DNA of 64,000 bases. Origin: Thioalkalivibrio sp. ALMg11 (lineage in GTDB: Bacteria; Pseudomonadota; Gammaproteobacteria; Ectothiorhodospirales; Ectothiorhodospiraceae). Of this stretch, positions 1-64,000 are shown piece after piece. The notes under the pieces are model-generated. The model had not been told where the DNA came from and did not search any database. It worked only from the letters and a program-made list of their open reading frames with translations. Where the stretch lies: NCBI RefSeq assembly GCF_000377905.1, contig NZ_KB898878.1, forward strand, positions 35,303 through 99,302, written 5' to 3'. Position 1 is the first letter of the stretch. Each line of letters begins with the position of its first letter. The position numbers were made by a program, and so were the translations under genes.

Positions 1-207
1 CAAAGACCCTCGTAGGATGCGGACGAGCGTAGCGAATCGCATCGCGTGGGTGGGGTATGCCCCCGCCGTGAGCGGTGCGTTTCGCAGGGCTCCACGCACC
101 CTACGTTTGTGGGCGTTGCGGGGTGAGGGATGCTGCCGATTCGCGGATGAGTCGGCCCCCACAAAGACCCTCGTAGGATGCGGATGAGCGCAGCGAATCG
201 CATCACG
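1..207. repeat. GTAGGATG-type dispersed repeat, two direct copies plus an inverted arm
   Basis: A 46-bp block starting CAAAGACCCTCGTAGGATGC occurs at 1-46 and again at 162-207 with four differences. Between them, 74-105 holds the opposite arm, which reads GTGCGTTTCGCAGGGC and ends CCCTACG. The same family (GTAGGATG...GCGAAACGCATC with an inverted arm) recurs at 43295-43392, 43603-43700 and 56207-56241. No gene is visible in 1-229. The first copy begins exactly at the window edge, so the array may continue outside. Confidence 0.8.
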
Positions 208-229
208 GGGAGCGTGGCCCCGGAATGAG

Positions 230-727
230 CTATAGCGGATGCGCGGCCAGGCCGTGGTTGGGGCGGCTCCAGGGTTGGCTGGGTCGGGGGATCGGGGAGT
301 GGATGCGGTGGAGCATGCGGCGGTGGGGGATGCCGGCATCTTCGAAGGTGTCGCTGATGACGAAGAAGTCGTGGCGGGCGTAGAAGCCGATGCGGGCGCT
401 CTGGGCGTTCAGCCAGACCTCGCGCCAGCCGTGGCGGGCCGCGGCCTGGACGGCGCAGTCCAGCAGGCGCGAGCCGATGCCGTGCCCACGCCAGGGTTCG
501 CGCACGGCCATGCGGCCGATCTGCCCGGAGGGCAGCATGCGCAGGGTGCCGACCGGTTCATTGTTGGGGCCGGTGGCTAGCCAGTGCAGGGCGGCGGCGT
601 CCAGGCCGTCGAACTCCAGTGGTTCGGGCACGCCCTGTTCCGCGACGAAGACTTCGCAGCGAACCTGGGACAGTGCCTCGGTGTCGGCAGGCCAGGTGGC
701 CTCCCGGAAGGCGATGCGATGTTGCAT
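230..727 (-). CDS. GNAT-family N-acetyltransferase (ElaA-like)
   Basis: This is a predicted cytoplasmic acetyl-CoA-dependent N-acetyltransferase of 165 residues, essentially one GNAT domain. The early block EVFVAEQGVP (residues 25-34) followed by an acidic EFDGLD stretch is typical of the ElaA-like subgroup. The acetyl-CoA phosphate loop reads RGHGIGSRLL at residues 80-89, and a VWLNAQ strand follows. The reading frame is open upstream to 856, but the ATG at 727 has a strong GGAGGA ribosome site five bases before it, so the shorter start is chosen. The substrate cannot be read from the sequence. The gene stands alone between repeats, with no obvious operon partner. Confidence 0.85.
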   Translation of the reverse strand: MQHRIAFREATWPADTEALSQVRCEVFVAEQGVPEPLEFDGLDAAALHWLATGPNNEPVGTLRMLPSGQIGRMAVREPWRGHGIGSRLLDCAVQAAARHGWREVWLNAQSARIGFYARHDFFVISDTFEDAGIPHRRMLHRIHSPIPRPSQPWSRPNHGLAAHPL

Positions 728-1096
728 GGCAATCCTCCTCCGGAACGCTGTGAGGGAGAGCCCCAATCCGTACGCGAGCGGACGGGTGGATGAGTGGCTC
801 CCCGGCCTCCCTGGCCCTGGGTCCCGGACGGTAGAGTCTAGTCCACGTTCGGGCAATCTTCCTGTGAGTCAGTTAGCGGATCGTGAGCCGCGCGAACGGA
901 TCACTGTGCATGAAACGGAGGTGCCTTTTGTCGTAGCGCGCGCCGCGCGGCCATCCATGGGCGCGTGCGGGTTGCAGGGCGGGGCGATCGCCACGGCGCT
1001 TCGCGCCTCGCGATGACGGGTGAACGTTTGGCGCATGGTTTGAGCCTGCGCTGCACTTGCGCGAATGCAACAGCGGGCAACCGGGATGCGACGGAT
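728..1096. other. Intergenic region, no convincing gene
   Basis: These 369 bases contain no reading frame with a credible ribosome site. Positions 980-1017 carry a short dispersed-repeat fragment (GCGATCGCCACGGCGCTTCG ... CGCGATGACG) of a kind scattered through many proteobacterial genomes. A 65-codon minus-strand frame over it (873-1070) is Arg/Pro-rich and looks like translated repeat. Confidence 0.6.
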
Positions 1097-1684
1097 TCAG
1101 CGTTGGCCGATCAGGGTGTCGCGGAAGCGGCGGGACAGGGGATCTTCCGGGTGCAGCCAGATGCCGAAGTAGGCCGTGGCGAAGTCGTGGCCGGGGACCT
1201 CGACCAGGAGCGTGCCGTTTTGCAGCAGGCGGGTGCCGTGGCCCGGGCGGTATTCCAGGGCGTAGCGGTCACCGGCCTCCATGTCGCGGTAGGCGGCGTT
1301 GAAGGTCTCGAGTCGGTCGGACAGGGCCGCAAGGGTTTCCGGAGTCTGCTGGTCTTCGAGCAGGCTGTTGCCGCTCTTGCGGAAGTCGTCGGCGCTGATG
1401 GCGCGCAGGTACTCCAGTTCCAGGCGTTTGGGCGCGTCGGCCGTCAGCACATCATTCGGGGCGATGGCTTCCGGGACGTAGAGCGCCCCGACGTAGACGC
1501 GGAAGATGGTGTAGCGATAGAGACGCCCGGCGCGCAGCGGGACGGTCGTGTCGTCGATGGTGACCGCGGCGGCAAAGCGGACGCCGTCAATCTCGGTCGT
1601 GGCGCTGGCGGGTGCGGCGATCAGGAGCAGCGCAAACAGTAGGGATGTGAACAGGGTCCCGCGGCGGGTGGCGTGGTCATTCAT
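1097..1684 (-). CDS. Exported chalcone-isomerase-like protein
   Basis: This 195-residue protein has a clear signal peptide (basic start, hydrophobic residues about 10-25, cleavage near APASA-TTEIDG) and is expected in the periplasm. The remainder matches the chalcone-isomerase-like family: an ...VRFAAAVTID... strand, an IFRVYVGALYVPE block near residues 66-78, a region rich in L and D where partner surfaces lie, and a C-terminal YFGIWLHPEDPLS-RFRDTL motif. Bacterial members are not known to isomerise chalcones; the fold binds fatty-acid-like ligands in some relatives. It is the last gene of the lipid-modification operon. Its ATG overlaps the stop of the preceding MFS gene as ATGA, which implies translational coupling. 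A lipid-binding role is inferred from this context. Confidence 0.82.
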   Translation of the reverse strand: MNDHATRRGTLFTSLLFALLLIAAPASATTEIDGVRFAAAVTIDDTTVPLRAGRLYRYTIFRVYVGALYVPEAIAPNDVLTADAPKRLELEYLRAISADDFRKSGNSLLEDQQTPETLAALSDRLETFNAAYRDMEAGDRYALEYRPGHGTRLLQNGTLLVEVPGHDFATAYFGIWLHPEDPLSRRFRDTLIGQR

Positions 1685-3024
1685 GGGGTGGTTCCTCCGG
1701 GCTGGGCGGAAGGTACGGCGCGTTCGCGCACGTGGATGCGTTCGCGCAGGGCGTGCTGGGCGTCGGCGTCGATGGGGAAGCGCCAGATCAGGGCCATCGC
1801 CGCCAGCTTGAACAGGACCGGCAGGCCGGCGTAGGCCAGGGCCAGCACCAGCAGGGCGGTGGGGCCGTTGTCGCCGGCGGCGGAGAAGCCGGCCAGGCCC
1901 AGCAGCGGGAAGCTGAGGCCCACGGCCAGGGCGAGCGCGAGCTTGGTGGCCATGCCCCACAGGCCGAAGAACAGCCCGGCGCGCTCGCCGCCGCCGTCGG
2001 CGGTGTCCTGGTCGATCACGTCGGCCTGCATCGCGGCGGGCAGCGCCAGGTCGACCCCGAGGCTGAGGCCGGTCAGTACGGTGATGGCGTAGAACGCGAG
2101 CACGTCGCCGGAACCGAGGAACGGGACCCAGATGAAGAAGGCCGAGGCGAGCAGCATCGAGAGCGTCCACACCCGGTGCTTGGGCAGGCGGCGAGCGAGG
2201 CGCAGCCACAGTGGCAGGGCGAGAATGCCGGTGGCGAAGTAGACCAACAGTAGCGGCCCGGCGTGGCCGGGGGCCTCCAGCACGTGGGTGATGAACAGCA
2301 GGAACAGGGTGGCCGGGATGGCGTTGGCGGTGCCGTTCAGGACCCAGGCGAGGACCAGGCGGCGGAACGGTCGGTTGGACCGCAGCAGGGTCCAGCCGGC
2401 GCGCCAGGCCACGGGGGGCAGGCGCCCCGGTCGCTCCGGCACCCGCCAGAGGAGGATCACGAAGGCGATGGGTAGCAGCACCCACAGCAGCACGGCGAGG
2501 GTGGCGAGGGCCGCGCCGGCATCGTCCTGCAGGCCCAGGACCGCGGGCAGCGCCGCGGCCGTTACCGTGCCCAGGACCACGAAGCCTTCGCGCGTGGCGG
2601 TGATGCGCGAGCGCTCGTGGTAGTCGCCGGAGAGCTCGGCACCCCAGGCGGCATAGGGCAGGGCGACCAGTGTCCAGCCGAGGTAGACCAGGGTGCTGAA
2701 GACCAGCAGATACCAGGCCCCGGCATCGGCCGGCGGACGGAACAGGAAGGGCGCGGCGATCAACAACAGCGGGACGCCGGCGAGCATGACCGCGCGCCGC
2801 CGCCAGGCGCCGGGGATGCGGTCGGACAGATGGCCGATCAGCGGGTCGGTGACGACATCCAGTAGCCGCGCCAGCAACAGGAATACCCCGACCAGGGTGA
2901 CGCCCAGGCCGGTGTGCTCGGCGTAGTGGGCGGGAAGGAAGACGTACAGCGGCAGGCCGAGCACGGCCAGGGGCATGCCCAGGCCGCCGTAGGCGAACAG
3001 CCGCGGCCAGCGGAGGGTGTTCAC
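1681..3024 (-). CDS. MFS carrier, GPH (glycoside-pentoside-hexuronide) type
   Basis: This is a 447-residue inner-membrane transporter with about twelve hydrophobic segments. The signature between segments 2 and 3, DVVTDPLIGHLSDR (residues 56-69), is the COG2211/GPH hallmark. The substrate is unknown; members found in this lipid-modification neighbourhood are not assumed to move sugars. The start is GTG at 3022-3024, one base after the TGA of the cyclopropane-synthase-like gene, so the two are probably translationally coupled. The 3' end overlaps the chalcone-isomerase-like gene by four bases. The basic-acidic C-terminal tail (after residue 425) is soluble. Confidence 0.85.
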   Translation of the reverse strand: MNTLRWPRLFAYGGLGMPLAVLGLPLYVFLPAHYAEHTGLGVTLVGVFLLLARLLDVVTDPLIGHLSDRIPGAWRRRAVMLAGVPLLLIAAPFLFRPPADAGAWYLLVFSTLVYLGWTLVALPYAAWGAELSGDYHERSRITATREGFVVLGTVTAAALPAVLGLQDDAGAALATLAVLLWVLLPIAFVILLWRVPERPGRLPPVAWRAGWTLLRSNRPFRRLVLAWVLNGTANAIPATLFLLFITHVLEAPGHAGPLLLVYFATGILALPLWLRLARRLPKHRVWTLSMLLASAFFIWVPFLGSGDVLAFYAITVLTGLSLGVDLALPAAMQADVIDQDTADGGGERAGLFFGLWGMATKLALALAVGLSFPLLGLAGFSAAGDNGPTALLVLALAYAGLPVLFKLAAMALIWRFPIDADAQHALRERIHVRERAVPSAQPGGTTP

Positions 3025-3025
3025 C

Positions 3026-4282
3026 TCATCGCGTCACGGGGTCGTCGCCCGGCGTGGCGGGCTGGACGGGGCTTTGCAGGACCGCCTGCATCAGGTTCAC
3101 GCGGGCGGTGTCGAAGCCGACCTCGCAGTAGGCGAGGTAGTAGCGCCACATGCGCAGGAAGGACTGCGAGTAGCCCAGCGCCTCGATCACCGGCTCCGCC
3201 TGGCGGACCTCCCGGTGCCAGTGACGCAGCGTGCGCGCGTAGTCCTCGCCGAACAGGGCCTGGTCATCGACCGTGAGCCCGGCGCGCTCGGCCTCCGCGT
3301 TGAAGCGCGGGACCGAGGGCAGCATGCCACCGGGGAAGATGTAGAGCTGGATGAAGTCGGCGTTGCGGCGGTAGTACTCGAAGGCCTCCTCCGCGATGGT
3401 GATGACCTGCAGCGCCGCGCGGCCGCCGGGGCGCAGGCAGCTGCGGACCTTGGCGAAGAACGTCGGCCACCACTGCTCGCCCACGGCCTCGAACATCTCG
3501 ATCGAGACCACGTGATCAAAGGTGCCCTGCAGGTCGCGGTAGTCCTGCAGGCGCAGCTCCACGCGGTCGCTCAGGCCGGCGCGTTCGATGCGGGCGCGGG
3601 CGTAGTCGAGTTGCTCCTGCGAGAGCGTGACCCCGGTGACGCGGTAGCCGCGCTGTGCGGCCATCTCGGCGAAGCCCCCCCAGCCACAGCCGATCTCCAG
3701 GATGTGCGCGCCGGGCTCGGCGTTCAGCTGATCCAGCAGGCGGGTGTACTTCTGCGCCTGGGCCTGTTCCAGGGCCTCGTCGCCGCGGGTGAACAGCGCC
3801 GACGAGTAGCTCATGGTGCGGTCCAGCCACAGGTCGTAGAAGTCGTTGCCGAGATCGTAGTGGAAGCGGATGTTGGCGCGGCTGCCGCGGCGGCTGTTGC
3901 GGTGCATCCAGTGGCGCATGCGGTCGCTGGCACGCTGCCACGCCGGGCGCTCGGCCATCGCCGCCAGGGCCTGTTCGTTGTCGGTGGCGAAGCGCAGCAG
4001 GGCCTGCAGGTCGGGGGTGATCCAGTCGCCACTGATGAAGCCTTCGGCAAAGCCGATATCGCCGTGGCGCAGCAGGCGCAGGATGGCCCGCCACGGGCGG
4101 CGGAAGTGCCATACCGCCTCGACGCCGGCCTTGCGCCCGCGCACGGTCATGCGGTCGCCGGAGGGGGCAATCAGGGTGACCTGCCCGGTGTCGATATCTT
4201 TCAGCGCGCGGGCGATCAGGCGCAGGGCCCAGTCGGGCCGGGCCGTGCCTTCCTGCGGGGTGTCGAGGTGGTCGAGGGCCAT
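3026..4282 (-). CDS. Cyclopropane-fatty-acyl-phospholipid synthase-like methyltransferase
   Basis: This 418-residue enzyme would use S-adenosylmethionine to methylenate or methylate unsaturated acyl chains in membrane phospholipids. It has the family's N-terminal lipid-binding part (residues 1-150), the stretch IRFHYDLGNDFYDLWLD around residues 140-156, the SAM motif LEIGCGWGG near residue 190, and the C-terminal YYLAYCEVGF containing the family's conserved cysteine. Its length is normal. The ATG shares one base with the TAA of the DUF1365 gene. In this operon type, with FAD oxidoreductase and DUF1365, the homologue may act as a UfaM-like methylase of furan or methylated fatty acids rather than a housekeeping Cfa; the sequence alone does not decide this. 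Confidence 0.9.
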   Translation of the reverse strand: MALDHLDTPQEGTARPDWALRLIARALKDIDTGQVTLIAPSGDRMTVRGRKAGVEAVWHFRRPWRAILRLLRHGDIGFAEGFISGDWITPDLQALLRFATDNEQALAAMAERPAWQRASDRMRHWMHRNSRRGSRANIRFHYDLGNDFYDLWLDRTMSYSSALFTRGDEALEQAQAQKYTRLLDQLNAEPGAHILEIGCGWGGFAEMAAQRGYRVTGVTLSQEQLDYARARIERAGLSDRVELRLQDYRDLQGTFDHVVSIEMFEAVGEQWWPTFFAKVRSCLRPGGRAALQVITIAEEAFEYYRRNADFIQLYIFPGGMLPSVPRFNAEAERAGLTVDDQALFGEDYARTLRHWHREVRQAEPVIEALGYSQSFLRMWRYYLAYCEVGFDTARVNLMQAVLQSPVQPATPGDDPVTR

Positions 4283-5052
4283 TAGTCGATCTCCTGTGCG
4301 GGGGGTGCGGGCCGCGGGTGATAGCGCCCGCCGCGCCACCAGATCCTGAGTGCCTGCCAGTGGATCTGGGGCAGGACCTTGAGGGTCATCCAGGGCTTTT
4401 TCAGGAAGGCGGCAAGCAGCGCGCGGTCGCTGAACGGGCGCAGGCGGCCGTGTTGCGAGGCCACCAGCATCAGCTCCTGATCCTGGTATTCGTTGATCGC
4501 GATGCGCAGCGACGCGCCGGACTGCAGGCGCGGCGGCGTCAGGGTGAAGGCGTAGCGCGCGTGCATGTCGATGAACGGCGAGACGTGGAAGGCCTTGTTC
4601 TTTTCCTGGCGCACGGGGAGGGCCATGGGGGCCCCGTCTTCGTGCAGCAGATAGTGGTGGTGCTCGCCGAAGGTGTTGCGCACCTCCAGCAGGATGGCGC
4701 GCAGGTCGCCGTCGGCATGCCAGGCGTACCAGACGCTGAGCGGGTTGAAGGCGTGTCCGAGGACGCGCGGCATGGTCAACAGGTGGATCGGGCCACCGGC
4801 CAGGTCGATGGAATGTTCGGCCAGGCGGGCCTCGATCCACGGGCGCCAGGGGCGGCCGTCGCGCGGCCCATGGTCGCGGGTGCGCAGGCTGAACAGGTTG
4901 AAGCGATTCAGCGAGAACAGGCGGTAGCTCCGGGTGGTCTCAGCGAGGCGATCAATATCGAACAGCGCGCTGATCACAGGATAGCGAAAGCGGTACCGCT
5001 GCGGGAAGAACCGCTGATGCAGCACCGTGCCATGGACCAGGGCGGCGTCCAT
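4282..5052 (-). CDS. DUF1365 family protein
   Basis: This 256-residue protein has no predicted signal peptide. The family signature is plain: VLHQRFFPQRYRFRYPV at the start, MPRVLGHAFNPLSVWY near residues 95-110, and the KAFHVSPF motif near 153-160. The family's activity is not established. It almost always sits beside a COG2907 FAD oxidoreductase and a cyclopropane-synthase homologue, as here, so a role in the same acyl-chain modification is inferred. Its ATG follows immediately on the TGA of the FAD oxidoreductase gene (TGAATG), and its stop overlaps the next start, consistent with one transcript. Confidence 0.88.
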   Translation of the reverse strand: MDAALVHGTVLHQRFFPQRYRFRYPVISALFDIDRLAETTRSYRLFSLNRFNLFSLRTRDHGPRDGRPWRPWIEARLAEHSIDLAGGPIHLLTMPRVLGHAFNPLSVWYAWHADGDLRAILLEVRNTFGEHHHYLLHEDGAPMALPVRQEKNKAFHVSPFIDMHARYAFTLTPPRLQSGASLRIAINEYQDQELMLVASQHGRLRPFSDRALLAAFLKKPWMTLKVLPQIHWQALRIWWRGGRYHPRPAPPAQEID

Positions 5053-6435
5053 TCAGGCGCTCCGGGATTGCGCGGCCGGCGCGTGGACCGGCGCCGGGCC
5101 GCCGCCGTGGGTGGCGGGTTCCGGTTCGCGCCCGGGGCGGGCGGGGGTGTGCGCAGGGTGCGCCGGGAGCGACCACGGTGGTTCGATGCCCAGCGACTGC
5201 CCGACGGCGACTGCCGAGCGCAGCCCATCCTCGTGGAAGCCGTAGCCCATCCACGCACCCGCGAAGTACAGGTGGTTCTCGCCCTGGGTGGCCGCGAGGC
5301 GCTGGCGCGCCTTCTCCGCCGCGGTGTCCATGACCGGGTGTTCCCAGTGCTGTTCGCGAAGCACGTGGTTCGGGTGCGGCTCGCGCCAGGGGTTCAGGCT
5401 GATGATGTAGTCCTGACGCCGATCCAGGCGATGCAGGCGGTTCATCCAGTAGGACACGGAGACGCTGTCACGTGCCTGGGTGGTGCGCCCGGAGAGATAG
5501 TTCCAGGAGGACCACACGCGGCGCGAGCGTGGCATCAGCGCCGGGTCGGTGTGCAGCAGCGCGCGGTTGGGCTGGAAGCGGCAGGCAGCCAGCAGACGCT
5601 CGCGGGCCGGGTCGGCCCTGTTCAGCAGCCAGCGCGCGGTGTTCGCGTGGCAGGCGAAGACGACCGCGTCGAAGCCAGCCGCCTGCTCGTGGGTCAGGAC
5701 CCGCCACTGGTCGGCCTCGGGGATCACTGCGCGCACCGGCTGGTGAACCACGCTGCCGGGTTCCAGACGCCGCGCCAGGCGCTGGACGTATTCGCGGCTG
5801 CCGCCGACCACCGTGCGCCACTGCGGGCGGTCGCGCAGATCCAGCAGGCCGTGGTTATGAAAGAACTGCAGGAAGCTGGCGGCCGGGAACTCGCGGATTT
5901 CCTCGGGCGGGCAGGACCAGATCGCGGCGGCCATCGGCAGCAGGTAGTCCTCGGTGAAGCCGCGGCCCAGACGGTGCCGGGCGAGAAACGCGCCGAGGGT
6001 GCCTTCCGGGCTCTCGCCACGCTCGAACAGGCCCTTGCCCAGGCGGTTGAAGCGCAGGATGTCGCTCGCCATGCGCAGGAAACTCGGGCGTACCAGGTTG
6101 CGGCGCTGGGCGAACAGGGTGTTCAGATCCGAGCCGGCGTATTCCACGCCCGCGGGCTGGCGCGAGTAGCCGAAGGACATGTCGGTGTCCTGGGTGGGGG
6201 CGTCCAGCTCCGTGAACAGGCGGGTGAGCAGGGGGTAGTTGCGCTCGTTGTAGACCACGAAGCCGGTGTCGATGGCCGTGCGGCCCTGCGGGTCGGGGAC
6301 TTCCACCGTATGAGCATGGCCGCCGAGCGCCGGTTCCGACTCGAACAGCTGGACCTGGTGCCGGGTCTGCAGAATCCAGGCGGCGGACAGGCCGGCGATG
6401 CCTCCACCGATGACGGCGATGCGCGAGCGTTTCAT
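5053..6435 (-). CDS. FAD-dependent oxidoreductase of the amine-oxidase fold (COG2907)
   Basis: This 460-residue flavoprotein carries an N-terminal dinucleotide-binding motif, VIGGGIAGLSAAW (residues 8-20), then ESEPALGGHAHT, the second flavin contact of COG2907 proteins. The CFAGAWMGYGFHEDG-like block (LYFAGAWMGYGFHEDGL, about residues 395-411) closes the FAD site. The last 40 residues are Pro/Ala-rich and probably disordered. It heads a five-gene operon with DUF1365, the cyclopropane-synthase homologue, an MFS carrier and a chalcone-isomerase-like protein. By family precedent it probably desaturates or oxidises a methylated acyl chain. The promoter region with TGTACA repeats lies directly upstream. 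Confidence 0.88.
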   Translation of the reverse strand: MKRSRIAVIGGGIAGLSAAWILQTRHQVQLFESEPALGGHAHTVEVPDPQGRTAIDTGFVVYNERNYPLLTRLFTELDAPTQDTDMSFGYSRQPAGVEYAGSDLNTLFAQRRNLVRPSFLRMASDILRFNRLGKGLFERGESPEGTLGAFLARHRLGRGFTEDYLLPMAAAIWSCPPEEIREFPAASFLQFFHNHGLLDLRDRPQWRTVVGGSREYVQRLARRLEPGSVVHQPVRAVIPEADQWRVLTHEQAAGFDAVVFACHANTARWLLNRADPARERLLAACRFQPNRALLHTDPALMPRSRRVWSSWNYLSGRTTQARDSVSVSYWMNRLHRLDRRQDYIISLNPWREPHPNHVLREQHWEHPVMDTAAEKARQRLAATQGENHLYFAGAWMGYGFHEDGLRSAVAVGQSLGIEPPWSLPAHPAHTPARPGREPEPATHGGGPAPVHAPAAQSRSA

Positions 6436-6463
6436 GGTGGTGACTCCTCGAGCCAGAAGGCGA

Positions 6464-6500
6464 TGTACATCTTATACAATAGCTGTACAATTTTTGTAAA
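6464..6500. promoter_or_regulatory. Divergent promoter with TGTACA-type operator repeats
   Basis: This is an AT-rich island in a GC-rich region, between the lipid operon (minus) and the DUF3429-folE pair (plus). On the plus strand TGTACA lies at 6464-6469, TATACA at 6473-6478 and TGTACA at 6484-6489. TACAA-N3-TTGTA (6486-6498) is an inverted repeat. On the minus strand the repeats overlap a promoter-like TTTACA-N18-TATAAG, and the slightly long spacer suits a MerR-class regulator. MerR/LitR/CarH-type control is inferred; the regulator is not in the window. Confidence 0.55.
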
Positions 6501-6578
6501 TGGTGGCGGTAAAAAGTTCCTCGGTTTCCAATAGGGGAGCGGTTCACCGCGAAACAGGCGCTGAGGGAGATGCGGATC

Positions 6579-7364
6579 GTGAACACAGACGACAAGGCAC
6601 AAGCGGACGCCCCCGAGTGGCCGGCGGAGCTGCGCGATGCACTGACGACCCACGAGATCGTGGGGATTACCTCCGGGCTGTCGGATTTCCGGGATGCCGA
6701 GGCGCTTCTGGAGGCGACGGCAGCGGGGCGCTGGCAGCGGCTGGAGTGGGGCATGGGCTCGGCCCATAACCGCGCGCAGTTCCATGCGTTGCAACAGGCC
6801 ACCGGCGCCACGGTGCTTCCGCTGTTCGTGTCGCGCGAAGGGGTGATCGGCGGCCTGCCCGAGCTGCGCGAGTACCTGGGCCACAGGGCCCTGCAGGCAC
6901 GCGGCGAGGGGCCTCGGCCGGACGCGCCGGCACCTGCGCTTCAGGTGCTCGGGTACGCCGGGCTGCTACCCTTTGCGTTCTTCGGTATCGGGGTCTGGAT
7001 GGCCCAGCCCGAATGGCAGGTTTTCGCGCTGGAGGCCCTGGCGCTCTATGGTGCGGTGATCCTGTCGTTTCTGGGGGCGATCCACTGGGGGATCTATCTG
7101 GCGGATCGGCAGCACCGGGTGGGCCCGCTGTCGGCCCCGGTGTGGGCGGTAGTGCCACCCATCCTGGCCTGGCTGGCGGTGCTGCAGCCGCTGCCGGAAG
7201 CGCTGATGACCCTGGCGGTTCTGTTTCTCGGGGTGTTGTGGGTGGATCGGCTGGGTCTGCAGCGGCGGGCGTTGCCCCGTGGGTATCTCGCCCTGCGCCT
7301 GGTGCTGACGGTGGGGGCGATGCTGGCCCTGGCCTCAGGCCTCGCGGTCACCGTCGCGGCCTGA
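6579..7364 (+). CDS. Glutaredoxin-like domain fused to DUF3429 membrane domain
   Basis: This is a two-part protein of about 261 residues. Residues 1-105 read like a glutaredoxin: a first strand IVGITSG, a helix with DAEALLEA, a TGATVLPLFV stretch in the place of the TVP cis-proline loop, and GVIGGLPELREYL in the place of the GGxxDL signature. The CxxC redox centre is absent (SDFR at that position), so thiol chemistry is unlikely. Residues 125-260 form about five membrane segments matching DUF3429, including FLGAIHWGIYLA. The GTG at 6579 is preferred because GAGGGAG lies nine bases upstream; the in-frame ATG at 6570 directly abuts that site. folE follows after 24 bases. Confidence 0.75.
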   Translation: MNTDDKAQADAPEWPAELRDALTTHEIVGITSGLSDFRDAEALLEATAAGRWQRLEWGMGSAHNRAQFHALQQATGATVLPLFVSREGVIGGLPELREYLGHRALQARGEGPRPDAPAPALQVLGYAGLLPFAFFGIGVWMAQPEWQVFALEALALYGAVILSFLGAIHWGIYLADRQHRVGPLSAPVWAVVPPILAWLAVLQPLPEALMTLAVLFLGVLWVDRLGLQRRALPRGYLALRLVLTVGAMLALASGLAVTVAA

Positions 7365-7388
7365 GCAGGAAAAAGGAAGAACGCGAGA

Positions 7389-8042
7389 ATGAACAAGAAC
7401 AAGGAACCATCGATGAACGCAGATGCCCGCATGGCCGACGAGCCGACGGCCACCCGTGCCTCGGGCCAGCCGCTGGCCGCCCCGGAACAGCTCGCCGAGC
7501 ACTATCGCGAGATTCTCGCCGGGCTCGGCGAGAATCCGCAGCGCGAGGGCCTGGTGGATACGCCGATGCGCGCGGCCAAGGCCATGCAGTATCTGACGCG
7601 GGGCTATCAGCAGGATCTGGACACGATCGTGAATGATGCGTTGTTCTCGTCCGATAACGACGAGATGGTCCTGCTGCGCGATATCGAGCTGTACTCCCTG
7701 TGCGAGCATCACCTGCTGCCGATTATTGGCAAGGTGCATGTCGCCTATCTGCCCGATGGCAAGGTGATCGGCCTGTCGAAGATTGCCCGCATTGTGGATA
7801 TGTTCGCCGCGCGGCTGCAGATCCAGGAGAGCCTGACCCGTGAGATCGCCGAGGCCCTGATGCAGGTGACGGGGGCCAAGGGAGTTGGCGTGGTGGTGGA
7901 TGCCAAGCACATGTGCATGACCATGCGCGGGGTGGAGAAGCAGCACTCCTCGATGGCGACCTCGGTGATGCTGGGTGCCTTCCGCGAGGACGGCCGGACG
8001 CGGCGCGAATTTCTCCATCTGATCAGCCGCACGGGTCACTGA
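7389..8042 (+). CDS. folE: GTP cyclohydrolase I
   Basis: This enzyme converts GTP to 7,8-dihydroneopterin triphosphate, the entry to folate and other pterins. The 217-residue protein has the type-I core: zinc ligands in SLCEHHLLP (about residues 103-111) and in KHMCMTMRG (about 170-178), the substrate loop [12 protein letters not shown], and [11 protein letters not shown]. Residues 1-30 are a variable polar leader. A second ATG at 7413 has a better-placed AAGGAA and could be the true start. The gene sits with a DUF3429 protein opposite the lipid-modification operon rather than with folate genes. It could therefore be a regulated paralogue, perhaps supplying a pterin chromophore or the pterin-like cluster at 11199-14499. 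Confidence 0.93.
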
Positions 8043-8080
8043 AACGGGCGCCCAGGCCGGTGTCTTGAGACGGGCCGCAC

Positions 8081-8110
8081 AAAAAAATGGCCCGGCGAAG
8101 ACGCCGGGCC
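8081..8110 (-). terminator. Hairpin with a T-tract on the minus strand
   Basis: GGCCCGGCG (8089-8097), loop AAGA and CGCCGGGCC (8102-8110) form a perfect nine-pair stem. The T-run that makes an intrinsic terminator lies on the minus strand (seven T at 8087-8081). On the plus strand, where folE ends 39 bases earlier, the stem is followed by six A. It therefore fits termination of antisense transcription better than of folE. Confidence 0.5.
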
Positions 8111-8303
8111 AAAAAATCATCCGGACACCCGTGTGATGGAGGGTTTGCGTCCGAACGGCGGATCACCGGCTGCCGTTGCCACGAGCCAATGATTTCCGCA
8201 TCTTGTGTACATGGACAGGCAACCTGGAAACAGGTTCCTGCCACCCGCTAAAAGAACGTGACGAAAGTCGCATTTTCTTTCTAGGGCCATCCACGGAGAC
8301 GCG

Positions 8304-8933
8304 ATGCGTGGTCTAGAACAGATCCCCTGGCTGTATGACGGCCTGATGGCCGGTGCCGATCTGCTGGGTCTGCGCCGCTGGCGGCAGCGCCTGGTCGAGG
8401 GCGCGGAAGGCCGGGTGCTGGAGGTCGGCTGCGGGACGGGGCGCGATCTGCCGCTGTACGCGGATCCGGCGCGGGTGATTGGCATGGACCCGGACCTGGC
8501 GGCGCTGCGGCGGGCGCGTCGCCGTGCCCCGGCGGTCCCGCTGGTGGTGGCGAAGGCCGAGGCCCTGCCGTTTGCGGATGGGGTATTCGATAGCGTGGTC
8601 TCCGGCCTCGTGTTCTGCAGCGTGCAGGATCCGCCGCGAGCCCTGGGCGAGGTACGCCGGGTGCTGGCGGACGGTGGCGCGCTGCGCATGCTGGAGCATG
8701 TGCGTCACACCCGCCCGCTGCTGGGGCGTGCGCAGGACCGGGTGCAACCGGCCTGGACCTGCATTACCGGCGGCTGCCATCCCAATCGCGACACCGAGGC
8801 CGCGGTGGAACAGGCCGGGTTCTGCATCGAACCCGAGGATCGCGTGGCCCGCGGCGTGATGCGGCGCTTTGCCGCGCGCGTCTGCCGGGCGCCCGAAGTT
8901 CCTGCCGGACGCAACGCCGGGAATGCTGATTGA
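8304..8933 (+). CDS. Class I SAM-dependent methyltransferase (METTL7/UbiE-like)
   Basis: This is a 209-residue cytoplasmic methyltransferase. Motif I is VLEVGCGTGRDLPLY (residues 38-52), an acidic strand end (GMDPDL) follows, and motif IV lies in FDSVVSGLVFCSV. The C-terminal part WTCITGGCHPNRDTEAAVEQAGF is typical of the METTL7-like subgroup, which methylates small molecules or thiols; the substrate here is unknown. A GGAG site lies six bases before the ATG. The 260-base leader after folE contains a perfect hairpin with a GAAA loop (AACCTG/CAGGTT, about 8220-8237) and another TGTACA, so the gene probably has its own promoter. Confidence 0.85.
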   Translation: MRGLEQIPWLYDGLMAGADLLGLRRWRQRLVEGAEGRVLEVGCGTGRDLPLYADPARVIGMDPDLAALRRARRRAPAVPLVVAKAEALPFADGVFDSVVSGLVFCSVQDPPRALGEVRRVLADGGALRMLEHVRHTRPLLGRAQDRVQPAWTCITGGCHPNRDTEAAVEQAGFCIEPEDRVARGVMRRFAARVCRAPEVPAGRNAGNAD

Positions 8934-8945
8934 AGGTCAAGGCTT

Positions 8946-9016
8946 GTTCACCACGAAGTGCACGAAGGCGCGAAGCAGGGCAAGGGCGGGTTGCACCACG
9001 GAGAGCACGGAGAAGG
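8946..9016 (+). repeat. CACGAAG/CACGGAG dispersed repeat, left arm
   Basis: The block TTCACCACGAAGTGCACGAA...CACCACGGAGAGCACGGAGA is the inverse of the sequence at 9547-9624. The two arms face each other across a 530-base segment that holds the small YjfB-type gene. The same paired arrangement recurs around 56075-56335, and degenerate arms occur near 50173 and 50355. Confidence 0.7.
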
Positions 9017-9110
9017 GAAGTATTGGGGGCGAGAAGGTCGGTGTTGATCGCTTCTCGTGAGATGTCACGTCGAGAATTTTCCCAGGCGCGAAAAAATCGT
9101 GCATGGAGGC

Positions 9111-9137
9111 TCAAGTCTTGCGGGATACGGCCGTCAC
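9111..9137 (+). promoter_or_regulatory. Candidate sigma-28 (FliA) promoter
   Basis: TCAAGTCT-N11-GCCGTCAC resembles the flagellar consensus TAAAGTTT-N11-GCCGATAA with exact spacing and 11 of 16 positions matching. It lies 67 bases before the ATG of a YjfB-type motility gene, which supports the call. Confidence 0.45.
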
Positions 9138-9204
9138 CGGGGGCAGGTCCGTCCGCGTGTTGAGCGCGAGCGGGCCTGTACATTCAGATCTTGGGAGTAC
9201 CACG

Positions 9205-9417
9205 ATGGACGCAAGTGCGATTGCCGCGATGGCCACGCAGGGCAGCCAGCAGCAGTTGGCGATGCAGAAGGACGTGGCCTTGCAGAAGAAGGCGATGGAG
9301 TCGCAGGAGATGGCCGCTCAGTCGATGCTGGAGGCATTGCCCGACATCGGCGAGATGCAGGCCGCCACGCAGGGCCTGCCGGAAAACGTCGGTACCAACA
9401 TCAACACCAAGGCCTGA
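9205..9417 (+). CDS. Small YjfB-type putative motility protein
   Basis: This 70-residue protein is almost wholly helical and rich in Gln, Met and Ala, with no signal peptide. The pattern (MDASAIAAMAT start, an LxKKAMESQ helix, ML..LP near residue 45, and a Gly-x-x-x-x-Asn tail) matches the YjfB putative motility family, whose genes are usually scattered in the flagellar regulon. GGGAG lies eight bases before the ATG; the upstream in-frame extension from 9103 has no ribosome site. A sigma-28-like promoter lies at 9111-9137 and an intrinsic terminator follows. The gene is monocistronic and enclosed by an inverted pair of dispersed repeats. Molecular function is unknown. Confidence 0.7.
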   Translation: MDASAIAAMATQGSQQQLAMQKDVALQKKAMESQEMAAQSMLEALPDIGEMQAATQGLPENVGTNINTKA

Positions 9418-9440
9418 CGCTCCACAGACCTTCCGTCCAG

Positions 9441-9472
9441 AAAAGGCCCGGCGCATTCGCCCCGGGCCTTTT
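9441..9472 (+). terminator. Intrinsic terminator after the YjfB-type gene
   Basis: AAAAGGCCCGG and CCGGGCCTTTT form the arms around a ten-base loop. The A-run and T-run make it work on both strands, so it can also end transcription of the yceI operon's antisense side. Confidence 0.85.
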
Positions 9473-9546
9473 CCGTTGTCGGATCTGTATCTCCCTGACT
9501 CACCAACCCGTCAGCCGCCCACTCCTCCCGTAGACCCGCTTCGAAG

Positions 9547-9624
9547 TTCTCCGTGTCCTCTGTGCCCTCCGTGGTGCAACCCGCCCTTGATCTTTCTTCG
9601 CGCCTTCGTGAGCTTCATGGTGAA
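9547..9624 (-). repeat. CACGAAG/CACGGAG dispersed repeat, right arm
   Basis: This is the inverse counterpart of 8946-9016: TCTCCGTGTCCTCTGTGCCC...CTTCGCGCCTTCGTG...TTCATGGTGAA. The intervening spacer TGCAACCCGCCCTTG is also the complement of the left arm's spacer, so the pair could fold into a long imperfect stem. Confidence 0.7.
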
Positions 9625-9642
9625 TCCAGGTAGAGGTAGGCG

Positions 9643-10281
9643 CTACTGCCGCTGCGCCTCGAACTCGATCATCAGTTCGACCTCGTCACCAACGAGGTCG
9701 CGAATCAGGCCGTAGGACATGCCGAAATCCGAGCGATCAAAGCTGCCGCGCATCGACGCACCCAGCACGTAGGGGCGACTGAACAGCCCGCCCAGTGGGA
9801 GCGGGTAGCGCCCGACCTTGTTGATGGTCACGTCGAGATGGATGGTGCGGGTCTCGCCGAGGAGCTCCAGGCCGCCGCTCAGGCGCCCGGTGTTCTCGCC
9901 CGTGGGCTGGTAGCGCGTGGCGGTAAAGCGCATCTCCGGGTATTCCTCGACGTTCAGGAAGTCCTCGTTGCGCAGGTGGTCGTCGCGCTCGGCGTGGTTG
10001 GTGAATACGCTGTCGGTCTTGATGGCGAAGTAGCCGCCCTCCAGTTCGCCGGAGTCGGTGTCGAAGGTGAACTCGCCCTCGGCCTCCAGGAACATGCCCA
10101 TGACCTTGGCGTAGCCGGCGTGATCGACCAGGAAGCCGACCGCGAAGTGGTCGGGGTCGATGACCCAGCGGTCGGCATCGGCCAGAGTGGTGGCGGGCAG
10201 GACGAAGCTCGCGGTCAACAGGCAGGCCAGGAGCGCGGAGCGCAGGTGGGCGGAAAAGCGGTTGTTGCGGGCGTCAGTCAT
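9643..10281 (-). CDS. YceI-family periplasmic lipid-binding protein
   Basis: This 212-residue protein has a signal peptide (hydrophobic residues about 15-31, cleavage near LADA). The mature part is a lipocalin-like YceI beta barrel: WVIDPDHFAVGFLVDHAGYAKVMGMF near the start, an IKTDSVFTNHAERDDHLRNEDFLN helix (a family hallmark), and MRFTAT near the middle. Related proteins bind isoprenoid quinones or other amphipathic lipids; the ligand here is unknown. The ATG lies inside the end of the upstream CDP-alcohol phosphatidyltransferase gene (eight-base overlap), so the two are co-transcribed and likely coupled. Confidence 0.9.
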   Translation of the reverse strand: MTDARNNRFSAHLRSALLACLLTASFVLPATTLADADRWVIDPDHFAVGFLVDHAGYAKVMGMFLEAEGEFTFDTDSGELEGGYFAIKTDSVFTNHAERDDHLRNEDFLNVEEYPEMRFTATRYQPTGENTGRLSGGLELLGETRTIHLDVTINKVGRYPLPLGGLFSRPYVLGASMRGSFDRSDFGMSYGLIRDLVGDEVELMIEFEAQRQ

Positions 10282-11053
10282 GACACACCTCCGGTCGGTG
10301 GCGGTACAGCCAGTGGATATCCACGGCAAAGGACAGGCCGAGGGCCAGGAGTCCGGCCAGGGCGATGGCAATGGCGGCGCTGGCGGGCAGGCCGGGGATC
10401 AGCACCAGCAGCAGGACCACGGTCTGCAGCACGCAGACGGTCTGGCGGCGGCGGCTGGGTGGCAGCGCCCCGGCCAGCCAGGGCCAGGGGCGGGCGGCCA
10501 GCACGAAGGCATAGCGCATCAGCCCGATCAGGATTACCCAGGGGCCGACTGCGGTCATCTGCCAGGCCAGTACGGACAGCGCGAGGATCATCGCTGCGTC
10601 CAGTTCCATGTCGAAGCGGGCGCCGAATGCGGTGGCGCTGTTGGTGCGCCGCGCGACGGCCCCGTCGAGCCCGTCCAGCAGCAGGGCCAGGCCCGCTAGC
10701 GCAATCACCCAGAGCGCCAGCAATGGGTCGCCAGTGGCAGGGGGAACGAATACCAGTGCCCCCAGGGGTGCGGTCAGGGCGGCGCGCAGGAGCGTGACCC
10801 GGTTGGCCGGGCCGGGGCCGCGTCCGTCCCGGGCCAGTCCGTCCGGAGGGGTGGTGGTGGCGAGCAGGGCGCCGAGCATGAACCAGAGCACGACAAAGCC
10901 GATGATTGCGTGTGGTCCCAGTTCGGCGTGCAGCATCAGTGCCGCCGTGACGACCAGGCCCAGCAGGCCGGCGACGAGCCCGTCGGCTGCCCAGACGCGG
11001 AGACCGGTGCGTATCCGCGACGCGGAGCGATGCTTGGCGGTGGATGATTCCAT
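10274..11053 (-). CDS. CDP-alcohol phosphatidyltransferase-family membrane enzyme
   Basis: This 259-residue inner-membrane protein has about seven hydrophobic segments. The catalytic signature DG-x2-AR-x8-G-x3-D-x3-D is perfect (DGAVAR ... G ... D ... D, about residues 131-153). It would join a CDP-activated lipid to an alcohol, releasing CMP. The alcohol cannot be predicted, and the protein is longer than PgsA because of an N-terminal extension with two extra segments. It is divergent from the dehydrogenase/pterin-synthase-like/glycosyltransferase/methyltransferase cluster and co-transcribed with yceI, so all may serve one lipid-linked product. Confidence 0.87.
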   Translation of the reverse strand: MESSTAKHRSASRIRTGLRVWAADGLVAGLLGLVVTAALMLHAELGPHAIIGFVVLWFMLGALLATTTPPDGLARDGRGPGPANRVTLLRAALTAPLGALVFVPPATGDPLLALWVIALAGLALLLDGLDGAVARRTNSATAFGARFDMELDAAMILALSVLAWQMTAVGPWVILIGLMRYAFVLAARPWPWLAGALPPSRRRQTVCVLQTVVLLLVLIPGLPASAAIAIALAGLLALGLSFAVDIHWLYRHRPEVCHD

Positions 11054-11198
11054 GGGGGGATTGTAGCCCTCCGTTGGAGGTGTCCGGGGTTTTGCCTTGC
11101 GACCACGCCGCGCGCCGGGAGTTGCCGCTTGTAATGCGCTTCGCCCACACTGCGCGGATGATGACGCGGCCCCGCACCCCGACCCTGGAGCACCTCTG

Positions 11199-12203
11199 AT
11201 GAGTGCCCCGGCCCCTGAACAGGCCTTCTGGGTGGTCGGTCCCGCCACGGGCGAGCTGCGCCCGGAGGCGCTGGCGGAGCCGGCCTCGGGGGAGGTACGG
11301 GTGCGCACGCAGTTTTCCGCGATCAGTCGCGGGACCGAGTCGCTGATCTTTCATGGCCGGGTCCCCGCGAGCCAGTATCAGGCAATGCGCGCGCCATTCC
11401 AGGCGGGCGAGTTCCCCTGGCCGGTCAAGTACGGGTACATCAGTGTCGGTACGGTCGAGGCGGTGGGCGAAGGGGATGCGCCGCTCGGGCAGCGGGTGTT
11501 CTGTCTTTATCCGCACCAGAGCGCCTATGTCGTGCCCGCGGCCGCGGTGGTCCCGATCCCGGACGCGGTGCCGGCGGAGCGCGCGGTGCTCGCGGCCAAC
11601 ATGGAGACGGCGATCAACGCGGTCTGGGATGCACAACCTGGTCCGGGGGATCGCATGGCGGTGATCGGGGCCGGGGTGGTCGGGCTGCTGGTGGCCTGGC
11701 TGCTGCGCGCGATCCCCGGCACCGAGGTGACGTTGATCGACCCCAATCCCGAGCGCGAGGCCGTGGCGGCGCGGCTGGGGTTGAGCCTTTGCACCCCGGA
11801 CGCGGCGAAAGCGAATCCGGACCTCCAGGGACTGGATGGGGTCGTACATGCCAGCGGCAACCCGGCCGGGCTGGAGCAGGCGCTGGCGCTCGCCGGGGTC
11901 GAGGCCCGGGTGGTGGAGATGAGCTGGTACGGCGATCAGCCGGTACCGGCGCCGTTGGGCGAGGCCTTTCACTCGCGGCGGCTGACGTTGCGCAGCTCGC
12001 AGGTCGGGCGGATCCCGCCGGAGCGCGCGGCGCGCTGGGACTATCGCCGCCGCCTGGCGCTGGCGCTGGCGCTGCTGACCGATCCGGCGCTGGATGCGCT
12101 GATCAGTGGCGACGATGCGTTCGCCGACCTGCCGACGGCGATGCAGCGTGTCTCCGGGTCCGAGGCCGCACGCACGCTGTGCCACCGTATCCGTTATTAC
12201 TGA
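11199..12203 (+). CDS. MDR-family dehydrogenase lacking the catalytic zinc cysteine
   Basis: This 334-residue oxidoreductase of the zinc-alcohol-dehydrogenase superfamily has an N-terminal GroES-like part (1-130) and a Rossmann part with VIGAGVVGLLVAW near residue 150. The usual CxGTD zinc/catalytic element reads SRGTES (about residues 43-48), as in BchC-like members, so zinc-independent chemistry is expected. TGGAG lies nine bases before the ATG. It opens a tight cluster with a pterin-synthase-like gene (40 bases on), a glycosyltransferase and a methyltransferase. NAD(P)-dependent reduction or oxidation of the cluster's intermediate is inferred. Confidence 0.8.
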   Translation: MSAPAPEQAFWVVGPATGELRPEALAEPASGEVRVRTQFSAISRGTESLIFHGRVPASQYQAMRAPFQAGEFPWPVKYGYISVGTVEAVGEGDAPLGQRVFCLYPHQSAYVVPAAAVVPIPDAVPAERAVLAANMETAINAVWDAQPGPGDRMAVIGAGVVGLLVAWLLRAIPGTEVTLIDPNPEREAVAARLGLSLCTPDAAKANPDLQGLDGVVHASGNPAGLEQALALAGVEARVVEMSWYGDQPVPAPLGEAFHSRRLTLRSSQVGRIPPERAARWDYRRRLALALALLTDPALDALISGDDAFADLPTAMQRVSGSEAARTLCHRIRYY

Positions 12204-12242
12204 CCCTTTTTCGATGCAACGCAACTCGCGGGGAACTGCCCG

Positions 12243-12641
12243 ATGTACAGCCTGAACGTCCGTGATCATTTCATGATCGCCCACAGCTTTGCCGGCGAGA
12301 CCTTCGGCCCGGCCCAGAAGCTCCATGGCGCCACCTATGTGGTCGACGTCACCTTCCGCCGTCAGGCCCTGGATGCCGATGGCCTGGTGGTGGATATTGG
12401 CCGCGCCAGCGAGGTGGTCAAGGCCCTGCTGGCCGACTTGAACTACCAGAACCTGGACGAACGCGAGGATTTTCGCGGCCAGAACACCACCACCGAGTTC
12501 CTCGCCCATGCGTTGCATCAGCGCGTGGCGCGCGCCATTCATGCCGGCGAGCTGGGCGAATCGGCCCGCGAGCTGGACGCGGTGTGCGTGACCCTGAACG
12601 AGTCGCACGTCGCCTGGGCCAGCTACGAGGCGGCACCCTGA
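12243..12641 (+). CDS. 6-pyruvoyltetrahydropterin synthase/QueD homologue with altered active site
   Basis: This 132-residue protein has the T-fold of the PTPS/QueD family: HFMIAHSF at residues 9-16, LHGATYVVDVTF near 28-39, LNYQNLDE near 66-73, NTTTEFLA near 80-87, and the terminal ESHVAWASYE. In classical enzymes the middle motif is C-x4-HGHxY; here the catalytic cysteine is absent and the second histidine is alanine (HGA), removing one zinc ligand. It may therefore have a different reaction or metal need. GGGGAA lies about eight bases before the ATG. It is the second gene of the four-gene cluster, and folE lies 4.2 kb upstream in the same window. Confidence 0.82.
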   Translation: MYSLNVRDHFMIAHSFAGETFGPAQKLHGATYVVDVTFRRQALDADGLVVDIGRASEVVKALLADLNYQNLDEREDFRGQNTTTEFLAHALHQRVARAIHAGELGESARELDAVCVTLNESHVAWASYEAAP

Positions 12642-12646
12642 GCCGA

Positions 12647-13699
12647 ATGCGTGAACTCGGCCTGGTGGTGCCGGGGTCGCTGGAGCAGCGCACCGGGGGG
12701 TATCGCTACGATGCCCGCATGGTCACGGGCTTAAGGGCGCGCGGCTGGACGGTGACGGTGCGCGAGCTGGAGGGGGCGTTCCCCGGGCCGGACGCGGCGG
12801 CCGAGTCGGCGCTGGCTGGCGCGCTCGCGGGCTTCCCTGATGGGCGGGCGGTGCTGCTGGACGGCCTGGCCGCGGGTGCCTTTCCCGAGGTGCTGGCCCG
12901 CCACGCCACGCGCCTGCATCTGATCTATTTGCTGCATCACCCGCTGGGCCTGGAGACCGGGCTGGAGCCGGCGCGGGCCGACGACCTGCTGGCGCGTGAA
13001 CGCGCCGCCGTGGGTCAGGTAAAGGGCGTGCTGGCCACCAGTGCCTTCACTGCCGGGCAGATGGCCACCTGGGGGGTGTCTTCCGGGCGGCTCCAGGCGA
13101 TACCGCCGGGGATCGAACCGCGGCCGCAGGGGTTGGGGCCCGGTCCCGGCGAGCGGCCGCTGCTGCTCTGTGTGGGGGCGGTGGTGCCGCGCAAGGGCCA
13201 GCTGGAACTGGTGCAGGCCCTGGCACGGGTCCGGGCTACGGACTGGTGTGCGGTACTGGTGGGCTCGCGCGCCCGGGACGCGGAATATGTGCAACGGGTG
13301 GAGGCGGCGATCACCGAGGCCGGGCTTGGAGACCGGATCGAGTGGGCCGGCGAATGCGACGATGCGGCGCTGGGAGACTGGTACGGGCGGGCCTCGCTGT
13401 TCGTCCTGCCCAGCGCCTACGAGGGCTTCGGCATGGCCTATACCGAGGCGATGGCGCGCGGCCTGCCGGTGATCGGTACCACCGGTGGGGCGATCCCTGC
13501 GACCGTGCCGGAGGCGGCTGGCCGGCTGGTGCCGCCGGGAGATATCGGGGCGCTTGCCGAGGCCATTGACGCCTTGTTGACCGATGCTGGAGCGCGCTAC
13601 CGGATGGGACGGGTGGCGCGCGATGCGATGGCGGAACGTTCGGACTGGGATGGTGCGGTAGCCGCGCTGGAACAGACGCTGGAGGGTTGGCTGCAATGA
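12647..13699 (+). CDS. GT4-type glycosyltransferase
   Basis: This 350-residue soluble GT-B glycosyltransferase has an N-terminal acceptor domain (GSLEQRTGGYRYDARM near residues 11-26) and a donor domain beginning VGAVVPRKGQLELVQAL near 180. The E-x7-E retaining signature lies in PSAYEGFGMAYTEAMARGLPV near 258-278. It would transfer a sugar from a nucleotide-sugar donor; the acceptor is unknown, possibly the product of the preceding dehydrogenase and pterin-synthase-like protein. The ATG is five bases after the previous stop. The following methyltransferase overlaps the end by four bases. Confidence 0.87.
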   Translation: MRELGLVVPGSLEQRTGGYRYDARMVTGLRARGWTVTVRELEGAFPGPDAAAESALAGALAGFPDGRAVLLDGLAAGAFPEVLARHATRLHLIYLLHHPLGLETGLEPARADDLLARERAAVGQVKGVLATSAFTAGQMATWGVSSGRLQAIPPGIEPRPQGLGPGPGERPLLLCVGAVVPRKGQLELVQALARVRATDWCAVLVGSRARDAEYVQRVEAAITEAGLGDRIEWAGECDDAALGDWYGRASLFVLPSAYEGFGMAYTEAMARGLPVIGTTGGAIPATVPEAAGRLVPPGDIGALAEAIDALLTDAGARYRMGRVARDAMAERSDWDGAVAALEQTLEGWLQ

Positions 13700-14499
13700 C
13701 GGAGTCTTTCGACGCCGACTGGCTGGCCCTGCGCGAGGCAGCCGATCATGCGGCCCGGCCGGAGGCCCTGGTCGAATCCCTGCGCGCGCATCTGGCTGGG
13801 TGTAGTGCTGCCGCCCCCCTTAAGGTGACGGATCTGGGCAGCGGCACCGGCTCCAATCTGCGCTACCTCGCGCCGCGACTGCCGCCCCCGCAACACTGGC
13901 GGCTGGTGGATCACGATGCCGGGCTGTTGGGCCGCGCCGTCGCTCCGGGCGCCGGGATCGAGCTCGAGCGGTGCGTGAGCGACCTGGCCGACGATCCGGG
14001 TGCGGCCCTCGCGAGCGGATCGTCGCTGGTGACCGGTTCGGCGCTGCTGGATCTGGTTTCGGAGGACTGGCTGGACCGGTTACTTGTGGCCTGTGCCGAA
14101 CAGGGTGCCGCGGTGTTGTTCGCACTGAGTTATGACGGGCGGATTCGCTGGTCGCAGCCGCATGCCCAGGATGCCGAGTTGGAGGACGCCGTCAATCGGC
14201 ACCAGCGCTCGGACAAGGGGTTCGGCCCGGCCCTGGGGCCGACCGCCGCGCCGGCATGCGCGGCACGGCTCGAGGGGCTAGGGTACCGGGTGCAAACCTG
14301 CGCCAGTGACTGGCGGATTGACGCGCATCAGGCGGCGCTGGGCGCGGCCCTGATCGACGGCTGGGTGGCCGCGGCCAGCGCGATCGACCCGGGCCGGGCG
14401 GCGGATCTGCGCGCCTGGGGCGAGGCGCGCGCCGTGGCGCTCGCCCGCGGCGAGGTCGAGCTGACCGTCGGGCATCAGGATGTTCTGGGGGTATGGTGA
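13696..14499 (+). CDS. SAM-dependent methyltransferase of the pterin-like cluster
   Basis: This 267-residue soluble methyltransferase has motif I at VTDLGSGTGSNLRYL (about 45-59), an acidic LVDHDAG at the end of strand 2, and SLVTGSALLDLVSEDWL in the motif IV/V area. The ATG overlaps the glycosyltransferase TGA, with GGAGGG nine bases upstream. It is the last gene of the four-gene cluster. Methylation of the glycosylated product, or of its pterin-like aglycone, is inferred only from position. The long C-terminal helix region (residues 205-260) has no motif I recognise. Confidence 0.83.
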   Translation: MTESFDADWLALREAADHAARPEALVESLRAHLAGCSAAAPLKVTDLGSGTGSNLRYLAPRLPPPQHWRLVDHDAGLLGRAVAPGAGIELERCVSDLADDPGAALASGSSLVTGSALLDLVSEDWLDRLLVACAEQGAAVLFALSYDGRIRWSQPHAQDAELEDAVNRHQRSDKGFGPALGPTAAPACAARLEGLGYRVQTCASDWRIDAHQAALGAALIDGWVAAASAIDPGRAADLRAWGEARAVALARGEVELTVGHQDVLGVW

Positions 14500-14659
14500 G
14501 GCCCGTTTCCCGGGTCTTCTTGGGGAGAATTGGCGCCGATTTTCTGTCCACTACCCTGTTCGCTCTGGAAGGCGATTCGGTGCAGGATAGAAATAGGTAA
14601 TGGAATGAACGCATGGCGGATGGTCGCTCCGCCAATGGAAAAACCGGAAAAGGTGAGGC

Positions 14660-15319
14660 ATGGAACAGGCAGACAACAAGCAGAGAAGTTTCCTTAATCG
14701 TTACTGGATCGTGATCGTGATCGTGCTGTGGCTGATCGCCTGGTCGGCGCGCGATGTGTTGGCCCCCAGTACCGATGCGGTGCCGGAGGGCGAGGACGTC
14801 GAGGCCGTCGCGGTGGCCGAGGATGCCCCGGCCCCAGCGGACGCAACGGCGCCGCGCGAGGGTCGTTTGTCGGAGGGCGACATGGATCCGATGACGGGCG
14901 AGGCCTACGAGCGTGACGACGAGACCGGCGCGCATCGTCCAATTCCGGACCCGCAGGAACAGGCGCAGGCCCGGGCCACCGGCGAGCCGATGAGCGAGGA
15001 AGAGGTCGCGCGGCAGGTGCAGGAGGCACTGGAGGCCGGTCGCGTCGCCTACTGGCGTGGCGGACCCGAGGATGCGGTCGAGGTGCTGCGCACGGCACTG
15101 GAAGATATTCCGGCCACCTCGGCGCAGCGGGCCGACCTCTACGGCGAGCTGGGCAACGCCCTGTATGCCGCCGACGATGCCCCGGGCGCTATGCGGGCCT
15201 GGGACAGCGCCCTGGGGCTGTTGCCGACGGGTGAGCGGCGCTCGATGATCGAGCGCCTGGCGCCGGTTTATGACCGCCACCACCGTGATGGTGCCCGCCA
15301 CCTGCGACAGTACCGCTAA
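14660..15319 (+). CDS. Membrane-anchored TPR-type protein, function unknown
   Basis: This 219-residue protein has one N-terminal membrane segment (about residues 13-31), then an acidic Ala/Glu/Asp/Pro linker (35-110) and two or three tetratricopeptide-like helical pairs (about 115-195, with AYWRGGPEDAVEVL, ADLYGELGNALYAADDAPGAMRAW and a following LGLLP). It is probably periplasmic and a scaffold. AAGGTGAGG precedes the ATG. It has its own terminator and is separated by 160 bases from the methyltransferase, so it is likely independent. I do not recognise the family. Confidence 0.7.
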   Translation: MEQADNKQRSFLNRYWIVIVIVLWLIAWSARDVLAPSTDAVPEGEDVEAVAVAEDAPAPADATAPREGRLSEGDMDPMTGEAYERDDETGAHRPIPDPQEQAQARATGEPMSEEEVARQVQEALEAGRVAYWRGGPEDAVEVLRTALEDIPATSAQRADLYGELGNALYAADDAPGAMRAWDSALGLLPTGERRSMIERLAPVYDRHHRDGARHLRQYR

Positions 15320-15358
15320 GTCTTTTCGCGCGACCGAAAGGCGCGGGCAGGGCAACCG

Positions 15359-15395
15359 AAAAGGCCCCGGGGGTGTGAACCTCCGGGGCCTTTTC
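15359..15395. terminator. Bidirectional intrinsic terminator
   Basis: AAAAGGCCCCGG and CCGGGGCCTTTT are perfect complementary arms around a 12-base loop. The element lies between the convergent TPR gene and the sigma-54 regulator gene and can serve both. Confidence 0.9.
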
Positions 15396-15426
15396 TTGTT
15401 GGGGTGGTCGTCTGCCTGCCGCAGGT

Positions 15427-16827
<1,401 letters not shown>

Positions 16828-16871
16828 CCCGCCTCCTTTTCTTGTTGGAGGGGCCGACGGAAGCGGTGCGG

Positions 16872-16966
16872 TGTTGCAACATCCGGGGCCACCTGCAACA
16901 CCCCCGGTATGGCCCGTTTCGCCAATCCCTGCCCCGGTTATAGCGCGAAACGGGGGTGTTGCAACA
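16872..16966. promoter_or_regulatory. TGTTGCAACA palindromes, candidate activator binding sites
   Basis: The perfect ten-base palindrome TGTTGCAACA occurs at 16872-16881 and 16957-16966. A half site TGCAACA lies between them at 16894-16900. They sit in the 423-base space between the sigma-54 activator and the efflux operon, about 65 and 150 bases upstream of the -24 element, the usual enhancer distance. Confidence 0.7.
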
Positions 16967-17027
16967 GTCATTGTATGAATATCAGTAAATCCTAATTAAG
17001 TGATTGTTTTATAAGAAAGTCGATATA

Positions 17028-17045
17028 TTGGCATACACGTTGCTT
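17028..17045 (+). promoter_or_regulatory. Sigma-54 promoter of the efflux operon
   Basis: TTGGCATACACGTTGCTT has GG at 17030-17031 and GC at 17042-17043 with ten bases between, matching the TGGCAC-N5-TTGC consensus. Transcription would start near 17055, giving a leader of about 195 bases before the adaptor gene. Confidence 0.85.
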
Positions 17046-17250
17046 GTAGTTCGGCATGACTTCTTCTACTAATTGGGTAATGGACACCCGCCTCGGTCGT
17101 CAGTTGGCAGAACGCCCCCGCCATGCGGGCTTCGGCGCGGCGTGCCCCGGTGCCTGGCCAAGTGCGGCCATGCCCCCGATCCGAGAGCCTGCTCCCGAGT
17201 GGGCAGCACGGCCCGACCCCTTCTCCCATCGCGGCGTTCGACGCGAGGTA

Positions 17251-18468
17251 ATGACGATTATGGTTGCGCGAGTTTCCCGACTCTTCCTGGCCCGCACCCT
17301 CCTGGGTATCGCACTGGCCCTGCCGCTGTTCGGCATCTCGGCGGCCCAGGCTGCTGGTCCCATCCTCACGGTGGAGCCGGATCAGGCGGCCACCCAGACC
17401 GTTAGTGGCACGGTGGTCCCCTATCGCGAAGTCACCCTGACCGCGCAGTCCGCGGGACGCGTGGTGGATGTGGCTGGCGCCGAGGGCGATCGCTTCGAAC
17501 AGGGCGCAGTGCTGGTCGCGATTAGCGACGACCGGCTGCGCGCCCAGCGCCAGGCGGCCGAGGCCGAGATGCGCACCGCCGAGGCCGCGATCCGCGAGGC
17601 CCAGATGCAGTACGGCCGCGAGATGGTCTCGCCGCAGTCGCGCAACATCGGCCAGATGCCGGGCATGGGGGTGCCGTCGATGTTCGACCAGATGTTCACC
17701 CAGCCGATGGGCCAGGTCATGGGCATGGGCGATCCCGCGCTGGACCGGCGCACCGATCTCTATTCCCGCTACATCGGCGTGGATCAGGCGCAGGCGCGCT
17801 GGGAGCAGGCCCGGGCACAGGTTACGGAACTGGACGCGGCGATCCGCGACACCCGCTCCGAGGCGCCCTTCGATGGCCTGGTGATGCACAAGCATGTGGA
17901 AGAGGGCGATACCGTCCAGCCCGGTCAGCCGCTGGTGAGCTTCGGCCATGTCGAATTCCTGCGCGTCGAGGCCCAGGTGCCGGTGCGGCTGGTGAGCGGC
18001 CTGCAGGAAGACGACTACGTGCAGGTGCGGCTGGATACCGGTGACGAAGTGGAGGCCCGGGTCGCCCGGATCTTCCCCCTGGCCGACCCGCAACGGCACA
18101 CCGTTACGGTCAAGTTCGACCTGCCGCAGGGCGTGCGCGGTGGCCCGGGTATGCATGCGGCGGTGCATCTGCCGCAGGGCGAGGTTTCCGGCAACCGGGT
18201 CGTGATCCCGCGTTCGGCATTGATCCCGGGCGGCGCCTTGCCGCGCGTGGCCGTGCTGGATGGCGAGGGCCACGTACGAGTGCGCATGGTGCGCCTGGGT
18301 GGCGGACGCGGCGACCAGGTGGTGGTGACTTCCGGGCTGGAGCCGGGCATGCAGATCCTCGCCCAACCGGGCGCGGGTGTGCGTTCCGGCCAGCCGGTGG
18401 GGGGCGGTTCTCCGGATGCGGGCGTCGGTCGCCGCGACGGCGCCACGGACCCCTGGAGCCGCATGTAG
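17251..18468 (+). CDS. RND efflux periplasmic adaptor (HlyD/MFP family)
   Basis: This 405-residue membrane-fusion protein has a signal peptide (hydrophobic residues about 12-32, ending AAQAA), then barrel-sandwich halves (VVPYREVTLTAQSAGRV and the later RSEAPFDGLVMHKHVEEGDTV), a helical hairpin and a C-terminal membrane-proximal part. The hairpin region carries an unusual Met/Gly insertion (about residues 135-160, with SMFDQMF and MGQVMGMG) that could bind soft metals, an inference. ATG at 17251 has GAGG very close; ATG at 17260 has better spacing and may be used. It precedes the RND pump gene by 129 bases and lies under the sigma-54 promoter. Confidence 0.87.
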   Translation: MTIMVARVSRLFLARTLLGIALALPLFGISAAQAAGPILTVEPDQAATQTVSGTVVPYREVTLTAQSAGRVVDVAGAEGDRFEQGAVLVAISDDRLRAQRQAAEAEMRTAEAAIREAQMQYGREMVSPQSRNIGQMPGMGVPSMFDQMFTQPMGQVMGMGDPALDRRTDLYSRYIGVDQAQARWEQARAQVTELDAAIRDTRSEAPFDGLVMHKHVEEGDTVQPGQPLVSFGHVEFLRVEAQVPVRLVSGLQEDDYVQVRLDTGDEVEARVARIFPLADPQRHTVTVKFDLPQGVRGGPGMHAAVHLPQGEVSGNRVVIPRSALIPGGALPRVAVLDGEGHVRVRMVRLGGGRGDQVVVTSGLEPGMQILAQPGAGVRSGQPVGGGSPDAGVGRRDGATDPWSRM

Positions 18469-18524
18469 GGATCCATACCCGGCTGCAGGCCGGGGATAAC
18501 AGCGCCGGTTGCTGCCCCTGGCAG

Positions 18525-18561
18525 GTGCACCGGTGACGACGCGCCGGCCGAACCGGTGCAC
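18525..18561 (+). other. Intercistronic inverted repeat between adaptor and pump genes
   Basis: GTGCACCGGT (18525-18534) and ACCGGTGCAC (18552-18561) are perfect arms around a 17-base loop. With no T-tract it is not a terminator; it may stabilise or partly separate the two messages. Confidence 0.5.
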
Positions 18562-18597
18562 GGGACGCCAGACTGACAACAGGACTGTTCAAGCTCG

Positions 18598-21500
18598 ATG
18601 GCCGAAGACGACAAACAATCCGATACCGGTTTCCGGAAGAAACACGGCGATCCCGGCATTGCCGGGCGTATGGCGGCGGCCTTCATCCATTCGCCGCTGT
18701 CGTCGCTGCTCCTGATCGCCAGTATCGCGATCGGCATCCTCGGCCTGATGGTCACCCCGCGCCAGGAGGACCCGCAGATCTCGGTGCCGATGGTGGACAT
18801 CATGGTGTCCTACCCGGGCGTCCCCTCGGAGCAGGTGGCGAGCCTGGCGGCACGGCCGCTGGAGCGACTGATGAGCGAGGTCACCGGGGTAGACAACGTC
18901 TACTCCGCGTCGCATCGCGGCGAGGCGATGGTGACCGTGCAGTTCGACGTCGGCGAGGACATGGAGTCCTCCATCGTCAAGGTGCACGACAAGCTGATCG
19001 CCAATCGCGACCTGATGCCGCCCGGCGTCAGCGAGCCAATGGTCAAGGTCAAGGGTGCGGATGACGTGCCGGTGCTCAACCTGACCTTCTGGTCGCACGA
19101 GGTGGACGACGCCTTGTTGCGCCAGATCGCGCTGGATGCGCAGCAGCAGCTGAACGAGGTTCCCGATGCCAGCCAGAGTTTCGTGGTCAGCGGGCGCGAA
19201 GAACGCCTGCGCATCGATGTGCTGCCGGAGCGCCTCGCGGGCTATGACATCAGCCTGGATGACATCGCCCAGGCCGTGCAGTCCGCAAATGTCGAGGGCG
19301 CGGCCGGGCGCATCGAGAGCGGGGGTCTGAGCACCGCGGTGTACACCGGGCGTTTCTTCACCGGCGCCGCGGATCTCGAGCAACTCCTGATCGCGGTCAG
19401 TGATGGCCAGCCGGTCTATCTGCGCGATGTGGCCGAGGTGACCTACGGCCCGGGCGATCTGGAGCGGTTCGTGCGCCACTACTCCGGTCCGGCCGCACCC
19501 GAACCGGATGCGGCCCCGGAGGGCGCGGCGGCGGTCACGCTGGCCATTGCCAAGAAGTCGGGCAGCAACGGGGTGACCGTCGCCAATGACGTACTCGAAC
19601 GCCTCGAGCGCCTGAAGGGCAGCGTGATTCCGGACAACGTCGAGGTGGCGGTTTCGCGGAACTACGGCAAGTCCGCCAACGAGAAGGTCAACGAGCTTCT
19701 GTTCAAGCTGTTCATCGCCACCTTCGCGGTGACCATCCTGGTCGGCCTGTTCCTGGGGATTCGTGCCGCGGTCGTGGTGCTGATCGTGATCCCGGTGGTG
19801 ATCCTGTTCACCGTGTTCAGCGCCTGGCTACTGGGCTACACCATCGATCGCGTCAGCCTGTTTGCGCTGATCTTCTCCATCGGCATCCTGGTCGATGACG
19901 CCATCGTGGTGGTGGAGAACATCTATCGGCGCTGGCTGATGAAGCGCGGCATCGATACCGAGACCACGGTGGATGCGGTGCGCGAGGTCGGTAACCCGAC
20001 CATCCTGGCGACGTTCACGGTCATTGCGGCCCTGCTGCCGATGGGTTTCGTCTCCGGGATGATGGGTCCGTACATGCAGCCGATCCCGGTGCTGGGCTCC
20101 GTGGCCATGCTGTTCTCGCTGGTGGCGGCATTTGTATTTACCCCGTGGCTGACTCAGCGCCTGCGCCCGAGCATGGCGTATCTGGAGAAGGCCACCGACA
20201 AGGAACATCGCCAGGCGGAAAAGCTGGGCCGGTTCTACCGCACGGTGATCCCGGGGCTGGCCGACAACCGGGTGCGAGGCTACGCATTTCTGATCGCTGT
20301 CATCGTGATCTTCTTCCTGATGGTCAGCCTGTTCATGACCACCGACGTCCGCGTGAAGATGCTGCCCCTGGACAACAAGCCCGAGTTCCAGGTGATGGTG
20401 AATTTCCCCGAGGGCACGGCCCTGACCGAGACCGCCACGCTGAGCCAGGACATGGCCGGCATCCTGCGCGAGATGGACGAGGTGGTGGCCTTGCAGTCCT
20501 ACGTCGGGACCGCTTCGCCGTTCAATTTCAACGGTTTGGTGCGGCACTACTACCTGCGCAACGAACCCTGGCAGGGTGACATCCAGGTTCAGCTGGTGGA
20601 CAAGGGCGACCGCAGCCGGACTTCGCACGAAATCGCCACCGAGGCGCGCGAACGCCTGACCCCGCTGGCCGAGGCCGCCGGCGCGCGTATCCAGGTGGTC
20701 GAGATGCCGCCGGGTCCGCCGGTGCTGCAGTCGATTGTCGCCGAGATCTATGGCCCTGACGCTGCCACCCGCCGCGCGGTGGCCCGCGATCTCGAGGGCA
20801 TGTTCGCCGGTGCCGAGCACGTGGCCGATGTGGACAGCTTCCTGCAGGCGCCACACAACGTCTGGCACTTCGATGTGGAGCGTGACAAGGCGCTGCGCCG
20901 TGGCGTGACCGTGGAGACCATCAACCGAACCCTGGAGACCGCGCTCAGCGGGCAGGTCCTGGGCGACGTGAAGGCACAGTCGCTGGTCGAGCCGCACCTG
21001 ATCGAAATGCGCCTGCCGATGGCGACGCGCAATGACATTCGGCAGCTGGAGATGTTGCCGATCTCCACCCGCCAGGGCGGGTCGATCCCGCTGGCCGAGC
21101 TGGGCGAGTTCGTCCAGCGCCCGCAGGACGAGCCGATCTACCACAAAAACCTGCGCCCGGTGGAGTACGTGACCGGCGAGGTGGTCGGGCGTCTGGCCGC
21201 GCCGGTCTACGGCATGCTGGAGGTTCAGGAGCAGCTGGAGGACTACCGTCTTCCGGATGGCAGCCAGGTGCAGCCGCACTGGCTGGGGCCGCCGCCCAAT
21301 GATGGCTCGACCGCCTTCGAGTGGGCCGGCGAGTGGACGGTGACGTACGTGACCTTCCGCGACATGGGGATCGCCTTTGCGATCGCGCTGATCCTGATCT
21401 ACATGCTGGTGGTCTGGGAGTTCGGGAATTTCGTGCTGCCGGGCATCATCATGGCCCCGATCCCGCTGACGCTGATCGGCATCATTCCCGGCCACTGGTT

Positions 21501-22875
21501 GATGAACGCCGAATTCACTGCGACCTCGATGATCGGTTTCATCGCGCTCGCGGGGATTATTGTCCGAAACTCGATCCTGCTGGTGGACTTCGGTCGTCAG
21601 GCAGTGGATCAGGGGCACGACGTGCGCGACGCGATGATCCTGGCCTGCCAGGCGCGTACCCGTCCGATCATCATTACGGCTCTGGCCTTGCTGGCCGGCT
21701 CCAGCGTGATCCTGTTCGATCCCATCTTCCAGGGTATGGCGATCTCGCTGATGTTCGGCACCGTCGTGGCCACTTTGCTGACCCTGCTGGTAATCCCGCT
21801 GGGCTGCATTTCCGGACGCCGCGCCTTCTGCCCGACCAGCCTGAACGAGGACGGTGCGCCCACGGCGGGCTGTGGCGATGGCAATGGCAATGGCCATGCT
21901 GTGCATGCCGGTGTGACGGCCAGCGCGACCCAGGGTGTGTCTCCGGGGGCATCCGGAGGGGGGGATGACCTGTTTGGCCCGCGCGAGGGCGGGCCGGTCA
22001 CCCAGGTCGTGCAATACGCGGGGCTCTATCTCAAGTGCCTGGTCGTGGCCTTCATCGAGGGCCTGCGCGATCTGGCGCTCGCCCTGGGGCGCCTGATCCG
22101 GTCCTTCATTGAACGCCGTCGCAATGGCGATGGCGGCCCCCCGCCGCCCAGCGGTGGATCGGGCGGTCCCTCCGCCGGGCCTGGCGGGCCGACGGGCGGT
22201 GCCCCGGGGGGCGGTGGCGCGTCGGGCACGGGTTCCGGCGGGGCTGCGGCGACTCCGCAGTCCCGTTCGAAACACCCGTCAGCTGACTCGAAGCCATCGG
22301 GCCCTGTTGCGCAGGCACCCGAGTCGACCGGCACCCCAGAGCCAGAGGCCTCCACGCCCGCCACCGGGAATGCCGGAGCCCAGGACGCCGGTGCCGCGTC
22401 GTCCAGCCGCACTCAGGCTGTGAAGCCCGACTCCCCCGCCGCGGGGACCGCAAAAGAGGCGGCCCCCTCCAGGACCACGTCCCGCGCCGGGGCAGGCAAG
22501 ACCGCATCGAATATCCCGGTCGGGTCGCGTGCCGGGAAGGCCGGCTCCACGCGGGGTGCTGGCGATACCGCCGAGGCGAAGGCTACGAAGAAGTCGCCAG
22601 CGGGCACCTCGGTAAGCGCGAAGGACAAGCCCACCGCAGCCGCGAGCAAGACCTCCGGCGGCACATCCGCGTCCGGTGGCGCCACCAAAGGACGTGCAAG
22701 CAGCACCAACAAGGACACGCCGAAGGCGTCCAACAAGAAGATCGGGGGGACGAGCAAGACCGGCACCACGAGCAGCAAGACCGGCCGCAAGGACAGCGGC
22801 AGTACCCCCAGGGCGAGCGGCAAGTCGGGTACACCCGGCAAGGGCCGCACCCGACGTGGGATTCGACTCAAGTGA
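18598..22875 (+). CDS. RND efflux pump subunit with a long disordered cytoplasmic tail
   Basis: This 1425-residue protein is far longer than the usual 1020-1060. Residues 1-1080 are a complete RND permease of the AcrB/HAE-1 class: N-terminal segment, two periplasmic loops, and the proton-relay helix FSIGILVDDAIVVVENI with the Asp-Asp pair. After the last membrane helix (VIPLGCISGRR, about residue 1075) come a short His/Gly/Asn stretch, an amphipathic hydrophobic segment (about 1141-1171) and about 250 residues of Gly/Pro then Lys/Ser/Thr/Ala-rich, strongly basic, low-complexity sequence. The reading frame and stop are intact. Substrate unknown. It is followed after 31 bases by a sulfur-globule-like gene. 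The ribosome site is weak (AGGA 13 bases upstream). Confidence 0.9.
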   Translation: MAEDDKQSDTGFRKKHGDPGIAGRMAAAFIHSPLSSLLLIASIAIGILGLMVTPRQEDPQISVPMVDIMVSYPGVPSEQVASLAARPLERLMSEVTGVDNVYSASHRGEAMVTVQFDVGEDMESSIVKVHDKLIANRDLMPPGVSEPMVKVKGADDVPVLNLTFWSHEVDDALLRQIALDAQQQLNEVPDASQSFVVSGREERLRIDVLPERLAGYDISLDDIAQAVQSANVEGAAGRIESGGLSTAVYTGRFFTGAADLEQLLIAVSDGQPVYLRDVAEVTYGPGDLERFVRHYSGPAAPEPDAAPEGAAAVTLAIAKKSGSNGVTVANDVLERLERLKGSVIPDNVEVAVSRNYGKSANEKVNELLFKLFIATFAVTILVGLFLGIRAAVVVLIVIPVVILFTVFSAWLLGYTIDRVSLFALIFSIGILVDDAIVVVENIYRRWLMKRGIDTETTVDAVREVGNPTILATFTVIAALLPMGFVSGMMGPYMQPIPVLGSVAMLFSLVAAFVFTPWLTQRLRPSMAYLEKATDKEHRQAEKLGRFYRTVIPGLADNRVRGYAFLIAVIVIFFLMVSLFMTTDVRVKMLPLDNKPEFQVMVNFPEGTALTETATLSQDMAGILREMDEVVALQSYVGTASPFNFNGLVRHYYLRNEPWQGDIQVQLVDKGDRSRTSHEIATEARERLTPLAEAAGARIQVVEMPPGPPVLQSIVAEIYGPDAATRRAVARDLEGMFAGAEHVADVDSFLQAPHNVWHFDVERDKALRRGVTVETINRTLETALSGQVLGDVKAQSLVEPHLIEMRLPMATRNDIRQLEMLPISTRQGGSIPLAELGEFVQRPQDEPIYHKNLRPVEYVTGEVVGRLAAPVYGMLEVQEQLEDYRLPDGSQVQPHWLGPPPNDGSTAFEWAGEWTVTYVTFRDMGIAFAIALILIYMLVVWEFGNFVLPGIIMAPIPLTLIGIIPGHWLMNAEFTATSMIGFIALAGIIVRNSILLVDFGRQAVDQGHDVRDAMILACQARTRPIIITALALLAGSSVILFDPIFQGMAISLMFGTVVATLLTLLVIPLGCISGRRAFCPTSLNEDGAPTAGCGDGNGNGHAVHAGVTASATQGVSPGASGGGDDLFGPREGGPVTQVVQYAGLYLKCLVVAFIEGLRDLALALGRLIRSFIERRRNGDGGPPPPSGGSGGPSAGPGGPTGGAPGGGGASGTGSGGAAATPQSRSKHPSADSKPSGPVAQAPESTGTPEPEASTPATGNAGAQDAGAASSSRTQAVKPDSPAAGTAKEAAPSRTTSRAGAGKTASNIPVGSRAGKAGSTRGAGDTAEAKATKKSPAGTSVSAKDKPTAAASKTSGGTSASGGATKGRASSTNKDTPKASNKKIGGTSKTGTTSSKTGRKDSGSTPRASGKSGTPGKGRTRRGIRLK

Positions 22876-22906
22876 ACATACAAGCAAGACCTCCAGGAGG
22901 TTCGCA

Positions 22907-23659
22907 ATGAAGAAGCGTTTCAATTCCCGAATGATCGGTACCACGCTGGCCAGTGCCGCCGTGGCATCCGTGCTGGCCCTGGGCGTCGCCCAGGCCCAGG
23001 AACAGGGTCAGGGCTACGGCCAGGGTCCGGCGATGGGCCAGCAGGGCCCGGTGCCCGGTCCCTACGGGCATGCCCCGTACGGCTCCGGCATGGGCGCACA
23101 TCCCGGTGGCGGGATGATGCAGCAGCGCGAAGGCTCCGGTGACTTCAGCTTCGGCATGTCCGGGCGCAGCCAGGGGCAGGGCTACGGTCGCGGCCACGGT
23201 GACGGGTACGGCCAGGGCTATGGCCGCGGCCATCAGGGCTACGGTCCGGGCTACGGCCGGGGGTATGGCCCGGGGTATGGCCCGGGTTACGGCCCCGGTC
23301 CGCAGCAGGGCGGCTTTGGCCACCCGGGCATGATGCAGCCGGGCTATGGCATGCAGCAGCGCCCGGGCTACGGGCAGATGCCGGAGTTCGATCCGGACAA
23401 CCTGCCGGAAGACATGCCGGAAGAGATGCGCGAGCGCATCCAGGCCCAGCACGCCGAGCGCCAGGAGCGCATGGAAGAAATGAAAGCCATGCGCGAGCAG
23501 CGTATGGAAGAGATGGAAGCCATGCGCGAAGCGCGCCAGAAGGCCATGGAAGCGGGCCGTGCGGCGTACGAGGAAGAGATGGAGCGCCATATGGAGACGA
23601 TGCAGGAGCGTCGTGGATCCATGCAGGGTGAATCCACACAGGAAGAAGGCGACTACTGA
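22907..23659 (+). CDS. Exported Gly-Tyr-rich sulfur-globule-like protein with Met/Glu helical tail
   Basis: This 250-residue protein has a signal peptide (residues 1-29, ending GVAQAQ) and an AGGAGG ribosome site. Residues 31-165 are GYG/GPGYG/GQGYG repeats containing the short motif DFSFGMSGR, similar to DFSASGRGR in the third gene of the set. Residues 170-240 are a charged helix rich in Met, Glu and Arg (EEMKAMREQRMEEMEAMREA) that probably forms a coiled coil. Sulfur-globule proteins of purple sulfur bacteria are exported Gly/Tyr-rich polypeptides that coat intracellular periplasmic sulfur; the repeat section fits, the helical tail is extra. It lies 31 bases after the RND gene. Confidence 0.7.
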   Translation: MKKRFNSRMIGTTLASAAVASVLALGVAQAQEQGQGYGQGPAMGQQGPVPGPYGHAPYGSGMGAHPGGGMMQQREGSGDFSFGMSGRSQGQGYGRGHGDGYGQGYGRGHQGYGPGYGRGYGPGYGPGYGPGPQQGGFGHPGMMQPGYGMQQRPGYGQMPEFDPDNLPEDMPEEMRERIQAQHAERQERMEEMKAMREQRMEEMEAMREARQKAMEAGRAAYEEEMERHMETMQERRGSMQGESTQEEGDY

Positions 23660-23705
23660 TCCGCGGATCAGTAATCGCATGCCGACGGGCGCTGGTGCCC
23701 GTCGG
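23655..23705 (+). other. Two perfect palindromes after the first globule-like gene
   Basis: ACTGATCCGCGGATCAGT (23655-23672) is an 18-base perfect palindrome that overlaps the stop codon. CCGACGGGC-N6-GCCCGTCGG (23682-23705) follows. Neither has a T-run. They may set message stability between the first and second globule-like genes. Confidence 0.5.
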
Positions 23706-23733
23706 AGTGGAACTCAGACGGAGGCAGTTCGCC

Positions 23734-24180
23734 ATGCAGGGCAGGCAGTCCGGTCAACCGAAACGCAGGCGGGTCAGAAACGCCCCGATACTCGGGGTAT
23801 TGCTGGCCACGGGGTTTCTTTTGCCGGCCGCCGACCTGGCGGCGAGTGATCGCCAGAACCCCTGGGCCTCCGGTACGCCGGAGGTGCAGCGGTCGGCACC
23901 CGAGCGTCCTCGAGGGCGCTTCCCCGATCGCGATTACGACCCGTCACGGCGGGACGAATCGCGGGAGACGCCGGCACAGGGGTCGCAGCAGGCTCCACCG
24001 TACCGCGGCTACGCGCCGTACGGCCCGTATGGGGTGCCGCCGGGGGCTCCGTCGTTCCACACCCCCGGCGGGATGCCGGGGGGCTATCCATACGGGTATC
24101 CGGGGCAGTCCGGTTACCCGGGCATGGGCGGGCCGTCTTCGGTCTTCCCTTGGGGGATGGGTGGTTTCCCGTTCCCCTGA
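23734..24180 (+). CDS. Exported Pro/Gly/Tyr-rich protein
   Basis: This 148-residue protein opens with a basic leader (KRRRVRN) and a hydrophobic segment (about residues 16-33, ending ADLAAS), a signal peptide or anchor. The mature part is polar and Arg/Asp-rich to residue 80, then Pro/Gly/Tyr-rich (YAPYGPYGVPPGAP, GGYPYGYPGQSGYPGMGG) with an aromatic end, GMGGFPFP. GGAGG lies nine bases before the ATG; a longer frame from 23695 has no such site. It sits between two globule-like genes and is likely a surface or globule-coat protein. It has no cysteine and no enzyme motif. Confidence 0.6.
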   Translation: MQGRQSGQPKRRRVRNAPILGVLLATGFLLPAADLAASDRQNPWASGTPEVQRSAPERPRGRFPDRDYDPSRRDESRETPAQGSQQAPPYRGYAPYGPYGVPPGAPSFHTPGGMPGGYPYGYPGQSGYPGMGGPSSVFPWGMGGFPFP

Positions 24181-24261
24181 TCAGTAAAGCGTGCATTCGG
24201 GAAGCCCTCCCCGCGTGGACGTATTCGATTCGAGGGCATGACTCCTTCAGGAGGTAGCACC

Positions 24262-24702
24262 ATGAACAAGCTCGTCAAAGCAGCAGTTCTCGCCGTTTCC
24301 CTGGGTGGCCTGGCCGCCCCGATGATGGCGTCCGCCCAGTGGGGCGGACCCGGCTACGGGTATGGCCCCGGCTCCTATGGCCCGGGCTACGGTTACGGCC
24401 CGAGCATGCCGTTCTTCGGTGGCCCCGGTTATGGCTCCGGTCGGAACTACGGGATGGGCGACATGATGGGCGACATGATGGGCGACGGTAACTTTGACTT
24501 CTCCGCCAGCGGTCGTGGCCGCGGCCACGGTTACGGTCAGGGCTATGGCGACGGCCGGGGTTATGGTCAGGGTTACGGCCATCCAGGCTACGGCTATGGT
24601 CCGGGCTACGGCTACGGTCCGGGTTACGGCCCGCAGGGCTACGGTCCTCAGGGCTATGGCCCGCAGGGTCAGATGCCGCAGCAGCAGGGTCAGGGCAACT
24701 AA
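24262..24702 (+). CDS. Sulfur-globule-family protein, Gly-Tyr-rich, exported
   Basis: This 146-residue protein has a signal peptide (residues 1-26, ending MMASAQ) and a perfect AGGAGGT site. The mature protein is built from GYGYGPG, GYGQGYG and GPQGYGPQ repeats, with one non-repeat island [26 protein letters not shown]. The composition, signal peptide and [11 protein letters not shown] motif agree with sulfur globule proteins that form the envelope of stored sulfur in the periplasm. A strong terminator follows directly, so it closes the globule-gene transcript. Of the three it is the closest to the known family. Confidence 0.75.
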
Positions 24703-24717
24703 GTCCTGCCTCAGTTC

Positions 24718-24750
24718 GGGCCTGCCCGGTGTCGGGCAGGCCCCTTTTTT
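24718..24750 (+). terminator. Strong intrinsic terminator
   Basis: GGGCCTGCCCG, a four-base loop and CGGGCAGGCCC form an 11-pair stem followed by C and six T. It separates the efflux/globule genes from the ParA-to-DsrE2 run. Confidence 0.93.
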
Positions 24751-24760
24751 CCGGAGCAGT

Positions 24761-24795
24761 GCGGATTGGCGGATTGCTCGTAGCCGCCAATCCGC
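24761..24795. promoter_or_regulatory. Inverted repeat with tandem GCGGATTG directly upstream of the ParA gene
   Basis: GCGGATTGGCGG (24761-24772) and CCGCCAATCCGC (24784-24795) are perfect 12-base arms. The left arm is also part of a tandem GCGGATTG GCGGATTG. It ends 19 bases before the ParA start codon, where it could act as an operator or as a centromere-like site; the function is inferred. Confidence 0.5.
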
Positions 24796-24814
24796 AATGC
24801 TCGAAGGAGACGCC

Positions 24815-25459
24815 ATGCAGACCGTCGTCGCCAATCTGAAAGGTGGTACCGGCAAGAGTACTGTGGCCTTTAACCTGGCCCTGTGGTTGCTGGAGGGGCG
24901 CCGTCGCGCCCTGACCGTGGATCTGGATCCGCAGCGGACCCTCAGCGATGTGCTGGAGGTGCGCCACGAGGAAGGCTACCAACCCGCGCTGGACGGGGTG
25001 AGTGATCTCGATGCGGTCCGCTCCCGGGCGGGCGATTACGACGAAGTGCTGATCGATGTCGGCGCCTCGGACATGGCCTCGCTGATGACCGCGGTGGAGG
25101 GCGCAGACCGCGTGCTGATCCCGGTCCCGCCCAGCCAGGCGGACGTCTGGTCGACTTATCGCTTCGTTCAGCGCATCCAGGATCAACGGGGGTCGCGTGA
25201 TCGTCCCGAGATTCTGACATTCATCAATCGCGCCGATACGCACCAGACTGTGCGCGAGACCGACGAGACGCACGAGGCGCTGCAGCAGATCGAGGGGGTC
25301 CGCTTGCTGAAGCCGCGGCTGAAGCAGCGCATGGCCTTTCGCCGCTCCTTCAGCGAGGGGCTTTCGGTGCGCGAACTGGAGCCCCGCGGCAAGGCCGCTG
25401 CCGAGCTGGATGCCCTGGCTGTCGCCGTGTTCGGGCGCAGTCGCCGCAAAAAACAATAA
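24815..25459 (+). CDS. Orphan ParA/MinD-type ATPase
   Basis: This 214-residue P-loop ATPase has a deviant Walker A at its very start, KGGTGKST (residues 9-16), the DLDPQRTLSDVL switch region (about 41-52), and VLIDVGASDMAS as Walker B. It has no N-terminal DNA-binding extension, as in McdA- or VirC1-like small ParAs. Such proteins position plasmids, chemosensory arrays or protein organelles on the nucleoid or membrane. No parB gene is nearby. AAGGAG lies before the ATG, and an inverted repeat lies just upstream. It starts a run with DUF302, coiled-coil, dynamin-like and DsrE2 genes, which suggests positioning of a cell-envelope or sulfur structure (inference). Confidence 0.85.
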   Translation: MQTVVANLKGGTGKSTVAFNLALWLLEGRRRALTVDLDPQRTLSDVLEVRHEEGYQPALDGVSDLDAVRSRAGDYDEVLIDVGASDMASLMTAVEGADRVLIPVPPSQADVWSTYRFVQRIQDQRGSRDRPEILTFINRADTHQTVRETDETHEALQQIEGVRLLKPRLKQRMAFRRSFSEGLSVRELEPRGKAAAELDALAVAVFGRSRRKKQ

Positions 25460-25510
25460 TGTGTCGCGTCCGGTGATCACCGGACGGCGGGCACCGAGCA
25501 GGAGAGCTTC

Positions 25511-26098
25511 ATGCGCTTCATACGCAATGCTTTGGTCGTGATCGGGTTGCTGGCACTGATTGGCGTGGGATATGCCATTTTTGCCTTCGAGCCCTACCTG
25601 AGTCAGGTCCGCTCGCTGGATTCGCAGGCGCCCAAGGTCTATTCGCAGATGGCCCGCACGGTGCTGGAGACCGGCGATGCCGCGGAGGCCATGGTCTACA
25701 AGCGCAAGGTGGACGAGGGCCTGGCGGTCGAGGATGTCGAGGATATTCTGCGCCTGGTGGCCAACGAGCTGAATATCCGCAACGTCGGCGAACTGCCGAT
25801 GGGCGAGGAGGTACGCAGCGTTACCGGGGAGGACTTTCCGTTCCTGAAGATCTATATGTTCTGTGATGTGGCGATTGCAGCGCAGATGGTTCGCCACAGC
25901 CCGGCGATGGCTGCGTATCTGCCGTGCCGGATCGTGCTGCAGGAGGATGCCGAGGGCAATCTGTGGCTGATGACGCTGGATCTGGACCCGATGATCCACG
26001 GAGGGCGCCCGCTGCCCGAGGATCTGCGCGAGCAGGCCGTGTTTGTGAAGGAATCACTGGAGGAAATCATTGACCGCGCCGCCGTCGGCGCCTTCTGA
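25511..26098 (+). CDS. Membrane-anchored DUF302 protein
   Basis: This 195-residue protein has an N-terminal membrane anchor (about residues 7-27), a helical linker, and a C-terminal DUF302-like domain: IYMFCDVAIAAQMVRHSP (about 115-132), then YLPCRIVLQED and GNLWLMTLDLD. DUF302 genes are frequent in sulfur oxidisers, but their activity is not established. Two cysteines (in MFCD and LPCR) stand about 27 residues apart. AGGAGAG lies eight bases upstream of the ATG. It is 51 bases after the ParA gene, within the same run. Confidence 0.75.
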   Translation: MRFIRNALVVIGLLALIGVGYAIFAFEPYLSQVRSLDSQAPKVYSQMARTVLETGDAAEAMVYKRKVDEGLAVEDVEDILRLVANELNIRNVGELPMGEEVRSVTGEDFPFLKIYMFCDVAIAAQMVRHSPAMAAYLPCRIVLQEDAEGNLWLMTLDLDPMIHGGRPLPEDLREQAVFVKESLEEIIDRAAVGAF

Positions 26099-26142
26099 CG
26101 GGGGCATCGAACCCGTTTCCATGCATCGACAAAGGGCGTTCA

Positions 26143-26664
26143 ATGAGTGACGAGAGTAACAGTGATTTCAACGAGGTCCGCGACGAGGCGGACAAGGCGG
26201 ATGCCCGCTCGCGGCGTGTGGAGCTGATTGTGTACGCTGCCCTCCTGGCCTTCGTGGTTCTGGCCATCTATGGCTTCTGGCTGATCACGAGCCTGACTCG
26301 GGACGTTAGTCAGCTGACCCAGGAGATCGCCCAGATGACGCGGGTGGTGGACCGCGACATGTCCACCATCGCCGGGCACATGGCCTCGATGGACCACCAG
26401 ATGACCGACATCAACAACACCATGCGGGTCATGAACGAGGAAGTCGCGGCGATCGCGGGAAATACGCACTCGATGGACGCCAACATCGGCTCGATGACGC
26501 GCGATACCAGCGTGATGGCTGGCGCGATCACGGGCATGCAACAGGACATGTGGAGTCTGAATCGCAATGTGGGGGCGCCCATGGGTATGATGAACATGTT
26601 CAACCCATTCACCGATCAGAGCGGTCCGGTCCGGGGTTCGCCGGGGCCGTATTACCCGCGCTGA
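26143..26664 (+). CDS. Single-span membrane coiled-coil protein with a Met-rich end
   Basis: This 173-residue protein has a charged N terminus, one membrane segment (about residues 29-50) and a long heptad-like helix (52-145) with a Met roughly every seven residues (DMSTIAGHMASMDHQMTDI and similar). A conserved-looking tail, NVGAPMGMMNMFNPF, comes near the end, then Pro/Gly. It resembles the helical part of a chemoreceptor but lacks the signalling hairpin, so a chemotaxis label would be wrong. The tail recalls the Met-rich insertion of the efflux adaptor at 17251. It lies between the DUF302 and dynamin-like genes. Function unknown. Confidence 0.65.
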   Translation: MSDESNSDFNEVRDEADKADARSRRVELIVYAALLAFVVLAIYGFWLITSLTRDVSQLTQEIAQMTRVVDRDMSTIAGHMASMDHQMTDINNTMRVMNEEVAAIAGNTHSMDANIGSMTRDTSVMAGAITGMQQDMWSLNRNVGAPMGMMNMFNPFTDQSGPVRGSPGPYYPR

Positions 26665-26691
26665 TCACGTTTTTCGACTGACGGAGTCCGC

Positions 26692-28257
26692 ATGTTCAAT
26701 CGTCCAGGCCCTCGGGTACGCAAGCAGCTCAAGCTGCTCAGCGACCGCCTTGCCGAAGAGAATCCGGTCCTGAAAGGGGTGGTCGACCCCTTCCGTGATC
26801 TGGACCGGGTCGGTTATGCGGCCGGTCTGCTGGATCCCACCGAAGATTCCTACGCCTTCACCATCTCCTGGTGGCCGATGATCGCCATGCTGGGGACGTT
26901 CTCCGCTGGCAAGTCCACCTTCATCAACGAATACGTGGGCATGACTGTGCAGCGCAGCGGTTCGCAGGCGGTAGACGACAAGTTCACCGTGATCAGCTAC
27001 GGCGGCAGCGAGCACGTGCAGGAGCTGCCCGGGCTCGCGCTGGACGGCGATCCGCGCTTCCCGTTCTACCGCGTATCCGACGAGATCGAGCGGATCACCG
27101 ACGGCGGCGGGCGTACGGTGGATCATTTCCTGGCGATGAAGACCGCGCGCTCGGAGCAGCTGCGCGGGCGCATCATCATCGACTCTCCCGGGTTCGACGC
27201 CGACGAGCAGCGCGCGACGATCCTGCAGCTGACCGACCACATCATTGATCTGTCCGACCTGGTGCTGGTGTTCTTCGATGCCCGCCACCCGGAACCGGGT
27301 GCGATGCGCGACACCCTGGAACACCTGGTCAATCGCGTGGCCGAGCGCAACGACTTCACCAAGCTGGTGTTCATCCTCAACCAGATCGACACCACCTGGC
27401 GCGAGGACAACCTGGAAGAGGTCGTGTCGGCCTGGCAGCGTGCGGTGGTGCGCCAGGGCAATGCCACCGGGCGTTTCTACTGCCTGTACAACGAGAGTGC
27501 GGCGGTCGAGATCGGCGACCCGCAGGTGCGCGCCCGCTACGAGGAAAAATCCCGGCGCGACCGCCAGGAGATCCACGCCAAGATCCAGGAGATCAGTTCC
27601 TCGCGTTCCTACCGGATCCTTGGCTCGCTGCAGGCGATCGCCGAATCCATCGAGATGGACGTCATGCCGGCGCTGCAACGTGCGCTCGAGCGCTGGCGCC
27701 GCCGTGTCGTGCAGTTCGACGCCGGGATGTTCGCGGTCGTCGCGGTGATCCTGGGTCTGATTGGCTATCAGTGGACCGGTGGCGTTGCCCCGTGGACCGA
27801 TGGCAGCGTCTGGCAGTCCATGGGCGACCGCCCGCTGCTGACGGTGTTCGGCATCGTGGTGCTGGCGATCGTGCTCGGCGGGATTCACTTCTTCAATCGC
27901 CGCTGGCTGGCGCGCCGTATCGCACGGACGCTGCCGACCGAGACCCCCGCCGGTAACTGGCGCGCGGCCTTCGAGAAGAACACGCGGCCCTGGCGCCCGA
28001 TGATGGGGCGTGCACCGCTGGGTCTGGGGCGGCGCATGATCGGCCGCCTGCATCAGCTGCGCGACCGCGCCGAGGCTTATATCCAGCGCCTGAACAACCA
28101 GTTCGTGGATGCCAGCCCGGTCTCGCGCCAGGGTGGGCGGGCCTCGGCCACCGATGTCTACGACCCGAAGGAGCCGGAATCCCCGGCCCCCGATCCGACG
28201 CCGGGCACGGATGCGCCCCGCGATTACGCCGAGCCGGAGGCGCCGGAGAAGCGCTAG
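26692..28257 (+). CDS. Dynamin-like GTPase, membrane-associated
   Basis: This 521-residue protein has a dynamin-superfamily GTPase domain: G1 GTFSAGKST (about 67-75), a candidate G2 threonine in the DDKFTVISYGG region, G3 DSPG (about 164-167) and G4 NQID (about 230-233, in place of NKxD). A helical stretch follows, then two hydrophobic segments (about 345-362 and 381-401) and a basic region, and the last 50 residues are acidic and Pro-rich. EHD-like architecture suggests membrane binding or remodelling. A GGAG site precedes the ATG. The gene lies in the ParA-to-DsrE2 run, so the membrane it acts on may be linked to the globule-like proteins (inference). Confidence 0.82.
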   Translation: MFNRPGPRVRKQLKLLSDRLAEENPVLKGVVDPFRDLDRVGYAAGLLDPTEDSYAFTISWWPMIAMLGTFSAGKSTFINEYVGMTVQRSGSQAVDDKFTVISYGGSEHVQELPGLALDGDPRFPFYRVSDEIERITDGGGRTVDHFLAMKTARSEQLRGRIIIDSPGFDADEQRATILQLTDHIIDLSDLVLVFFDARHPEPGAMRDTLEHLVNRVAERNDFTKLVFILNQIDTTWREDNLEEVVSAWQRAVVRQGNATGRFYCLYNESAAVEIGDPQVRARYEEKSRRDRQEIHAKIQEISSSRSYRILGSLQAIAESIEMDVMPALQRALERWRRRVVQFDAGMFAVVAVILGLIGYQWTGGVAPWTDGSVWQSMGDRPLLTVFGIVVLAIVLGGIHFFNRRWLARRIARTLPTETPAGNWRAAFEKNTRPWRPMMGRAPLGLGRRMIGRLHQLRDRAEAYIQRLNNQFVDASPVSRQGGRASATDVYDPKEPESPAPDPTPGTDAPRDYAEPEAPEKR

Positions 28258-28353
28258 GGGTAGGCATGGTGCCTCCTCCTGCGCCGGCTCGCAGCAACCA
28301 GCACGATCAACGGGCGCGGTTACCGGCCGCAAACGTTGTGCAGGAGGAGAACG

Positions 28354-28497
28354 ATGACCATACTGGCGTGGCTTATGTTCGCGCTGGCCATGATCCTGGT
28401 GCCCATCTCGGTATGGGCCAGCATGGCGGCGCTGGGGGTTTGTGCCGGTTGTGCACTGATCCGCGACTGGCGCAGGGGGCGTCAGGCGTCGGAGTAG
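28354..28497 (+). CDS. 47-residue membrane peptide with CxxC
   Basis: This is a short gene. An ATG with AGGAGGAG five bases upstream opens a 47-codon frame: a hydrophobic N-terminal two thirds (one or two membrane spans, residues 2-35) containing VCAGCAL, then a basic tail RDWRRGRQ that should face the cytoplasm. The two cysteines form a CxxC pair at the membrane boundary. It lies between the dynamin-like gene and DsrE2, 97 and 101 bases from them. The strong ribosome site and conserved-looking topology argue that it is real, but no homologue is recognised. Confidence 0.6.
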   Translation: MTILAWLMFALAMILVPISVWASMAALGVCAGCALIRDWRRGRQASE

Positions 28498-28597
28498 TAG
28501 GCCGGCCAACCCACGGGCTTTAACCAACTGGGGACGGATTGCGCGCAGGGGGCTGTGGCGGATCCGGTTCCTGTTACCACTGGAGGAGAAAGTAGAA

Positions 28598-29068
28598 ATG
28601 AGTGATCAAAAGAAGATGGCCATCATTGCCACGAAGGGTAGCCTGGACTGGGGTTATCCGCCCTTCATCCTGGCCTCCACGGCGGCCGCCCTGGGCTACG
28701 ACTGCGAGGTGTTCTTTACCTTCTACGGCCTGCAGCTGCTGCGCAAGAAGCTGGATCTTCAGGTGACCTCGCTGGGCAATCCGGGCATGCCGATGCCGAT
28801 GCCCATGCCGGTGCTGCTGCAGGCCCTGCCGGGTATGCAGAAGATGATGACCGTGATGATGAAGAAAAAGATGGCGGCGAAGGGCGTCTCCGATCTGGGC
28901 GACCTGCGCGATCTGTGCATTGAGGCCGAGGTACGCATGATCGCCTGCCAGATGACGGTGGACCTGTTCGACATGGACACCAGCGAATTCATCGACGACG
29001 TGGAATACGCCGGGGCGGCCGCGTTCTTCGAGTTCGCCGGCGAGTCCGATATCTGCCTGTTCATCTGA
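28598..29068 (+). CDS. dsrE2: DsrE2-family sulfurtransferase-like protein
   Basis: This 156-residue protein of the DsrE/DsrF superfamily, DsrE2 branch, has the start KMAIIATKGSLDWGYPPFILASTAA-type block, the VFFTFYGLQLLRKK strand and helix, a distinctive PGMPMPMPMPVLLQALPGM segment (about 62-80), and RMIACQMTVDLFDM with the conserved cysteine near residue 117. DsrE2 proteins work with TusA and rhodanese in cytoplasmic sulfur trafficking toward the oxidative Dsr or sHdr systems; neither partner gene is nearby. GGAGGAG lies nine bases before the ATG. It ends the ParA-led run, and a terminator follows. Confidence 0.88.
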   Translation: MSDQKKMAIIATKGSLDWGYPPFILASTAAALGYDCEVFFTFYGLQLLRKKLDLQVTSLGNPGMPMPMPMPVLLQALPGMQKMMTVMMKKKMAAKGVSDLGDLRDLCIEAEVRMIACQMTVDLFDMDTSEFIDDVEYAGAAAFFEFAGESDICLFI

Positions 29069-29095
29069 ACCGGCGGCGCGCCAGGCGCGCCCATC

Positions 29096-29129
29096 AAGGC
29101 CCCGCAGCATCGCGCTGCGGGGCCTTTTT
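29096..29129 (+). terminator. Intrinsic terminator after DsrE2
   Basis: AAGGCCCCGCAG and CTGCGGGGCCTT are perfect 12-base arms around a seven-base loop, followed by a T-run. It also has an A-run on the 5' side, so it can serve the convergent acyl-CoA synthetase gene. Confidence 0.93.
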
Positions 29130-29192
29130 CGTTTTTGGAGGTTATTTCCGGCGGGTCAAAGGCCGTTTCGTGGTGGATAAGAAGCGAAAAGA

Positions 29193-30995
29193 TCAGTCGT
29201 GGCCGGCGTACATGGCCTCGATGGCGTTGGCGTAGTGCTTGGTAATGACCGGGCGCTTGAGCTTCATGGTCGGGGTCAGCATGCCGTTGTCCACTGACCA
29301 GGGTTCGTGCACCACGTGTACGTGGCGGATCCTGGCGTAGCCGGGAAAGTCGCGTAGCTGGTACTGCATGCGCTGGAGCAGGGCGCGCTCGGTGGCGCGC
29401 GACAGGCGTCCGGCGGCACTGGGGTCGAGGTCGTGGTCCTCGGCGAAGGTCGCCCAGGCCTCGGGTTCGGGGACGACCAGGGCGGTCAGGAAGGCGTGGC
29501 TGTCGCCGACCACCATGACCTGATCGAACAGGGCATCCAGGGCGATGGCCATCTCCATGTCCGCCGGCGGGACCTTCTCGCCGTTGGTCAGTACGAGGAT
29601 ATCCTTCAGGCGTCCGGTGATGAAGATGCGGCCATCGTCGTCGATTCTGGCCTGGTCCCCGCTATGCAGCCAGCGATCTTCGTCGATCGTGTTCTCGGTC
29701 GCTTCCTTGTTTTTCCAGTAGCCGAGCATCACGCTGCTGGAACGGGTAAGCAGCTCGTCCATCTCGCCGATCTTCACCTCGATACCCGGCAGGGGTTTGC
29801 CAATGGAGGCGGGCAGGTTGTCGTCCGGGGTGTTCAGGCTGACCACCGGGCTGGCTTCGGTCATGCCGTAGCCATGCAGCACCGGCAGGCCCAGGCCGAT
29901 GAAGAAACGCCCAATCGGCGGCGGCAGCGGGGCGCCCCCGCAAACGGCGAAGCGCAGCTTGCCGCCCAGGCGGTCCAGCACCTTGTGCGCGACGATGCGC
30001 TCCAGCAGTGGCCACAGCAGGAATCCGGGGGACCAGGACGCGCGGCCCTGCTGGTACTCGAAGCGGCGCCAGCCGATGGTCACCGTGGCCTTGAACAGGC
30101 CGCGGCCGATGGCGGATTTCTGCTTCAGGCCGGCCTGGATGCGGCCATGCACGCGTTCGTAGATGCGCGGTACCGAGATCAGCACGGTGGGCTGCACGGA
30201 CATCAGGTCTTCGCCCAGACCCTGGATGGAGCGCGCGAAGGCGACCTCGGCGCCGACCAGCATGGGCATGTAGTAGCCGCCCGTGCGCTCCATCATGTGC
30301 GACAGCGGCAGGAAGGACAGGAAGCGGTCGGCATCCGACAGTGGCCCGGCGCTGGAGGAGGCGCTGGCGTTGTCGAGGATGTTGCGGTGCGACAGCATCA
30401 CACCCTTGGGCCGGCCCGTGGTGCCGGAGGTAAACACGATGGTCGCCAGGGCTAGCGGGTCCAGGTCCGGGCGGTGCACGCGGTCGGGGTCGCCGCGCTC
30501 CAGCCAGGTGTCGATGTTCAGCACCCGCGGGTCGTCGGGCTCGCCTTCGGTGTGGCCCAGGCAGACGATGCGCTTGAGCGAGGGCATGTTCTCGAAGTGT
30601 TCGGACAGGCGGCGGTTGTGCACGCTCTCCCCCAGCAGGAGCAGGCGCGCCTGGGTCTGGCCGATAATGTAGGCGACGTTGTCGGGGCGGTCGTCGGTGT
30701 ACAGCGGCACGGTGATCAGGCCCAGCTCGGTGGCGGCCTGGTCGAGGGCCACCCATTCGCGCGAGTTGCCGAGCATCAGCGCGACGCGTTCCCCGGGCTT
30801 GAAGCCTTCCCGGGCCAGCGCGGCCTGCCAGCGATCCACCATCGCGGCCATTTCGCCCCAGGTGGTCTGCTTCCATGTTTCGTCGGCGGCGCTGAAGTGG
30901 CGATAGGCCGGGGCATCCCGACTCATGGACACACGGGTGCGGAACAGCGCCGGCAGGGTGGGGGCCTGCTCCGGGGTGATAGTGGTCGACGACAT
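29193..30995 (-). CDS. AMP-forming long-chain acyl-CoA synthetase
   Basis: This 600-residue adenylate-forming enzyme activates a fatty acid to acyl-AMP and then to acyl-CoA. The P-loop motif is TIVFTSGTTGRPKGVMLSH (about 187-205), the A5 motif GYGMTEASPVV lies near 371, and the hinge reads GDQARIDDDGRIFITGRLKDILV near 450-472 with the catalytic Lys region after ML.PTMKLKR. The long insertion (about 285-345) is typical of the FadD15/AAE15-like long-chain group rather than E. coli FadD. GAGG precedes the ATG. It appears monocistronic, with a terminator shared with DsrE2 downstream. Confidence 0.9.
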   Translation of the reverse strand: MSSTTITPEQAPTLPALFRTRVSMSRDAPAYRHFSAADETWKQTTWGEMAAMVDRWQAALAREGFKPGERVALMLGNSREWVALDQAATELGLITVPLYTDDRPDNVAYIIGQTQARLLLLGESVHNRRLSEHFENMPSLKRIVCLGHTEGEPDDPRVLNIDTWLERGDPDRVHRPDLDPLALATIVFTSGTTGRPKGVMLSHRNILDNASASSSAGPLSDADRFLSFLPLSHMMERTGGYYMPMLVGAEVAFARSIQGLGEDLMSVQPTVLISVPRIYERVHGRIQAGLKQKSAIGRGLFKATVTIGWRRFEYQQGRASWSPGFLLWPLLERIVAHKVLDRLGGKLRFAVCGGAPLPPPIGRFFIGLGLPVLHGYGMTEASPVVSLNTPDDNLPASIGKPLPGIEVKIGEMDELLTRSSSVMLGYWKNKEATENTIDEDRWLHSGDQARIDDDGRIFITGRLKDILVLTNGEKVPPADMEMAIALDALFDQVMVVGDSHAFLTALVVPEPEAWATFAEDHDLDPSAAGRLSRATERALLQRMQYQLRDFPGYARIRHVHVVHEPWSVDNGMLTPTMKLKRPVITKHYANAIEAMYAGHD

Positions 30996-31084
30996 GAGGG
31001 CCTCGCGCGCTGGGTTCCGATGTCCCGGACGTTAGAGGACGTGTCCATCCGGGGCAAGCTCGGCCCCGGGGAGGCGTCGTCTGC

Positions 31085-32161
31085 CTAGCGAATCCCCAGC
31101 GGGTGAGCGACGGGTTGGTAGGCGATCGCGCCGAGGACCAGGCTGAGACCGATCAGGGCGATCACGCCGCCCCCGGCCAGGCCCAGGGACGGGCCGATGT
31201 AGGTGAGTCGGCCCATGCGCGTCGGGCCCAGCCAGCGGCGGGTCCAGTCACGCGCGGAGACGGCGAGGGTCGCCAGCACCGAGACCGTCGCCGCCGTGCC
31301 CAGCGACATCGCCAGCACGGCGGCCACGCCCGCCCAGGCCAGGCCCAGGGCGGTGGAGACCGCCATGATCAGCACGGCGCCGGAACAGGGGCGGATGCCG
31401 ACGGCCAGCACCGTGCCCCACCAGGTACCACGCTGGTTGGGATCCACGTGGTGCGGGGTGCCGCAGCCGCAGTGCGCGTCGTGTTCGTGCGAATGATCGT
31501 GATCGTGGGCTTGGGCGCGGTGCGCGCAATGCAGCCGCCAGGCATGGCGCAGGGCGCGAACCATCAGCCACAGCCCGAGCAGCGCGACCAGGGCGAAGCT
31601 GGCGATCTCCAGGGTGCGCACTTGGCCCAGGGTGTCGCGGGCCAGCCAGCCGAACAGGCCGATCAGCACCCCGACCAGGGCGATGGCGGTGACGCCCTGC
31701 GCCAGCGCGGAGACGGTGGACAGCAGGATGCCGCGCCGCAGGTTCTGCGGCTGCGTGAGCAGGTAGGCGCTGATCACCGCCTTGCCGTGGCCCGGGCCGG
31801 CGGCGTGGAAGATCCCGTAGAGCAGGCTGACCAGGATGAGCGCCCCGGCGGTCTGGGCGGTCGGGCCGTCGCGCAGGGCATGCAGGCCCTCGGTCAGGCT
31901 GCGGTGCAACTGTCGCTGGGTCTGCAGCATCCAGCCGGTCAGGCGTTCCAGATGGCCCGGGGGTTCAACCAGCGGGGTCGGCGCCTGATTGCCGCTGGCC
32001 GGCGCGTCGCGGTCGGCTGGCGCCTCGGTAGGGGCAGCACCCAACGGGTGGCCGGTCTCGGCCTGCACGAGTCCGGCACCGCCAAACATCAGGGCTAGCA
32101 ACAGAAGTCCCCGAAGCAGGTGGAGGGAATGTCGTCGGAACAGGTGTTGGTCGGTGCGCAT
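31085..32161 (-). CDS. NicO-family nickel/cobalt-type metal transporter with His-rich loop
   Basis: This 358-residue inner-membrane protein has a cleavable-looking N terminus (hydrophobic near 15-30, ending LVQAE), a soluble segment to residue 85, then about six spans. It shows the NicO/RcnA motif HAAGPGHGKAVISAYLL and a cytoplasmic His/Asp-rich loop AHDHDHSHEHDAHCGCG with two cysteines. The family is annotated as Ni/Co export, but members paired with DUF1007, as here, are often predicted to handle zinc. ATG at 32161 is preferred; an in-frame GTG at 32179 overlaps the inverted repeat GTTATACAGTAAC. Confidence 0.85.
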   Translation of the reverse strand: MRTDQHLFRRHSLHLLRGLLLLALMFGGAGLVQAETGHPLGAAPTEAPADRDAPASGNQAPTPLVEPPGHLERLTGWMLQTQRQLHRSLTEGLHALRDGPTAQTAGALILVSLLYGIFHAAGPGHGKAVISAYLLTQPQNLRRGILLSTVSALAQGVTAIALVGVLIGLFGWLARDTLGQVRTLEIASFALVALLGLWLMVRALRHAWRLHCAHRAQAHDHDHSHEHDAHCGCGTPHHVDPNQRGTWWGTVLAVGIRPCSGAVLIMAVSTALGLAWAGVAAVLAMSLGTAATVSVLATLAVSARDWTRRWLGPTRMGRLTYIGPSLGLAGGGVIALIGLSLVLGAIAYQPVAHPLGIR

Positions 32162-32165
32162 GGCG

Positions 32166-32178
32166 TTACTGTATAACA
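32166..32178. promoter_or_regulatory. Possible Zur-like box upstream of the NicO gene
   Basis: GTTATACAGTAAC on the minus strand resembles the gammaproteobacterial Zur core GTTATA-N-TATAAC with two mismatches. It ends four bases before the start codon, in the only gap (66 bases) of this operon. It also contains a TATACA -10-like element. Weak evidence. Confidence 0.3.
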
Positions 32179-32227
32179 CTCTGAGTGCGGTGTGGTGTGC
32201 GCGGCGTCCGGTGGTGAGTCGGCAAGA

Positions 32228-32877
32228 TCAGTCGCATTCCAGCGTGGCGGTCTCCGCGAAGTGACGTCCCAGGTCGTTGACCGGGCTGCGGTCCGAACGT
32301 TCCAGGGTGGCGGCGTAGCGGATCAGCTGCGGGTCGGGTCGGGGCTCGGTGACGGCGACCTCGCAACCGGGTCGGTTCTCCACGAAGACGATGTCGTCCG
32401 GGTCGTGCCGGATCTCGATCCAGTACTCCGGATCGAAGACCCGGTAGGTGAAGGCGTCACTGGCGGTGATGTCGTGCTCGTCCAGCGGCAGCTCGAAGCG
32501 CAGGTGCAGGCGCCGGTCCTCCAGGGTCAGACGCGCGTTGCGGGCCTGCGGCACGTCCAGGCGCTCGTCTCCCAGGTTCAGTTCGGTGAAGTAGTCGTAG
32601 GCAGCCAGGTTTCCGAGCATGCGTTCGGCGGCGTGTTCCAGCGCCGCGTCGATGCCGGTGGCACCGTCGAGGTCCCGGGTCAGGTCTTCCAGCAGCATGT
32701 GGCTGTAGGTCGGGTCGATGCGCCAGGATTGCTCCATGCTCACCAGTTCGCCGGCATCGTCGAAGACCAGCCCCATGCGCAGGTCGATCCACGCATGCGG
32801 GTGCGCCAGCGCGCCGGCCGGGAAGAGCAGGCTCAGCACCACTAGCAGCCGCACGAGCCAAGGTCGAAGGCCCATCG

Positions 32878-32881
<4 letters not shown>
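32228..32881 (-). CDS. DUF1007 periplasmic protein
   Basis: This 217-residue protein has a signal peptide (hydrophobic residues 7-25, ending GALA) directly followed by HPHAWID, the family's metal-ligand-like start (COG3683). The rest is beta-rich and acidic and ends in a Cys residue near the C terminus. DUF1007 is nearly always paired with a NicO transporter and is thought to deliver or bind the metal in the periplasm; that role is inferred. The start overlaps the cysS stop as ATGA; a second ATG two codons later is also possible. Confidence 0.82.
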
Positions 32882-34286
<1,405 letters not shown>

Positions 34287-34290
<4 letters not shown>

Positions 34291-34727
34291 TGACCGGTGT
34301 CCTTGCCGTACAGCGTCTCGGGGGCGATCTCGGGATCGCTGGTAACCACGACGGTGTCTTGTGCGACCTGGAGGTAGAAGCAGCTGCGCCGTCCGGTGTG
34401 GCAGGCGGGTCCGGTCTGGTCGACCTTCAGCAGAAGAGTGTCGCCGTCACAGTCCAGGTGCAGGGAATGCAGCTGTTGCACCTGCCCGGACTGCTCGCCC
34501 TTGCGCCACAACGCCTGGCGCGAGCGCGAGTAGTAGCACACGCGTCCGGTCGCCAGGGTCTCGTCCAGGGCCTCGCGGTTCATCCACGCCAGCATCAGGA
34601 CCTCGCCGGTATCGTGCTGTTGGGCGATCGCGGGGATCAGGCCGTCGGCGTTGAGCTTCAGGCGCTCCAGGACTTCGGGGGTCGGGTGGCGCTCGCCACG
34701 GGGCTCGCCTTCGAGTTGCTTGAACAT
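34287..34727 (-). CDS. hisI: Phosphoribosyl-AMP cyclohydrolase
   Basis: This 146-residue enzyme opens the adenine ring of phosphoribosyl-AMP in histidine synthesis. Family motifs are [31 protein letters not shown] and the zinc-cysteine sites DCDGDTLLL and [11 protein letters not shown], with all three cysteines present. There is no HisE domain. It is separated from other his genes and heads the hisI-cysS-DUF1007-NicO operon with four-base overlaps. A paralogue elsewhere in the genome is possible, since metal-regulated hisI copies occur in other bacteria next to COG0523 or Zn transport genes. Confidence 0.95.
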
Positions 34728-34906
34728 CGCTGGGGTCCGCTTGCGGGAGCGGCAAAGAATAGCATTTTCGAACCGCGCTCCGAAGCCCGCAAACCGGCCC
34801 CGCCTGCCTCGGGTTGCGCTTGTGCCACGGGTGGTCGATGCTCGAGACAGGACAGATGGCGGGCAGGGAATGCCGGCCGCGTCTCCATGGCGGTCGGAGG
34901 AATGGC

Positions 34907-37057
34907 ATGGCGGGAGGCAACAAGGGCAGCTGGAGACCCAGCGCGGGGCGCACTGCGTTGCTCATCGCCGTGCTGTATCTGGTCATCGGGCTACTCTGGG
35001 TCGCCCTGTCCGACCGGGCCCTTCTGCTGATGGTCGACGACGTCGCCCTGCTGGGCCAGCTGCAGGCCCTCAAGGGCTGGGGCTACGTGGCGGTGAAGGC
35101 CCTCATCCTGTTCCTGCTGGTGTATTTCCCCCTGAAGGCACGCGACCGCCTCTCGCGCGAGGCGCGCCGGCTCACCGAGATTGTCGAACGTTCCCCGGTG
35201 GTGGCCATCGAGTGGGCCTCCACCCCGGGCTGGCCGGTCTCTTTTGTCTCCCCGAACATCGAGCGCTGGGGGGGCGACCGCCATGCCCTGCTGCGCGGCG
35301 AGGTGCACTACGCCGACCTGATCCACCCCGACGATATCGACCGCATCGTCGCCGAGGTCACCGCGCACATCGAGCGCGGCCCGGACCGTTACACCCAGCA
35401 GTATCGCCTGAAGGACGGGTCGGGCGGCTGGGTCTGGGTGGAAGACCGGACGTGGCTGACCCGTGACGAGTCCGGGCAGGTGACCCGCATCAATGGCCTG
35501 CTGCTGGACGTGACCGAACGTCGGCGCGCCGAGCAGGACCTGCGCGATTCCGAGATGCGCTTCCGTGCGATCTTCGACAACGTTCAGGAGGCAATCCTGC
35601 TGCAAGACCTGGATACCGAGGCCCTGATTGGGGTGAACGTCGCGGCCGAGCAGATGTACGGCTACAGCCGCGCCGAGCTGCTGGCCCGCAGCGTGGACGA
35701 TCTTAGCGCGGACGAGACCGGATTCGACGTACAGCGCCAGAAGGCCCTGATCGAGCGCGCCCGGCGCGGCGAACGGCTGGTGTTCGAGTGGCGCGCACGG
35801 CACCGTGACGGCCACGGGTTCTGGGTGGAGGCCAACCTGCAGGTCACCCAGATCGCCGGAGAGAAGCTGCTGCTGGTGACGCTGCGCAATATCGAGGCGC
35901 GCAAGCAGGCGGAGGCCGCCCTGGCCCGTCAGGTGGATCGCCTGAGCCAGGCGGAGCGTCACGCGGGGCTGGGGAGCTGGGAGTACCTGCTGGAGACCCG
36001 TGAGCTGTGGTGGTCGGATCGGTTGTACGGGCTGCTGGGTTGCGATGCCCCCTACGGCACGCCGACGCTGGAGTCCTTTGCCCGCAATTTCTTCGACCTC
36101 GAGTCCGAGGACGGGGCGAGCTTCTCCGAGGCGATGGAGACCCTGATCGCCGGCGGCCGGCCCGGGCCCCAGCGGTTGCTCCTGAAGGCCCGGCCCGAGG
36201 TGCGCGAGGAGGCCTGGTTCGGTCTCACCATGGAGGCGCCGATCGAGCGCGCCGACGGCCTGCATTACGTACAGGGCACGGTGCTGGAGGTGACCGAACT
36301 CAAGCGCAACGAACTGGAACTGCGCAATCTGAACGCCACGCTCGAACAGCGGGTGGCGGAACGCACGGCGGCCCTGCAGGCGCTGAATCAGGAACTGGAA
36401 TCGTTTTCCTATGCGGTCTCCCACGACCTGAAGGCACCCCTGCGCGGAATCGAGGGCTACAGCCAGTTGCTGGAGGCGGACTACGGCGAGCAGCTGGAGG
36501 GTGAGGGCCGCACTTTCCTAAGCAATATCCGCAATGGCGTGGCGCAGATGAACGACCTGATCTCGGATCTTCTGGCCTACTCGCGCATGGAGCGTCGGCC
36601 GCTGGAGGAGCGCACCGTCCGCGTGCGCGCGCTGGTGGAGGAGGTGCTGAAGTCGGTGGATCCGGGACTGCGCGAGCGCGCCGAGGTGAGTATCGAGATC
36701 GACCCCGATCTCTGCTTCGTCAGCGATCCGGATGGCGTCGCCCTGATCCTGCGCAACCTCCTGGAAAACGCGTTCAAATTCAGTGCCGAGCGCGAGGCCC
36801 CGCGAGTAACGGTGCAGGCCGAATCTCGCAGCGCTACACTCGGGATAACGGTGCGGGATAACGGGATCGGTTTTGACATGGTGTTTCGGGATCGCATCTT
36901 CGATATCTTCCAGCGCCTGAACCGTGCCGAGGCCTATCCCGGGACCGGTGTCGGCCTGGCCCTGGTGCGGCGAGCAGTCAAGCGCCTGCGCGGCGAGATC
37001 CGCGCCGAGGGCACGCCGGGCGAGGGGGCCGCCTTCCACGTGGAGTTCCCGCGATGA
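34907..37057 (+). CDS. Membrane PAS-PAS-PAS sensor histidine kinase
   Basis: This 716-residue kinase has two N-terminal spans (about 17-43 and 60-78) enclosing a short loop, then PAS domains at about 88-205 (PAS_3-like with [10 protein letters not shown]), 213-333 and 348-466. A coiled coil leads to HisKA with the phospho-accepting His in [10 protein letters not shown] (about 505), and the HATPase domain contains N-box [15 protein letters not shown] and GTGVGLAL. The start at 34907 follows GGAGGA; the frame is open further upstream without a ribosome site. The H-box type ([15 protein letters not shown]) is that of phytochrome-like kinases. It overlaps the next gene, a response regulator, by four bases. 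Confidence 0.92.
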
Positions 37058-37488
37058 GCAACGCCGGCCGTCAGCCCTCCATCCTGGTGGTGGAGGACAA
37101 CCCGGTGGATATCGATCTGGTGCGGCGTGCCTTCGAGCGGAGAACCCTCTCCAACCCGCTGACGGTCGCGCGCGATGGTGTGGAGGCCCTGGAGTTCCTC
37201 GATCGCTGGGAGCGCGGCGAACTCGCGCCACCGGCGGTGATCCTGCTGGATATCGAGCTGCCCAAGGTGGACGGACTGGAGGTGCTCCGGCGCATCCGCG
37301 CGCACGAACGCTTCCGGCGCATTCCGGTGGTGATGCTGACCTCCTCCAGCGAGGACCGTGACATCGCCACTGCCTATGACTGCGGCGCCAACTCCTACAT
37401 TGTGAAGCCGTTGGGCTTCGCCAAGTTCCTGGACGTTGCCGAGCAGGTCAAACTGTATTGGTGCCTGCTCAACCACCCGCCGGTTTGA
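37054..37488 (+). CDS. Single-domain response regulator (Rcp1-like)
   Basis: This 144-residue CheY-fold receiver has no output domain. The acidic pocket is VVEDN, the phospho-acceptor is in ILLDIELPKVDG (about residue 68), the switch is MLTSSS and the conserved Lys is in YIVKPL. The extended insert WERGELAPP before the acceptor strand is typical of the Rcp1 group that pairs with phytochrome-type kinases. Its ATG overlaps the kinase TGA. It probably passes phosphate to or competes with the receivers of the following GGDEF-EAL protein. Confidence 0.93.
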   Translation: MSNAGRQPSILVVEDNPVDIDLVRRAFERRTLSNPLTVARDGVEALEFLDRWERGELAPPAVILLDIELPKVDGLEVLRRIRAHERFRRIPVVMLTSSSEDRDIATAYDCGANSYIVKPLGFAKFLDVAEQVKLYWCLLNHPPV

Positions 37489-37520
37489 AGCCGTCGCCCG
37501 CCCTTGCAACCCGAGACCCC

Positions 37521-40500
37521 ATGCGAATCCTGCTCGTAGAAGATAATTCGGCAGATGCCGATCTGCAGCGCCGGGCCCTGGAGCGCCAGGTGCCGGGCGC
37601 TGACGTGTCCCCGGCGGGTTCCCTGGCCGAGGCGCGAGCGGCGCTGACCGGGGCGGATGTCTTCGACTGTGTGGTGGTGGATCTGCGTCTGCCGGATGGC
37701 AGCGGTCTCGAGTTGCTCAGCGAGCTGCACGCCGCGCGTCGCGGCGAGGCCGTGCTGGTGCTCACCGGGCACGGCGAACAGGAAACGGTGGTGGCGGCGT
37801 TTCGCGCCGGTGCCGATGACTACCTGACCAAGGCCGATGGCTACCTGGAGCGCCTCCCGGGGCGGGTGGTGGATGCCCGTTCCCGGCGCGATCTGCGCGT
37901 GACCGAGGCGCGCGAGCCGCTGCGGGTGCTGTATGTCGAGCACAGCGAATTCGATGTCGGCCTGACCTGTCGCGAACTGGCGCACACGGCCCCGCATGTG
38001 CAGCTGGCGGCGGTGCACACCGCCGAGGAGGCCCTGGCGGCGCTGCCGGAGAGTGCCGCCGGGGACCTGGGCTTCGACCTGTTGCTGGTGGACTACCGGT
38101 TGCCCGGGATCGACGGTCTCGAGCTGGCGCGTCGGGTGCGCGAGGACCGCGGCCTGGACTTGCCGACCATCCTGGTGACCGGGCAGGGCACCGAGGAACT
38201 CGCTGCGCGTGCCCTGCGTATGGGCGTGGAGGATTACACGGTCAAGCACGAGGGCTATCTGAAGACCCTGCCGATGCTGCTGGACCAGGTGCATGCGCGT
38301 GCGCGGTTGCGCCGGGAACGCGCTGCGCTGGCGGCCTCCGAGCGGCGCTACCGCGAGGTGATTGAACGCGCTGGCGATATCGTCTTCGAGACCGATGCCG
38401 CCGGTTGCTGGCGCTTCCTCAATCCGGCCTGGACGGCCATCACCGGCCATTCGGTGGAATCCGCGATCGGTGAGGAGATGCTGTCGTTCATGCCGCTGGA
38501 GGACCGCGGAATGGCGGCACGGCTGCTGTCCCGCGCGGCGGAGGCCGAGGATGGCCGGCTGGAGGCCGAGATCCGCCTGCGCACGGCGGACGGCTCGCTG
38601 TGCTGGCTGGATTTACGCGGCCAGGTCAATCTGGATGCGACGGGCCGAGCCACAGGCCTGTCCGGGAGTCTGGTGGATGTGACCCGGCGGGTGCTGGACC
38701 AGCGCGTCCAGGAAGTGCGTGGGAATGTGCTGGCGCGGCTGGCAACCGGCGAACGGGATCCGCGCCTGCTGGAGGATGTGGTCAAGGGCCTGGAGTCGCT
38801 GGCCCCCGACCTGCACGGTTGCATCATGCTGCTGGATGCCGACAGCCAGGAACTGTACGGCGTGGCGGCTCCGCGGCTTCCGGACCCGCTGCGCAGTGCG
38901 ACCCGCCGGATCCGCGCTGCGCAGGGGATGGCCTCCTGCGGCGAGGCCGCGTGGGGCGGCGAGCCGATGATCATCGAGGACTGCGGGACGCACCCGAACT
39001 GGGCCGGGTTCCGCGATCTCGTGCGTGGGGCGGGCTTTGGCGCCTGCTGGTCGTTCCCCTTCCGGGATGCCGACGGCGGCGTGCTGGGCACTCTGGGCAT
39101 TTATCTCGGCACGTCACGCGGACCCTACCCCGGCGAACAGGTGCTGATCGACGAGTTCACGCAGATCGCGGGGCTGGCGGTGCAGAAGCTGCGCGTCTCG
39201 CAGGCACTGGGCGATCGCGAGCGCGCGTTGCGGACCGCCGCCGAGCTGACCGTGGAACTGTTGCGCGAGGATAACCCCGCCAGCGTGATCCACCGGCTGC
39301 TGGCCGAGCTGGGGCAGGAGGCTGGCGCCGACCGGGCCTATGTGCTGGTGGCCGAGCTGGACCACGCGGTGCGCGAGGCCCTGGATATCCACCGCTACTA
39401 CTGGGTGCGCACGGATACCGAGGAGCCGATCCGCCCGCCGCCGCTGCGCAATCTGAGCCTGGAATCCGTCCTGCCGCGCTGGCACGAGATCCTGCAGGGC
39501 GGCGGCGCGGTGGATGTACTGACCCGCGAGCTGCCGGATGAGGAACGCGAGATCCTGGAGGCCTCGCAGAGCCAGGCCGTGCTGCTGGTGCCCCTGTATG
39601 TGGAGGGCGAGTACCGCGGGTTTCTCGCGCTCGACCGGGTGCAGCGCGCGCAGCGCTGGACCGACGCGGACCAGAGCCTGGCGCGCATCGTCGCCTCCAG
39701 CCTGGGGGCCGCAATGGAGCGGCGCCAGGCCTTGCTGGGCCTGCGGCGCATGGCGGCGGTATTCGAGAGTACCCGCGACGGCATCATCATCACCGACCTG
39801 ACCCCGCGGATCGTCGCGGTGAATCCGGCCTTCGTCGATATCACCGGCTTCTCCGAGGGCGAGGCCATGGGGCGCAACCCGAGCTTTCTGCAGTCCGGTC
39901 GCCACGATGCCGAGTTCTTCAAGCGCATGTGGGACAGCCTGCAGCGCGAGGGCCACTGGCAGGGCGAGATCTGGAACCGCCGACGCAATGGCGAGGTGGC
40001 CCCGCAGTGGCTGAGCCTGAACACCGTCTACGACGAGCAGGGCGAGGCCCTGCACTATGCCGGGGTGCTGACCGACATGTCCGCACTGCGCCGCTCGGAG
40101 GAAGAGCTGCAGTACCTGGCGCAGTACGACGCCCTGACCGACCTGCCCAATCGCAGCCAGCTACAGGTGATGCTGGGGCAGGCGCTGGATCGCGCCCGCA
40201 TGCATGGGCACCGCATTGCGGTGCTGAATCTCGATCTGGACCGGTTCAAGAACGTGAACGACTCCATGGGACACCCGGCGGGTGACCAGGTGCTGGTGGA
40301 GGTCGCGCGGCGTCTGCGCGGGGCGCTGGGGCCTGCCCATGTGCTGGGTCGGCTGGGTGGCGACGAATTTCTGATTGTGGCGGAGAATCCGGACAGTGAC
40401 GATCAGGTCGCGCGCTGCGCCCGCAGTTTGCTGGCAAGCTTCGAGCGCCCCTTTACGCTGGAGGACGGGCGTTCGGTCTATCTGAATGGCAGCATCGGCA

Positions 40501-41426
40501 TCAGTCTCTACCCCGAGCATGGCGACACTGTGACTGCGCTGATCCAGCACGCGGATGCGGCGATGTACCAGGCCAAGGCCTCCGGGCGGCAGACCTGGAG
40601 TGTCTATACCCAGGCCCTGACACGCGCGGCTGACGAGCGCCTGGAACTGGAGAACCGCCTGCGCCATGCCCTGCAGAACGACAACGGAGAGCTGCGGCTG
40701 CATTTTCAGCCACAGGTACGGCTGGAGGACGGGCAGCCCTTCGGCATGGAGGCGTTGCTGCGCTGGCAGCCGGAACAGGGGGAGATGATCCCGCCGGATC
40801 GCTTTATCCCGATTGCCGAGGACACCGGGTTGATCGTCGCGCTGGGCGAGTGGGTGTTGCGCGAGGCCTGCGATGCCGGGCGCCGTTTGCTGGACCGCGG
40901 CGCCGGAGATTTCGGTCTGGCGGTCAACCTGTCCCCGGTGCAGCTGCAGCGCAGCGACTTCGTCAATCGCGTGGCGGAGATCCTGGCGCTGACCGGCTTC
41001 CCGGCCGCCCAGCTGGAGCTGGAGATCACCGAGACCGCGATCATGCAGCAGGGCGAGCAGGCGATTGCACGGCTGGTGGCCCTGAAGGAGCTGGGGGTGC
41101 AGCTGGCCATTGACGACTTCGGGACCGGGTATTCCTCGCTGGCGGCCTTGCGGACCTATCCGCTGGATGTCCTGAAGATCGACCGCAGCTTCGTGGATGG
41201 TGTTGCCAGCGAGAGCGCCGACCGCGAGATCGCCGCCACCATCATCGCGATGGGCCGCAACCTGAATATGCGGGTGATCGCCGAAGGCGTGGAGACGGCG
41301 GAGCAGGCGGCCTTCCTGCAGGAGCGTGGCTGCGCCCTGGGCCAGGGCTATTTCTATAGCCGGCCGCTGGAGATCGAGGCGTTGGACGCCTGGATGATGG
41401 AGCATGCGGGTTTACCGTCCGCCTGA
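37521..41426 (+). CDS. REC-REC-PAS-GAF-GAF-PAS-GGDEF-EAL cyclic-di-GMP protein
   Basis: This is a 1301-residue cytoplasmic signalling protein. Receiver 1 (1-120) has VVVDLRLPDG, and receiver 2 (about 132-255) has LLVDYRLPGIDG. A PAS domain lies at about 274-380, GAF-like domains at about 407-553 and 572-733, and a PAS at about 742-857. GGDEF (860-1020) is intact as RLGGDEFLIV, and EAL (1057-1293) is intact as MEALLRW plus DDFGTGYSSL. No RxxD inhibitory site precedes GGDEF. Both synthesis and breakdown of c-di-GMP are possible; the balance cannot be read. It lies 32 bases after the response regulator and is presumably controlled by the PAS kinase. The nearby mot and chemoreceptor genes fit motility control. 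Confidence 0.93.
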   Translation: MRILLVEDNSADADLQRRALERQVPGADVSPAGSLAEARAALTGADVFDCVVVDLRLPDGSGLELLSELHAARRGEAVLVLTGHGEQETVVAAFRAGADDYLTKADGYLERLPGRVVDARSRRDLRVTEAREPLRVLYVEHSEFDVGLTCRELAHTAPHVQLAAVHTAEEALAALPESAAGDLGFDLLLVDYRLPGIDGLELARRVREDRGLDLPTILVTGQGTEELAARALRMGVEDYTVKHEGYLKTLPMLLDQVHARARLRRERAALAASERRYREVIERAGDIVFETDAAGCWRFLNPAWTAITGHSVESAIGEEMLSFMPLEDRGMAARLLSRAAEAEDGRLEAEIRLRTADGSLCWLDLRGQVNLDATGRATGLSGSLVDVTRRVLDQRVQEVRGNVLARLATGERDPRLLEDVVKGLESLAPDLHGCIMLLDADSQELYGVAAPRLPDPLRSATRRIRAAQGMASCGEAAWGGEPMIIEDCGTHPNWAGFRDLVRGAGFGACWSFPFRDADGGVLGTLGIYLGTSRGPYPGEQVLIDEFTQIAGLAVQKLRVSQALGDRERALRTAAELTVELLREDNPASVIHRLLAELGQEAGADRAYVLVAELDHAVREALDIHRYYWVRTDTEEPIRPPPLRNLSLESVLPRWHEILQGGGAVDVLTRELPDEEREILEASQSQAVLLVPLYVEGEYRGFLALDRVQRAQRWTDADQSLARIVASSLGAAMERRQALLGLRRMAAVFESTRDGIIITDLTPRIVAVNPAFVDITGFSEGEAMGRNPSFLQSGRHDAEFFKRMWDSLQREGHWQGEIWNRRRNGEVAPQWLSLNTVYDEQGEALHYAGVLTDMSALRRSEEELQYLAQYDALTDLPNRSQLQVMLGQALDRARMHGHRIAVLNLDLDRFKNVNDSMGHPAGDQVLVEVARRLRGALGPAHVLGRLGGDEFLIVAENPDSDDQVARCARSLLASFERPFTLEDGRSVYLNGSIGISLYPEHGDTVTALIQHADAAMYQAKASGRQTWSVYTQALTRAADERLELENRLRHALQNDNGELRLHFQPQVRLEDGQPFGMEALLRWQPEQGEMIPPDRFIPIAEDTGLIVALGEWVLREACDAGRRLLDRGAGDFGLAVNLSPVQLQRSDFVNRVAEILALTGFPAAQLELEITETAIMQQGEQAIARLVALKELGVQLAIDDFGTGYSSLAALRTYPLDVLKIDRSFVDGVASESADREIAATIIAMGRNLNMRVIAEGVETAEQAAFLQERGCALGQGYFYSRPLEIEALDAWMMEHAGLPSA

Positions 41427-41510
41427 GTGTGTTCCCGTGGCGTCACATGGGTGGCTCCGGTAGCCTTTGCCCCGTGTTTCCCCAGTGACTCATTGCCCGG
41501 AGCTGTCCCG

Positions 41511-42491
41511 ATGTCCGATTCGTCCCATCCGTCTGTGTTGCGTTCGATCACCTTCCACGGCCTGGAGCCGGGCCCGCGTCTGATCGTGCTGGGGGCGGTG
41601 CACGGCAACGAGACCTGTGGCACCCAGGCCACCGAACGCCTGCACGCGGAGCTGGAGTCGGGTCAGCAGCGCCTGCTGCGCGGGCAGCTGACGCTGGTGC
41701 CGCGCACCAACCCGCTGGCCTATCAGCTGGAAAGCCGCATGGGCGAGCGCAACCTGAACCGCAATCTGCGCGTGACGGATGACCCGCAGGACTTCGAGGA
41801 TCGCATCGCCAACGTGCTGTGCCCGCTGCTGGCGGCGCATGACGTGCTGCTGGATCTGCACTCGTTCCACACCGGTGGGCAGCCGTTCATCATGCTCGGC
41901 CCGCGCGACAACGACGGCGAGCTGGAAGGCTTCACGCAGGCGGTCGAGGAACAGGCGCTGGCGGCCTGCCTGGGGCCGCAGCGCATGGTCGAGGGCTGGC
42001 TGGATACCTACGCCCGCGGGGTCGCGCGACGGATGAAGAACCCGAACGCCAGCCAGCGCGCACAAATGCTCAGTACCGACCCCAGCTACGGCATCGGCAC
42101 CACCGAGTACATGCGTTCGCAGGGCGGCTACGGCGTGACCCTGGAATGTGGCCAGCATGACGACCCGCAGGCGCCGGAGGTGGCGTACAACGCGATCCGC
42201 AACACCCTGGCGCATCTGGACATGCTGGAGGCCCCGGCCACCGCGGGCCAGGCCAGTCCGGAGGTGCTGCGTCTGGTCGAGGTGATCGACCGCGACCACC
42301 CGGACGACCGCTTTGCACGGGAGTGGAAGAGCTTCGACCCGCTGGAGGCCGGCGAGCTGATCGGCACCCGTGCCGACGGCACCGAGGTGCGTGCCCCGGA
42401 GCCGGGCTTCATCGTGTTTCCCAACCCCAGTTCCTTGCCGGGCAACGAGTGGTTCTACCGCGCCGAGTTTAGTGACCGCAAGGTCGTCTGA
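41511..42491 (+). CDS. Succinylglutamate desuccinylase/aspartoacylase-family zinc hydrolase
   Basis: This 326-residue M14-like carboxypeptidase-fold protein has the first zinc motif GAVHGNETCG (His-x2-Glu, about 33-42) and the third ligand in LLDLHSFHTGG (about 120-130). ARG-binding RTNP and NLNRN motifs are present (about 66-85), and TLECGQH lies near 220. The C-terminal 60 residues form a beta domain ending FSDRKVV. It would remove an acyl group from an acyl-amino acid or modify a peptide; the substrate is not evident. The ATG at 41511 has no strong ribosome site, and the frame is open back to 41427. TauE/SafE follows after 18 bases. Confidence 0.85.
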   Translation: MSDSSHPSVLRSITFHGLEPGPRLIVLGAVHGNETCGTQATERLHAELESGQQRLLRGQLTLVPRTNPLAYQLESRMGERNLNRNLRVTDDPQDFEDRIANVLCPLLAAHDVLLDLHSFHTGGQPFIMLGPRDNDGELEGFTQAVEEQALAACLGPQRMVEGWLDTYARGVARRMKNPNASQRAQMLSTDPSYGIGTTEYMRSQGGYGVTLECGQHDDPQAPEVAYNAIRNTLAHLDMLEAPATAGQASPEVLRLVEVIDRDHPDDRFAREWKSFDPLEAGELIGTRADGTEVRAPEPGFIVFPNPSSLPGNEWFYRAEFSDRKVV

Positions 42492-42509
42492 GTCTGGACA
42501 CCGCGCGGT

Positions 42510-43298
42510 ATGGACTTTGCGCCCTCCGGCGTTGCGCTGCTGCTTCTCGCCGCCGGATTCTTCGCCGGCCTGCTGAATGCCGTGGCCGGTGGCGGCAGCT
42601 TCCTGACCTTGCCGGCCCTGATGAGCGTTGGCGTGCCGCCGGTGGCCGCGAATGCGACCGGGACCGCGGCGCTGCTGCCTGGCTATCTGGCCAGCGTGCT
42701 GGCGGATCGGCGGCAGTTACGCGGGGCGTGGCAGGAGCTGGGCCGGGGGCTGGCCTGGGGCCTGCTGCTGGCGGGGGCGCTGGGCGGGGCCCTGGGGGCG
42801 TCCGTGCTGTTGCTGACCGGGGATGCCCGGTTCCGCGCCCTGATTCCCTGGCTGTTGTTGCTGGCCACGGTGCTGTTTGCGCTGGGCCCTTGGTTACAGC
42901 ACCAGGCCGCGCGGACGCATTCGGGGCCGCTGCGGGTGTTGGGGGCCGGCTTGGGCTGTGCCTACGGCGGCTATTTCAACGGTGGGGTCGGCATCCTGCT
43001 GCTGGCCATCCTGCGTGGCCAGGGGATCACCCATCTCGCGCGGGCCAATGTGGTGAAGAACCTGCTCTCCTCGGTGCTGACCCTGATGGCGGTGGGAGTC
43101 TACATCGCGGGCGGCCAGGTGGTGGCGACCGGGCTGCTGGCCGTCGGGGCCGGTGCGATCCTGGGCGCGCGGCTTGGCATCGCCCTGGTGCGGCGCATGC
43201 CGGAGGCCGGCTATCGTCATGCCGTCACCCTGATCGGCGCGGTGATTACCCTCTTGTTTTTCCTCGATCCCGCCTGGCTCGCGTCGCCTGACTTGTAG
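42510..43298 (+). CDS. TauE/SafE-family anion exporter
   Basis: This 262-residue integral membrane protein has seven or eight spans. Family motifs are GFFAGLLNAVAGGGSFLTLPAL near residues 16-37, NATGTAALLPGYLAS, and the second-half repeat GGYFNGGVGILLLAIL. Members move sulfite, sulfoacetate or other organosulfur anions, a plausible need in a sulfur oxidiser, but the substrate is not shown. It lies 18 bases after the aspartoacylase-family gene and is probably co-transcribed. Its 3' end touches the first copy of the GTAGGATG hairpin repeat. Confidence 0.88.
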   Translation: MDFAPSGVALLLLAAGFFAGLLNAVAGGGSFLTLPALMSVGVPPVAANATGTAALLPGYLASVLADRRQLRGAWQELGRGLAWGLLLAGALGGALGASVLLLTGDARFRALIPWLLLLATVLFALGPWLQHQAARTHSGPLRVLGAGLGCAYGGYFNGGVGILLLAILRGQGITHLARANVVKNLLSSVLTLMAVGVYIAGGQVVATGLLAVGAGAILGARLGIALVRRMPEAGYRHAVTLIGAVITLLFFLDPAWLASPDL

Positions 43299-43392
43299 GA
43301 TGTGTTGAGCGAAGCGAAACGCATCGTTCGGGGTGGCGTCTTTCCCTGTAGCGTGCGTCCTGATGCGTTTCGCGGGGCTCAACGCATCCTAC
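43295..43392. repeat. GTAGGATG hairpin repeat, copy in duplication unit 1
   Basis: The left arm (43295-43325) begins GTAGGATGTGTTGAGCGAAG and the right arm (43362-43392) is its near-perfect complement ending CAACGCATCCTAC. This is the same family as 1-207, and it overlaps the last four bases of the TauE/SafE gene. Confidence 0.85.
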
Positions 43393-43420
43393 GAGGCGTC
43401 GATTGGCACCGGGTGGTGGG

Positions 43421-43600
43421 TCAGATGTTCGGAGTGTGTGTGGCTTCGAGCGTCTGGGCGAGGGTGTCCAGGGCGGAGGTATCGGATTCCGGCAGGATGG
43501 CCTCGATGCGGGGGCGCCGTGGCGTGTCCGGGGCGTCCATCGGCTCGAGCCCGTCGTGGCCGTCCACGCGGTTGATGCGGCGTGTCAGCCCTGGTCGGTC
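43421..43600 (-). pseudogene. Truncated duplicate of the CobW-type gene 3' end
   Basis: On the minus strand this codes for about 59 residues parallel to the C terminus of the intact CobW-type protein (RINRVDGHDGLEPMDAPD against RINRVAGHGGLEAMDPPD, then RPRIEAILPESD in both). It has no GTPase domain and is joined upstream to repeat sequence. It lies exactly 308 bases from the matching part of the intact gene, so it arose by tandem duplication of repeat plus gene end. The substitutions are scattered, so the event is not recent. Confidence 0.88.
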
Positions 43601-43602
43601 TT

Positions 43603-43700
43603 GTAGGATGTGTTGAGCGAAGCGAAACGCATCGGTCGGCGTGGCGTCTTTTGCTGTGGCGTGCGTTCTGATGCGTTTCGCTTCGCTCAACACATCCTAC
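43603..43700. repeat. GTAGGATG hairpin repeat, copy in duplication unit 2
   Basis: The perfect-looking arms GTAGGATGTGTTGAGCGAAG... (43603-43633) and ...TTCGCTCAACACATCCTAC (43670-43700) lie 308 bases after the copy at 43295. This copy abuts the 3' end of the intact CobW-type gene. Confidence 0.88.
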
Positions 43701-43728
43701 GAGGCGTCGATTGGCGCCGGGTGCTGGG

Positions 43729-44787
43729 TCAGGTGTTCGGGGTGTGTGCGGCTTCGAATGCCTTGGCGAGGGCGTCCAGGGCGGTGGTATCGGATTCCGG
43801 CAGGATGGCCTCGATGCGGGGGCGCAGTAAGGGGTCTGGCGGGTCCATGGCCTCCAGCCCGCCGTGACCGGCGACCCGGTTGATGCGTTGCCAGCCCTGG
43901 TCGGTCTCCACCAGCCCTTTCAGCCGGTCGCCGGTAAATCCGTCGACCAGGCCTGCGAGGGTTGCGTGGTCTACGATCTGCCCCTCGGGCATCAGCCAGC
44001 TGCGACCGATGTAGCCGTCGCCGCGGGTGTCGATGGTGACCCATTCGTCCGTCGCGGGAGCAGGGTGATCGTGGTCATGTCCATGAGCGTGGGCGTGGGC
44101 ATGATCATGCCCGGGGTCCGCGGATTCGGTCGTGGCCTCGAGGAAGGCGCGGGCCTCGGGGAACAGGGCGTCGCCACGCTCCAGCCGGGGTCGATCCAGC
44201 CAGTCGCGTTCGATGCGCCCCTGGGTGGTTTCCACTACCAGGGGTCGCGGCGAGGGCATTGCGGCGACGAAGGCATGCAGCGCCTCGCGGTCGTCCTCGC
44301 CGTAGAGGTCGGCCTTGTTGGCCAGGAGCACATCGGCCAGGGCGATCTGGTCCTGCCAGGTCGGGTGTTCGCGGTGGCGGGGCGAGGCCAGATGGCGGGC
44401 GTCCATCAGGGTCACGGTGGCGCGCAGATCGAGGACGCCGGCATAGGGCGGTTCGGTCAGGGTGCGGATGATCTGCGCCGGGTGCCCGAGACCGGTCGGC
44501 TCGATCAGGATGCGGTCGGGTTTCTGGCTACGGATCAGCCGGTTGAGCCCGACGGTGAACATCTGCGCCGAGACGCAGCACAGGCAGCCGCCGGGGATCT
44601 CCTCCAGGGCCACGCCGGTATCCGCCAGCAGCCCGCCATCCACGCCGATCTCGCCAAACTCGTTGACCAGTACGGCCCAGTGCTCGCCTTCCGGCCGCTG
44701 CGCGAGCAGGTGGCGGATGGCGGTGGTCTTGCCGACGCCGAGAAAGCCGGTGATCAGGTTCAGCGGGATGTCACGGTGCTGGGTCAT
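43729..44787 (-). CDS. CobW/COG0523 metallochaperone GTPase
   Basis: This 352-residue G3E-family GTPase has Walker A GFLGVGKTT (residues 14-22), the metal-binding GGCLCC motif (about 66-71), NKAD as the guanine site, and a His-rich loop PGHDHAHAHAHGHDHDHP (about 224-241) for metal ions. The CobW C-terminal domain follows. Relatives insert zinc or cobalt into client proteins; the client here is unknown. It begins one base after the MotB stop, so it may be read through from motAB, an unusual partner. The last 59 codons are duplicated downstream as a remnant. Confidence 0.9.
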   Translation of the reverse strand: MTQHRDIPLNLITGFLGVGKTTAIRHLLAQRPEGEHWAVLVNEFGEIGVDGGLLADTGVALEEIPGGCLCCVSAQMFTVGLNRLIRSQKPDRILIEPTGLGHPAQIIRTLTEPPYAGVLDLRATVTLMDARHLASPRHREHPTWQDQIALADVLLANKADLYGEDDREALHAFVAAMPSPRPLVVETTQGRIERDWLDRPRLERGDALFPEARAFLEATTESADPGHDHAHAHAHGHDHDHPAPATDEWVTIDTRGDGYIGRSWLMPEGQIVDHATLAGLVDGFTGDRLKGLVETDQGWQRINRVAGHGGLEAMDPPDPLLRPRIEAILPESDTTALDALAKAFEAAHTPNT

Positions 44788-44788
44788 T

Positions 44789-45742
44789 TCAGGTGGGGTC
44801 GTCCGGTTGCGTGGGCGGTGCGTCGGTGTCGTCGTCTGCGGGTCCCAGGGCATCATCGGGGCGCACGCCATCGCTTTCCAGGCTCTGGCGCATGGCCTCG
44901 TCGGCCTGCTGGGACATGACGATTATGGAGATACGGCGATTGAGGGCCGCCTCCGGGTTTTCGCGGTTGAAGGGCACGCTGGCTGCCAGACCGACCACCT
45001 GTGCGATCTGTTCGGGGTCGGTGCCGCCGGCGATCAGCGCACGGCGGGCCGCGTTGGCACGGTCGGCCGAGAGTTCCCAGTTGGTGTAGTCCGGGCGCAG
45101 CAGCGGGCGTGCGTCGGTGTGGCCGGTGATCGAGACGCGGTTGGGGACCTTGTTGATCAGGCTGGCCAGTTCGCGCAGGATCGCGTCGGCGTGCTCGAGG
45201 GGCCGCGCGCTGGCACTGCCGAACATCGGTCGGTTTTCGCGATCGATGATCTGGATGCGCAGGCCCTCGGGCGTGATGTCCAGTAGCAACTGGTCCTTGA
45301 AGGGCTCCAGCGCCTGGCTTTGTTCGACCGCTTCCTCCAGGGCCCGCTGCAGGGTCTCGAGCGCCTCGCGGTCGCGCGCCTCGGCCAGGTCGTCCAGGGT
45401 TTCGTCGTCGATGCCGCTGGGAGGTGCAACGGATTCGGGGTCCTCCATCAGTTCTGGAAGGCCCTCGAAATCGATAATTGACGGGTCCACTCCGGTGCCG
45501 TCGCCGGGTGCCTGTCCGGGGACGGGTGCACTGCCTTCGAAGGCAGATGGGTTCTGAAAGTACTCGGACAAACCGGCAAGCTCTTCGGCCTCCATGGCGG
45601 CTATCAGCCACAAGAGCAGGAAGAAGGCCATCATGGCGGTCGCGAAGTCGGCAAAGGCGACCTTCCACGAGCCGCCATGATGGCCGGCCTTGATGACCTT
45701 CTTCTTGACGATGATCGGCTGGGTCTTGTCCTCGACGCCCAT
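44789..45742 (-). CDS. motB: Flagellar motor stator protein MotB
   Basis: This 317-residue stator subunit has the cytoplasmic basic start VKKKVIKAGHHGGSWKVAFADF and a single span with the ion-binding Asp in FADFATAMMAFFLLLWLI. The acidic periplasmic linker (60-160) leads to an OmpA-like peptidoglycan-binding domain with SITGHTDARPL and NWELSADRANAARRAL. The C-terminal 35 residues are Asp/Pro-rich. It follows motA by 19 bases. Whether protons or sodium drive it cannot be decided with confidence. Confidence 0.95.
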   Translation of the reverse strand: MGVEDKTQPIIVKKKVIKAGHHGGSWKVAFADFATAMMAFFLLLWLIAAMEAEELAGLSEYFQNPSAFEGSAPVPGQAPGDGTGVDPSIIDFEGLPELMEDPESVAPPSGIDDETLDDLAEARDREALETLQRALEEAVEQSQALEPFKDQLLLDITPEGLRIQIIDRENRPMFGSASARPLEHADAILRELASLINKVPNRVSITGHTDARPLLRPDYTNWELSADRANAARRALIAGGTDPEQIAQVVGLAASVPFNRENPEAALNRRISIIVMSQQADEAMRQSLESDGVRPDDALGPADDDTDAPPTQPDDPT

Positions 45743-45761
45743 GGGTGCGGTCCGGGCGGCC

Positions 45762-46616
45762 TCAGGCCGCCTTCACGTGCTCCTCGAGTTCGGCGAAGCC
45801 GGGACGCATCTCGCTTTCCATGGTCTTGCGCCCGAACTCAACGGCCACTTGCGGGCTGTACCCCTGAACATTGGCGAGGATGCAGGCCTTGATGCACTGC
45901 AGGAACTTGGCCTCTTCCTGGGAGCGGGCCTCCAGGGCGGCGGCGGTCGGACCGACGAAGCCGTAGGCCAGCAGGATGCCGAGGAAGGACCCGACCAGGG
46001 CCGCCGCCACGTTCATGCCAATTTGTTCGATTGAGCCGCCGAGCGCGCCCATGGTGTTCACGATGCCCAGAACCGCGGCCACGATACCGAAGCCGGGCAG
46101 GGCGTCCGCCACGCGGTTCACCGCGTGGCTGGGGCGTTCGGATTCCTCGTGGTGGGTTTCCAGATCGACGTCCATCAGGGCGTCCAGTTCGTGCGGATTC
46201 ATCGAGCCGGAGATGATCAGGCGCATGTAGTCAGTGATGAACTCGACGGCGTGATGGTCCTTGAGTACCCGGGGATGGGCCTGGAACAGGGCGCTCTCCT
46301 GGGGCTCCTCGACGTCGCCCTCGATCCCCATCAGGCCTTCCTTGCGGGCCTTGGTGAACAGTTTGTACATCAGCGCCAGAAGATCGAGGTAGTCATCGCG
46401 CGAATACTTGGCGCCGCCTTTCAGCAGCTGGGGAAGCGACTTGAGGACGGTAATGACCACGCGGAAGGGGTTGGCGATCAGAAAGGATCCCAGGGCCGCG
46501 CCGCCGATGATCATGTACTCGTACGGCTGCCACATCACCATGATGTTGCCGCCATGCAGCACGAAACCGCCGAACACACCGCCGGTCACAATGAATAAGC
46601 CGAGAATGTACTTCAC
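45762..46616 (-). CDS. motA: Flagellar motor stator protein MotA
   Basis: This 284-residue inner-membrane protein has four spans, the large cytoplasmic loop and the conserved FGIVAAVLGIVNTMGALGG segment with the functional Pro (ALPGFGIVAA). The start is GTG at 46614-46616 (KYILGLFIVTGGVFGGF follows). It is the upstream gene of the motA-motB-cobW run. Divergent from an HDOD-domain gene over a 113-base gap; I see no clear sigma-28 element on the motA side. Confidence 0.96.
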   Translation of the reverse strand: MKYILGLFIVTGGVFGGFVLHGGNIMVMWQPYEYMIIGGAALGSFLIANPFRVVITVLKSLPQLLKGGAKYSRDDYLDLLALMYKLFTKARKEGLMGIEGDVEEPQESALFQAHPRVLKDHHAVEFITDYMRLIISGSMNPHELDALMDVDLETHHEESERPSHAVNRVADALPGFGIVAAVLGIVNTMGALGGSIEQIGMNVAAALVGSFLGILLAYGFVGPTAAALEARSQEEAKFLQCIKACILANVQGYSPQVAVEFGRKTMESEMRPGFAELEEHVKAA

Positions 46617-46729
46617 TGATGGGGTTCCGGGATGTTGGCTCGAATGATGATTCTGCGGGCCGGTTCACAGTGCCGCAGTTGCTATAGTGACGGGCATAAC
46701 CATAACGACTCCCCTGCGCGAGGTACAGC

Positions 46730-48112
46730 ATGTCCCTGGACAAGGACGCGCCCTATATGGACGAAGCCGCACGCCTGACGGCCGTGGAATGGCCGATCCT
46801 CGAGGCGAGCGATGCGGTGTTTGCCGACCCCGACGCCCTGGTCGAACGCTCGCTGCGCGAGCTGGCGCGCTACGCCGAACGCGACCCCGGCCTGAGCCTG
46901 CGCCTGATTCTGCGTGCGAACCGTTCGCGCCGCGGCCTGCGCCAGGAAGTGCATGCGGTGGGGGATGCGATTGCCATGCTGGGGTTGCAGAACGTCCATC
47001 AGGAGGCCGCCGCAGCCCCGCGCGTCGAGGACGTCGTCACTCAGCCGCAGGCCTATCGCGAGATGGCGGCGCAATCGCGGTTGGCGGCAATGATCGCGAT
47101 CGAGATCGCGCGCGCGCGGCACGATACCGAACCGGGCGAGCTGGCCCTGGCCGCCTTGTTGAACCAGCTCGGCCTGCTCGCCCTGCTGGTGGAGGGCGAG
47201 CCGCGTCTGTCCCGGCTGCTGGAGATCCTCGAGCTGAATGCCCTGCCGGACGAGGCCAGTTACACGGCGCTGGGGTACGCAACGGACGACCTGTCGCGTG
47301 CGATGGCGGAACAAATGGAGCTGCCGGAACTGGTGCAGGGGACGCTGCGGGCGGTGAATGCGGCGCATCACCGGGCCTTCGAGGTGATGGTCGCGAGCGC
47401 CGTGGCCTGGCAGGTATTCCGCGGCATGGATACCGCGCGCGGCGACCGCGACCTCGGGCTGCTGGCCGGGTTGATGGGTGTGACCGACAAGGAGGCCGCG
47501 GACCGGATCAGCGCGGTGATCGAGCGTTTCAACGAGGATGTCGCGGTCTACCATCGTGAACCGCTGGATCCGCAGACACCCGGGCGGGTCTGGTTGCGCG
47601 AGCCACATCGGCCGCGCCTGGCCCTGATGCCGCGGGCCGACCTGCTGGAAGAGGGAATTGGCGCGCTCGAGAAAGAGGAAAACCGCGAGGTGCGCGTACG
47701 GCGGATGCTGCGGGTGATGCAGTTCGGTGTGGGCCTGAACCGGGTGGTTTTCGCCCGTCTGTCCCGGGATGGCGAGACACTGCGTGCCGAGCACCTGGTC
47801 GGCACGCTGCACGAGCCGGAGTTCAGTCACTTTGTGATCAACCGTGCGGCGCTCGGGCCGTTGGCGCAGGTCCTGGAAAATGACACGCCGCAGTGGTGGG
47901 ACCGCAAGCGCATCCATGAGCAGATGCCCCCGGCTGTACGCAAGCTGACCGGCGGGGCCGACTGTCTCGTCGCGCGCCTGTGCGACGGCGAACGAGTGCT
48001 GGGCCTGGTCTACGCCGACCGGCGTTCGCGTGACCTGGAGCTGACCCCGTTCGCCTTCGAGGGCTTTCGGCGTGTGCTGGCCGCGGCGTCGCGGCCCGTT
48101 GAACTCCGGTAG
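46730..48112 (+). CDS. HDOD-domain protein
   Basis: This 460-residue cytoplasmic protein has an HDOD-type helical domain at about residues 15-215 ([42 protein letters not shown]), an output-less regulatory fold related to HD hydrolases. Residues 280-455 form a GAF-like region ([34 protein letters not shown]). HDOD proteins often modulate c-di-GMP signalling or motility, which suits the neighbouring mot genes and chemoreceptor. GAGG precedes the ATG, and a -10-like TATAGT lies at 46683-46688. Confidence 0.8.
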
Positions 48113-48130
48113 GCCGCCGCCGGGTGCGGT

Positions 48131-48157
48131 TCAAGTTTGGGGCGTCCGGGTCGATAC
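48131..48157 (+). promoter_or_regulatory. Sigma-28 (FliA) promoter of the chemoreceptor gene
   Basis: TCAAGTTT-N11-GTCGATAC matches the flagellar consensus TAAAGTTT-N11-GCCGATAA at 13 of 16 positions with exact spacing. It lies 125 bases before the chemoreceptor ATG. Confidence 0.7.
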
Positions 48158-48281
48158 CTGCGTAAGAGCGGATGTATCCGCCGGGGATAATCCTCGAGAG
48201 CGCGGGTCGCAGCGAACGACACGCGCGAGTTTTGGTTGTCGGACACGTCCTGTTCGACACACAAGAATAAGGAAGTACGGC

Positions 48282-49847
48282 ATGCGCAAGAATCTGCCCG
48301 TCACCCAGACGGAGTATTCGCTGGATCGGCACGGGGATCTGATCTCGGCCACGGACGAAAAAGGCCGTATTCGCTATGCGAACGACGACTTCGTCGAGGT
48401 CAGCGGCTTCGATTGCGAGGAGTTGGAGGGGGCCGCCCACAACATCGTTCGCCACCCGGACATGCCGGAGGCGGCCTACGCGAACATGTGGTCGACCCTG
48501 AAGGCCGATGGGGCCTGGATGGGTATCGTCAAGAATCGGCGCAAGAGCGGCGATCATTACTGGGTGGACGCCTTTGTTACCCCCGCCTACGAGAACGGGC
48601 GCAAGAGCGGCTACGAGTCGGTGCGGGCGATCCCGGAGCGTGAACATGTCGCACGTGCCGAGAAGGTGTATGCCGCGATCAACCGGGGCCGGACCTTCGC
48701 GCGGCGCTGGTATCACGGCCTGACCTGTCGCCTGGCGGGTACCTGGATCGTGGGCGTCCTGCTGGCGCTCGCCGTCGTGTTCTTGGCGTCGTCGCCTTTG
48801 GTGCAGGCGGCCCTGCTGGTGCTGATCTTCGCCGTCGGCGGTGTGGCTTCGCTGGTGTTTACCTCCGGGGTACGCCAGGCGGTCAATCGCGCCCAGGCCC
48901 AGTTCAACAACCCGGTAATGGAGGCGATCTACACCGGGCGGCGCGATGACAGCGCCTCGCTGGAACTGGTACAGCGCTTCGGCGAGGCCAAACTGCGCAC
49001 CGTGCTGGGCCGCATCGAGGACAAGGCCGAGGCGGTGAATGACGATGCGCACTCGATGGCCAGCAGCGTGGACCAGACCGCCTCCGGTGTGGAGCGCCAG
49101 CAAAACGAGATCGACCAGGTCGCCACGGCCATGAACGAGATGACCTCGACCATCCAGGAGATGGCGAGCAACTCCGCCCGCGCCGCCGAGGCCGCGAACA
49201 ACGCCGAGAAGGAAACCGGGGCCGGTCAGGAGGTCGTGAACGACACCGTTTCCGTGATCAACCGCATGGCGGCGGAGGTCGAATCCACGGCCGAGAAGCT
49301 CGGCAAGCTGGAGGCGAGCACCGTGGAGATCGACAAGATCCTGAGTGTCATCCGCGCGATCGCCGAACAGACCAACCTGCTGGCGCTGAACGCGGCCATC
49401 GAAGCCGCTCGTGCGGGCGAGCATGGCCGGGGTTTCGCCGTAGTGGCGGACGAGGTTCGCAGCCTGTCGCAGCGCACCGACGAATCCACGGTGACCATTC
49501 GCAACATGATCGAGAGCCTGCAGTCCGGGGCGCGCGAGGCGATGTCCGCGATGCGCGCCAGTCAGGAGCGGGCCGCCGACGGGGTGGAGAAGGCCCGGGC
49601 CGCCGGCGACTCGTTGACCACCATCCGCAAGGCCGTCGGCCAGATCACCGAGATGAACACCCAGATCGCCACGGCGGTCGAGGAGCAAAGCGCAGTCTCC
49701 GAGGAGATTAACCGCAACGTCACCTCCATTCGCGACGTGGCCACCGAGACCGGCTCCGTCTCCGCTCATGCCCGCGACGCCAGCGCGCGCATGCAGGCCG
49801 AGGCCGCCGAGCTGAAGGCGCTGATTCACCGCTTCGAACATAAGTAA
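48282..49847 (+). CDS. Aer-like PAS chemoreceptor
   Basis: This 521-residue methyl-accepting protein has an N-terminal PAS domain (about 20-115, with [19 protein letters not shown] and NIVRHPDMP, the Aer FAD-binding type). Two hydrophobic segments form a membrane hairpin (about 145-193). A HAMP-less linker follows, then the cytoplasmic signalling domain with the highly conserved tip [20 protein letters not shown]. It would sense redox or oxygen state and signal to CheA/CheW. AAGGAAG lies six bases before the ATG, and a good sigma-28 promoter lies upstream. No che genes are in the window. Confidence 0.94.
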
Positions 49848-50010
49848 GCTCGGCGCCGATTACGGGGTATGGCGTTGGCCGGTACGGTGCGCCGGTGGGA
49901 ACGGTCGCGCGGCGTCATGACCTGCTGCTCGGGCGATGCCACCGGTGCGCAAAATCTTCTGGCGGGCGGTTGCAGCGCCCAATTCTGGCACCAAATTATG
50001 GGCTCTTACT

Positions 50011-50147
50011 CTCGTCATCCCGGCCGTAGCGCAAAAGGCTTGCCACGTCATCCCGGACACCGCGCAGCGGTGATCCGGGATCTCCCGGGATGGCCCCAAC
50101 GTTGGAGATCCCGGCTCTGCGCTTCGCTACGGCCGGGATGACGAGGG
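50011..50147. repeat. GTCATCCCGG long palindromic repeat, copy 1
   Basis: CTCGTCATCCCGGCCGTAGC and the opposite arm GCTACGGCCGGGATGACGAG enclose a second nested palindrome (GATCCGGGATCTCC / GGAGATCCCGG). It is found again at 51748-51853. The two copies flank ispG. Confidence 0.85.
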
Positions 50148-50397
50148 AGGGTGGCGTGCCGTTGTTGGGCTTTTCACCACAGAGCCCATGGAGGGCCCGA
50201 AGAAGGTCAGGGGTGATCGACAGGAAAACGCGAAGATCGGAAGAGGGATTGGGATAAACCGTAAAGGGCGTTGCAGGGGGCCGTGCTAGCCAGTGCCCCA
50301 CACTCCAATAACCCTTCCCATCTTCCAACCGTCCTGTGATGCGCTTTTGACCTGGCTCTTCTTCGAGCCTTCGTGCGCTTCGTGTTGCACGTGAGCG
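50148..50397. other. Gap with degenerate CACGAAG-type repeat arms
   Basis: Degenerate arms occur at about 50173-50205 (TTTTCACCACAGAGCCCATG ... CCCGAAGAAGG) and 50355-50391 (TCTTCTTCGAGCCTTCGTGC). No open frame with a ribosome site is seen, and the short space 49848-50010 is likewise empty. Confidence 0.5.
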
Positions 50398-51624
50398 TTA
50401 CGCGGTCTGGCGGTAGCGGCGTTCGATGTAGGCCTCGACACGGGCCTGGAATTCCTCGGCGATGTGGTCGCCCTTGAGGGTGACGGTCTTCTCGCCGTCC
50501 TCGTAGACCGGGGCGACCGGCTGTTCGCCGGTACCGGGCAGGGAGATGCCGATATTGGCGTGCTTGCTCTCGCCTGGGCCGTTGACCACGCAGCCCATCA
50601 CCGCGACGGTCATCTCCTCCACGCCCGGATAGCGCTCCTTCCAGGTGGGCATCTGGTGGCGGATGTAGGTCTGGATGTCCTGGGCCAGGTGCTGGAAGTA
50701 TTCGCTGGAGGTGCGCCCGCAGCCAGGGCAGGCGACCACCGACGGCAGGAAGCTGCGCAGCCCCATGCTTTGCAGAATCTCCTGCGCGACCAGGACCTCG
50801 CGGGTGCGGTCGCCGCCGGGCTCTGGCGTCAGCGAGATACGAATGGTGTCGCCGATACCCTGCTGCAGCAGTACCGACAGCGCGGCGGTGGAGGCGACGA
50901 TGCCCTTGGCCCCCATGCCGGCCTCGGTCAGGCCAAGGTGCAACGGGTAGTCGCAGCGTGTGGCCAGGTCCTGGTAGACCGAAATCAGCGGCTGCACGCC
51001 GCTGACCTTGGCCGACAGGATGATGTGGTCATGTGGCAGGCCGATGCGCTCGGCCTCGGCCGCGCTCTCCAGCGCCGAGGTGATCAGGGCTTCCTGCATC
51101 ACCGCCTCGGGTTCGAGGGGTTCGGCGCGCTCGTTGTTCGCGTCCATCATCCGCGCGAGCAGGGCCTGATCCAGGCTGCCCCAGTTCACGCCGATGCGCA
51201 CGGGCTTGTCGTACTCGCAGGCGGTCTCGATCATTGCGGCGTACTGGCTGTCGCGCTTCGAGCCGCGGCCGACGTTGCCCGGGTTGATGCGCAGCTTGGC
51301 CAGCGCCTGCGCGCATTCCGTGTATTGAGTCAGCAGCTTGTGGCCGTTGAAGTGGAAGTCCCCGACCAGCGGCACGTCCAGTCCCATCGCATCCAGGCGT
51401 TCGCGGATCTCCGGTACGGCCTTCGCCGCGGCCTCGGAGTTCACCGTGATGCGCACGACCTCGGAGCCGGCGCGCGCAAGTTCCGCCACCTGCACGGCGG
51501 TGCGCAGGGCATCGGCGGTGTCGGTGTTGGTCATCGACTGCACCATCACTGGGTGGTCGCCACCGACGGTGACGTTGCCGACGCGGACGGGCACGGTCTT
51601 GTGGCGCTTGGGAATCGTATTCAT
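50398..51624 (-). CDS. ispG: 4-hydroxy-3-methylbut-2-en-1-yl diphosphate synthase (flavodoxin)
   Basis: This is an enzyme of the non-mevalonate isoprenoid pathway that reduces methylerythritol cyclodiphosphate using a 4Fe-4S cluster. The 408-residue protein has the TIM-barrel part ([38 protein letters not shown]) and the C-terminal cluster domain with [13 protein letters not shown] and [10 protein letters not shown] holding the three cysteines and the glutamate ligand. ATG at 51624 fits the usual start, although no strong ribosome site is seen. It is a single gene between two palindromic repeats. Confidence 0.97.
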
Positions 51625-51747
51625 CAGTATGCGCGGGCGCGAGGTATCGGTGCGCGGAGTGTAACGCAGCACCGCGTTGCTGCCGAGACGCCGCTGTCTT
51701 CCCGGGGTTGGACCTTTTCACGGGTGCTGTGCCGCCACCCCCCCCCC

Positions 51748-51853
51748 CGTCATCCCGGACGCCGCATCGCAGCGATCCGGGATCTCCACGGTCAGGCGGT
51801 TTCCCCGGCGCTGGAGATCCCGGCTCTCCGCTTCGCTGCGGCCGGGATGACGG
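51748..51853. repeat. GTCATCCCGG long palindromic repeat, copy 2
   Basis: CGTCATCCCGGACGCCGCAT and GCGGCCGGGATGACG are the outer arms, with GATCCGGGATCTCC and GGAGATCCCGG inside. It is directly preceded by a run of 11 C (51738-51748). Confidence 0.85.
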
Positions 51854-51884
51854 GGTGGTCTGCCCACCCGCAGGTGGGGGGCGA

Positions 51885-52994
51885 TCAGCGTTTCAGGCCG
51901 GCCCTCCAGGGCTGGAAGGTGTGCTCGAGCGAGGCGCGGCTGGCCGCATGCCGGGCCTCGACGCGCTCGGCGATGGCTTGCTGCCAGGCCAGGCGGGTCT
52001 CGGCGTGCAGGGCGTCCAGGGCCTCGTTCAGGGCCTGCTCCAGGTCTTCGCGGTGGCGGGTCTCGTCGAGCCGCAGGAGCAGCCAGTCCACGCCGACGAT
52101 GGTGGCCCCGCCGGCGGTGATTCCGCAGCCCAGCGAGAACGGGCCACTCCAGGCGCAGACCCCGGCGCCAATGGCACCCGCGCGTCCGGCGCGACCGAGG
52201 CTGCGCGCCAGCCCCGCCTGCGTGGCGCGGGCGGCCAGCCGGGCCTGTACTGCGCGGGCGATTAGCGGGGTCGCGAGCCCAGTGCCGGCAGCGGCCGTGG
52301 CCGCCAGGCCGGTGCGCTGATCGAAGCGCTCCAGGTCAATGTCCAGCGCCGCATGCAGGGCGTGGCCGTGTTCGATCTCGACGGCGGAAGTCCCACCAGC
52401 GCGCGGTGGCGGATTCGGGATGCGTCCATCGGCCAGGCGATCCGCCAGCTCCAGACGCCAGGCGTCGCGGACCTGGCGTTGTTGCTCGTCCAGGCCCCAT
52501 TCGACGTGGGTGGCCAGATCCTGCAAGGCGTGATCCCACAGCGCCTCGGGCAGGAGGCGCTCACGCAGCATCCGTGTGGGGGCGTCCGGCTCGGCGTCGC
52601 CCAGCCACTGGGTCCCGCGTAGCCAAAGACGCATGTATTCGGCGCCCAGCGAGAAGTACCAGTCTGCGACCTCGGGGATGCGGTCGCGCAGTTCCGCGAA
52701 GCGGGTATCGAGTTCGACATCCACGCGGCTCTGCCAGTGGTCTTGGGCCTCGGAATCGCCGGCCTCCAGCCATTCAAGCGTGAAGCGTTCCAGGCGGGTG
52801 AGCCGGTCGTGATCGACCTGGTAGCGCTGTTCGCCGAGTTGCAGGGTCAGCGGAGCGGCGTCTTCCCAGGTTCGGGGTTCGTGCTGGCTGGCCAGCCACA
52901 ACAGGGTGGTGCTGGCCAGCAGGGTCAGGGCCGCCCAGACCCAGGCCGCCCGCCATCTCGGCGCTGTGTTTTGCCAGCCCGTTGCTGCCGTCAT
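51885..52994 (-). CDS. Membrane-anchored protein of unknown function
   Basis: This 369-residue protein has an N-terminal span (about 17-35), a long helical, acidic and Trp/Arg-rich periplasmic-looking part (40-235), a glycine/alanine hydrophobic stretch (about 265-305, with GVCAWSGPFSLGCGITAGG and a following VGVDWLLL) that may be a hairpin, and a basic helical end. No enzyme motif is visible. It lies 54 bases after a polytopic membrane protein gene on the same strand, and the two probably form a unit. I do not recognise the family. Confidence 0.65.
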   Translation of the reverse strand: MTAATGWQNTAPRWRAAWVWAALTLLASTTLLWLASQHEPRTWEDAAPLTLQLGEQRYQVDHDRLTRLERFTLEWLEAGDSEAQDHWQSRVDVELDTRFAELRDRIPEVADWYFSLGAEYMRLWLRGTQWLGDAEPDAPTRMLRERLLPEALWDHALQDLATHVEWGLDEQQRQVRDAWRLELADRLADGRIPNPPPRAGGTSAVEIEHGHALHAALDIDLERFDQRTGLAATAAAGTGLATPLIARAVQARLAARATQAGLARSLGRAGRAGAIGAGVCAWSGPFSLGCGITAGGATIVGVDWLLLRLDETRHREDLEQALNEALDALHAETRLAWQQAIAERVEARHAASRASLEHTFQPWRAGLKR

Positions 52995-53048
52995 CGCCGG
53001 TTTCCGGTGGGGGGCTGGAGGCGGAGCGGCGTCATGGGGCGGCCCAGG

Positions 53049-53903
53049 CTACTCGATAACCGGGGCGTTGCGCGGGTCGCCCAGCGTGTCGTTCGCCGGG
53101 CGCAGCGGCAGCAGGCCGTTGGCCAGCAGCAGGAAGCCGAGTGCCAGGAAGGCCTGTTCCGCGAGAACCAGCAGCCAGCCGAGCAGGGCCGGCAGGGACT
53201 CCACGCCCTGCGGGAACCACTGCTGGCCCAGCCACAGGCGCAGGGCGTCCTGGGCGGCGGCGAGTTGCAACCCGGCCTCCAGCAGGTGGCTGCGCGCGGC
53301 CTCCTGGTGGACCAGGAACCAGACCGCCTGTTCCAGCGTGGCGCCGGTCAGGTCGGGATAGCGGGCCAGCAGGGCCAGCGCCAGCAGCGCGACGATCAGC
53401 AGCGTGCCGGCGACCCGCAACGCCCCGCGGCGGGCCAGTTCCGGTGCGAATTGCGGATGGGCATGGCCGCGCAGCAGCCGGGCGAGGATCGCCTCGGTCG
53501 TCACCAGCACAAAGCCGCCAATCAGCAGGGCGGCCCAGACCTCCTGCGTCGGGATGCGCGCCAGCGTGATCAGCAGCAAGCCACCCAGCAGCGCGCCGAC
53601 AATGAGATGGCGCAGGGCCATCAGCGGGCCACCGCGCAGGCGCCGGGGCCACTGGCTGGTCGGCTCCAGGTAGCCGCGCAGGAACGCCGCGCGCCGCACC
53701 CGGTGGCGGCGGAAGCCGCCATGGGCGATCAGCAGGGTTACGCCGATCCACAGCGCGACCACCCCGGCCTCGGGCAGGACCCGCAGGTTCATGTGCATCA
53801 GCCAAAGCCCGATCACCAGAAGCGTCACGGTAAAGGCATGGCGCAACTCGATATGGCGGGTCGGGAGCGGGCTGGATGCGACGGACGAGGATGAACGGGA
53901 CAC
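53049..53903 (-). CDS. Polytopic membrane protein of unknown function
   Basis: This 284-residue protein has about six hydrophobic segments (first at about 25-60, then pairs near 95-140, 165-185 and 245-275), basic loops on the presumed cytoplasmic side and no recognisable transport or catalytic motif. The start is GTG at 53903 (VSRSSSSVASS), chosen because CTGGAG precedes it; the frame continues upstream without a ribosome site. It is the first gene of a two-gene unit with the anchored protein at 51885-52994. Confidence 0.6.
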   Translation of the reverse strand: MSRSSSSVASSPLPTRHIELRHAFTVTLLVIGLWLMHMNLRVLPEAGVVALWIGVTLLIAHGGFRRHRVRRAAFLRGYLEPTSQWPRRLRGGPLMALRHLIVGALLGGLLLITLARIPTQEVWAALLIGGFVLVTTEAILARLLRGHAHPQFAPELARRGALRVAGTLLIVALLALALLARYPDLTGATLEQAVWFLVHQEAARSHLLEAGLQLAAAQDALRLWLGQQWFPQGVESLPALLGWLLVLAEQAFLALGFLLLANGLLPLRPANDTLGDPRNAPVIE

Positions 53904-54002
53904 GGGGGCTCCAGAAGGATGTGCACGTCCTGATGGTAGCAGGCGCCGGGGATGTCGCTCGGTGTTCCGGTTTCGTTCAGCCGGAGGCGTTATAACAGCG
54001 GC

Positions 54003-54692
54003 ATGACTTGTACTCGTCTCTCTCGATGCGGCCCGCCGGCCGTGCTTGGTCTGGCGGTGTGGCTGATGCTGTGGTGGCCGGCCTCTGTGGCCGCGGAGGA
54101 ACTGCGCCTGCATGCCGTGTTCGGGGATCGGGCGGTGCTGTCCGTGGGGGACGAGCGCGCCGTGGTCTCTACCGGCGAGAGCGGGCCGGGCGGCGTGCGG
54201 GTCCTGCGCACGGGGCCCGGCGCGGCGTTAGTGGAGTACGGCGGCAGGCAGCATGAGCTCCGGGTGCAGCAGCGCGCGGCGCCGGCGCGGCCGGTCGGGC
54301 CGGCGGAGGGTGGTGCCGAGGTCCGGGTGCATCGGGATTCGCGCGGGGATCACGCGCTGACCGCGGGGGTGAACGGCACGGCCGTCACGGTCGTCGTCGA
54401 TCCGCAGGCCGACTCGGTCCTGTTGCGCGCGACAGATGTCGAGAGGGCCGGGATCGATGCGGACCAGGGACGTTCGGTTCGCATCCGCGACGCGCGGGGC
54501 ACGCAGCATGGGCAGCGCGTCCGGATCGAGCAGTTGCAGGTGGGTACGCTGCGCCGTTCGGGGGTCAGTGCGATCGTGCTGCCCGACGATGCGCTGCCGC
54601 GCTCGCGTCTGGGCCGCAGCTTCCTCGAACATTTTGTGGTTGAGACGGACGGCGATGCAGTGGTGATCCGCGAGCGCGAACGTGCGCATTGA
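54003..54692 (+). CDS. Retropepsin-like (TIGR02281-type) protein with lost catalytic triplet
   Basis: This 229-residue protein has a signal peptide or anchor (hydrophobic residues about 12-29, ending VAAEE), an N-terminal beta part with the TSGESGPGGVRVL-type segment, and a C-terminal retropepsin-like domain. The expected VDTGAT is VDPQAD (about residues 137-142), so the catalytic Thr/Ser-Gly are missing. The later pattern DVERAGID, VRIEQLQVGTLRRSGVSAIVL and RLGRSFLEHF matches the family. It is probably an inactive binding protein or a divergent protease, in the periplasm. The MFS gene follows after 48 bases. Confidence 0.72.
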   Translation: MTCTRLSRCGPPAVLGLAVWLMLWWPASVAAEELRLHAVFGDRAVLSVGDERAVVSTGESGPGGVRVLRTGPGAALVEYGGRQHELRVQQRAAPARPVGPAEGGAEVRVHRDSRGDHALTAGVNGTAVTVVVDPQADSVLLRATDVERAGIDADQGRSVRIRDARGTQHGQRVRIEQLQVGTLRRSGVSAIVLPDDALPRSRLGRSFLEHFVVETDGDAVVIRERERAH

Positions 54693-54740
54693 GCGGTATT
54701 TCCTTAGGATGACGCCCGTCATGGTCCCCGGAAATCCTGC

Positions 54741-56072
54741 ATGCCGCTGATTCGGCGCCACCCCGAGAACGCGCCGGTCCCGCGGCGCGAGATCTTCGGC
54801 TGGGCGATGTTCGACTTCGCCAATCAGGCCTACACACTGCTGATCATTACGGTGATCTTCGGCGACCTGTTCACCCGCGTGATCGTCGGCGATGCCCCGG
54901 ACTATCGCCTCGGCAACCTGCTGTGGAGTGTGGCCCTGGCGGTCAGCTATGCGATGGTGATCGTGGCGGCCCCGTTTGCCGGGGCGATCATGGATGCCAC
55001 CGCCTCGCGCAAGCGCTTCCTCGCCGCCTCGTGGGTGCTGACGATCATCACCACCGCGTTGTTGTACTTCGTCGAGCCGGGGCTGGTGTTCTTCGGTATG
55101 GCCCTGATCATCGCCTCCAACTTCGGTTATGCCATCGGCGAGTCCTTCATCGCCAGCTTCCTGCCGGATCTGGGTCCACCGGAGAAACTCGGCTGGATCT
55201 CGGGGCTGGGCTGGGGGCTGGGGTATATCGGCGGGCTGGTGGCGACGGCCTTTGCCCTGGGGCTGCTGGGCGAGGTAAGCGCGGAGAACTTCGAGCGCAT
55301 CCGCTGGGTCGGGCCATTCGCGGCCGCGTTCTTCCTGGTCTCGGCGCTGCCGACCTTCCTGTTCCTGAAGGAGCGAGGCACCCGCCGGCGCATGGCCCGC
55401 AACGTCCAGCTGGGGCTCGGCTGGAAGCGGGTGAAGGCCTCGCTGGTCACGCTGCGCGAGCGCCGCGACCTGCGCGCGCTGTTCGTCTCGATCTTCTTCA
55501 TGATGGCCGGGATCTACATCATCATCGCCTTCACCTTCATCTACGGTGCGCAGGTGATCCAGTGGGACGAACCGACGCGCGTACTGATGTTCGTGGTGAC
55601 CCAGGTCACCGCGGTGATGGGGGCGGTGGGCTTCGGCTTCCTGCAAGACCGCGCGGGGCCGGTGCGCATCTATCGCATCACGCTGGCGCTGTGGGTGTTG
55701 GCGGTACTGGCAATCTTTGCCACGCCCGCCATCGCCCAGTGGCTGAGCGTGCTGCTCGGCCAGCCGGTGGAGGCGCAGATGGTGTTCCTCGGTGTGGGCG
55801 TCCTGGCCGGGCTTTGCCTCGGCTCGGCGCAGTCCGCCGGGCGTGCATTGGTGGCGCTGATGGTTCCGGCACGCGAGGCCGGGCGCTGGTTCGGCTTCTG
55901 GGGGCTGTCGTCCAAGGCCGCGGCGATCTTCGGCCTGCTCGGTATCGGCCTGCTGCAGGTCTGGCTGGGCCTCGAGAACGCCATCCTGTTCTGCCTGTTC
56001 CTGTTCCTCGCCGCGCTGCTGGCGTCTATTCCCATCCGCCTGGCCGACCGCCGCCGTGCCGAGTCTGCTTGA
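54741..56072 (+). CDS. UMF1/Atg22-type MFS transporter
   Basis: This 443-residue permease has twelve spans. The start REIFGWAMFDFANQAYTLLIITVIF is the UMF1 family hallmark, with GAIMDATASRKRFL at the loop 2-3 position and ASNFGYAIGESFIASFLPDL after span 4. The substrate is unknown; relatives export amino acids or act in unknown transport. It lies 48 bases after the retropepsin-like gene. No terminator is seen; the repeat cluster at 56075 follows directly. Confidence 0.9.
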   Translation: MPLIRRHPENAPVPRREIFGWAMFDFANQAYTLLIITVIFGDLFTRVIVGDAPDYRLGNLLWSVALAVSYAMVIVAAPFAGAIMDATASRKRFLAASWVLTIITTALLYFVEPGLVFFGMALIIASNFGYAIGESFIASFLPDLGPPEKLGWISGLGWGLGYIGGLVATAFALGLLGEVSAENFERIRWVGPFAAAFFLVSALPTFLFLKERGTRRRMARNVQLGLGWKRVKASLVTLRERRDLRALFVSIFFMMAGIYIIIAFTFIYGAQVIQWDEPTRVLMFVVTQVTAVMGAVGFGFLQDRAGPVRIYRITLALWVLAVLAIFATPAIAQWLSVLLGQPVEAQMVFLGVGVLAGLCLGSAQSAGRALVALMVPAREAGRWFGFWGLSSKAAAIFGLLGIGLLQVWLGLENAILFCLFLFLAALLASIPIRLADRRRAESA

Positions 56073-56074
56073 TC

Positions 56075-56335
56075 AAACACGAAGTGCACGCAGGCACGAA
56101 GAAGGTTAATAAGGGCGGCTGAACCACAGAGTGCACGGAGAAATGGGATGGTGGTTCTTGCGGGTGAGAAGGACGGTAAGTGATTCAGCCAGAACCGTGG
56201 CGGGAAGTTGATGCGTTTCGCTTCGCTCAACGACATCCTACCCGGCGCGAAACCTTCTTCGGCCTTCTCCGTGTGCTTCGAGCCCTCGGTGGTCCAATCG
56301 CCCTTCGTCGTGCCTGTGTGCGCTTCGTGGTGAGA
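56075..56335. repeat. CACGAAG/CACGGAG inverted pair with a GTAGGATG fragment inside
   Basis: The left arm (about 56078-56145, ACACGAAGTGCACGCAGGCA ... GAACCACAGAGTGCACGGAG) and the right arm (about 56253-56335, CTTCTCCGTGTGCTTCGAGC ... CGCTTCGTGGTGA) are inverted. Between them lies a single GTAGGATG-family arm (56207-56241, TTTCGCTTCGCTCAACGACA then TCCTAC). There is no coding region in 56073-56361. Confidence 0.7.
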
Positions 56336-56361
56336 ATTCAGAGAGCGACGGGCACAAAGGG

Positions 56362-59300
56362 CTATTCGGTGGCGTGGTGGGTGGTGGTGGCGCCGCGGTC
56401 GAAGCGGCCTTCGTAGAGGCGCAGCAGGGCCGGGATCACGAACAGTACCAGCACGGTGGCGATGGCCAGGCCGAAGACGATGGAGATCGCCATCGGGATC
56501 AGGAACTGGGCCTGGACCGAGCGCTCGAACAGCAGCGGCGTGAGGCCGGCGATGGTGGTCACCGAGGTCAGGATGACCGCGCGCAGGCGTTGGCAGGCGG
56601 CCTCGACGATCGCCTCCTGCATGGCGAGACCGGCCTCGCGCAGGCCCTGGTAGAAGCTCACCAGGATGATCGAGTTGTTGACCACGATCCCGGTCAGGCC
56701 GAACAGGCCGAACAGCGACAGGATGGTCAACTCCACATTCAGGATCCAGTGCCCGAGCAGGGCGCCGAGGATCCCGAACGGGATGATCGCCATCACGATG
56801 AGCGGCCAGCCCCAGGAGCCGAAGACCCAGGCCAGGGTGATGTACATGAGTCCCAGCGCCAGGATCAGGCCCGTGCGCATGTCGGCGAAGGTCTCGGCCT
56901 GGTCGGCTGCACGCCCCTCGAACGAGTACTCGATGCCGTAGCGTGCCGCGAGGTCGTCCAGCGGGCCGTCCTCCAGCGCGGCGCGGATGCGTGCGGCGTT
57001 GTTCACGCTGCGGTCCACCTCGGTGGAGACCTGGATGGCCAGACGGGTGTCGGCATGACGCAGGGTCTCGAAGCCCTGGCGCGAGCGCAGATCGACCACG
57101 CTGCCCAGCGGGGCGAATTCGCCACTCGGCAGACGCAGGTTCAGCCGCTCCAGGCTCTCGCTGGAATGGCGCTCGTGGTCCGGCAGGCGTACGCGCACCT
57201 CGACCTCCTCCAGCCCATCCTGGTAGAGCTGGGCCAGGTGGCCGTCGAAGGCGTCACGCAGCTGGGCGCCGACGGATTCCGTGGTCAGGCCCAGGGCGCG
57301 ACCCTCCGGATTGACCTGGAACACCAGCTGTTCGCGGCCGAACGGGGTGTCGTCGTTGGTGGCGAAGGTGCCGGCGAAGTCGTCGAAAATATCCGCCAGT
57401 TCCAGAGCCGCGTTCTTCAGCACATGCGGGTCGTCGCCGGTCAGGCGGACCTCCAGGTCGCGTCCGGGCGGACCGGTCTGGCGTTCGTCGATGCTGAAGT
57501 TCTCGATCCCCGGGGCCTGGCGCACGCGTTCTTCCCAGGCCTGGATGAACTCGCGGTTGCGGACCTCGCGCTGCTCCGGCGAGGTCAGCTCCACCTGGAT
57601 GTTGCCGAACTGGTCGCCGCGCGGGGCATTGCCGTCGCCGGGGTCGATGCCGCGTCCGAGGCGGGTGACCGAGGCGCGCACCAGGTTGCCGCCGAGGTCC
57701 TGTTCGGTCTCCGCCAGGGCCTCCTCGACGTGGATCAGGAAGGCCTCCACCCGCTCCGGCGGGGTGCCGGCGACGAAGTTGACGCCGGCATTGACGATGG
57801 TGCCCTCGGGCGACGGGAAGAAGGTGAAGCCGATGCGCCCGCTGGCGGCCAGGCCGATGGCCAGGATCAGCGCGCCGACCGCCAGTGCCAGGGTGGTGCC
57901 GGAGTGGTTGACCGAGACCGTGACCGCGCGGCGGAAGGCGCCGTTGCGGAAGCCCTCGAAGCCGTTGTCGAAGCGCTCGCGCAGGCTGCCCGGGCGCGGC
58001 GGCTTGAGCCGGTGCATCACGCCCTTGAGGTGCGCGGGCAGGATCAGGAAGGCGATCAGCAAGGTGGCGATGATCACGCAGATCACCACCAGCGGGATGT
58101 CGAACAGGATGTTGCCGATGATCCCGCCGATCAGCATCAGCGGCAGGAATGCGGCCACCGTGGTCAGCGAGGCGGCGATCACCGGACCGACCATGCGCCG
58201 GGCGCCGTCGCGCGCGGCGCGGCTGGCCGATATTCCGCGCTGGTGCAGGCTGTAGGCGTGCTCCGAGACCACGATGGCGTTGTCGACGATGATCCCCAGC
58301 GACATGATGAAGCCGAACAGCGAGATCATGTTGATCGAGCCGCCGACGACCCACAGCACCACGAAGGCGGCGGTGAAGGCGATCGGGATGCCCAGCGCCA
58401 CGCGCAGGGCAATGTGGCGGTTGAGGAACAGGAACAGGATTGCCAGGACCAGCAGCAGACCGCCCAGGCCGTTCTTCAGCAGCAGGGTGATGCGCTCGGA
58501 CAAGAGCTCCCAGAAGGCGTCGGTGACCTGCAGATCAACCCCCGGTGGCAGCGCGGGGCGGGTCTCGGCCAGCCAGTCCTCCAGTATCTCCGCGGCCGCC
58601 AGGGAATCGCCGGTCTCCGAGCGCAAGAGTTGCATCTCGATCGCGCGCTGGCCGTTGGCGCGGACGCGTACCTGCCCGTCGCGATGACGCAGCTCCAGGG
58701 TCGCGATATCGCCCAGGGTCAGGCGCCCGAGCTCGCCGTCGCCGCGCAGCACCAGGCGCTCGAAGCTGACGATGTCACGCGCCTGTTGCAGGCTGCGGAT
58801 CTGGCGCGCGGTGTCGTCGCGCCCCACCGAGCCGGCCGGCAGGTCCTGCGCCATGGCGCGGATCTGCTCGCCGATGTCTGCGAGCGTCATGTCCAGGCGG
58901 TAGAGCGTCGCGGACGGCACCTGGATGGCCATTTCGTCCGCGGTCAGGCCGGTGAACTCGATGCGCGCGATGCCCGCGTCCAGCAGCTCGCGCTCGAACT
59001 GACGCGCGAGGATGCGCAACTGCTGCGGGTCCTCGGGGCCGGTCAGCAGCAACCGCGCTACCGGCTCGTAGCGGATGATGCGGGTGACCACCGGGGTCTC
59101 CGCGGCCTCCGGCAGGTTGCGCTGCTGGTTCACGCGGTCGTTGACTTGCTCCAGCGCCAGGGTCATGTCGGTCCCGGCCTCGAACTCCATGGTGACGACG
59201 CCGACGCCCAGCGCCGAGGTGGAGGTCATGTTGCGCAGGCCGTCGACGGTGCGCAGGTCCTGCTCCAGCGGGTCGACGATGGCGCGTTCGACATCCTCCG

Positions 59301-59550
59301 CGCTGGCCCCGGTCCAGGGCACCTCGACGGTGACGAAGTCGAGCTCGAAGTTGGGGAAGAACTGGGTGTTCAGCTTGCTCAGGGCAAACGCACCCGCCAG
59401 GATCATCAGTGCGATCAGCAGGTTGGCGGCGAGGCGATGCTCCAGGAACAGCTGGATCGGGCCGCGCGGGGACGAGTCGTTGTCCCGCGCGCCACCGCCG
59501 GGCATCGGCTGCCCGGACGCCGGCGCGGGGCCGGGTTCGGACTCGCTCAT
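56362..59550 (-). CDS. RND multidrug-type efflux pump subunit
   Basis: This 1062-residue AcrB-like permease is of normal length. It has an N-terminal disordered leader (1-30), the first span at about 40-58 (LAANLLIALMILAGAFAL), two large periplasmic loops and two blocks of spans. The proton-relay helix reads FIMSLGIIVDNAIVVSEH, in which the second Asp of the usual pair is Asn. It is similar to the HAE-1-type pumps often found with a solitary HlyD partner. The ATG overlaps the adaptor TGA by four bases. No outer-membrane factor is in the window. Substrate unknown. Confidence 0.93.
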   Translation of the reverse strand: MSESEPGPAPASGQPMPGGGARDNDSSPRGPIQLFLEHRLAANLLIALMILAGAFALSKLNTQFFPNFELDFVTVEVPWTGASAEDVERAIVDPLEQDLRTVDGLRNMTSTSALGVGVVTMEFEAGTDMTLALEQVNDRVNQQRNLPEAAETPVVTRIIRYEPVARLLLTGPEDPQQLRILARQFERELLDAGIARIEFTGLTADEMAIQVPSATLYRLDMTLADIGEQIRAMAQDLPAGSVGRDDTARQIRSLQQARDIVSFERLVLRGDGELGRLTLGDIATLELRHRDGQVRVRANGQRAIEMQLLRSETGDSLAAAEILEDWLAETRPALPPGVDLQVTDAFWELLSERITLLLKNGLGGLLLVLAILFLFLNRHIALRVALGIPIAFTAAFVVLWVVGGSINMISLFGFIMSLGIIVDNAIVVSEHAYSLHQRGISASRAARDGARRMVGPVIAASLTTVAAFLPLMLIGGIIGNILFDIPLVVICVIIATLLIAFLILPAHLKGVMHRLKPPRPGSLRERFDNGFEGFRNGAFRRAVTVSVNHSGTTLALAVGALILAIGLAASGRIGFTFFPSPEGTIVNAGVNFVAGTPPERVEAFLIHVEEALAETEQDLGGNLVRASVTRLGRGIDPGDGNAPRGDQFGNIQVELTSPEQREVRNREFIQAWEERVRQAPGIENFSIDERQTGPPGRDLEVRLTGDDPHVLKNAALELADIFDDFAGTFATNDDTPFGREQLVFQVNPEGRALGLTTESVGAQLRDAFDGHLAQLYQDGLEEVEVRVRLPDHERHSSESLERLNLRLPSGEFAPLGSVVDLRSRQGFETLRHADTRLAIQVSTEVDRSVNNAARIRAALEDGPLDDLAARYGIEYSFEGRAADQAETFADMRTGLILALGLMYITLAWVFGSWGWPLIVMAIIPFGILGALLGHWILNVELTILSLFGLFGLTGIVVNNSIILVSFYQGLREAGLAMQEAIVEAACQRLRAVILTSVTTIAGLTPLLFERSVQAQFLIPMAISIVFGLAIATVLVLFVIPALLRLYEGRFDRGATTTHHATE

Positions 59551-60803
59551 TGCACGGAATCCTGGGCTTCGACCTCGACCCGCAGGCCGTCAACGGCATT
59601 CGGCAGGCGGGTGGCGATCAGGGTGTCGCCAGCGGTGATCGCGTCGCTGCGGATCAGGGCGAGGGTGTTGCCGTCCGCGTCGATGAAGTCGCCCAGGCGC
59701 TCCACTTGCAGGGACTCCAGGCGCCCTTCAACCACGCGGAACACGCGATCGCGTCCGAACAGCGACTCGAACGGGACGGCGAGGCTGTCAGCCTCCTCGG
59801 GCAGCTGCAGGCGAAGCTCGACGAAGCGGTTCAGCGGCAGCTGCTGGCCCCCCGAGCGGACCTCGAATACCCCGCGCATCCCGGATTCGCCGGTGCGGGT
59901 CTCGCCCTCCAGGCGTGCCAGCTCCGTTTCGATTTCGTGGCCGCCGACCATGGCGCGTGCGGGGAGGCTCGTGCCCGCCTGCAGCAGGGCCTCGACCCGG
60001 GCGATCAGGTGTTCCGGGAGGCTGGCGCGAATCTCCAGATCGTCCACGGCGTACAGCCGCAGCAGCGGATCCCCCGGCCGGGCGCGTTCGCCAGTGGCGA
60101 CCTCGACCTCGACGACGCGGGCGTCGAAAGGGGCGCGGATGGTGGTGCGCTCCAGGTCGATTCCGGCCTGCGCCTCGGCGGCGCGGGCCCGCGCCAGGCG
60201 GGCCTCGGACTGGGCCAGGCGCATCGGGGCATCGGCCACGGCCTGCTCGCGGCTGTCCACGGTGATGCTGGCCTGTTGCAGGCGTTCGCGGGCGGCATCG
60301 ACGTCGGCTTCGGAACCGAGGTTGCGTCCGCGCAGGTCGCGGGCCCGCTCCAGGCCGCGTTCGGCAATCGCCAGCAGTTCGCGCTCGCGTTGCAAGGCCT
60401 CGCGGTCGAAGCGGGCGCGCAGTTCTTCGCTCTCGACTGCGCCTTCCAGCTCCCGGCGTTCGGCCTCGCGCTGGTCCAGCAGGAGCTGGGCCTCGCGCGG
60501 GTCGATGCGGATGAGCGTGTCGCCCGACGCCACCCGCTGCCCTGCGCGCGCCGGCACGTCTTCGATTTCTCCCTCGACCGCGGCACGCAGCAGCGCATCG
60601 CGGGCGGACTGGCTGCGTCCGTTCAGGATGATGCCCGGCCGGTGGGTGCCGGGCTCGGCGGTCAGACCCTGCACCGGCCAGGTGCGTTCGCTGGCCTCCG
60701 GTGGCGGGGCCGAGGGCCCGGTCGCGCGCAGAATCATGAAGCCCACCACCGCGACGGCGAGGATCAGGACAGGGAGGATGGCTCGGCGGAGGGCGCGCGG
60801 CAT
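59547..60803 (-). CDS. RND efflux periplasmic adaptor (HlyD/MFP family)
   Basis: This 418-residue adaptor has an uncleaved or cleavable N-terminal hydrophobic segment (about 7-27), the lipoyl half motifs (ALLRAAVEGEIEDVPARAG and TTIRAPFDARVVEVEVATGE), a long Glu/Arg-rich helical hairpin (about 105-200) and a beta-barrel part. It is the first gene of the two-gene operon with the RND pump. The divergent upstream region (60804-60988) separates it from the copper chaperone gene. It belongs to a different subfamily from the adaptor at 17251 and lacks its Met insertion. Confidence 0.92.
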   Translation of the reverse strand: MPRALRRAILPVLILAVAVVGFMILRATGPSAPPPEASERTWPVQGLTAEPGTHRPGIILNGRSQSARDALLRAAVEGEIEDVPARAGQRVASGDTLIRIDPREAQLLLDQREAERRELEGAVESEELRARFDREALQRERELLAIAERGLERARDLRGRNLGSEADVDAARERLQQASITVDSREQAVADAPMRLAQSEARLARARAAEAQAGIDLERTTIRAPFDARVVEVEVATGERARPGDPLLRLYAVDDLEIRASLPEHLIARVEALLQAGTSLPARAMVGGHEIETELARLEGETRTGESGMRGVFEVRSGGQQLPLNRFVELRLQLPEEADSLAVPFESLFGRDRVFRVVEGRLESLQVERLGDFIDADGNTLALIRSDAITAGDTLIATRLPNAVDGLRVEVEAQDSVQ

Positions 60804-60988
60804 GAGTATCTCGATTGTGTTCGCGGTACTGGCAAGTCGGGTGTGGCTCGTCGCTTGGAGACGCGCGCGGGCCGGAGGTTCCCGCAGCGGGCCACATCAT
60901 ACCATCGCGGTTTGTGAGGGAACCCCCGCGGTTGCGGTCGGTCCCTGTTGTGCCAATATTACGGTTTGCTTAAATGAGGATAAAGGCG

Positions 60989-61543
60989 ATGAAGGGATCC
61001 AAGCTGTTTCTTGGCGGCCTTTTGGCGGCGGGTTTGCTGGCGGGCGGCGTTGCGGCTCCGGTCCTGGCCGAGGAGCCGCAGATCTGCGAGTGCCGCGATG
61101 GCCTGGAGATGGAGGGGACGCCGTGGATTCGCCTGATGCCGGGCGACATGACGGGTGGTTACTTCGTGCTCCGCAATAGCGGCGATCAGGATTATCGGAT
61201 CGTTGCGGCGGAGGCGCCCATCGCGAAGGTGGTGGAGCTACACGAGCATGCTCATGTGGATGGCGTGATGCGCATGCGTCAGGTCGACGGCCTGGAACTC
61301 CCGGCTGGCGAGACCCTGGTGCTGGAGCCGGGCGGACTGCATCTGATGTTCATCGGCCTGCACGAGCCGCTGACGGCGGGGGACTGGATCCCGGTGATCC
61401 TGGAGTTTGCCGACGGCGAAACCATGGCGATTCATGCCCGGGTGCAGCGGGGCGAGGGTGCCGGTGAGGGCCACTCCCGCGGGCACATGATGGACGGAGA
61501 TGCTCGCGGCATGGACCACGAGGCCGGGCACGACGGGCACTGA
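60989..61543 (+). CDS. PCu(A)C periplasmic copper chaperone
   Basis: This 184-residue exported protein has a signal peptide (residues about 8-27, ending VLAEE) and the copper site H-x10-M-x21-H-x-M exactly (His in ELHEH, Met in VMRM, then LHLM, about residues 83-118). The MTGGYFVLRNSG block precedes it. A CEC pair lies near the mature N terminus, and a His/Met/Asp-rich tail (GHSRGHMMDGDARG) adds possible metal ligands. It would deliver Cu(I) to cytochrome oxidase in the periplasm. The ATG at 60989 has GAGGA eight bases upstream; an earlier in-frame ATG at 60974 lacks it. Confidence 0.92.
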   Translation: MKGSKLFLGGLLAAGLLAGGVAAPVLAEEPQICECRDGLEMEGTPWIRLMPGDMTGGYFVLRNSGDQDYRIVAAEAPIAKVVELHEHAHVDGVMRMRQVDGLELPAGETLVLEPGGLHLMFIGLHEPLTAGDWIPVILEFADGETMAIHARVQRGEGAGEGHSRGHMMDGDARGMDHEAGHDGH

Positions 61544-61580
61544 AACGGACGCTGCGTACCCGTTGGGTACACAGCGTTTC
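61543..61580. terminator. Hairpin between convergent genes
   Basis: GAAACG-GCTG-GTACCC type left arm and GGGTAC-CAGC-GTTTC right arm form a stem with small bulges around a GTT loop. It lies between the convergent copper chaperone and parvulin genes. The T-tract is weak, so termination efficiency is uncertain. Confidence 0.55.
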
Positions 61581-61584
61581 GGCC

Positions 61585-62442
61585 TTACTGGTTGGCGGGC
61601 CGGGTCGGGATCTCGACGTCGGCGTCTTCGCGCAGCGCCTCGAGATACTCCTGGATGGCGCGGCTTTCGAGGATCTCGATCAGCTCGGCGCGCACGTCTT
61701 CCAGTTCCGGGACCGGGGTATCGCGGGTTTCCTCTAGGCGGATGATGTGCCAGCCGAAGCGGCTCTCGACCGGTTCCGCGGTGGTCTCGCCCGGTTCCAG
61801 CGCCATAGCCGCCTCGCTGAACGCGGGGACCATCTGTTCCGGAGCGAACCAGCCGAGTTCGCCACCACGGGCCGCCGAGCCCGGATCGGTGGAATGGGCT
61901 TCGGCCAGTTCGGCAAAGTCCGCGTCGGCCTCCAGCTCTTCGAGCAGTTCGCGGGCGCGTTCCGCCTCTTCCACCAGGATGTGCCGAGCGCGATATTCGG
62001 TGCCGCGGATCTGTTCGATCTGGCGGTCGTACTCCGCCTCGAGGTCCGCCTGGGTGATGTCGAGCTCTTCGGTGATGCGCTCCATCAGCAGCGAAGCCAG
62101 CAGGTTGGTCTCGACCATGCGCAGGATGCGCCGGGTCTCGGCATCAGTATCCAGCCCGCGGGCGACCGCCTCCTGACGCAGTAATTCAAGGCTGATCAGC
62201 TCCTCCAGCGTGCCGTCGCTCTCGGCCGGTCCTGGGTCCTCGTCCATGCCGGCGTAGGCGAACAGGTCGGCGCGGGTGATGGCTTCACCGTTGACGATGG
62301 CGACGGTATCGGCGTCACCGGTATCCGTGGTGATGTCGTCAGTGGTGGAGTCCGGCGTGGCCTGTTCCTGCGTGTCGCAGGCGGCGAGCAGGCCGGCGAG
62401 GGCCAGGGCGCCGAGGGCTGTGGTCAGGATGCGCAGCTTCAT
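61585..62442 (-). CDS. Parvulin-type peptidyl-prolyl isomerase lipoprotein
   Basis: This 285-residue exported lipoprotein has a signal peptide with lipobox LAAC (Cys at about residue 22), an acidic Thr/Asp linker, a SurA/PrsA-like helical N-domain (about 45-150) and a parvulin domain (about 150-255). The parvulin shows YRARHILVEE, DFAELAEAHSTDPGSAARGGELGWF, MVPAFSEAAMALEPGE and FGWHIIRLEE. It would assist folding of periplasmic or outer-membrane proteins. The start shares one base with the stop of the YciI gene (TGATG). Confidence 0.92.
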   Translation of the reverse strand: MKLRILTTALGALALAGLLAACDTQEQATPDSTTDDITTDTGDADTVAIVNGEAITRADLFAYAGMDEDPGPAESDGTLEELISLELLRQEAVARGLDTDAETRRILRMVETNLLASLLMERITEELDITQADLEAEYDRQIEQIRGTEYRARHILVEEAERARELLEELEADADFAELAEAHSTDPGSAARGGELGWFAPEQMVPAFSEAAMALEPGETTAEPVESRFGWHIIRLEETRDTPVPELEDVRAELIEILESRAIQEYLEALREDADVEIPTRPANQ

Positions 62443-62738
62443 CAGAACACCTGCTTGAATGGGCGTACATCGACCGTGGTGTACACGCCCGCGGCCACGT
62501 AGGGGTCGGCGTCGGCCCATTCGCGTGCGGCATCCAGCGAGGGGAACTCCGCGACGATCAGGCTGCCGGTGAAGCCGGCCGGGCCGGGGTCGTTGCTGTC
62601 GATGGCGGGGCACGGGCCGGCCAGGATCAGGCGGCCGTCGTCGCGCAGGGCCTGCAGCCGGGCGACGTGTTCCGGGCGCGCAGCCAGGCGCGCATCCAGC
62701 GAATCGGGGGCATCCTCGCCCTGGATCATGTACAGCAT
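62442..62738 (-). CDS. YciI-family protein
   Basis: This 98-residue alpha/beta barrel of the YciI/YCII group has [20 protein letters not shown] at the start, the family His in [19 protein letters not shown], an [16 protein letters not shown] stretch and ending DVRPFKQVF. The biochemical role is not established. The ATG at 62738 is chosen over 62744 because GAGGAG is spaced about seven bases from it. It is the first gene of a two-gene operon with the parvulin lipoprotein. Confidence 0.88.
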
Positions 62739-62792
62739 CGGCATTCTCCTCGGTAAGGGCATCATTCTAACGATGTCGGCGGCCGGATGCCG

Positions 62793-63080
62793 TTAAGGAG
62801 ACGCTGATTGAATCGCGCGCTCGCGTTGGTGCCCCCTGTTTTCCGAGACAAGGCGCGTCGAGCAGCGGGTAGTGGTTCTACCCGCAAGCGGCGCAACGCA
62901 GGATCGGGGAACAGGGGGCACCAACCCCACAAACCATTGAACGTAGGGGCTCGGCCGCTTTTGTGCGCGAACAGCGTTGCGGTTCCTTTGTGCAGAGTGA
63001 CTGCACGGCAGTCACCGCGCCTTGTTCGCACGCAAAAGCGACTCGAGCGCGAGCGCACGATTCAATCAGCGTCTCCTTAA
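62793..63080. mobile_element. MITE-like nested-palindrome element, 288 bp
   Basis: Terminal inverted repeats TTAAGGAGACGCTGATTGAA... (62793-62815) and ...TTCAATCAGCGTCTCCTTAA (63058-63080) are perfect over 23 bases and continue with one mismatch for about nine more. Inside, GGTGCCCCCTGTTTTCC and GGGGAACAGGGGGCACC form a second inverted pair around a small hairpin (GCGGGTA / TACCCGC). There is no coding frame with a ribosome site. It fills most of the 62739-63150 gap. A non-autonomous element mobilised in trans is the best guess. Confidence 0.72.
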
Positions 63081-63150
63081 GGGCTCGTTCTTATGGGTGC
63101 GCCGATGGATGCGCTACACTGCGCGGCCGATCACCGCACCGACTTGTCCC

Positions 63151-63765
63151 ATGATCTCGATCCACCCCGATAATCCCCAGCCCCGGCTGATCCGGCAGGT
63201 CCTGGACCAGCTGCAGGAGGGGGCCGTCATCGCCCTGCCGACGGATGCCTGTTACGCGCTGGCCTGCCTGCCGGGGGACAAGACCGGGGCGGATCGCATT
63301 CGCCGCATCCGTCAGGTAGACGAGACCCATCACCTGACGCTGTTGTGCCGCGATCTCTCGGAACTGGGCGTGTACGCGAAGGTGGACAACACCGCCTTCC
63401 GTCTGATGAAGGCCCTGACCCCGGGGGCCTACACGTTCATTCTGCCCGCCACCCGCGAGGTCCCGCGACGGCTGCAGCACCCGAAGCGCCGTACTATTGG
63501 CATGCGCGTGCCGGCGAGCCCGATTGTCTCGGCGCTGCTGGAAGAGCTGGGGTCTCCGCTGATGTCGGCGACTCTGCAACTCCCCGGGGATGAACACCCG
63601 TTGAGCGAGCCGTGGGAAATCGAGGAGCGCCTGGGCAAGGTGGTGGATATGGTGATTGACGGCGGTGCCGGGACCCTGGAAGCCACCAGTGTGGTGGATC
63701 TCACCGGTGACGCGCCCGAGGTGATGCGGCATGGCCTGGGCGATGTGGGATTCCTGGATGAATAG
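63151..63765 (+). CDS. Sua5/YciO/YrdC-family protein
   Basis: This 204-residue YrdC-fold protein is of the YciO branch: it has the nucleotide/tRNA-binding start VIALPTDACYALACLPGDKTGADRI-type block, the KALTPGAYTFILPATREVPRRL helix and GMRVPASPIV, with SATLQLPGDEH near residue 135. YrdC proteins make threonylcarbamoyl-AMP for tRNA t6A; YciO has weaker or different activity and usually cannot replace it. The ATG at 63151 has no strong ribosome site; the upstream frame runs into the MITE-like element. Confidence 0.9.
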   Translation: MISIHPDNPQPRLIRQVLDQLQEGAVIALPTDACYALACLPGDKTGADRIRRIRQVDETHHLTLLCRDLSELGVYAKVDNTAFRLMKALTPGAYTFILPATREVPRRLQHPKRRTIGMRVPASPIVSALLEELGSPLMSATLQLPGDEHPLSEPWEIEERLGKVVDMVIDGGAGTLEATSVVDLTGDAPEVMRHGLGDVGFLDE

Positions 63766-63815
63766 CCCCGGCCGACGGCGGGGATCACGGCGCGGCATGG
63801 CCGCAGGGAGGCGCA

Positions 63816-64000
63816 ATGCGTAAGTGGGTGGTTCTTGCGGTGGTGGTGCTGGCAGTGGCGGCCATCTGGCCGGTGGTGATCGGCACGCAGGTAGAGGGCA
63901 CCGTCGCCGAGACACACGAGGCTCAGCTTGGCGAGGTGTATCTGCGCCACGAGATGCTCGAATACGAGCGCGGCTATCTGGGGGCCAGCGGCCGCAGCCG
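63816..64000 (+). CDS. DUF945 (YdgA-family) protein, 5' part only
   Basis: The first 61 codons are present before the window ends. There is a hydrophobic N-terminal segment (residues 5-21, VVLAVVVLAVAAIWPVVIG), then the family pattern ...YERGYLGASGRS, seen in DUF945/YdgA proteins of gammaproteobacteria. GGGAGG lies four bases before the ATG. Function unknown; likely periplasmic, anchored. Confidence 0.75.
   Translation, partial: MRKWVVLAVVVLAVAAIWPVVIGTQVEGTVAETHEAQLGEVYLRHEMLEYERGYLGASGRS

Follow-up and report, generated by a model that had tools for sequence, protein, structure and literature searches.

A candidate sulfur-globule assembly locus of sulfur-storing Gammaproteobacteria that joins coat-type proteins, an RND pump, a ParA-type ATPase and, usually, a dynamin-like GTPase

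Why would genes for exported, glycine-rich proteins be followed by genes for a ParA-type ATPase and a dynamin-like GTPase (DLP)? This question is raised by a locus of Thioalkalivibrio sp. ALMg11, which we analysed within a stretch of 64,000 nucleotides (contig NZ_KB898878.1, positions 35,303 to 99,302; hereafter the window). A sequence-only reading had described nine plus-strand genes with short gaps, and an ORF check recovered all nine at the coordinates given below, where every feature lies on the plus strand unless stated otherwise. That reading had also proposed that terminators bound a globule-protein block and a ParA-to-DsrE2 block, and intrinsic terminators were indeed placed at 24718-24743, between the two blocks, and at 29096-29126, after DsrE2. 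Rfam and tRNA scans of the whole window returned no match, and neither did a sigma-70 promoter scan of 16500-29300.

The first block encodes three proteins predicted to be exported, as their N termini are hydrophobic and signal-peptide-like by hydropathy. By composition, SGP1 (22907-23659) is Gly/Gln-rich with a charged, coiled-coil-like C-terminal part, SGP2 (23734-24180) is Pro/Gly-rich with an NPW motif, and SGP3 (24262-24702) is Gly/Tyr-rich. SGP3 matched the sulfur-globule protein profile PF17228 (E 4e-8, 34.3 bits against a cut-off of 26.7), SGP1 remained below the same cut-off (15.8 bits), and a profile search found no Pfam match for SGP2. SGP3 contains 34% Gly and 12% Tyr, and SGP1 and SGP2 contain 6% Tyr each. 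Judged by place and composition, SGP1 looks like SgpD of Allochromatium. According to the sections of PMC10386293 available to us, SgpD of A. vinosum was located on globules via mCherry, may be a coiled-coil protein, and is encoded beside a regulator gene and a gene for a hydrophobic/amphiphilic exporter. Two findings from the same source weigh against the role proposed here: the gene that follows sgpD is not under the control of sulfur, and globules can form without sgpD. The proteins described here, putative exported coat proteins, resemble A. vinosum SgpA-D in this respect, SGP3 being the PF17228 member in our locus, but those sections name no ParA, TPR, DUF302 or dynamin partner for SgpA-D.

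The earlier claim that the unit begins with SGP1 at 22907 set the left border too narrowly. The stop codon of an RND permease gene (18598-22875; ACR_tran core at residues 26-1068, Pfam E 1.5e-153) lies 31 bases before the start of SGP1, and a gene for a periplasmic adaptor (MFP; 17251-18468, RND_mfp E 1e-49) precedes it. Divergent to the MFP gene is a sigma-54 activator gene (15427-16827, minus strand) encoding an AAA+ domain (Pfam Sigma54_activat E 3e-66), a Fis-type HTH and a weak PAS match, which stays next to MFP in two further genomes (G012 and G022). Another gene (14660-15319) has a weak TPR match (Pfam E 0.02) and was assigned by sequence and by its place in relatives: in other species, a related gene with a clear Pfam TPR match separates ParA from DUF302/coiled coil. 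Neighbourhood comparison revealed that the order MFP, RND, exported Gly/Tyr proteins, ParA, TPR, DUF302, coiled coil and, optionally, dynamin recurs across Gammaproteobacteria. Since this order is retained in most Thioalkalivibrio loci and found again in other families, the arrangement is not attributable to chance. The unit thus exceeds nine genes and includes the TPR gene, the sigma-54 activator, the RND pump and its adaptor; the nine genes as the whole unit were rejected because compared neighbourhoods share a larger core and because DsrE2 adjoins DLP only in the genus and in one other locus (G125). Comparison supports the view that a single conserved unit, which tracks sulfur-globule proteins, comprises the exported coat-type proteins, RND pump and adaptor, ParA, and the TPR, DUF302 and coiled-coil proteins with their predicted membrane anchors, and that the dynamin-like GTPase usually accompanies it. 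Of this core, the sequence-only reading had listed ParA, DUF302, the coiled coil and the exported proteins but not RND/MFP and TPR, and DLP proved separable.

Whether the unit follows sulfur storage was examined in 369 evenly drawn genomes. DLP was present in 51/56 genomes with PF17228, one of which scores under the curated cut-off, compared to 41/313 without (51 with both, 41 with DLP only, 5 with PF17228 only, 272 with neither). The corresponding counts were 51, 24, 5 and 80 in the 160 genomes with DsrE2/dsrA, and 26, 12, 1 and 37 by the 76 families of these genomes. ParA was linked in 35 of the 76 DLP genomes with enough flank, 34 of them bearing DsrE2 and/or dsrA and one (G341) bearing soxB; three of the 92 DLP genomes (G168, G277 and G282) are without a scored locus. 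Among at least 80 further loci listed, nine of which duplicate loci of the 369-genome set, ParA was linked in 43 of the 60 with enough flank, including those of Thiothrix, Cocleimonas and Thiodiazotropha. A comparison of ParA with PF17228 covering 74 of the 97 genomes with DLP or PF17228 found PF17228 in 41 of the 51 genomes with ParA and its absence in ten, while three genomes had PF17228 without ParA (G186, G386, which is 85% complete, and G134, which is 88% complete). When ParA was compared with PF17228 in tree-controlled pairs, a test underpowered with 5 pairs on supported branches, a mean of 3.4 pairs went the same way and 0.1 the opposite way (median p 0.25); against DsrE2/dsrA, with too few pairs as well, no signal was seen (1.7 versus 1.0).

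The sequence-only reading had named a ParA and DLP found mostly in genomes without globule proteins or DsrE2 as what would speak against it. PF17228 is missing from 41/92 DLP genomes, but 75/92 carry DsrE2 and/or dsrA (17/92 carry neither) and, as given above, most ParA genomes carry PF17228, so that reading is not refuted. Its claim that the locus is tied to sulfur storage is supported by the tracking of sulfur-globule genes by DLP and ParA in many families, and the case for a link to sulfur globules is strong, though comparative in nature.

The exported proteins themselves raise the question of whether globules are the cargo at all, as the unit could instead secrete or anchor Gly/Tyr-rich surface or matrix proteins of an envelope or sheath in sulfur oxidisers. 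The lack of a Pfam match for SGP2, the score of SGP1 and the strong variation of the exported low-complexity proteins between families are in keeping with such a role; 'sgp' calls for these proteins rest on composition and miss some members, and their motif classes were picked after inspecting them across families. Against it, several genomes have a PF17228 member within the locus itself, and SgpD, which has a like place in A. vinosum, was found on globules. Within the window's family, 37 of the 47 genomes have a known ParA status, of which 16 have ParA and PF17228, 2 ParA only, none PF17228 only and 19 neither. Where PF17228 is missing in this family, ParA and DLP are mostly missing too; the absence of all three coincides almost fully in 16 relatives, of which 12 have DsrE2. 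The phototrophs of the family are said to excrete their sulfur. We therefore regard surface proteins as a quite improbable cargo and favor a sulfur-globule assembly locus.

The DLP gene (26692-28257) encodes a GTPase domain (Dynamin_N E 3e-14) and, by hydropathy, a C-terminal hydrophobic hairpin. EHD4 was its best match by both sequence profile and fold (fold match E 6.7e-11, 16% identity). By its GTPase domain and membrane part, the protein belongs to the dynamin superfamily, and a remodelling role is predicted. It thus shares the superfamily fold with EHD proteins, of which EHD4 is nearest, and with the bacterial dynamin-like proteins BDLP, LeoA and IniA, but differs from them in the low identity of that match and in its hairpin. 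The source genome holds one match to DLP, which is therefore without a like partner. A LeoABC-type defence system was considered and rejected, as PADLOC matches to LeoA and LeoBC were weak, partial and confined to the GTPase part (E 4e-5 and 1e-3).

Of the genomes with PF17228, the five that have no DLP all retain ParA, and four of these have scored exported low-complexity ORFs beside it. This ruled out DLP as the core of the unit, from which it is separable. Furthermore, neither ParA nor the coiled coil was found near DLP in 34 of the 76 loci with enough flank. DLP is also no marker of all sulfur oxidisers, since 85/160 DsrE2/dsrA genomes lack it. In these lineages, DLP could have a general role in the envelope or in cell shape, its tie to globules being one of descent: mreD, mreC and mreB adjoin it in several loci, and it occurs in the 17 genomes lacking DsrE2/dsrA. 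Five of these 17 carry soxB, four of the five without ParA, and ParA was absent from all 12 searched DLP genomes lacking DsrE2/dsrA. However, DLP still accompanies PF17228 within the DsrE2/dsrA genomes, and DLPs of genomes without DsrE2/dsrA are scattered in a quick DLP tree (at least three changes forced by supported branches), as expected of context losses. A cell-shape factor is thus an unlikely account of DLP, which we rather see as a frequent companion of the globule unit.

The ParA-type ATPase (24815-25459; 214 residues, KGGTGKST) matched several P-loop families, its nearest solved relative being ParF (E 8e-14). Residues K9, G10, G11, G13, K14, S15 and T16 of its deviant Walker A motif, signature lysine included, are invariant in 32/32 aligned rows. 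Its gene stands beside those of its presumed cargo, as in cargo-positioning ParA/MinD systems with small ATPases (ParF, McdAB, ParC, FlhG; PMC10241942), but the cargo here would be a sulfur-globule site and the proposed partner the tail of a membrane pump. A candidate for an ATPase-stimulating partner comes from the RND permease, which resembles AcrB/MdtB-type efflux pumps in its ACR_tran core and HlyD-type adaptor, but scores under the NCBIfam cut-offs of named pumps and has a 357-residue low-complexity C-terminal tail, taken as cytosolic, that closes with RRGI(R/Q/K)LK. By tail comparison, RRGIRLK forms the last seven residues here (22852-22872).

The motif was found with ParA in 67/68 distinct loci when two sets were pooled. 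In the first set, comprising 69 distinct complete RNDs, motif and ParA occurred together in 59/59, a count that takes in three one-residue variants and one motif downstream outside the scored ORF and that is no independent test, as the motif was noticed in the tails of these same loci. This does not apply to the second set (L276-L294), where 8/9 loci with a scored RND had both. The motif was absent in every frame from five RND loci without ParA beside them. Exceptions run both ways: the motif occurs in five RNDs that lack an adjacent ParA, and one RND beside ParA (G043) lacks the motif. That the tail motif contacts ParA is a guess from this co-variation.

Could co-expression alone hold these genes together? 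They could form a sulfide regulon under the sigma-54 activator, in which RND exports toxic sulfur species while ParA and DLP each do separate work in the envelope. The activator gene is consistent with this, as is a candidate sigma-54 promoter (TGGCAT-N5-TTGC, 17029-17044) with one mismatch, of a kind whose match count over the whole window equals chance; with a relaxed pattern, a similar site was located 5' of MFP in 7/7 genus loci examined. The terminator between the SGP and ParA blocks and the separability of DLP also fit. Conversely, genomes that lack DLP still have ParA, TPR and coiled coil grouped next to the SGPs, and regulation alone fails to explain why the RND tail motif accompanies ParA, which weakens this account. 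We consider it unlikely and retain the globule assembly locus.

DUF302 (25511-26098; Pfam E 9e-15), with two invariant Cys, the coiled-coil-like protein (26143-26664), the TPR protein and a 47-aa peptide (28354-28497) each have one N-terminal hydrophobic helix by hydropathy and are predicted to be membrane-anchored. A structure search with DUF302 returned, above E 0.001, five same-fold chains, none with a known function. Across 19 Thioalkalivibrio loci, the peptide, which was followed within the genus only, shares 79-100% identity with its relatives. DsrE2 (28598-29068; NCBIfam equivalog NF047629, 285 bits against a cut-off of 210, E 1e-85) is the single match to its family in the source genome. 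It adjoins DLP in 19/19 genus loci scored and in G125, nowhere else among the compared loci, and is thus a lineage addition rather than a general link to sulfur chemistry, a part assigned earlier to DsrE2 and DUF302 together and no longer tenable for the former.

On balance, the locus is probably a sulfur-globule assembly locus of sulfur-storing Gammaproteobacteria that would operate through a pump-ParA-dynamin mechanism, a machine that may shape or space sulfur storage sites. The RND-adaptor complex would, along with the coiled-coil, DUF302 and TPR proteins, define the inner-membrane site at which coat proteins assemble and sulfur is deposited in the periplasm. The cytosolic tail of the pump would bind ParA through its RRGI(R/Q/K)LK end and stimulate its ATPase, and nucleoid-bound ParA would space or segregate globule sites, much as cargo is handled in other ParA systems. 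The neck of the membrane pocket that surrounds the globule might be shaped or closed by the dynamin-like GTPase acting from the cytosolic side, the topology of such a pocket being that of an endocytic pit, and DsrE2 could take globule sulfur on the cytosolic side. More tentatively, and with doubt prevailing, sulfur globules could be organelles equipped with a machine for their biogenesis and inheritance, in which the RRGIRLK tail of the RND complex takes the place of ParB for a dedicated ParA and an EHD-like dynamin forms the periplasmic pocket much as in endocytosis.

A literature search covering few subscription journals found no paper linking ParA or dynamin to sulfur globules and no described system with this gene set, in agreement with the sequence-only reading. 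The globule parts described in the literature found are coat proteins, to which the locus adds candidates for placing, spacing, enclosing and inheritance. If the proposal is true, sulfur globules would join the list of ParA cargo, an RND pump would be a ParA partner and a bacterial dynamin would act in a storage organelle. The short RRGIRLK peptide is amenable to in vitro tests, and the locus may serve as a genomic marker of sulfur storage in uncultured bacteria.

Some observations concern storage bodies in other organisms. One paper on another storage body suggests that ParA-like proteins place carbonate granules. Globules of Beggiatoaceae occupy infoldings of their cytoplasmic membrane (PMC11172852), which speaks for the proposed explanation. 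SUP05 bacteria have periplasmic globules and four putative sgp genes, and dynamin is reported by the authors to be absent from their genomes (PMC6509183), which counts against the proposed explanation. Finally, Tv. paradoxus is described as storing sulfur inside, unlike other Ectothiorhodospiraceae (PMC5328954); set against the presence of DLP in 28/30 Thioalkalivibrio genomes, this statement was likewise counted against the proposed explanation.

Examination of the window confirmed the nine genes and both terminators of the sulfur-globule locus proposed by the sequence-only reading. The nine genes stood as part of one unit, which proved larger: an RND permease (RND, 18598-22875, + strand) adjoins SGP1, the first exported low-complexity protein, and the order in Thioalkalivibrio is MFP (the RND periplasmic adaptor)-RND-SGP1-SGP2-SGP3-ParA-(TPR)-DUF302-CC (a membrane-anchored coiled-coil-like protein)-DLP (the dynamin-like GTPase)-47-aa peptide-DsrE2. 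In the window, the TPR gene (14660-15319) lies upstream of the main block, past a sigma-54 activator. DsrE2 adjoined DLP in all 19 genus loci scored and exported low-complexity ORFs were present in 18, followed by CC (15), ParA and RND (14 each), DUF302 (13), and TPR and MFP (12 each), some of the loci being truncated in the flank. A TGGCAT-N5-TTGC site precedes MFP in 7/7 genus loci checked; across the whole window, such matches were no commoner than expected by chance. The window's genome carries two soxB genes; its only dsrA match is weak (E 2e-13), and DsrE2 is matched just once, at this locus.

Counting DsrE2 at E 1e-40 or better, we found DsrE2 and/or dsrA in 75 of the 92 genomes bearing DLP vs 85 of the 277 without it; soxB, searched in the other 17 DLP genomes, was above cut-off in five. 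PF17228, the sulfur-globule protein family to which SGP3 belongs, was detected in 56 of 369 genomes, every one of which also has DsrE2 or dsrA. Across the 369 genomes, 51 had DLP and PF17228, 41 DLP only, 5 PF17228 only and 272 neither (51, 24, 5 and 80, respectively, among the 160 with DsrE2 or dsrA); these genome counts are not independent, and better guides are the contrast within the window's family and the count over the 76 families of DsrE2/dsrA genomes (26 with both, 12 DLP only, 1 PF17228 only, 37 neither). The association is partly physical, since PF17228 genes sit inside the locus in several genomes. This is very probably a sulfur-globule locus.

Among the 47 genomes of the window's family, DLP occurred in 28 of 30 Thioalkalivibrio and, outside that genus, in a single genome. 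Neither DLP nor an above-cut-off PF17228 match was found in the 16 genomes from three other genera; 12 of these genomes have DsrE2 above cut-off. ParA was absent from 15 of the 16; the sixteenth, G043, encodes a divergent ParA and is also the one with a sub-cut-off PF17228 match, which adjoins it. PMC8877833 states that none of the Ectothiorhodospiraceae studied has internal sulfur storage or sulfur-globule proteins. Within Thioalkalivibrio, five genomes gave no PF17228 match: G016, G019, G024 and G039 lack ParA, the first three still carrying two exported low-complexity ORFs near DLP, and G017 encodes ParA as well as an SGP3 that shares 96% identity with the window's over 83 residues. G023 carries DLP on one contig and, grouped on another, ParA, SGPs, RND, DUF302 and CC with a second DsrE2.

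Furthermore, ParA follows the globule genes where DLP does not. ParA is present in all five genomes that have PF17228 but no DLP, and is surrounded, as far as the flank extends, by RND, SGPs, TPR, DUF302 and CC. Of the DLP genomes with neither DsrE2 nor dsrA, 12 were searched for ParA and all 12 lack it, including four with soxB. ParA status was known for 74 of the 97 genomes with DLP or PF17228: 41 had ParA and PF17228, 10 ParA only, 3 PF17228 only and 20 neither (41, 9, 3 and 8 among those with DsrE2 or dsrA); pairs were too few for a tree-controlled test. An exported protein about 255 residues long (L098:3763-4560 and relatives; 29 ORFs scored), weakly resembling DUF4412 below the family cut-off, lies directly 5' of ParA in many families; none was scored in the window.

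The RND permease offers a candidate partner for ParA. We collected 72 RNDs with a complete C terminus, 69 of them distinct at 97% identity because the named and unnamed sets overlap. The tail beyond the core has a median length of 239 residues; outside the genus, 52 of 55 distinct RNDs have a tail of at least 40 residues and 46 a net positive charge, and genus tails range from -7 to +36. RRGI(R/Q/K)LK closes the tail in 62/72, at most 20 residues from the end, and is absent both from the remainder of the tails (14,347 residues) and from the final 35 residues of the seven further gene products that were scored. ParA is linked to 59 distinct RNDs: 55 bear the strict motif and three a one-residue variant; in the last, L146 (RND 3103-6447), it lies downstream at 7360, outside the scored ORF, as at 5506 in L100 (RND 1851-5270), which could mean that the gene is split or frameshifted, or that the sequence contains an error. 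Five of the 10 RNDs without linked ParA bear the motif; among these, G061 has ParA elsewhere, and none was found in G134 (88% complete). The other five (L101, L105, L119, L204 and L216, three from one family) lack it in six frames, and G366, the only one of their genomes searched throughout, yielded no ParA. In a second set (L276-L294), the motif was found in 8/9 loci with a scored RND, the exception being G043, bringing both sets to 67 of 68 distinct ParA loci. Sequence reading showed a further RND-like permease with an adaptor in the window (56362-60803); this permease (56362-59550) lacks the motif.

RND termini are cytosolic, and ParA ATPases are stimulated by short basic peptides of partner proteins. 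Together with the motif counts, this leads us to propose that the cytosolic tail would be the partner of ParA; that ParA acts on the locus through it is judged slightly less likely than not. In Halothiobacillus, gene neighbourhood has indicated which cargo ParA proteins serve (PMC10241942), and ParA homologues are suggested to place carbonate granules in magnetotactic bacteria (PMC11773610). The A. vinosum protein SgpD, which has been located on globules, is encoded next to an exporter gene (PMC10386293), and SGP1 here adjoins the RND. Against this parallel, PMC10386293 describes sgpD as apparently its own transcription unit, the adjoining gene as not sulfur-regulated, and an sgpD mutant as still forming globules.

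EHD proteins stabilise the necks of membrane pits. The AlphaFold2 model of DLP (mean pLDDT 82) matched EHD4 most closely (E 6.7e-11, 16% identity), followed by bacterial DLPs and mitofusins, and EHD4 was also the top match by sequence profile. According to PMC11172852, Beggiatoaceae globules sit within cytoplasmic-membrane invaginations. Such a pocket shares the topology of an endocytic pit, and DLP would lie on its cytosolic side. By this analogy, DLP might shape the pocket, a tentative suggestion that we hold somewhat less probable than the action of ParA. Evidence against comes from SUP05, which has globules although PMC6509183 says that its genomes lack dynamin. The literature searched held no description of a ParA or dynamin role in sulfur-globule biology.

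DLP spans 68 of 271 genera in the evenly drawn gammaproteobacterial sample (92/369 genomes). A scan of named genomes gave at least 569 relatives, and 80 of these were retained; the matches listed include Thiothrix, Cocleimonas, Sedimenticola, Thiodiazotropha, Thiohalomonas, Thiohalobacter, Thiolapillus, animal symbionts, many gammaproteobacterial MAGs and three MAGs labelled Magnetococcales (L189, L191, L199; DLP 56-59% identical to the query). Internal sulfur storage also occurs in magnetotactic sulfur oxidisers. Loci were scored for 89 of the 92 DLP genomes, 76 of them with a ParA or with 3.5 kb or more of upstream sequence. Among these 76, ParA was linked to DLP in 35, ParA or CC in 42 (26 families) and neither in 34; DsrE2 was linked in 3/84 loci (the window, G020 and G125). 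In several families, mreD, mreC and mreB lie 3' of DLP on the opposite strand (Pfam on L090 and L091; assigned by cluster in L086-L088, L092, L094, L095 and L103), followed by genes that read as gatC-gatA-gatB. In G046, of the sister genus, DLP stands on its own beside rnc (L049; features at 4455-5284, 8908-9525 and 9555-11021); small genes of the DsrE and glycine-cleavage-H types lie at a distance of about 4 kb, and ParA and CC are elsewhere in the genome. Finally, the window also encodes a 1301-residue response regulator-PAS-GAF-GGDEF-EAL protein (37521-41426) near a PAS histidine kinase (34958-37057).
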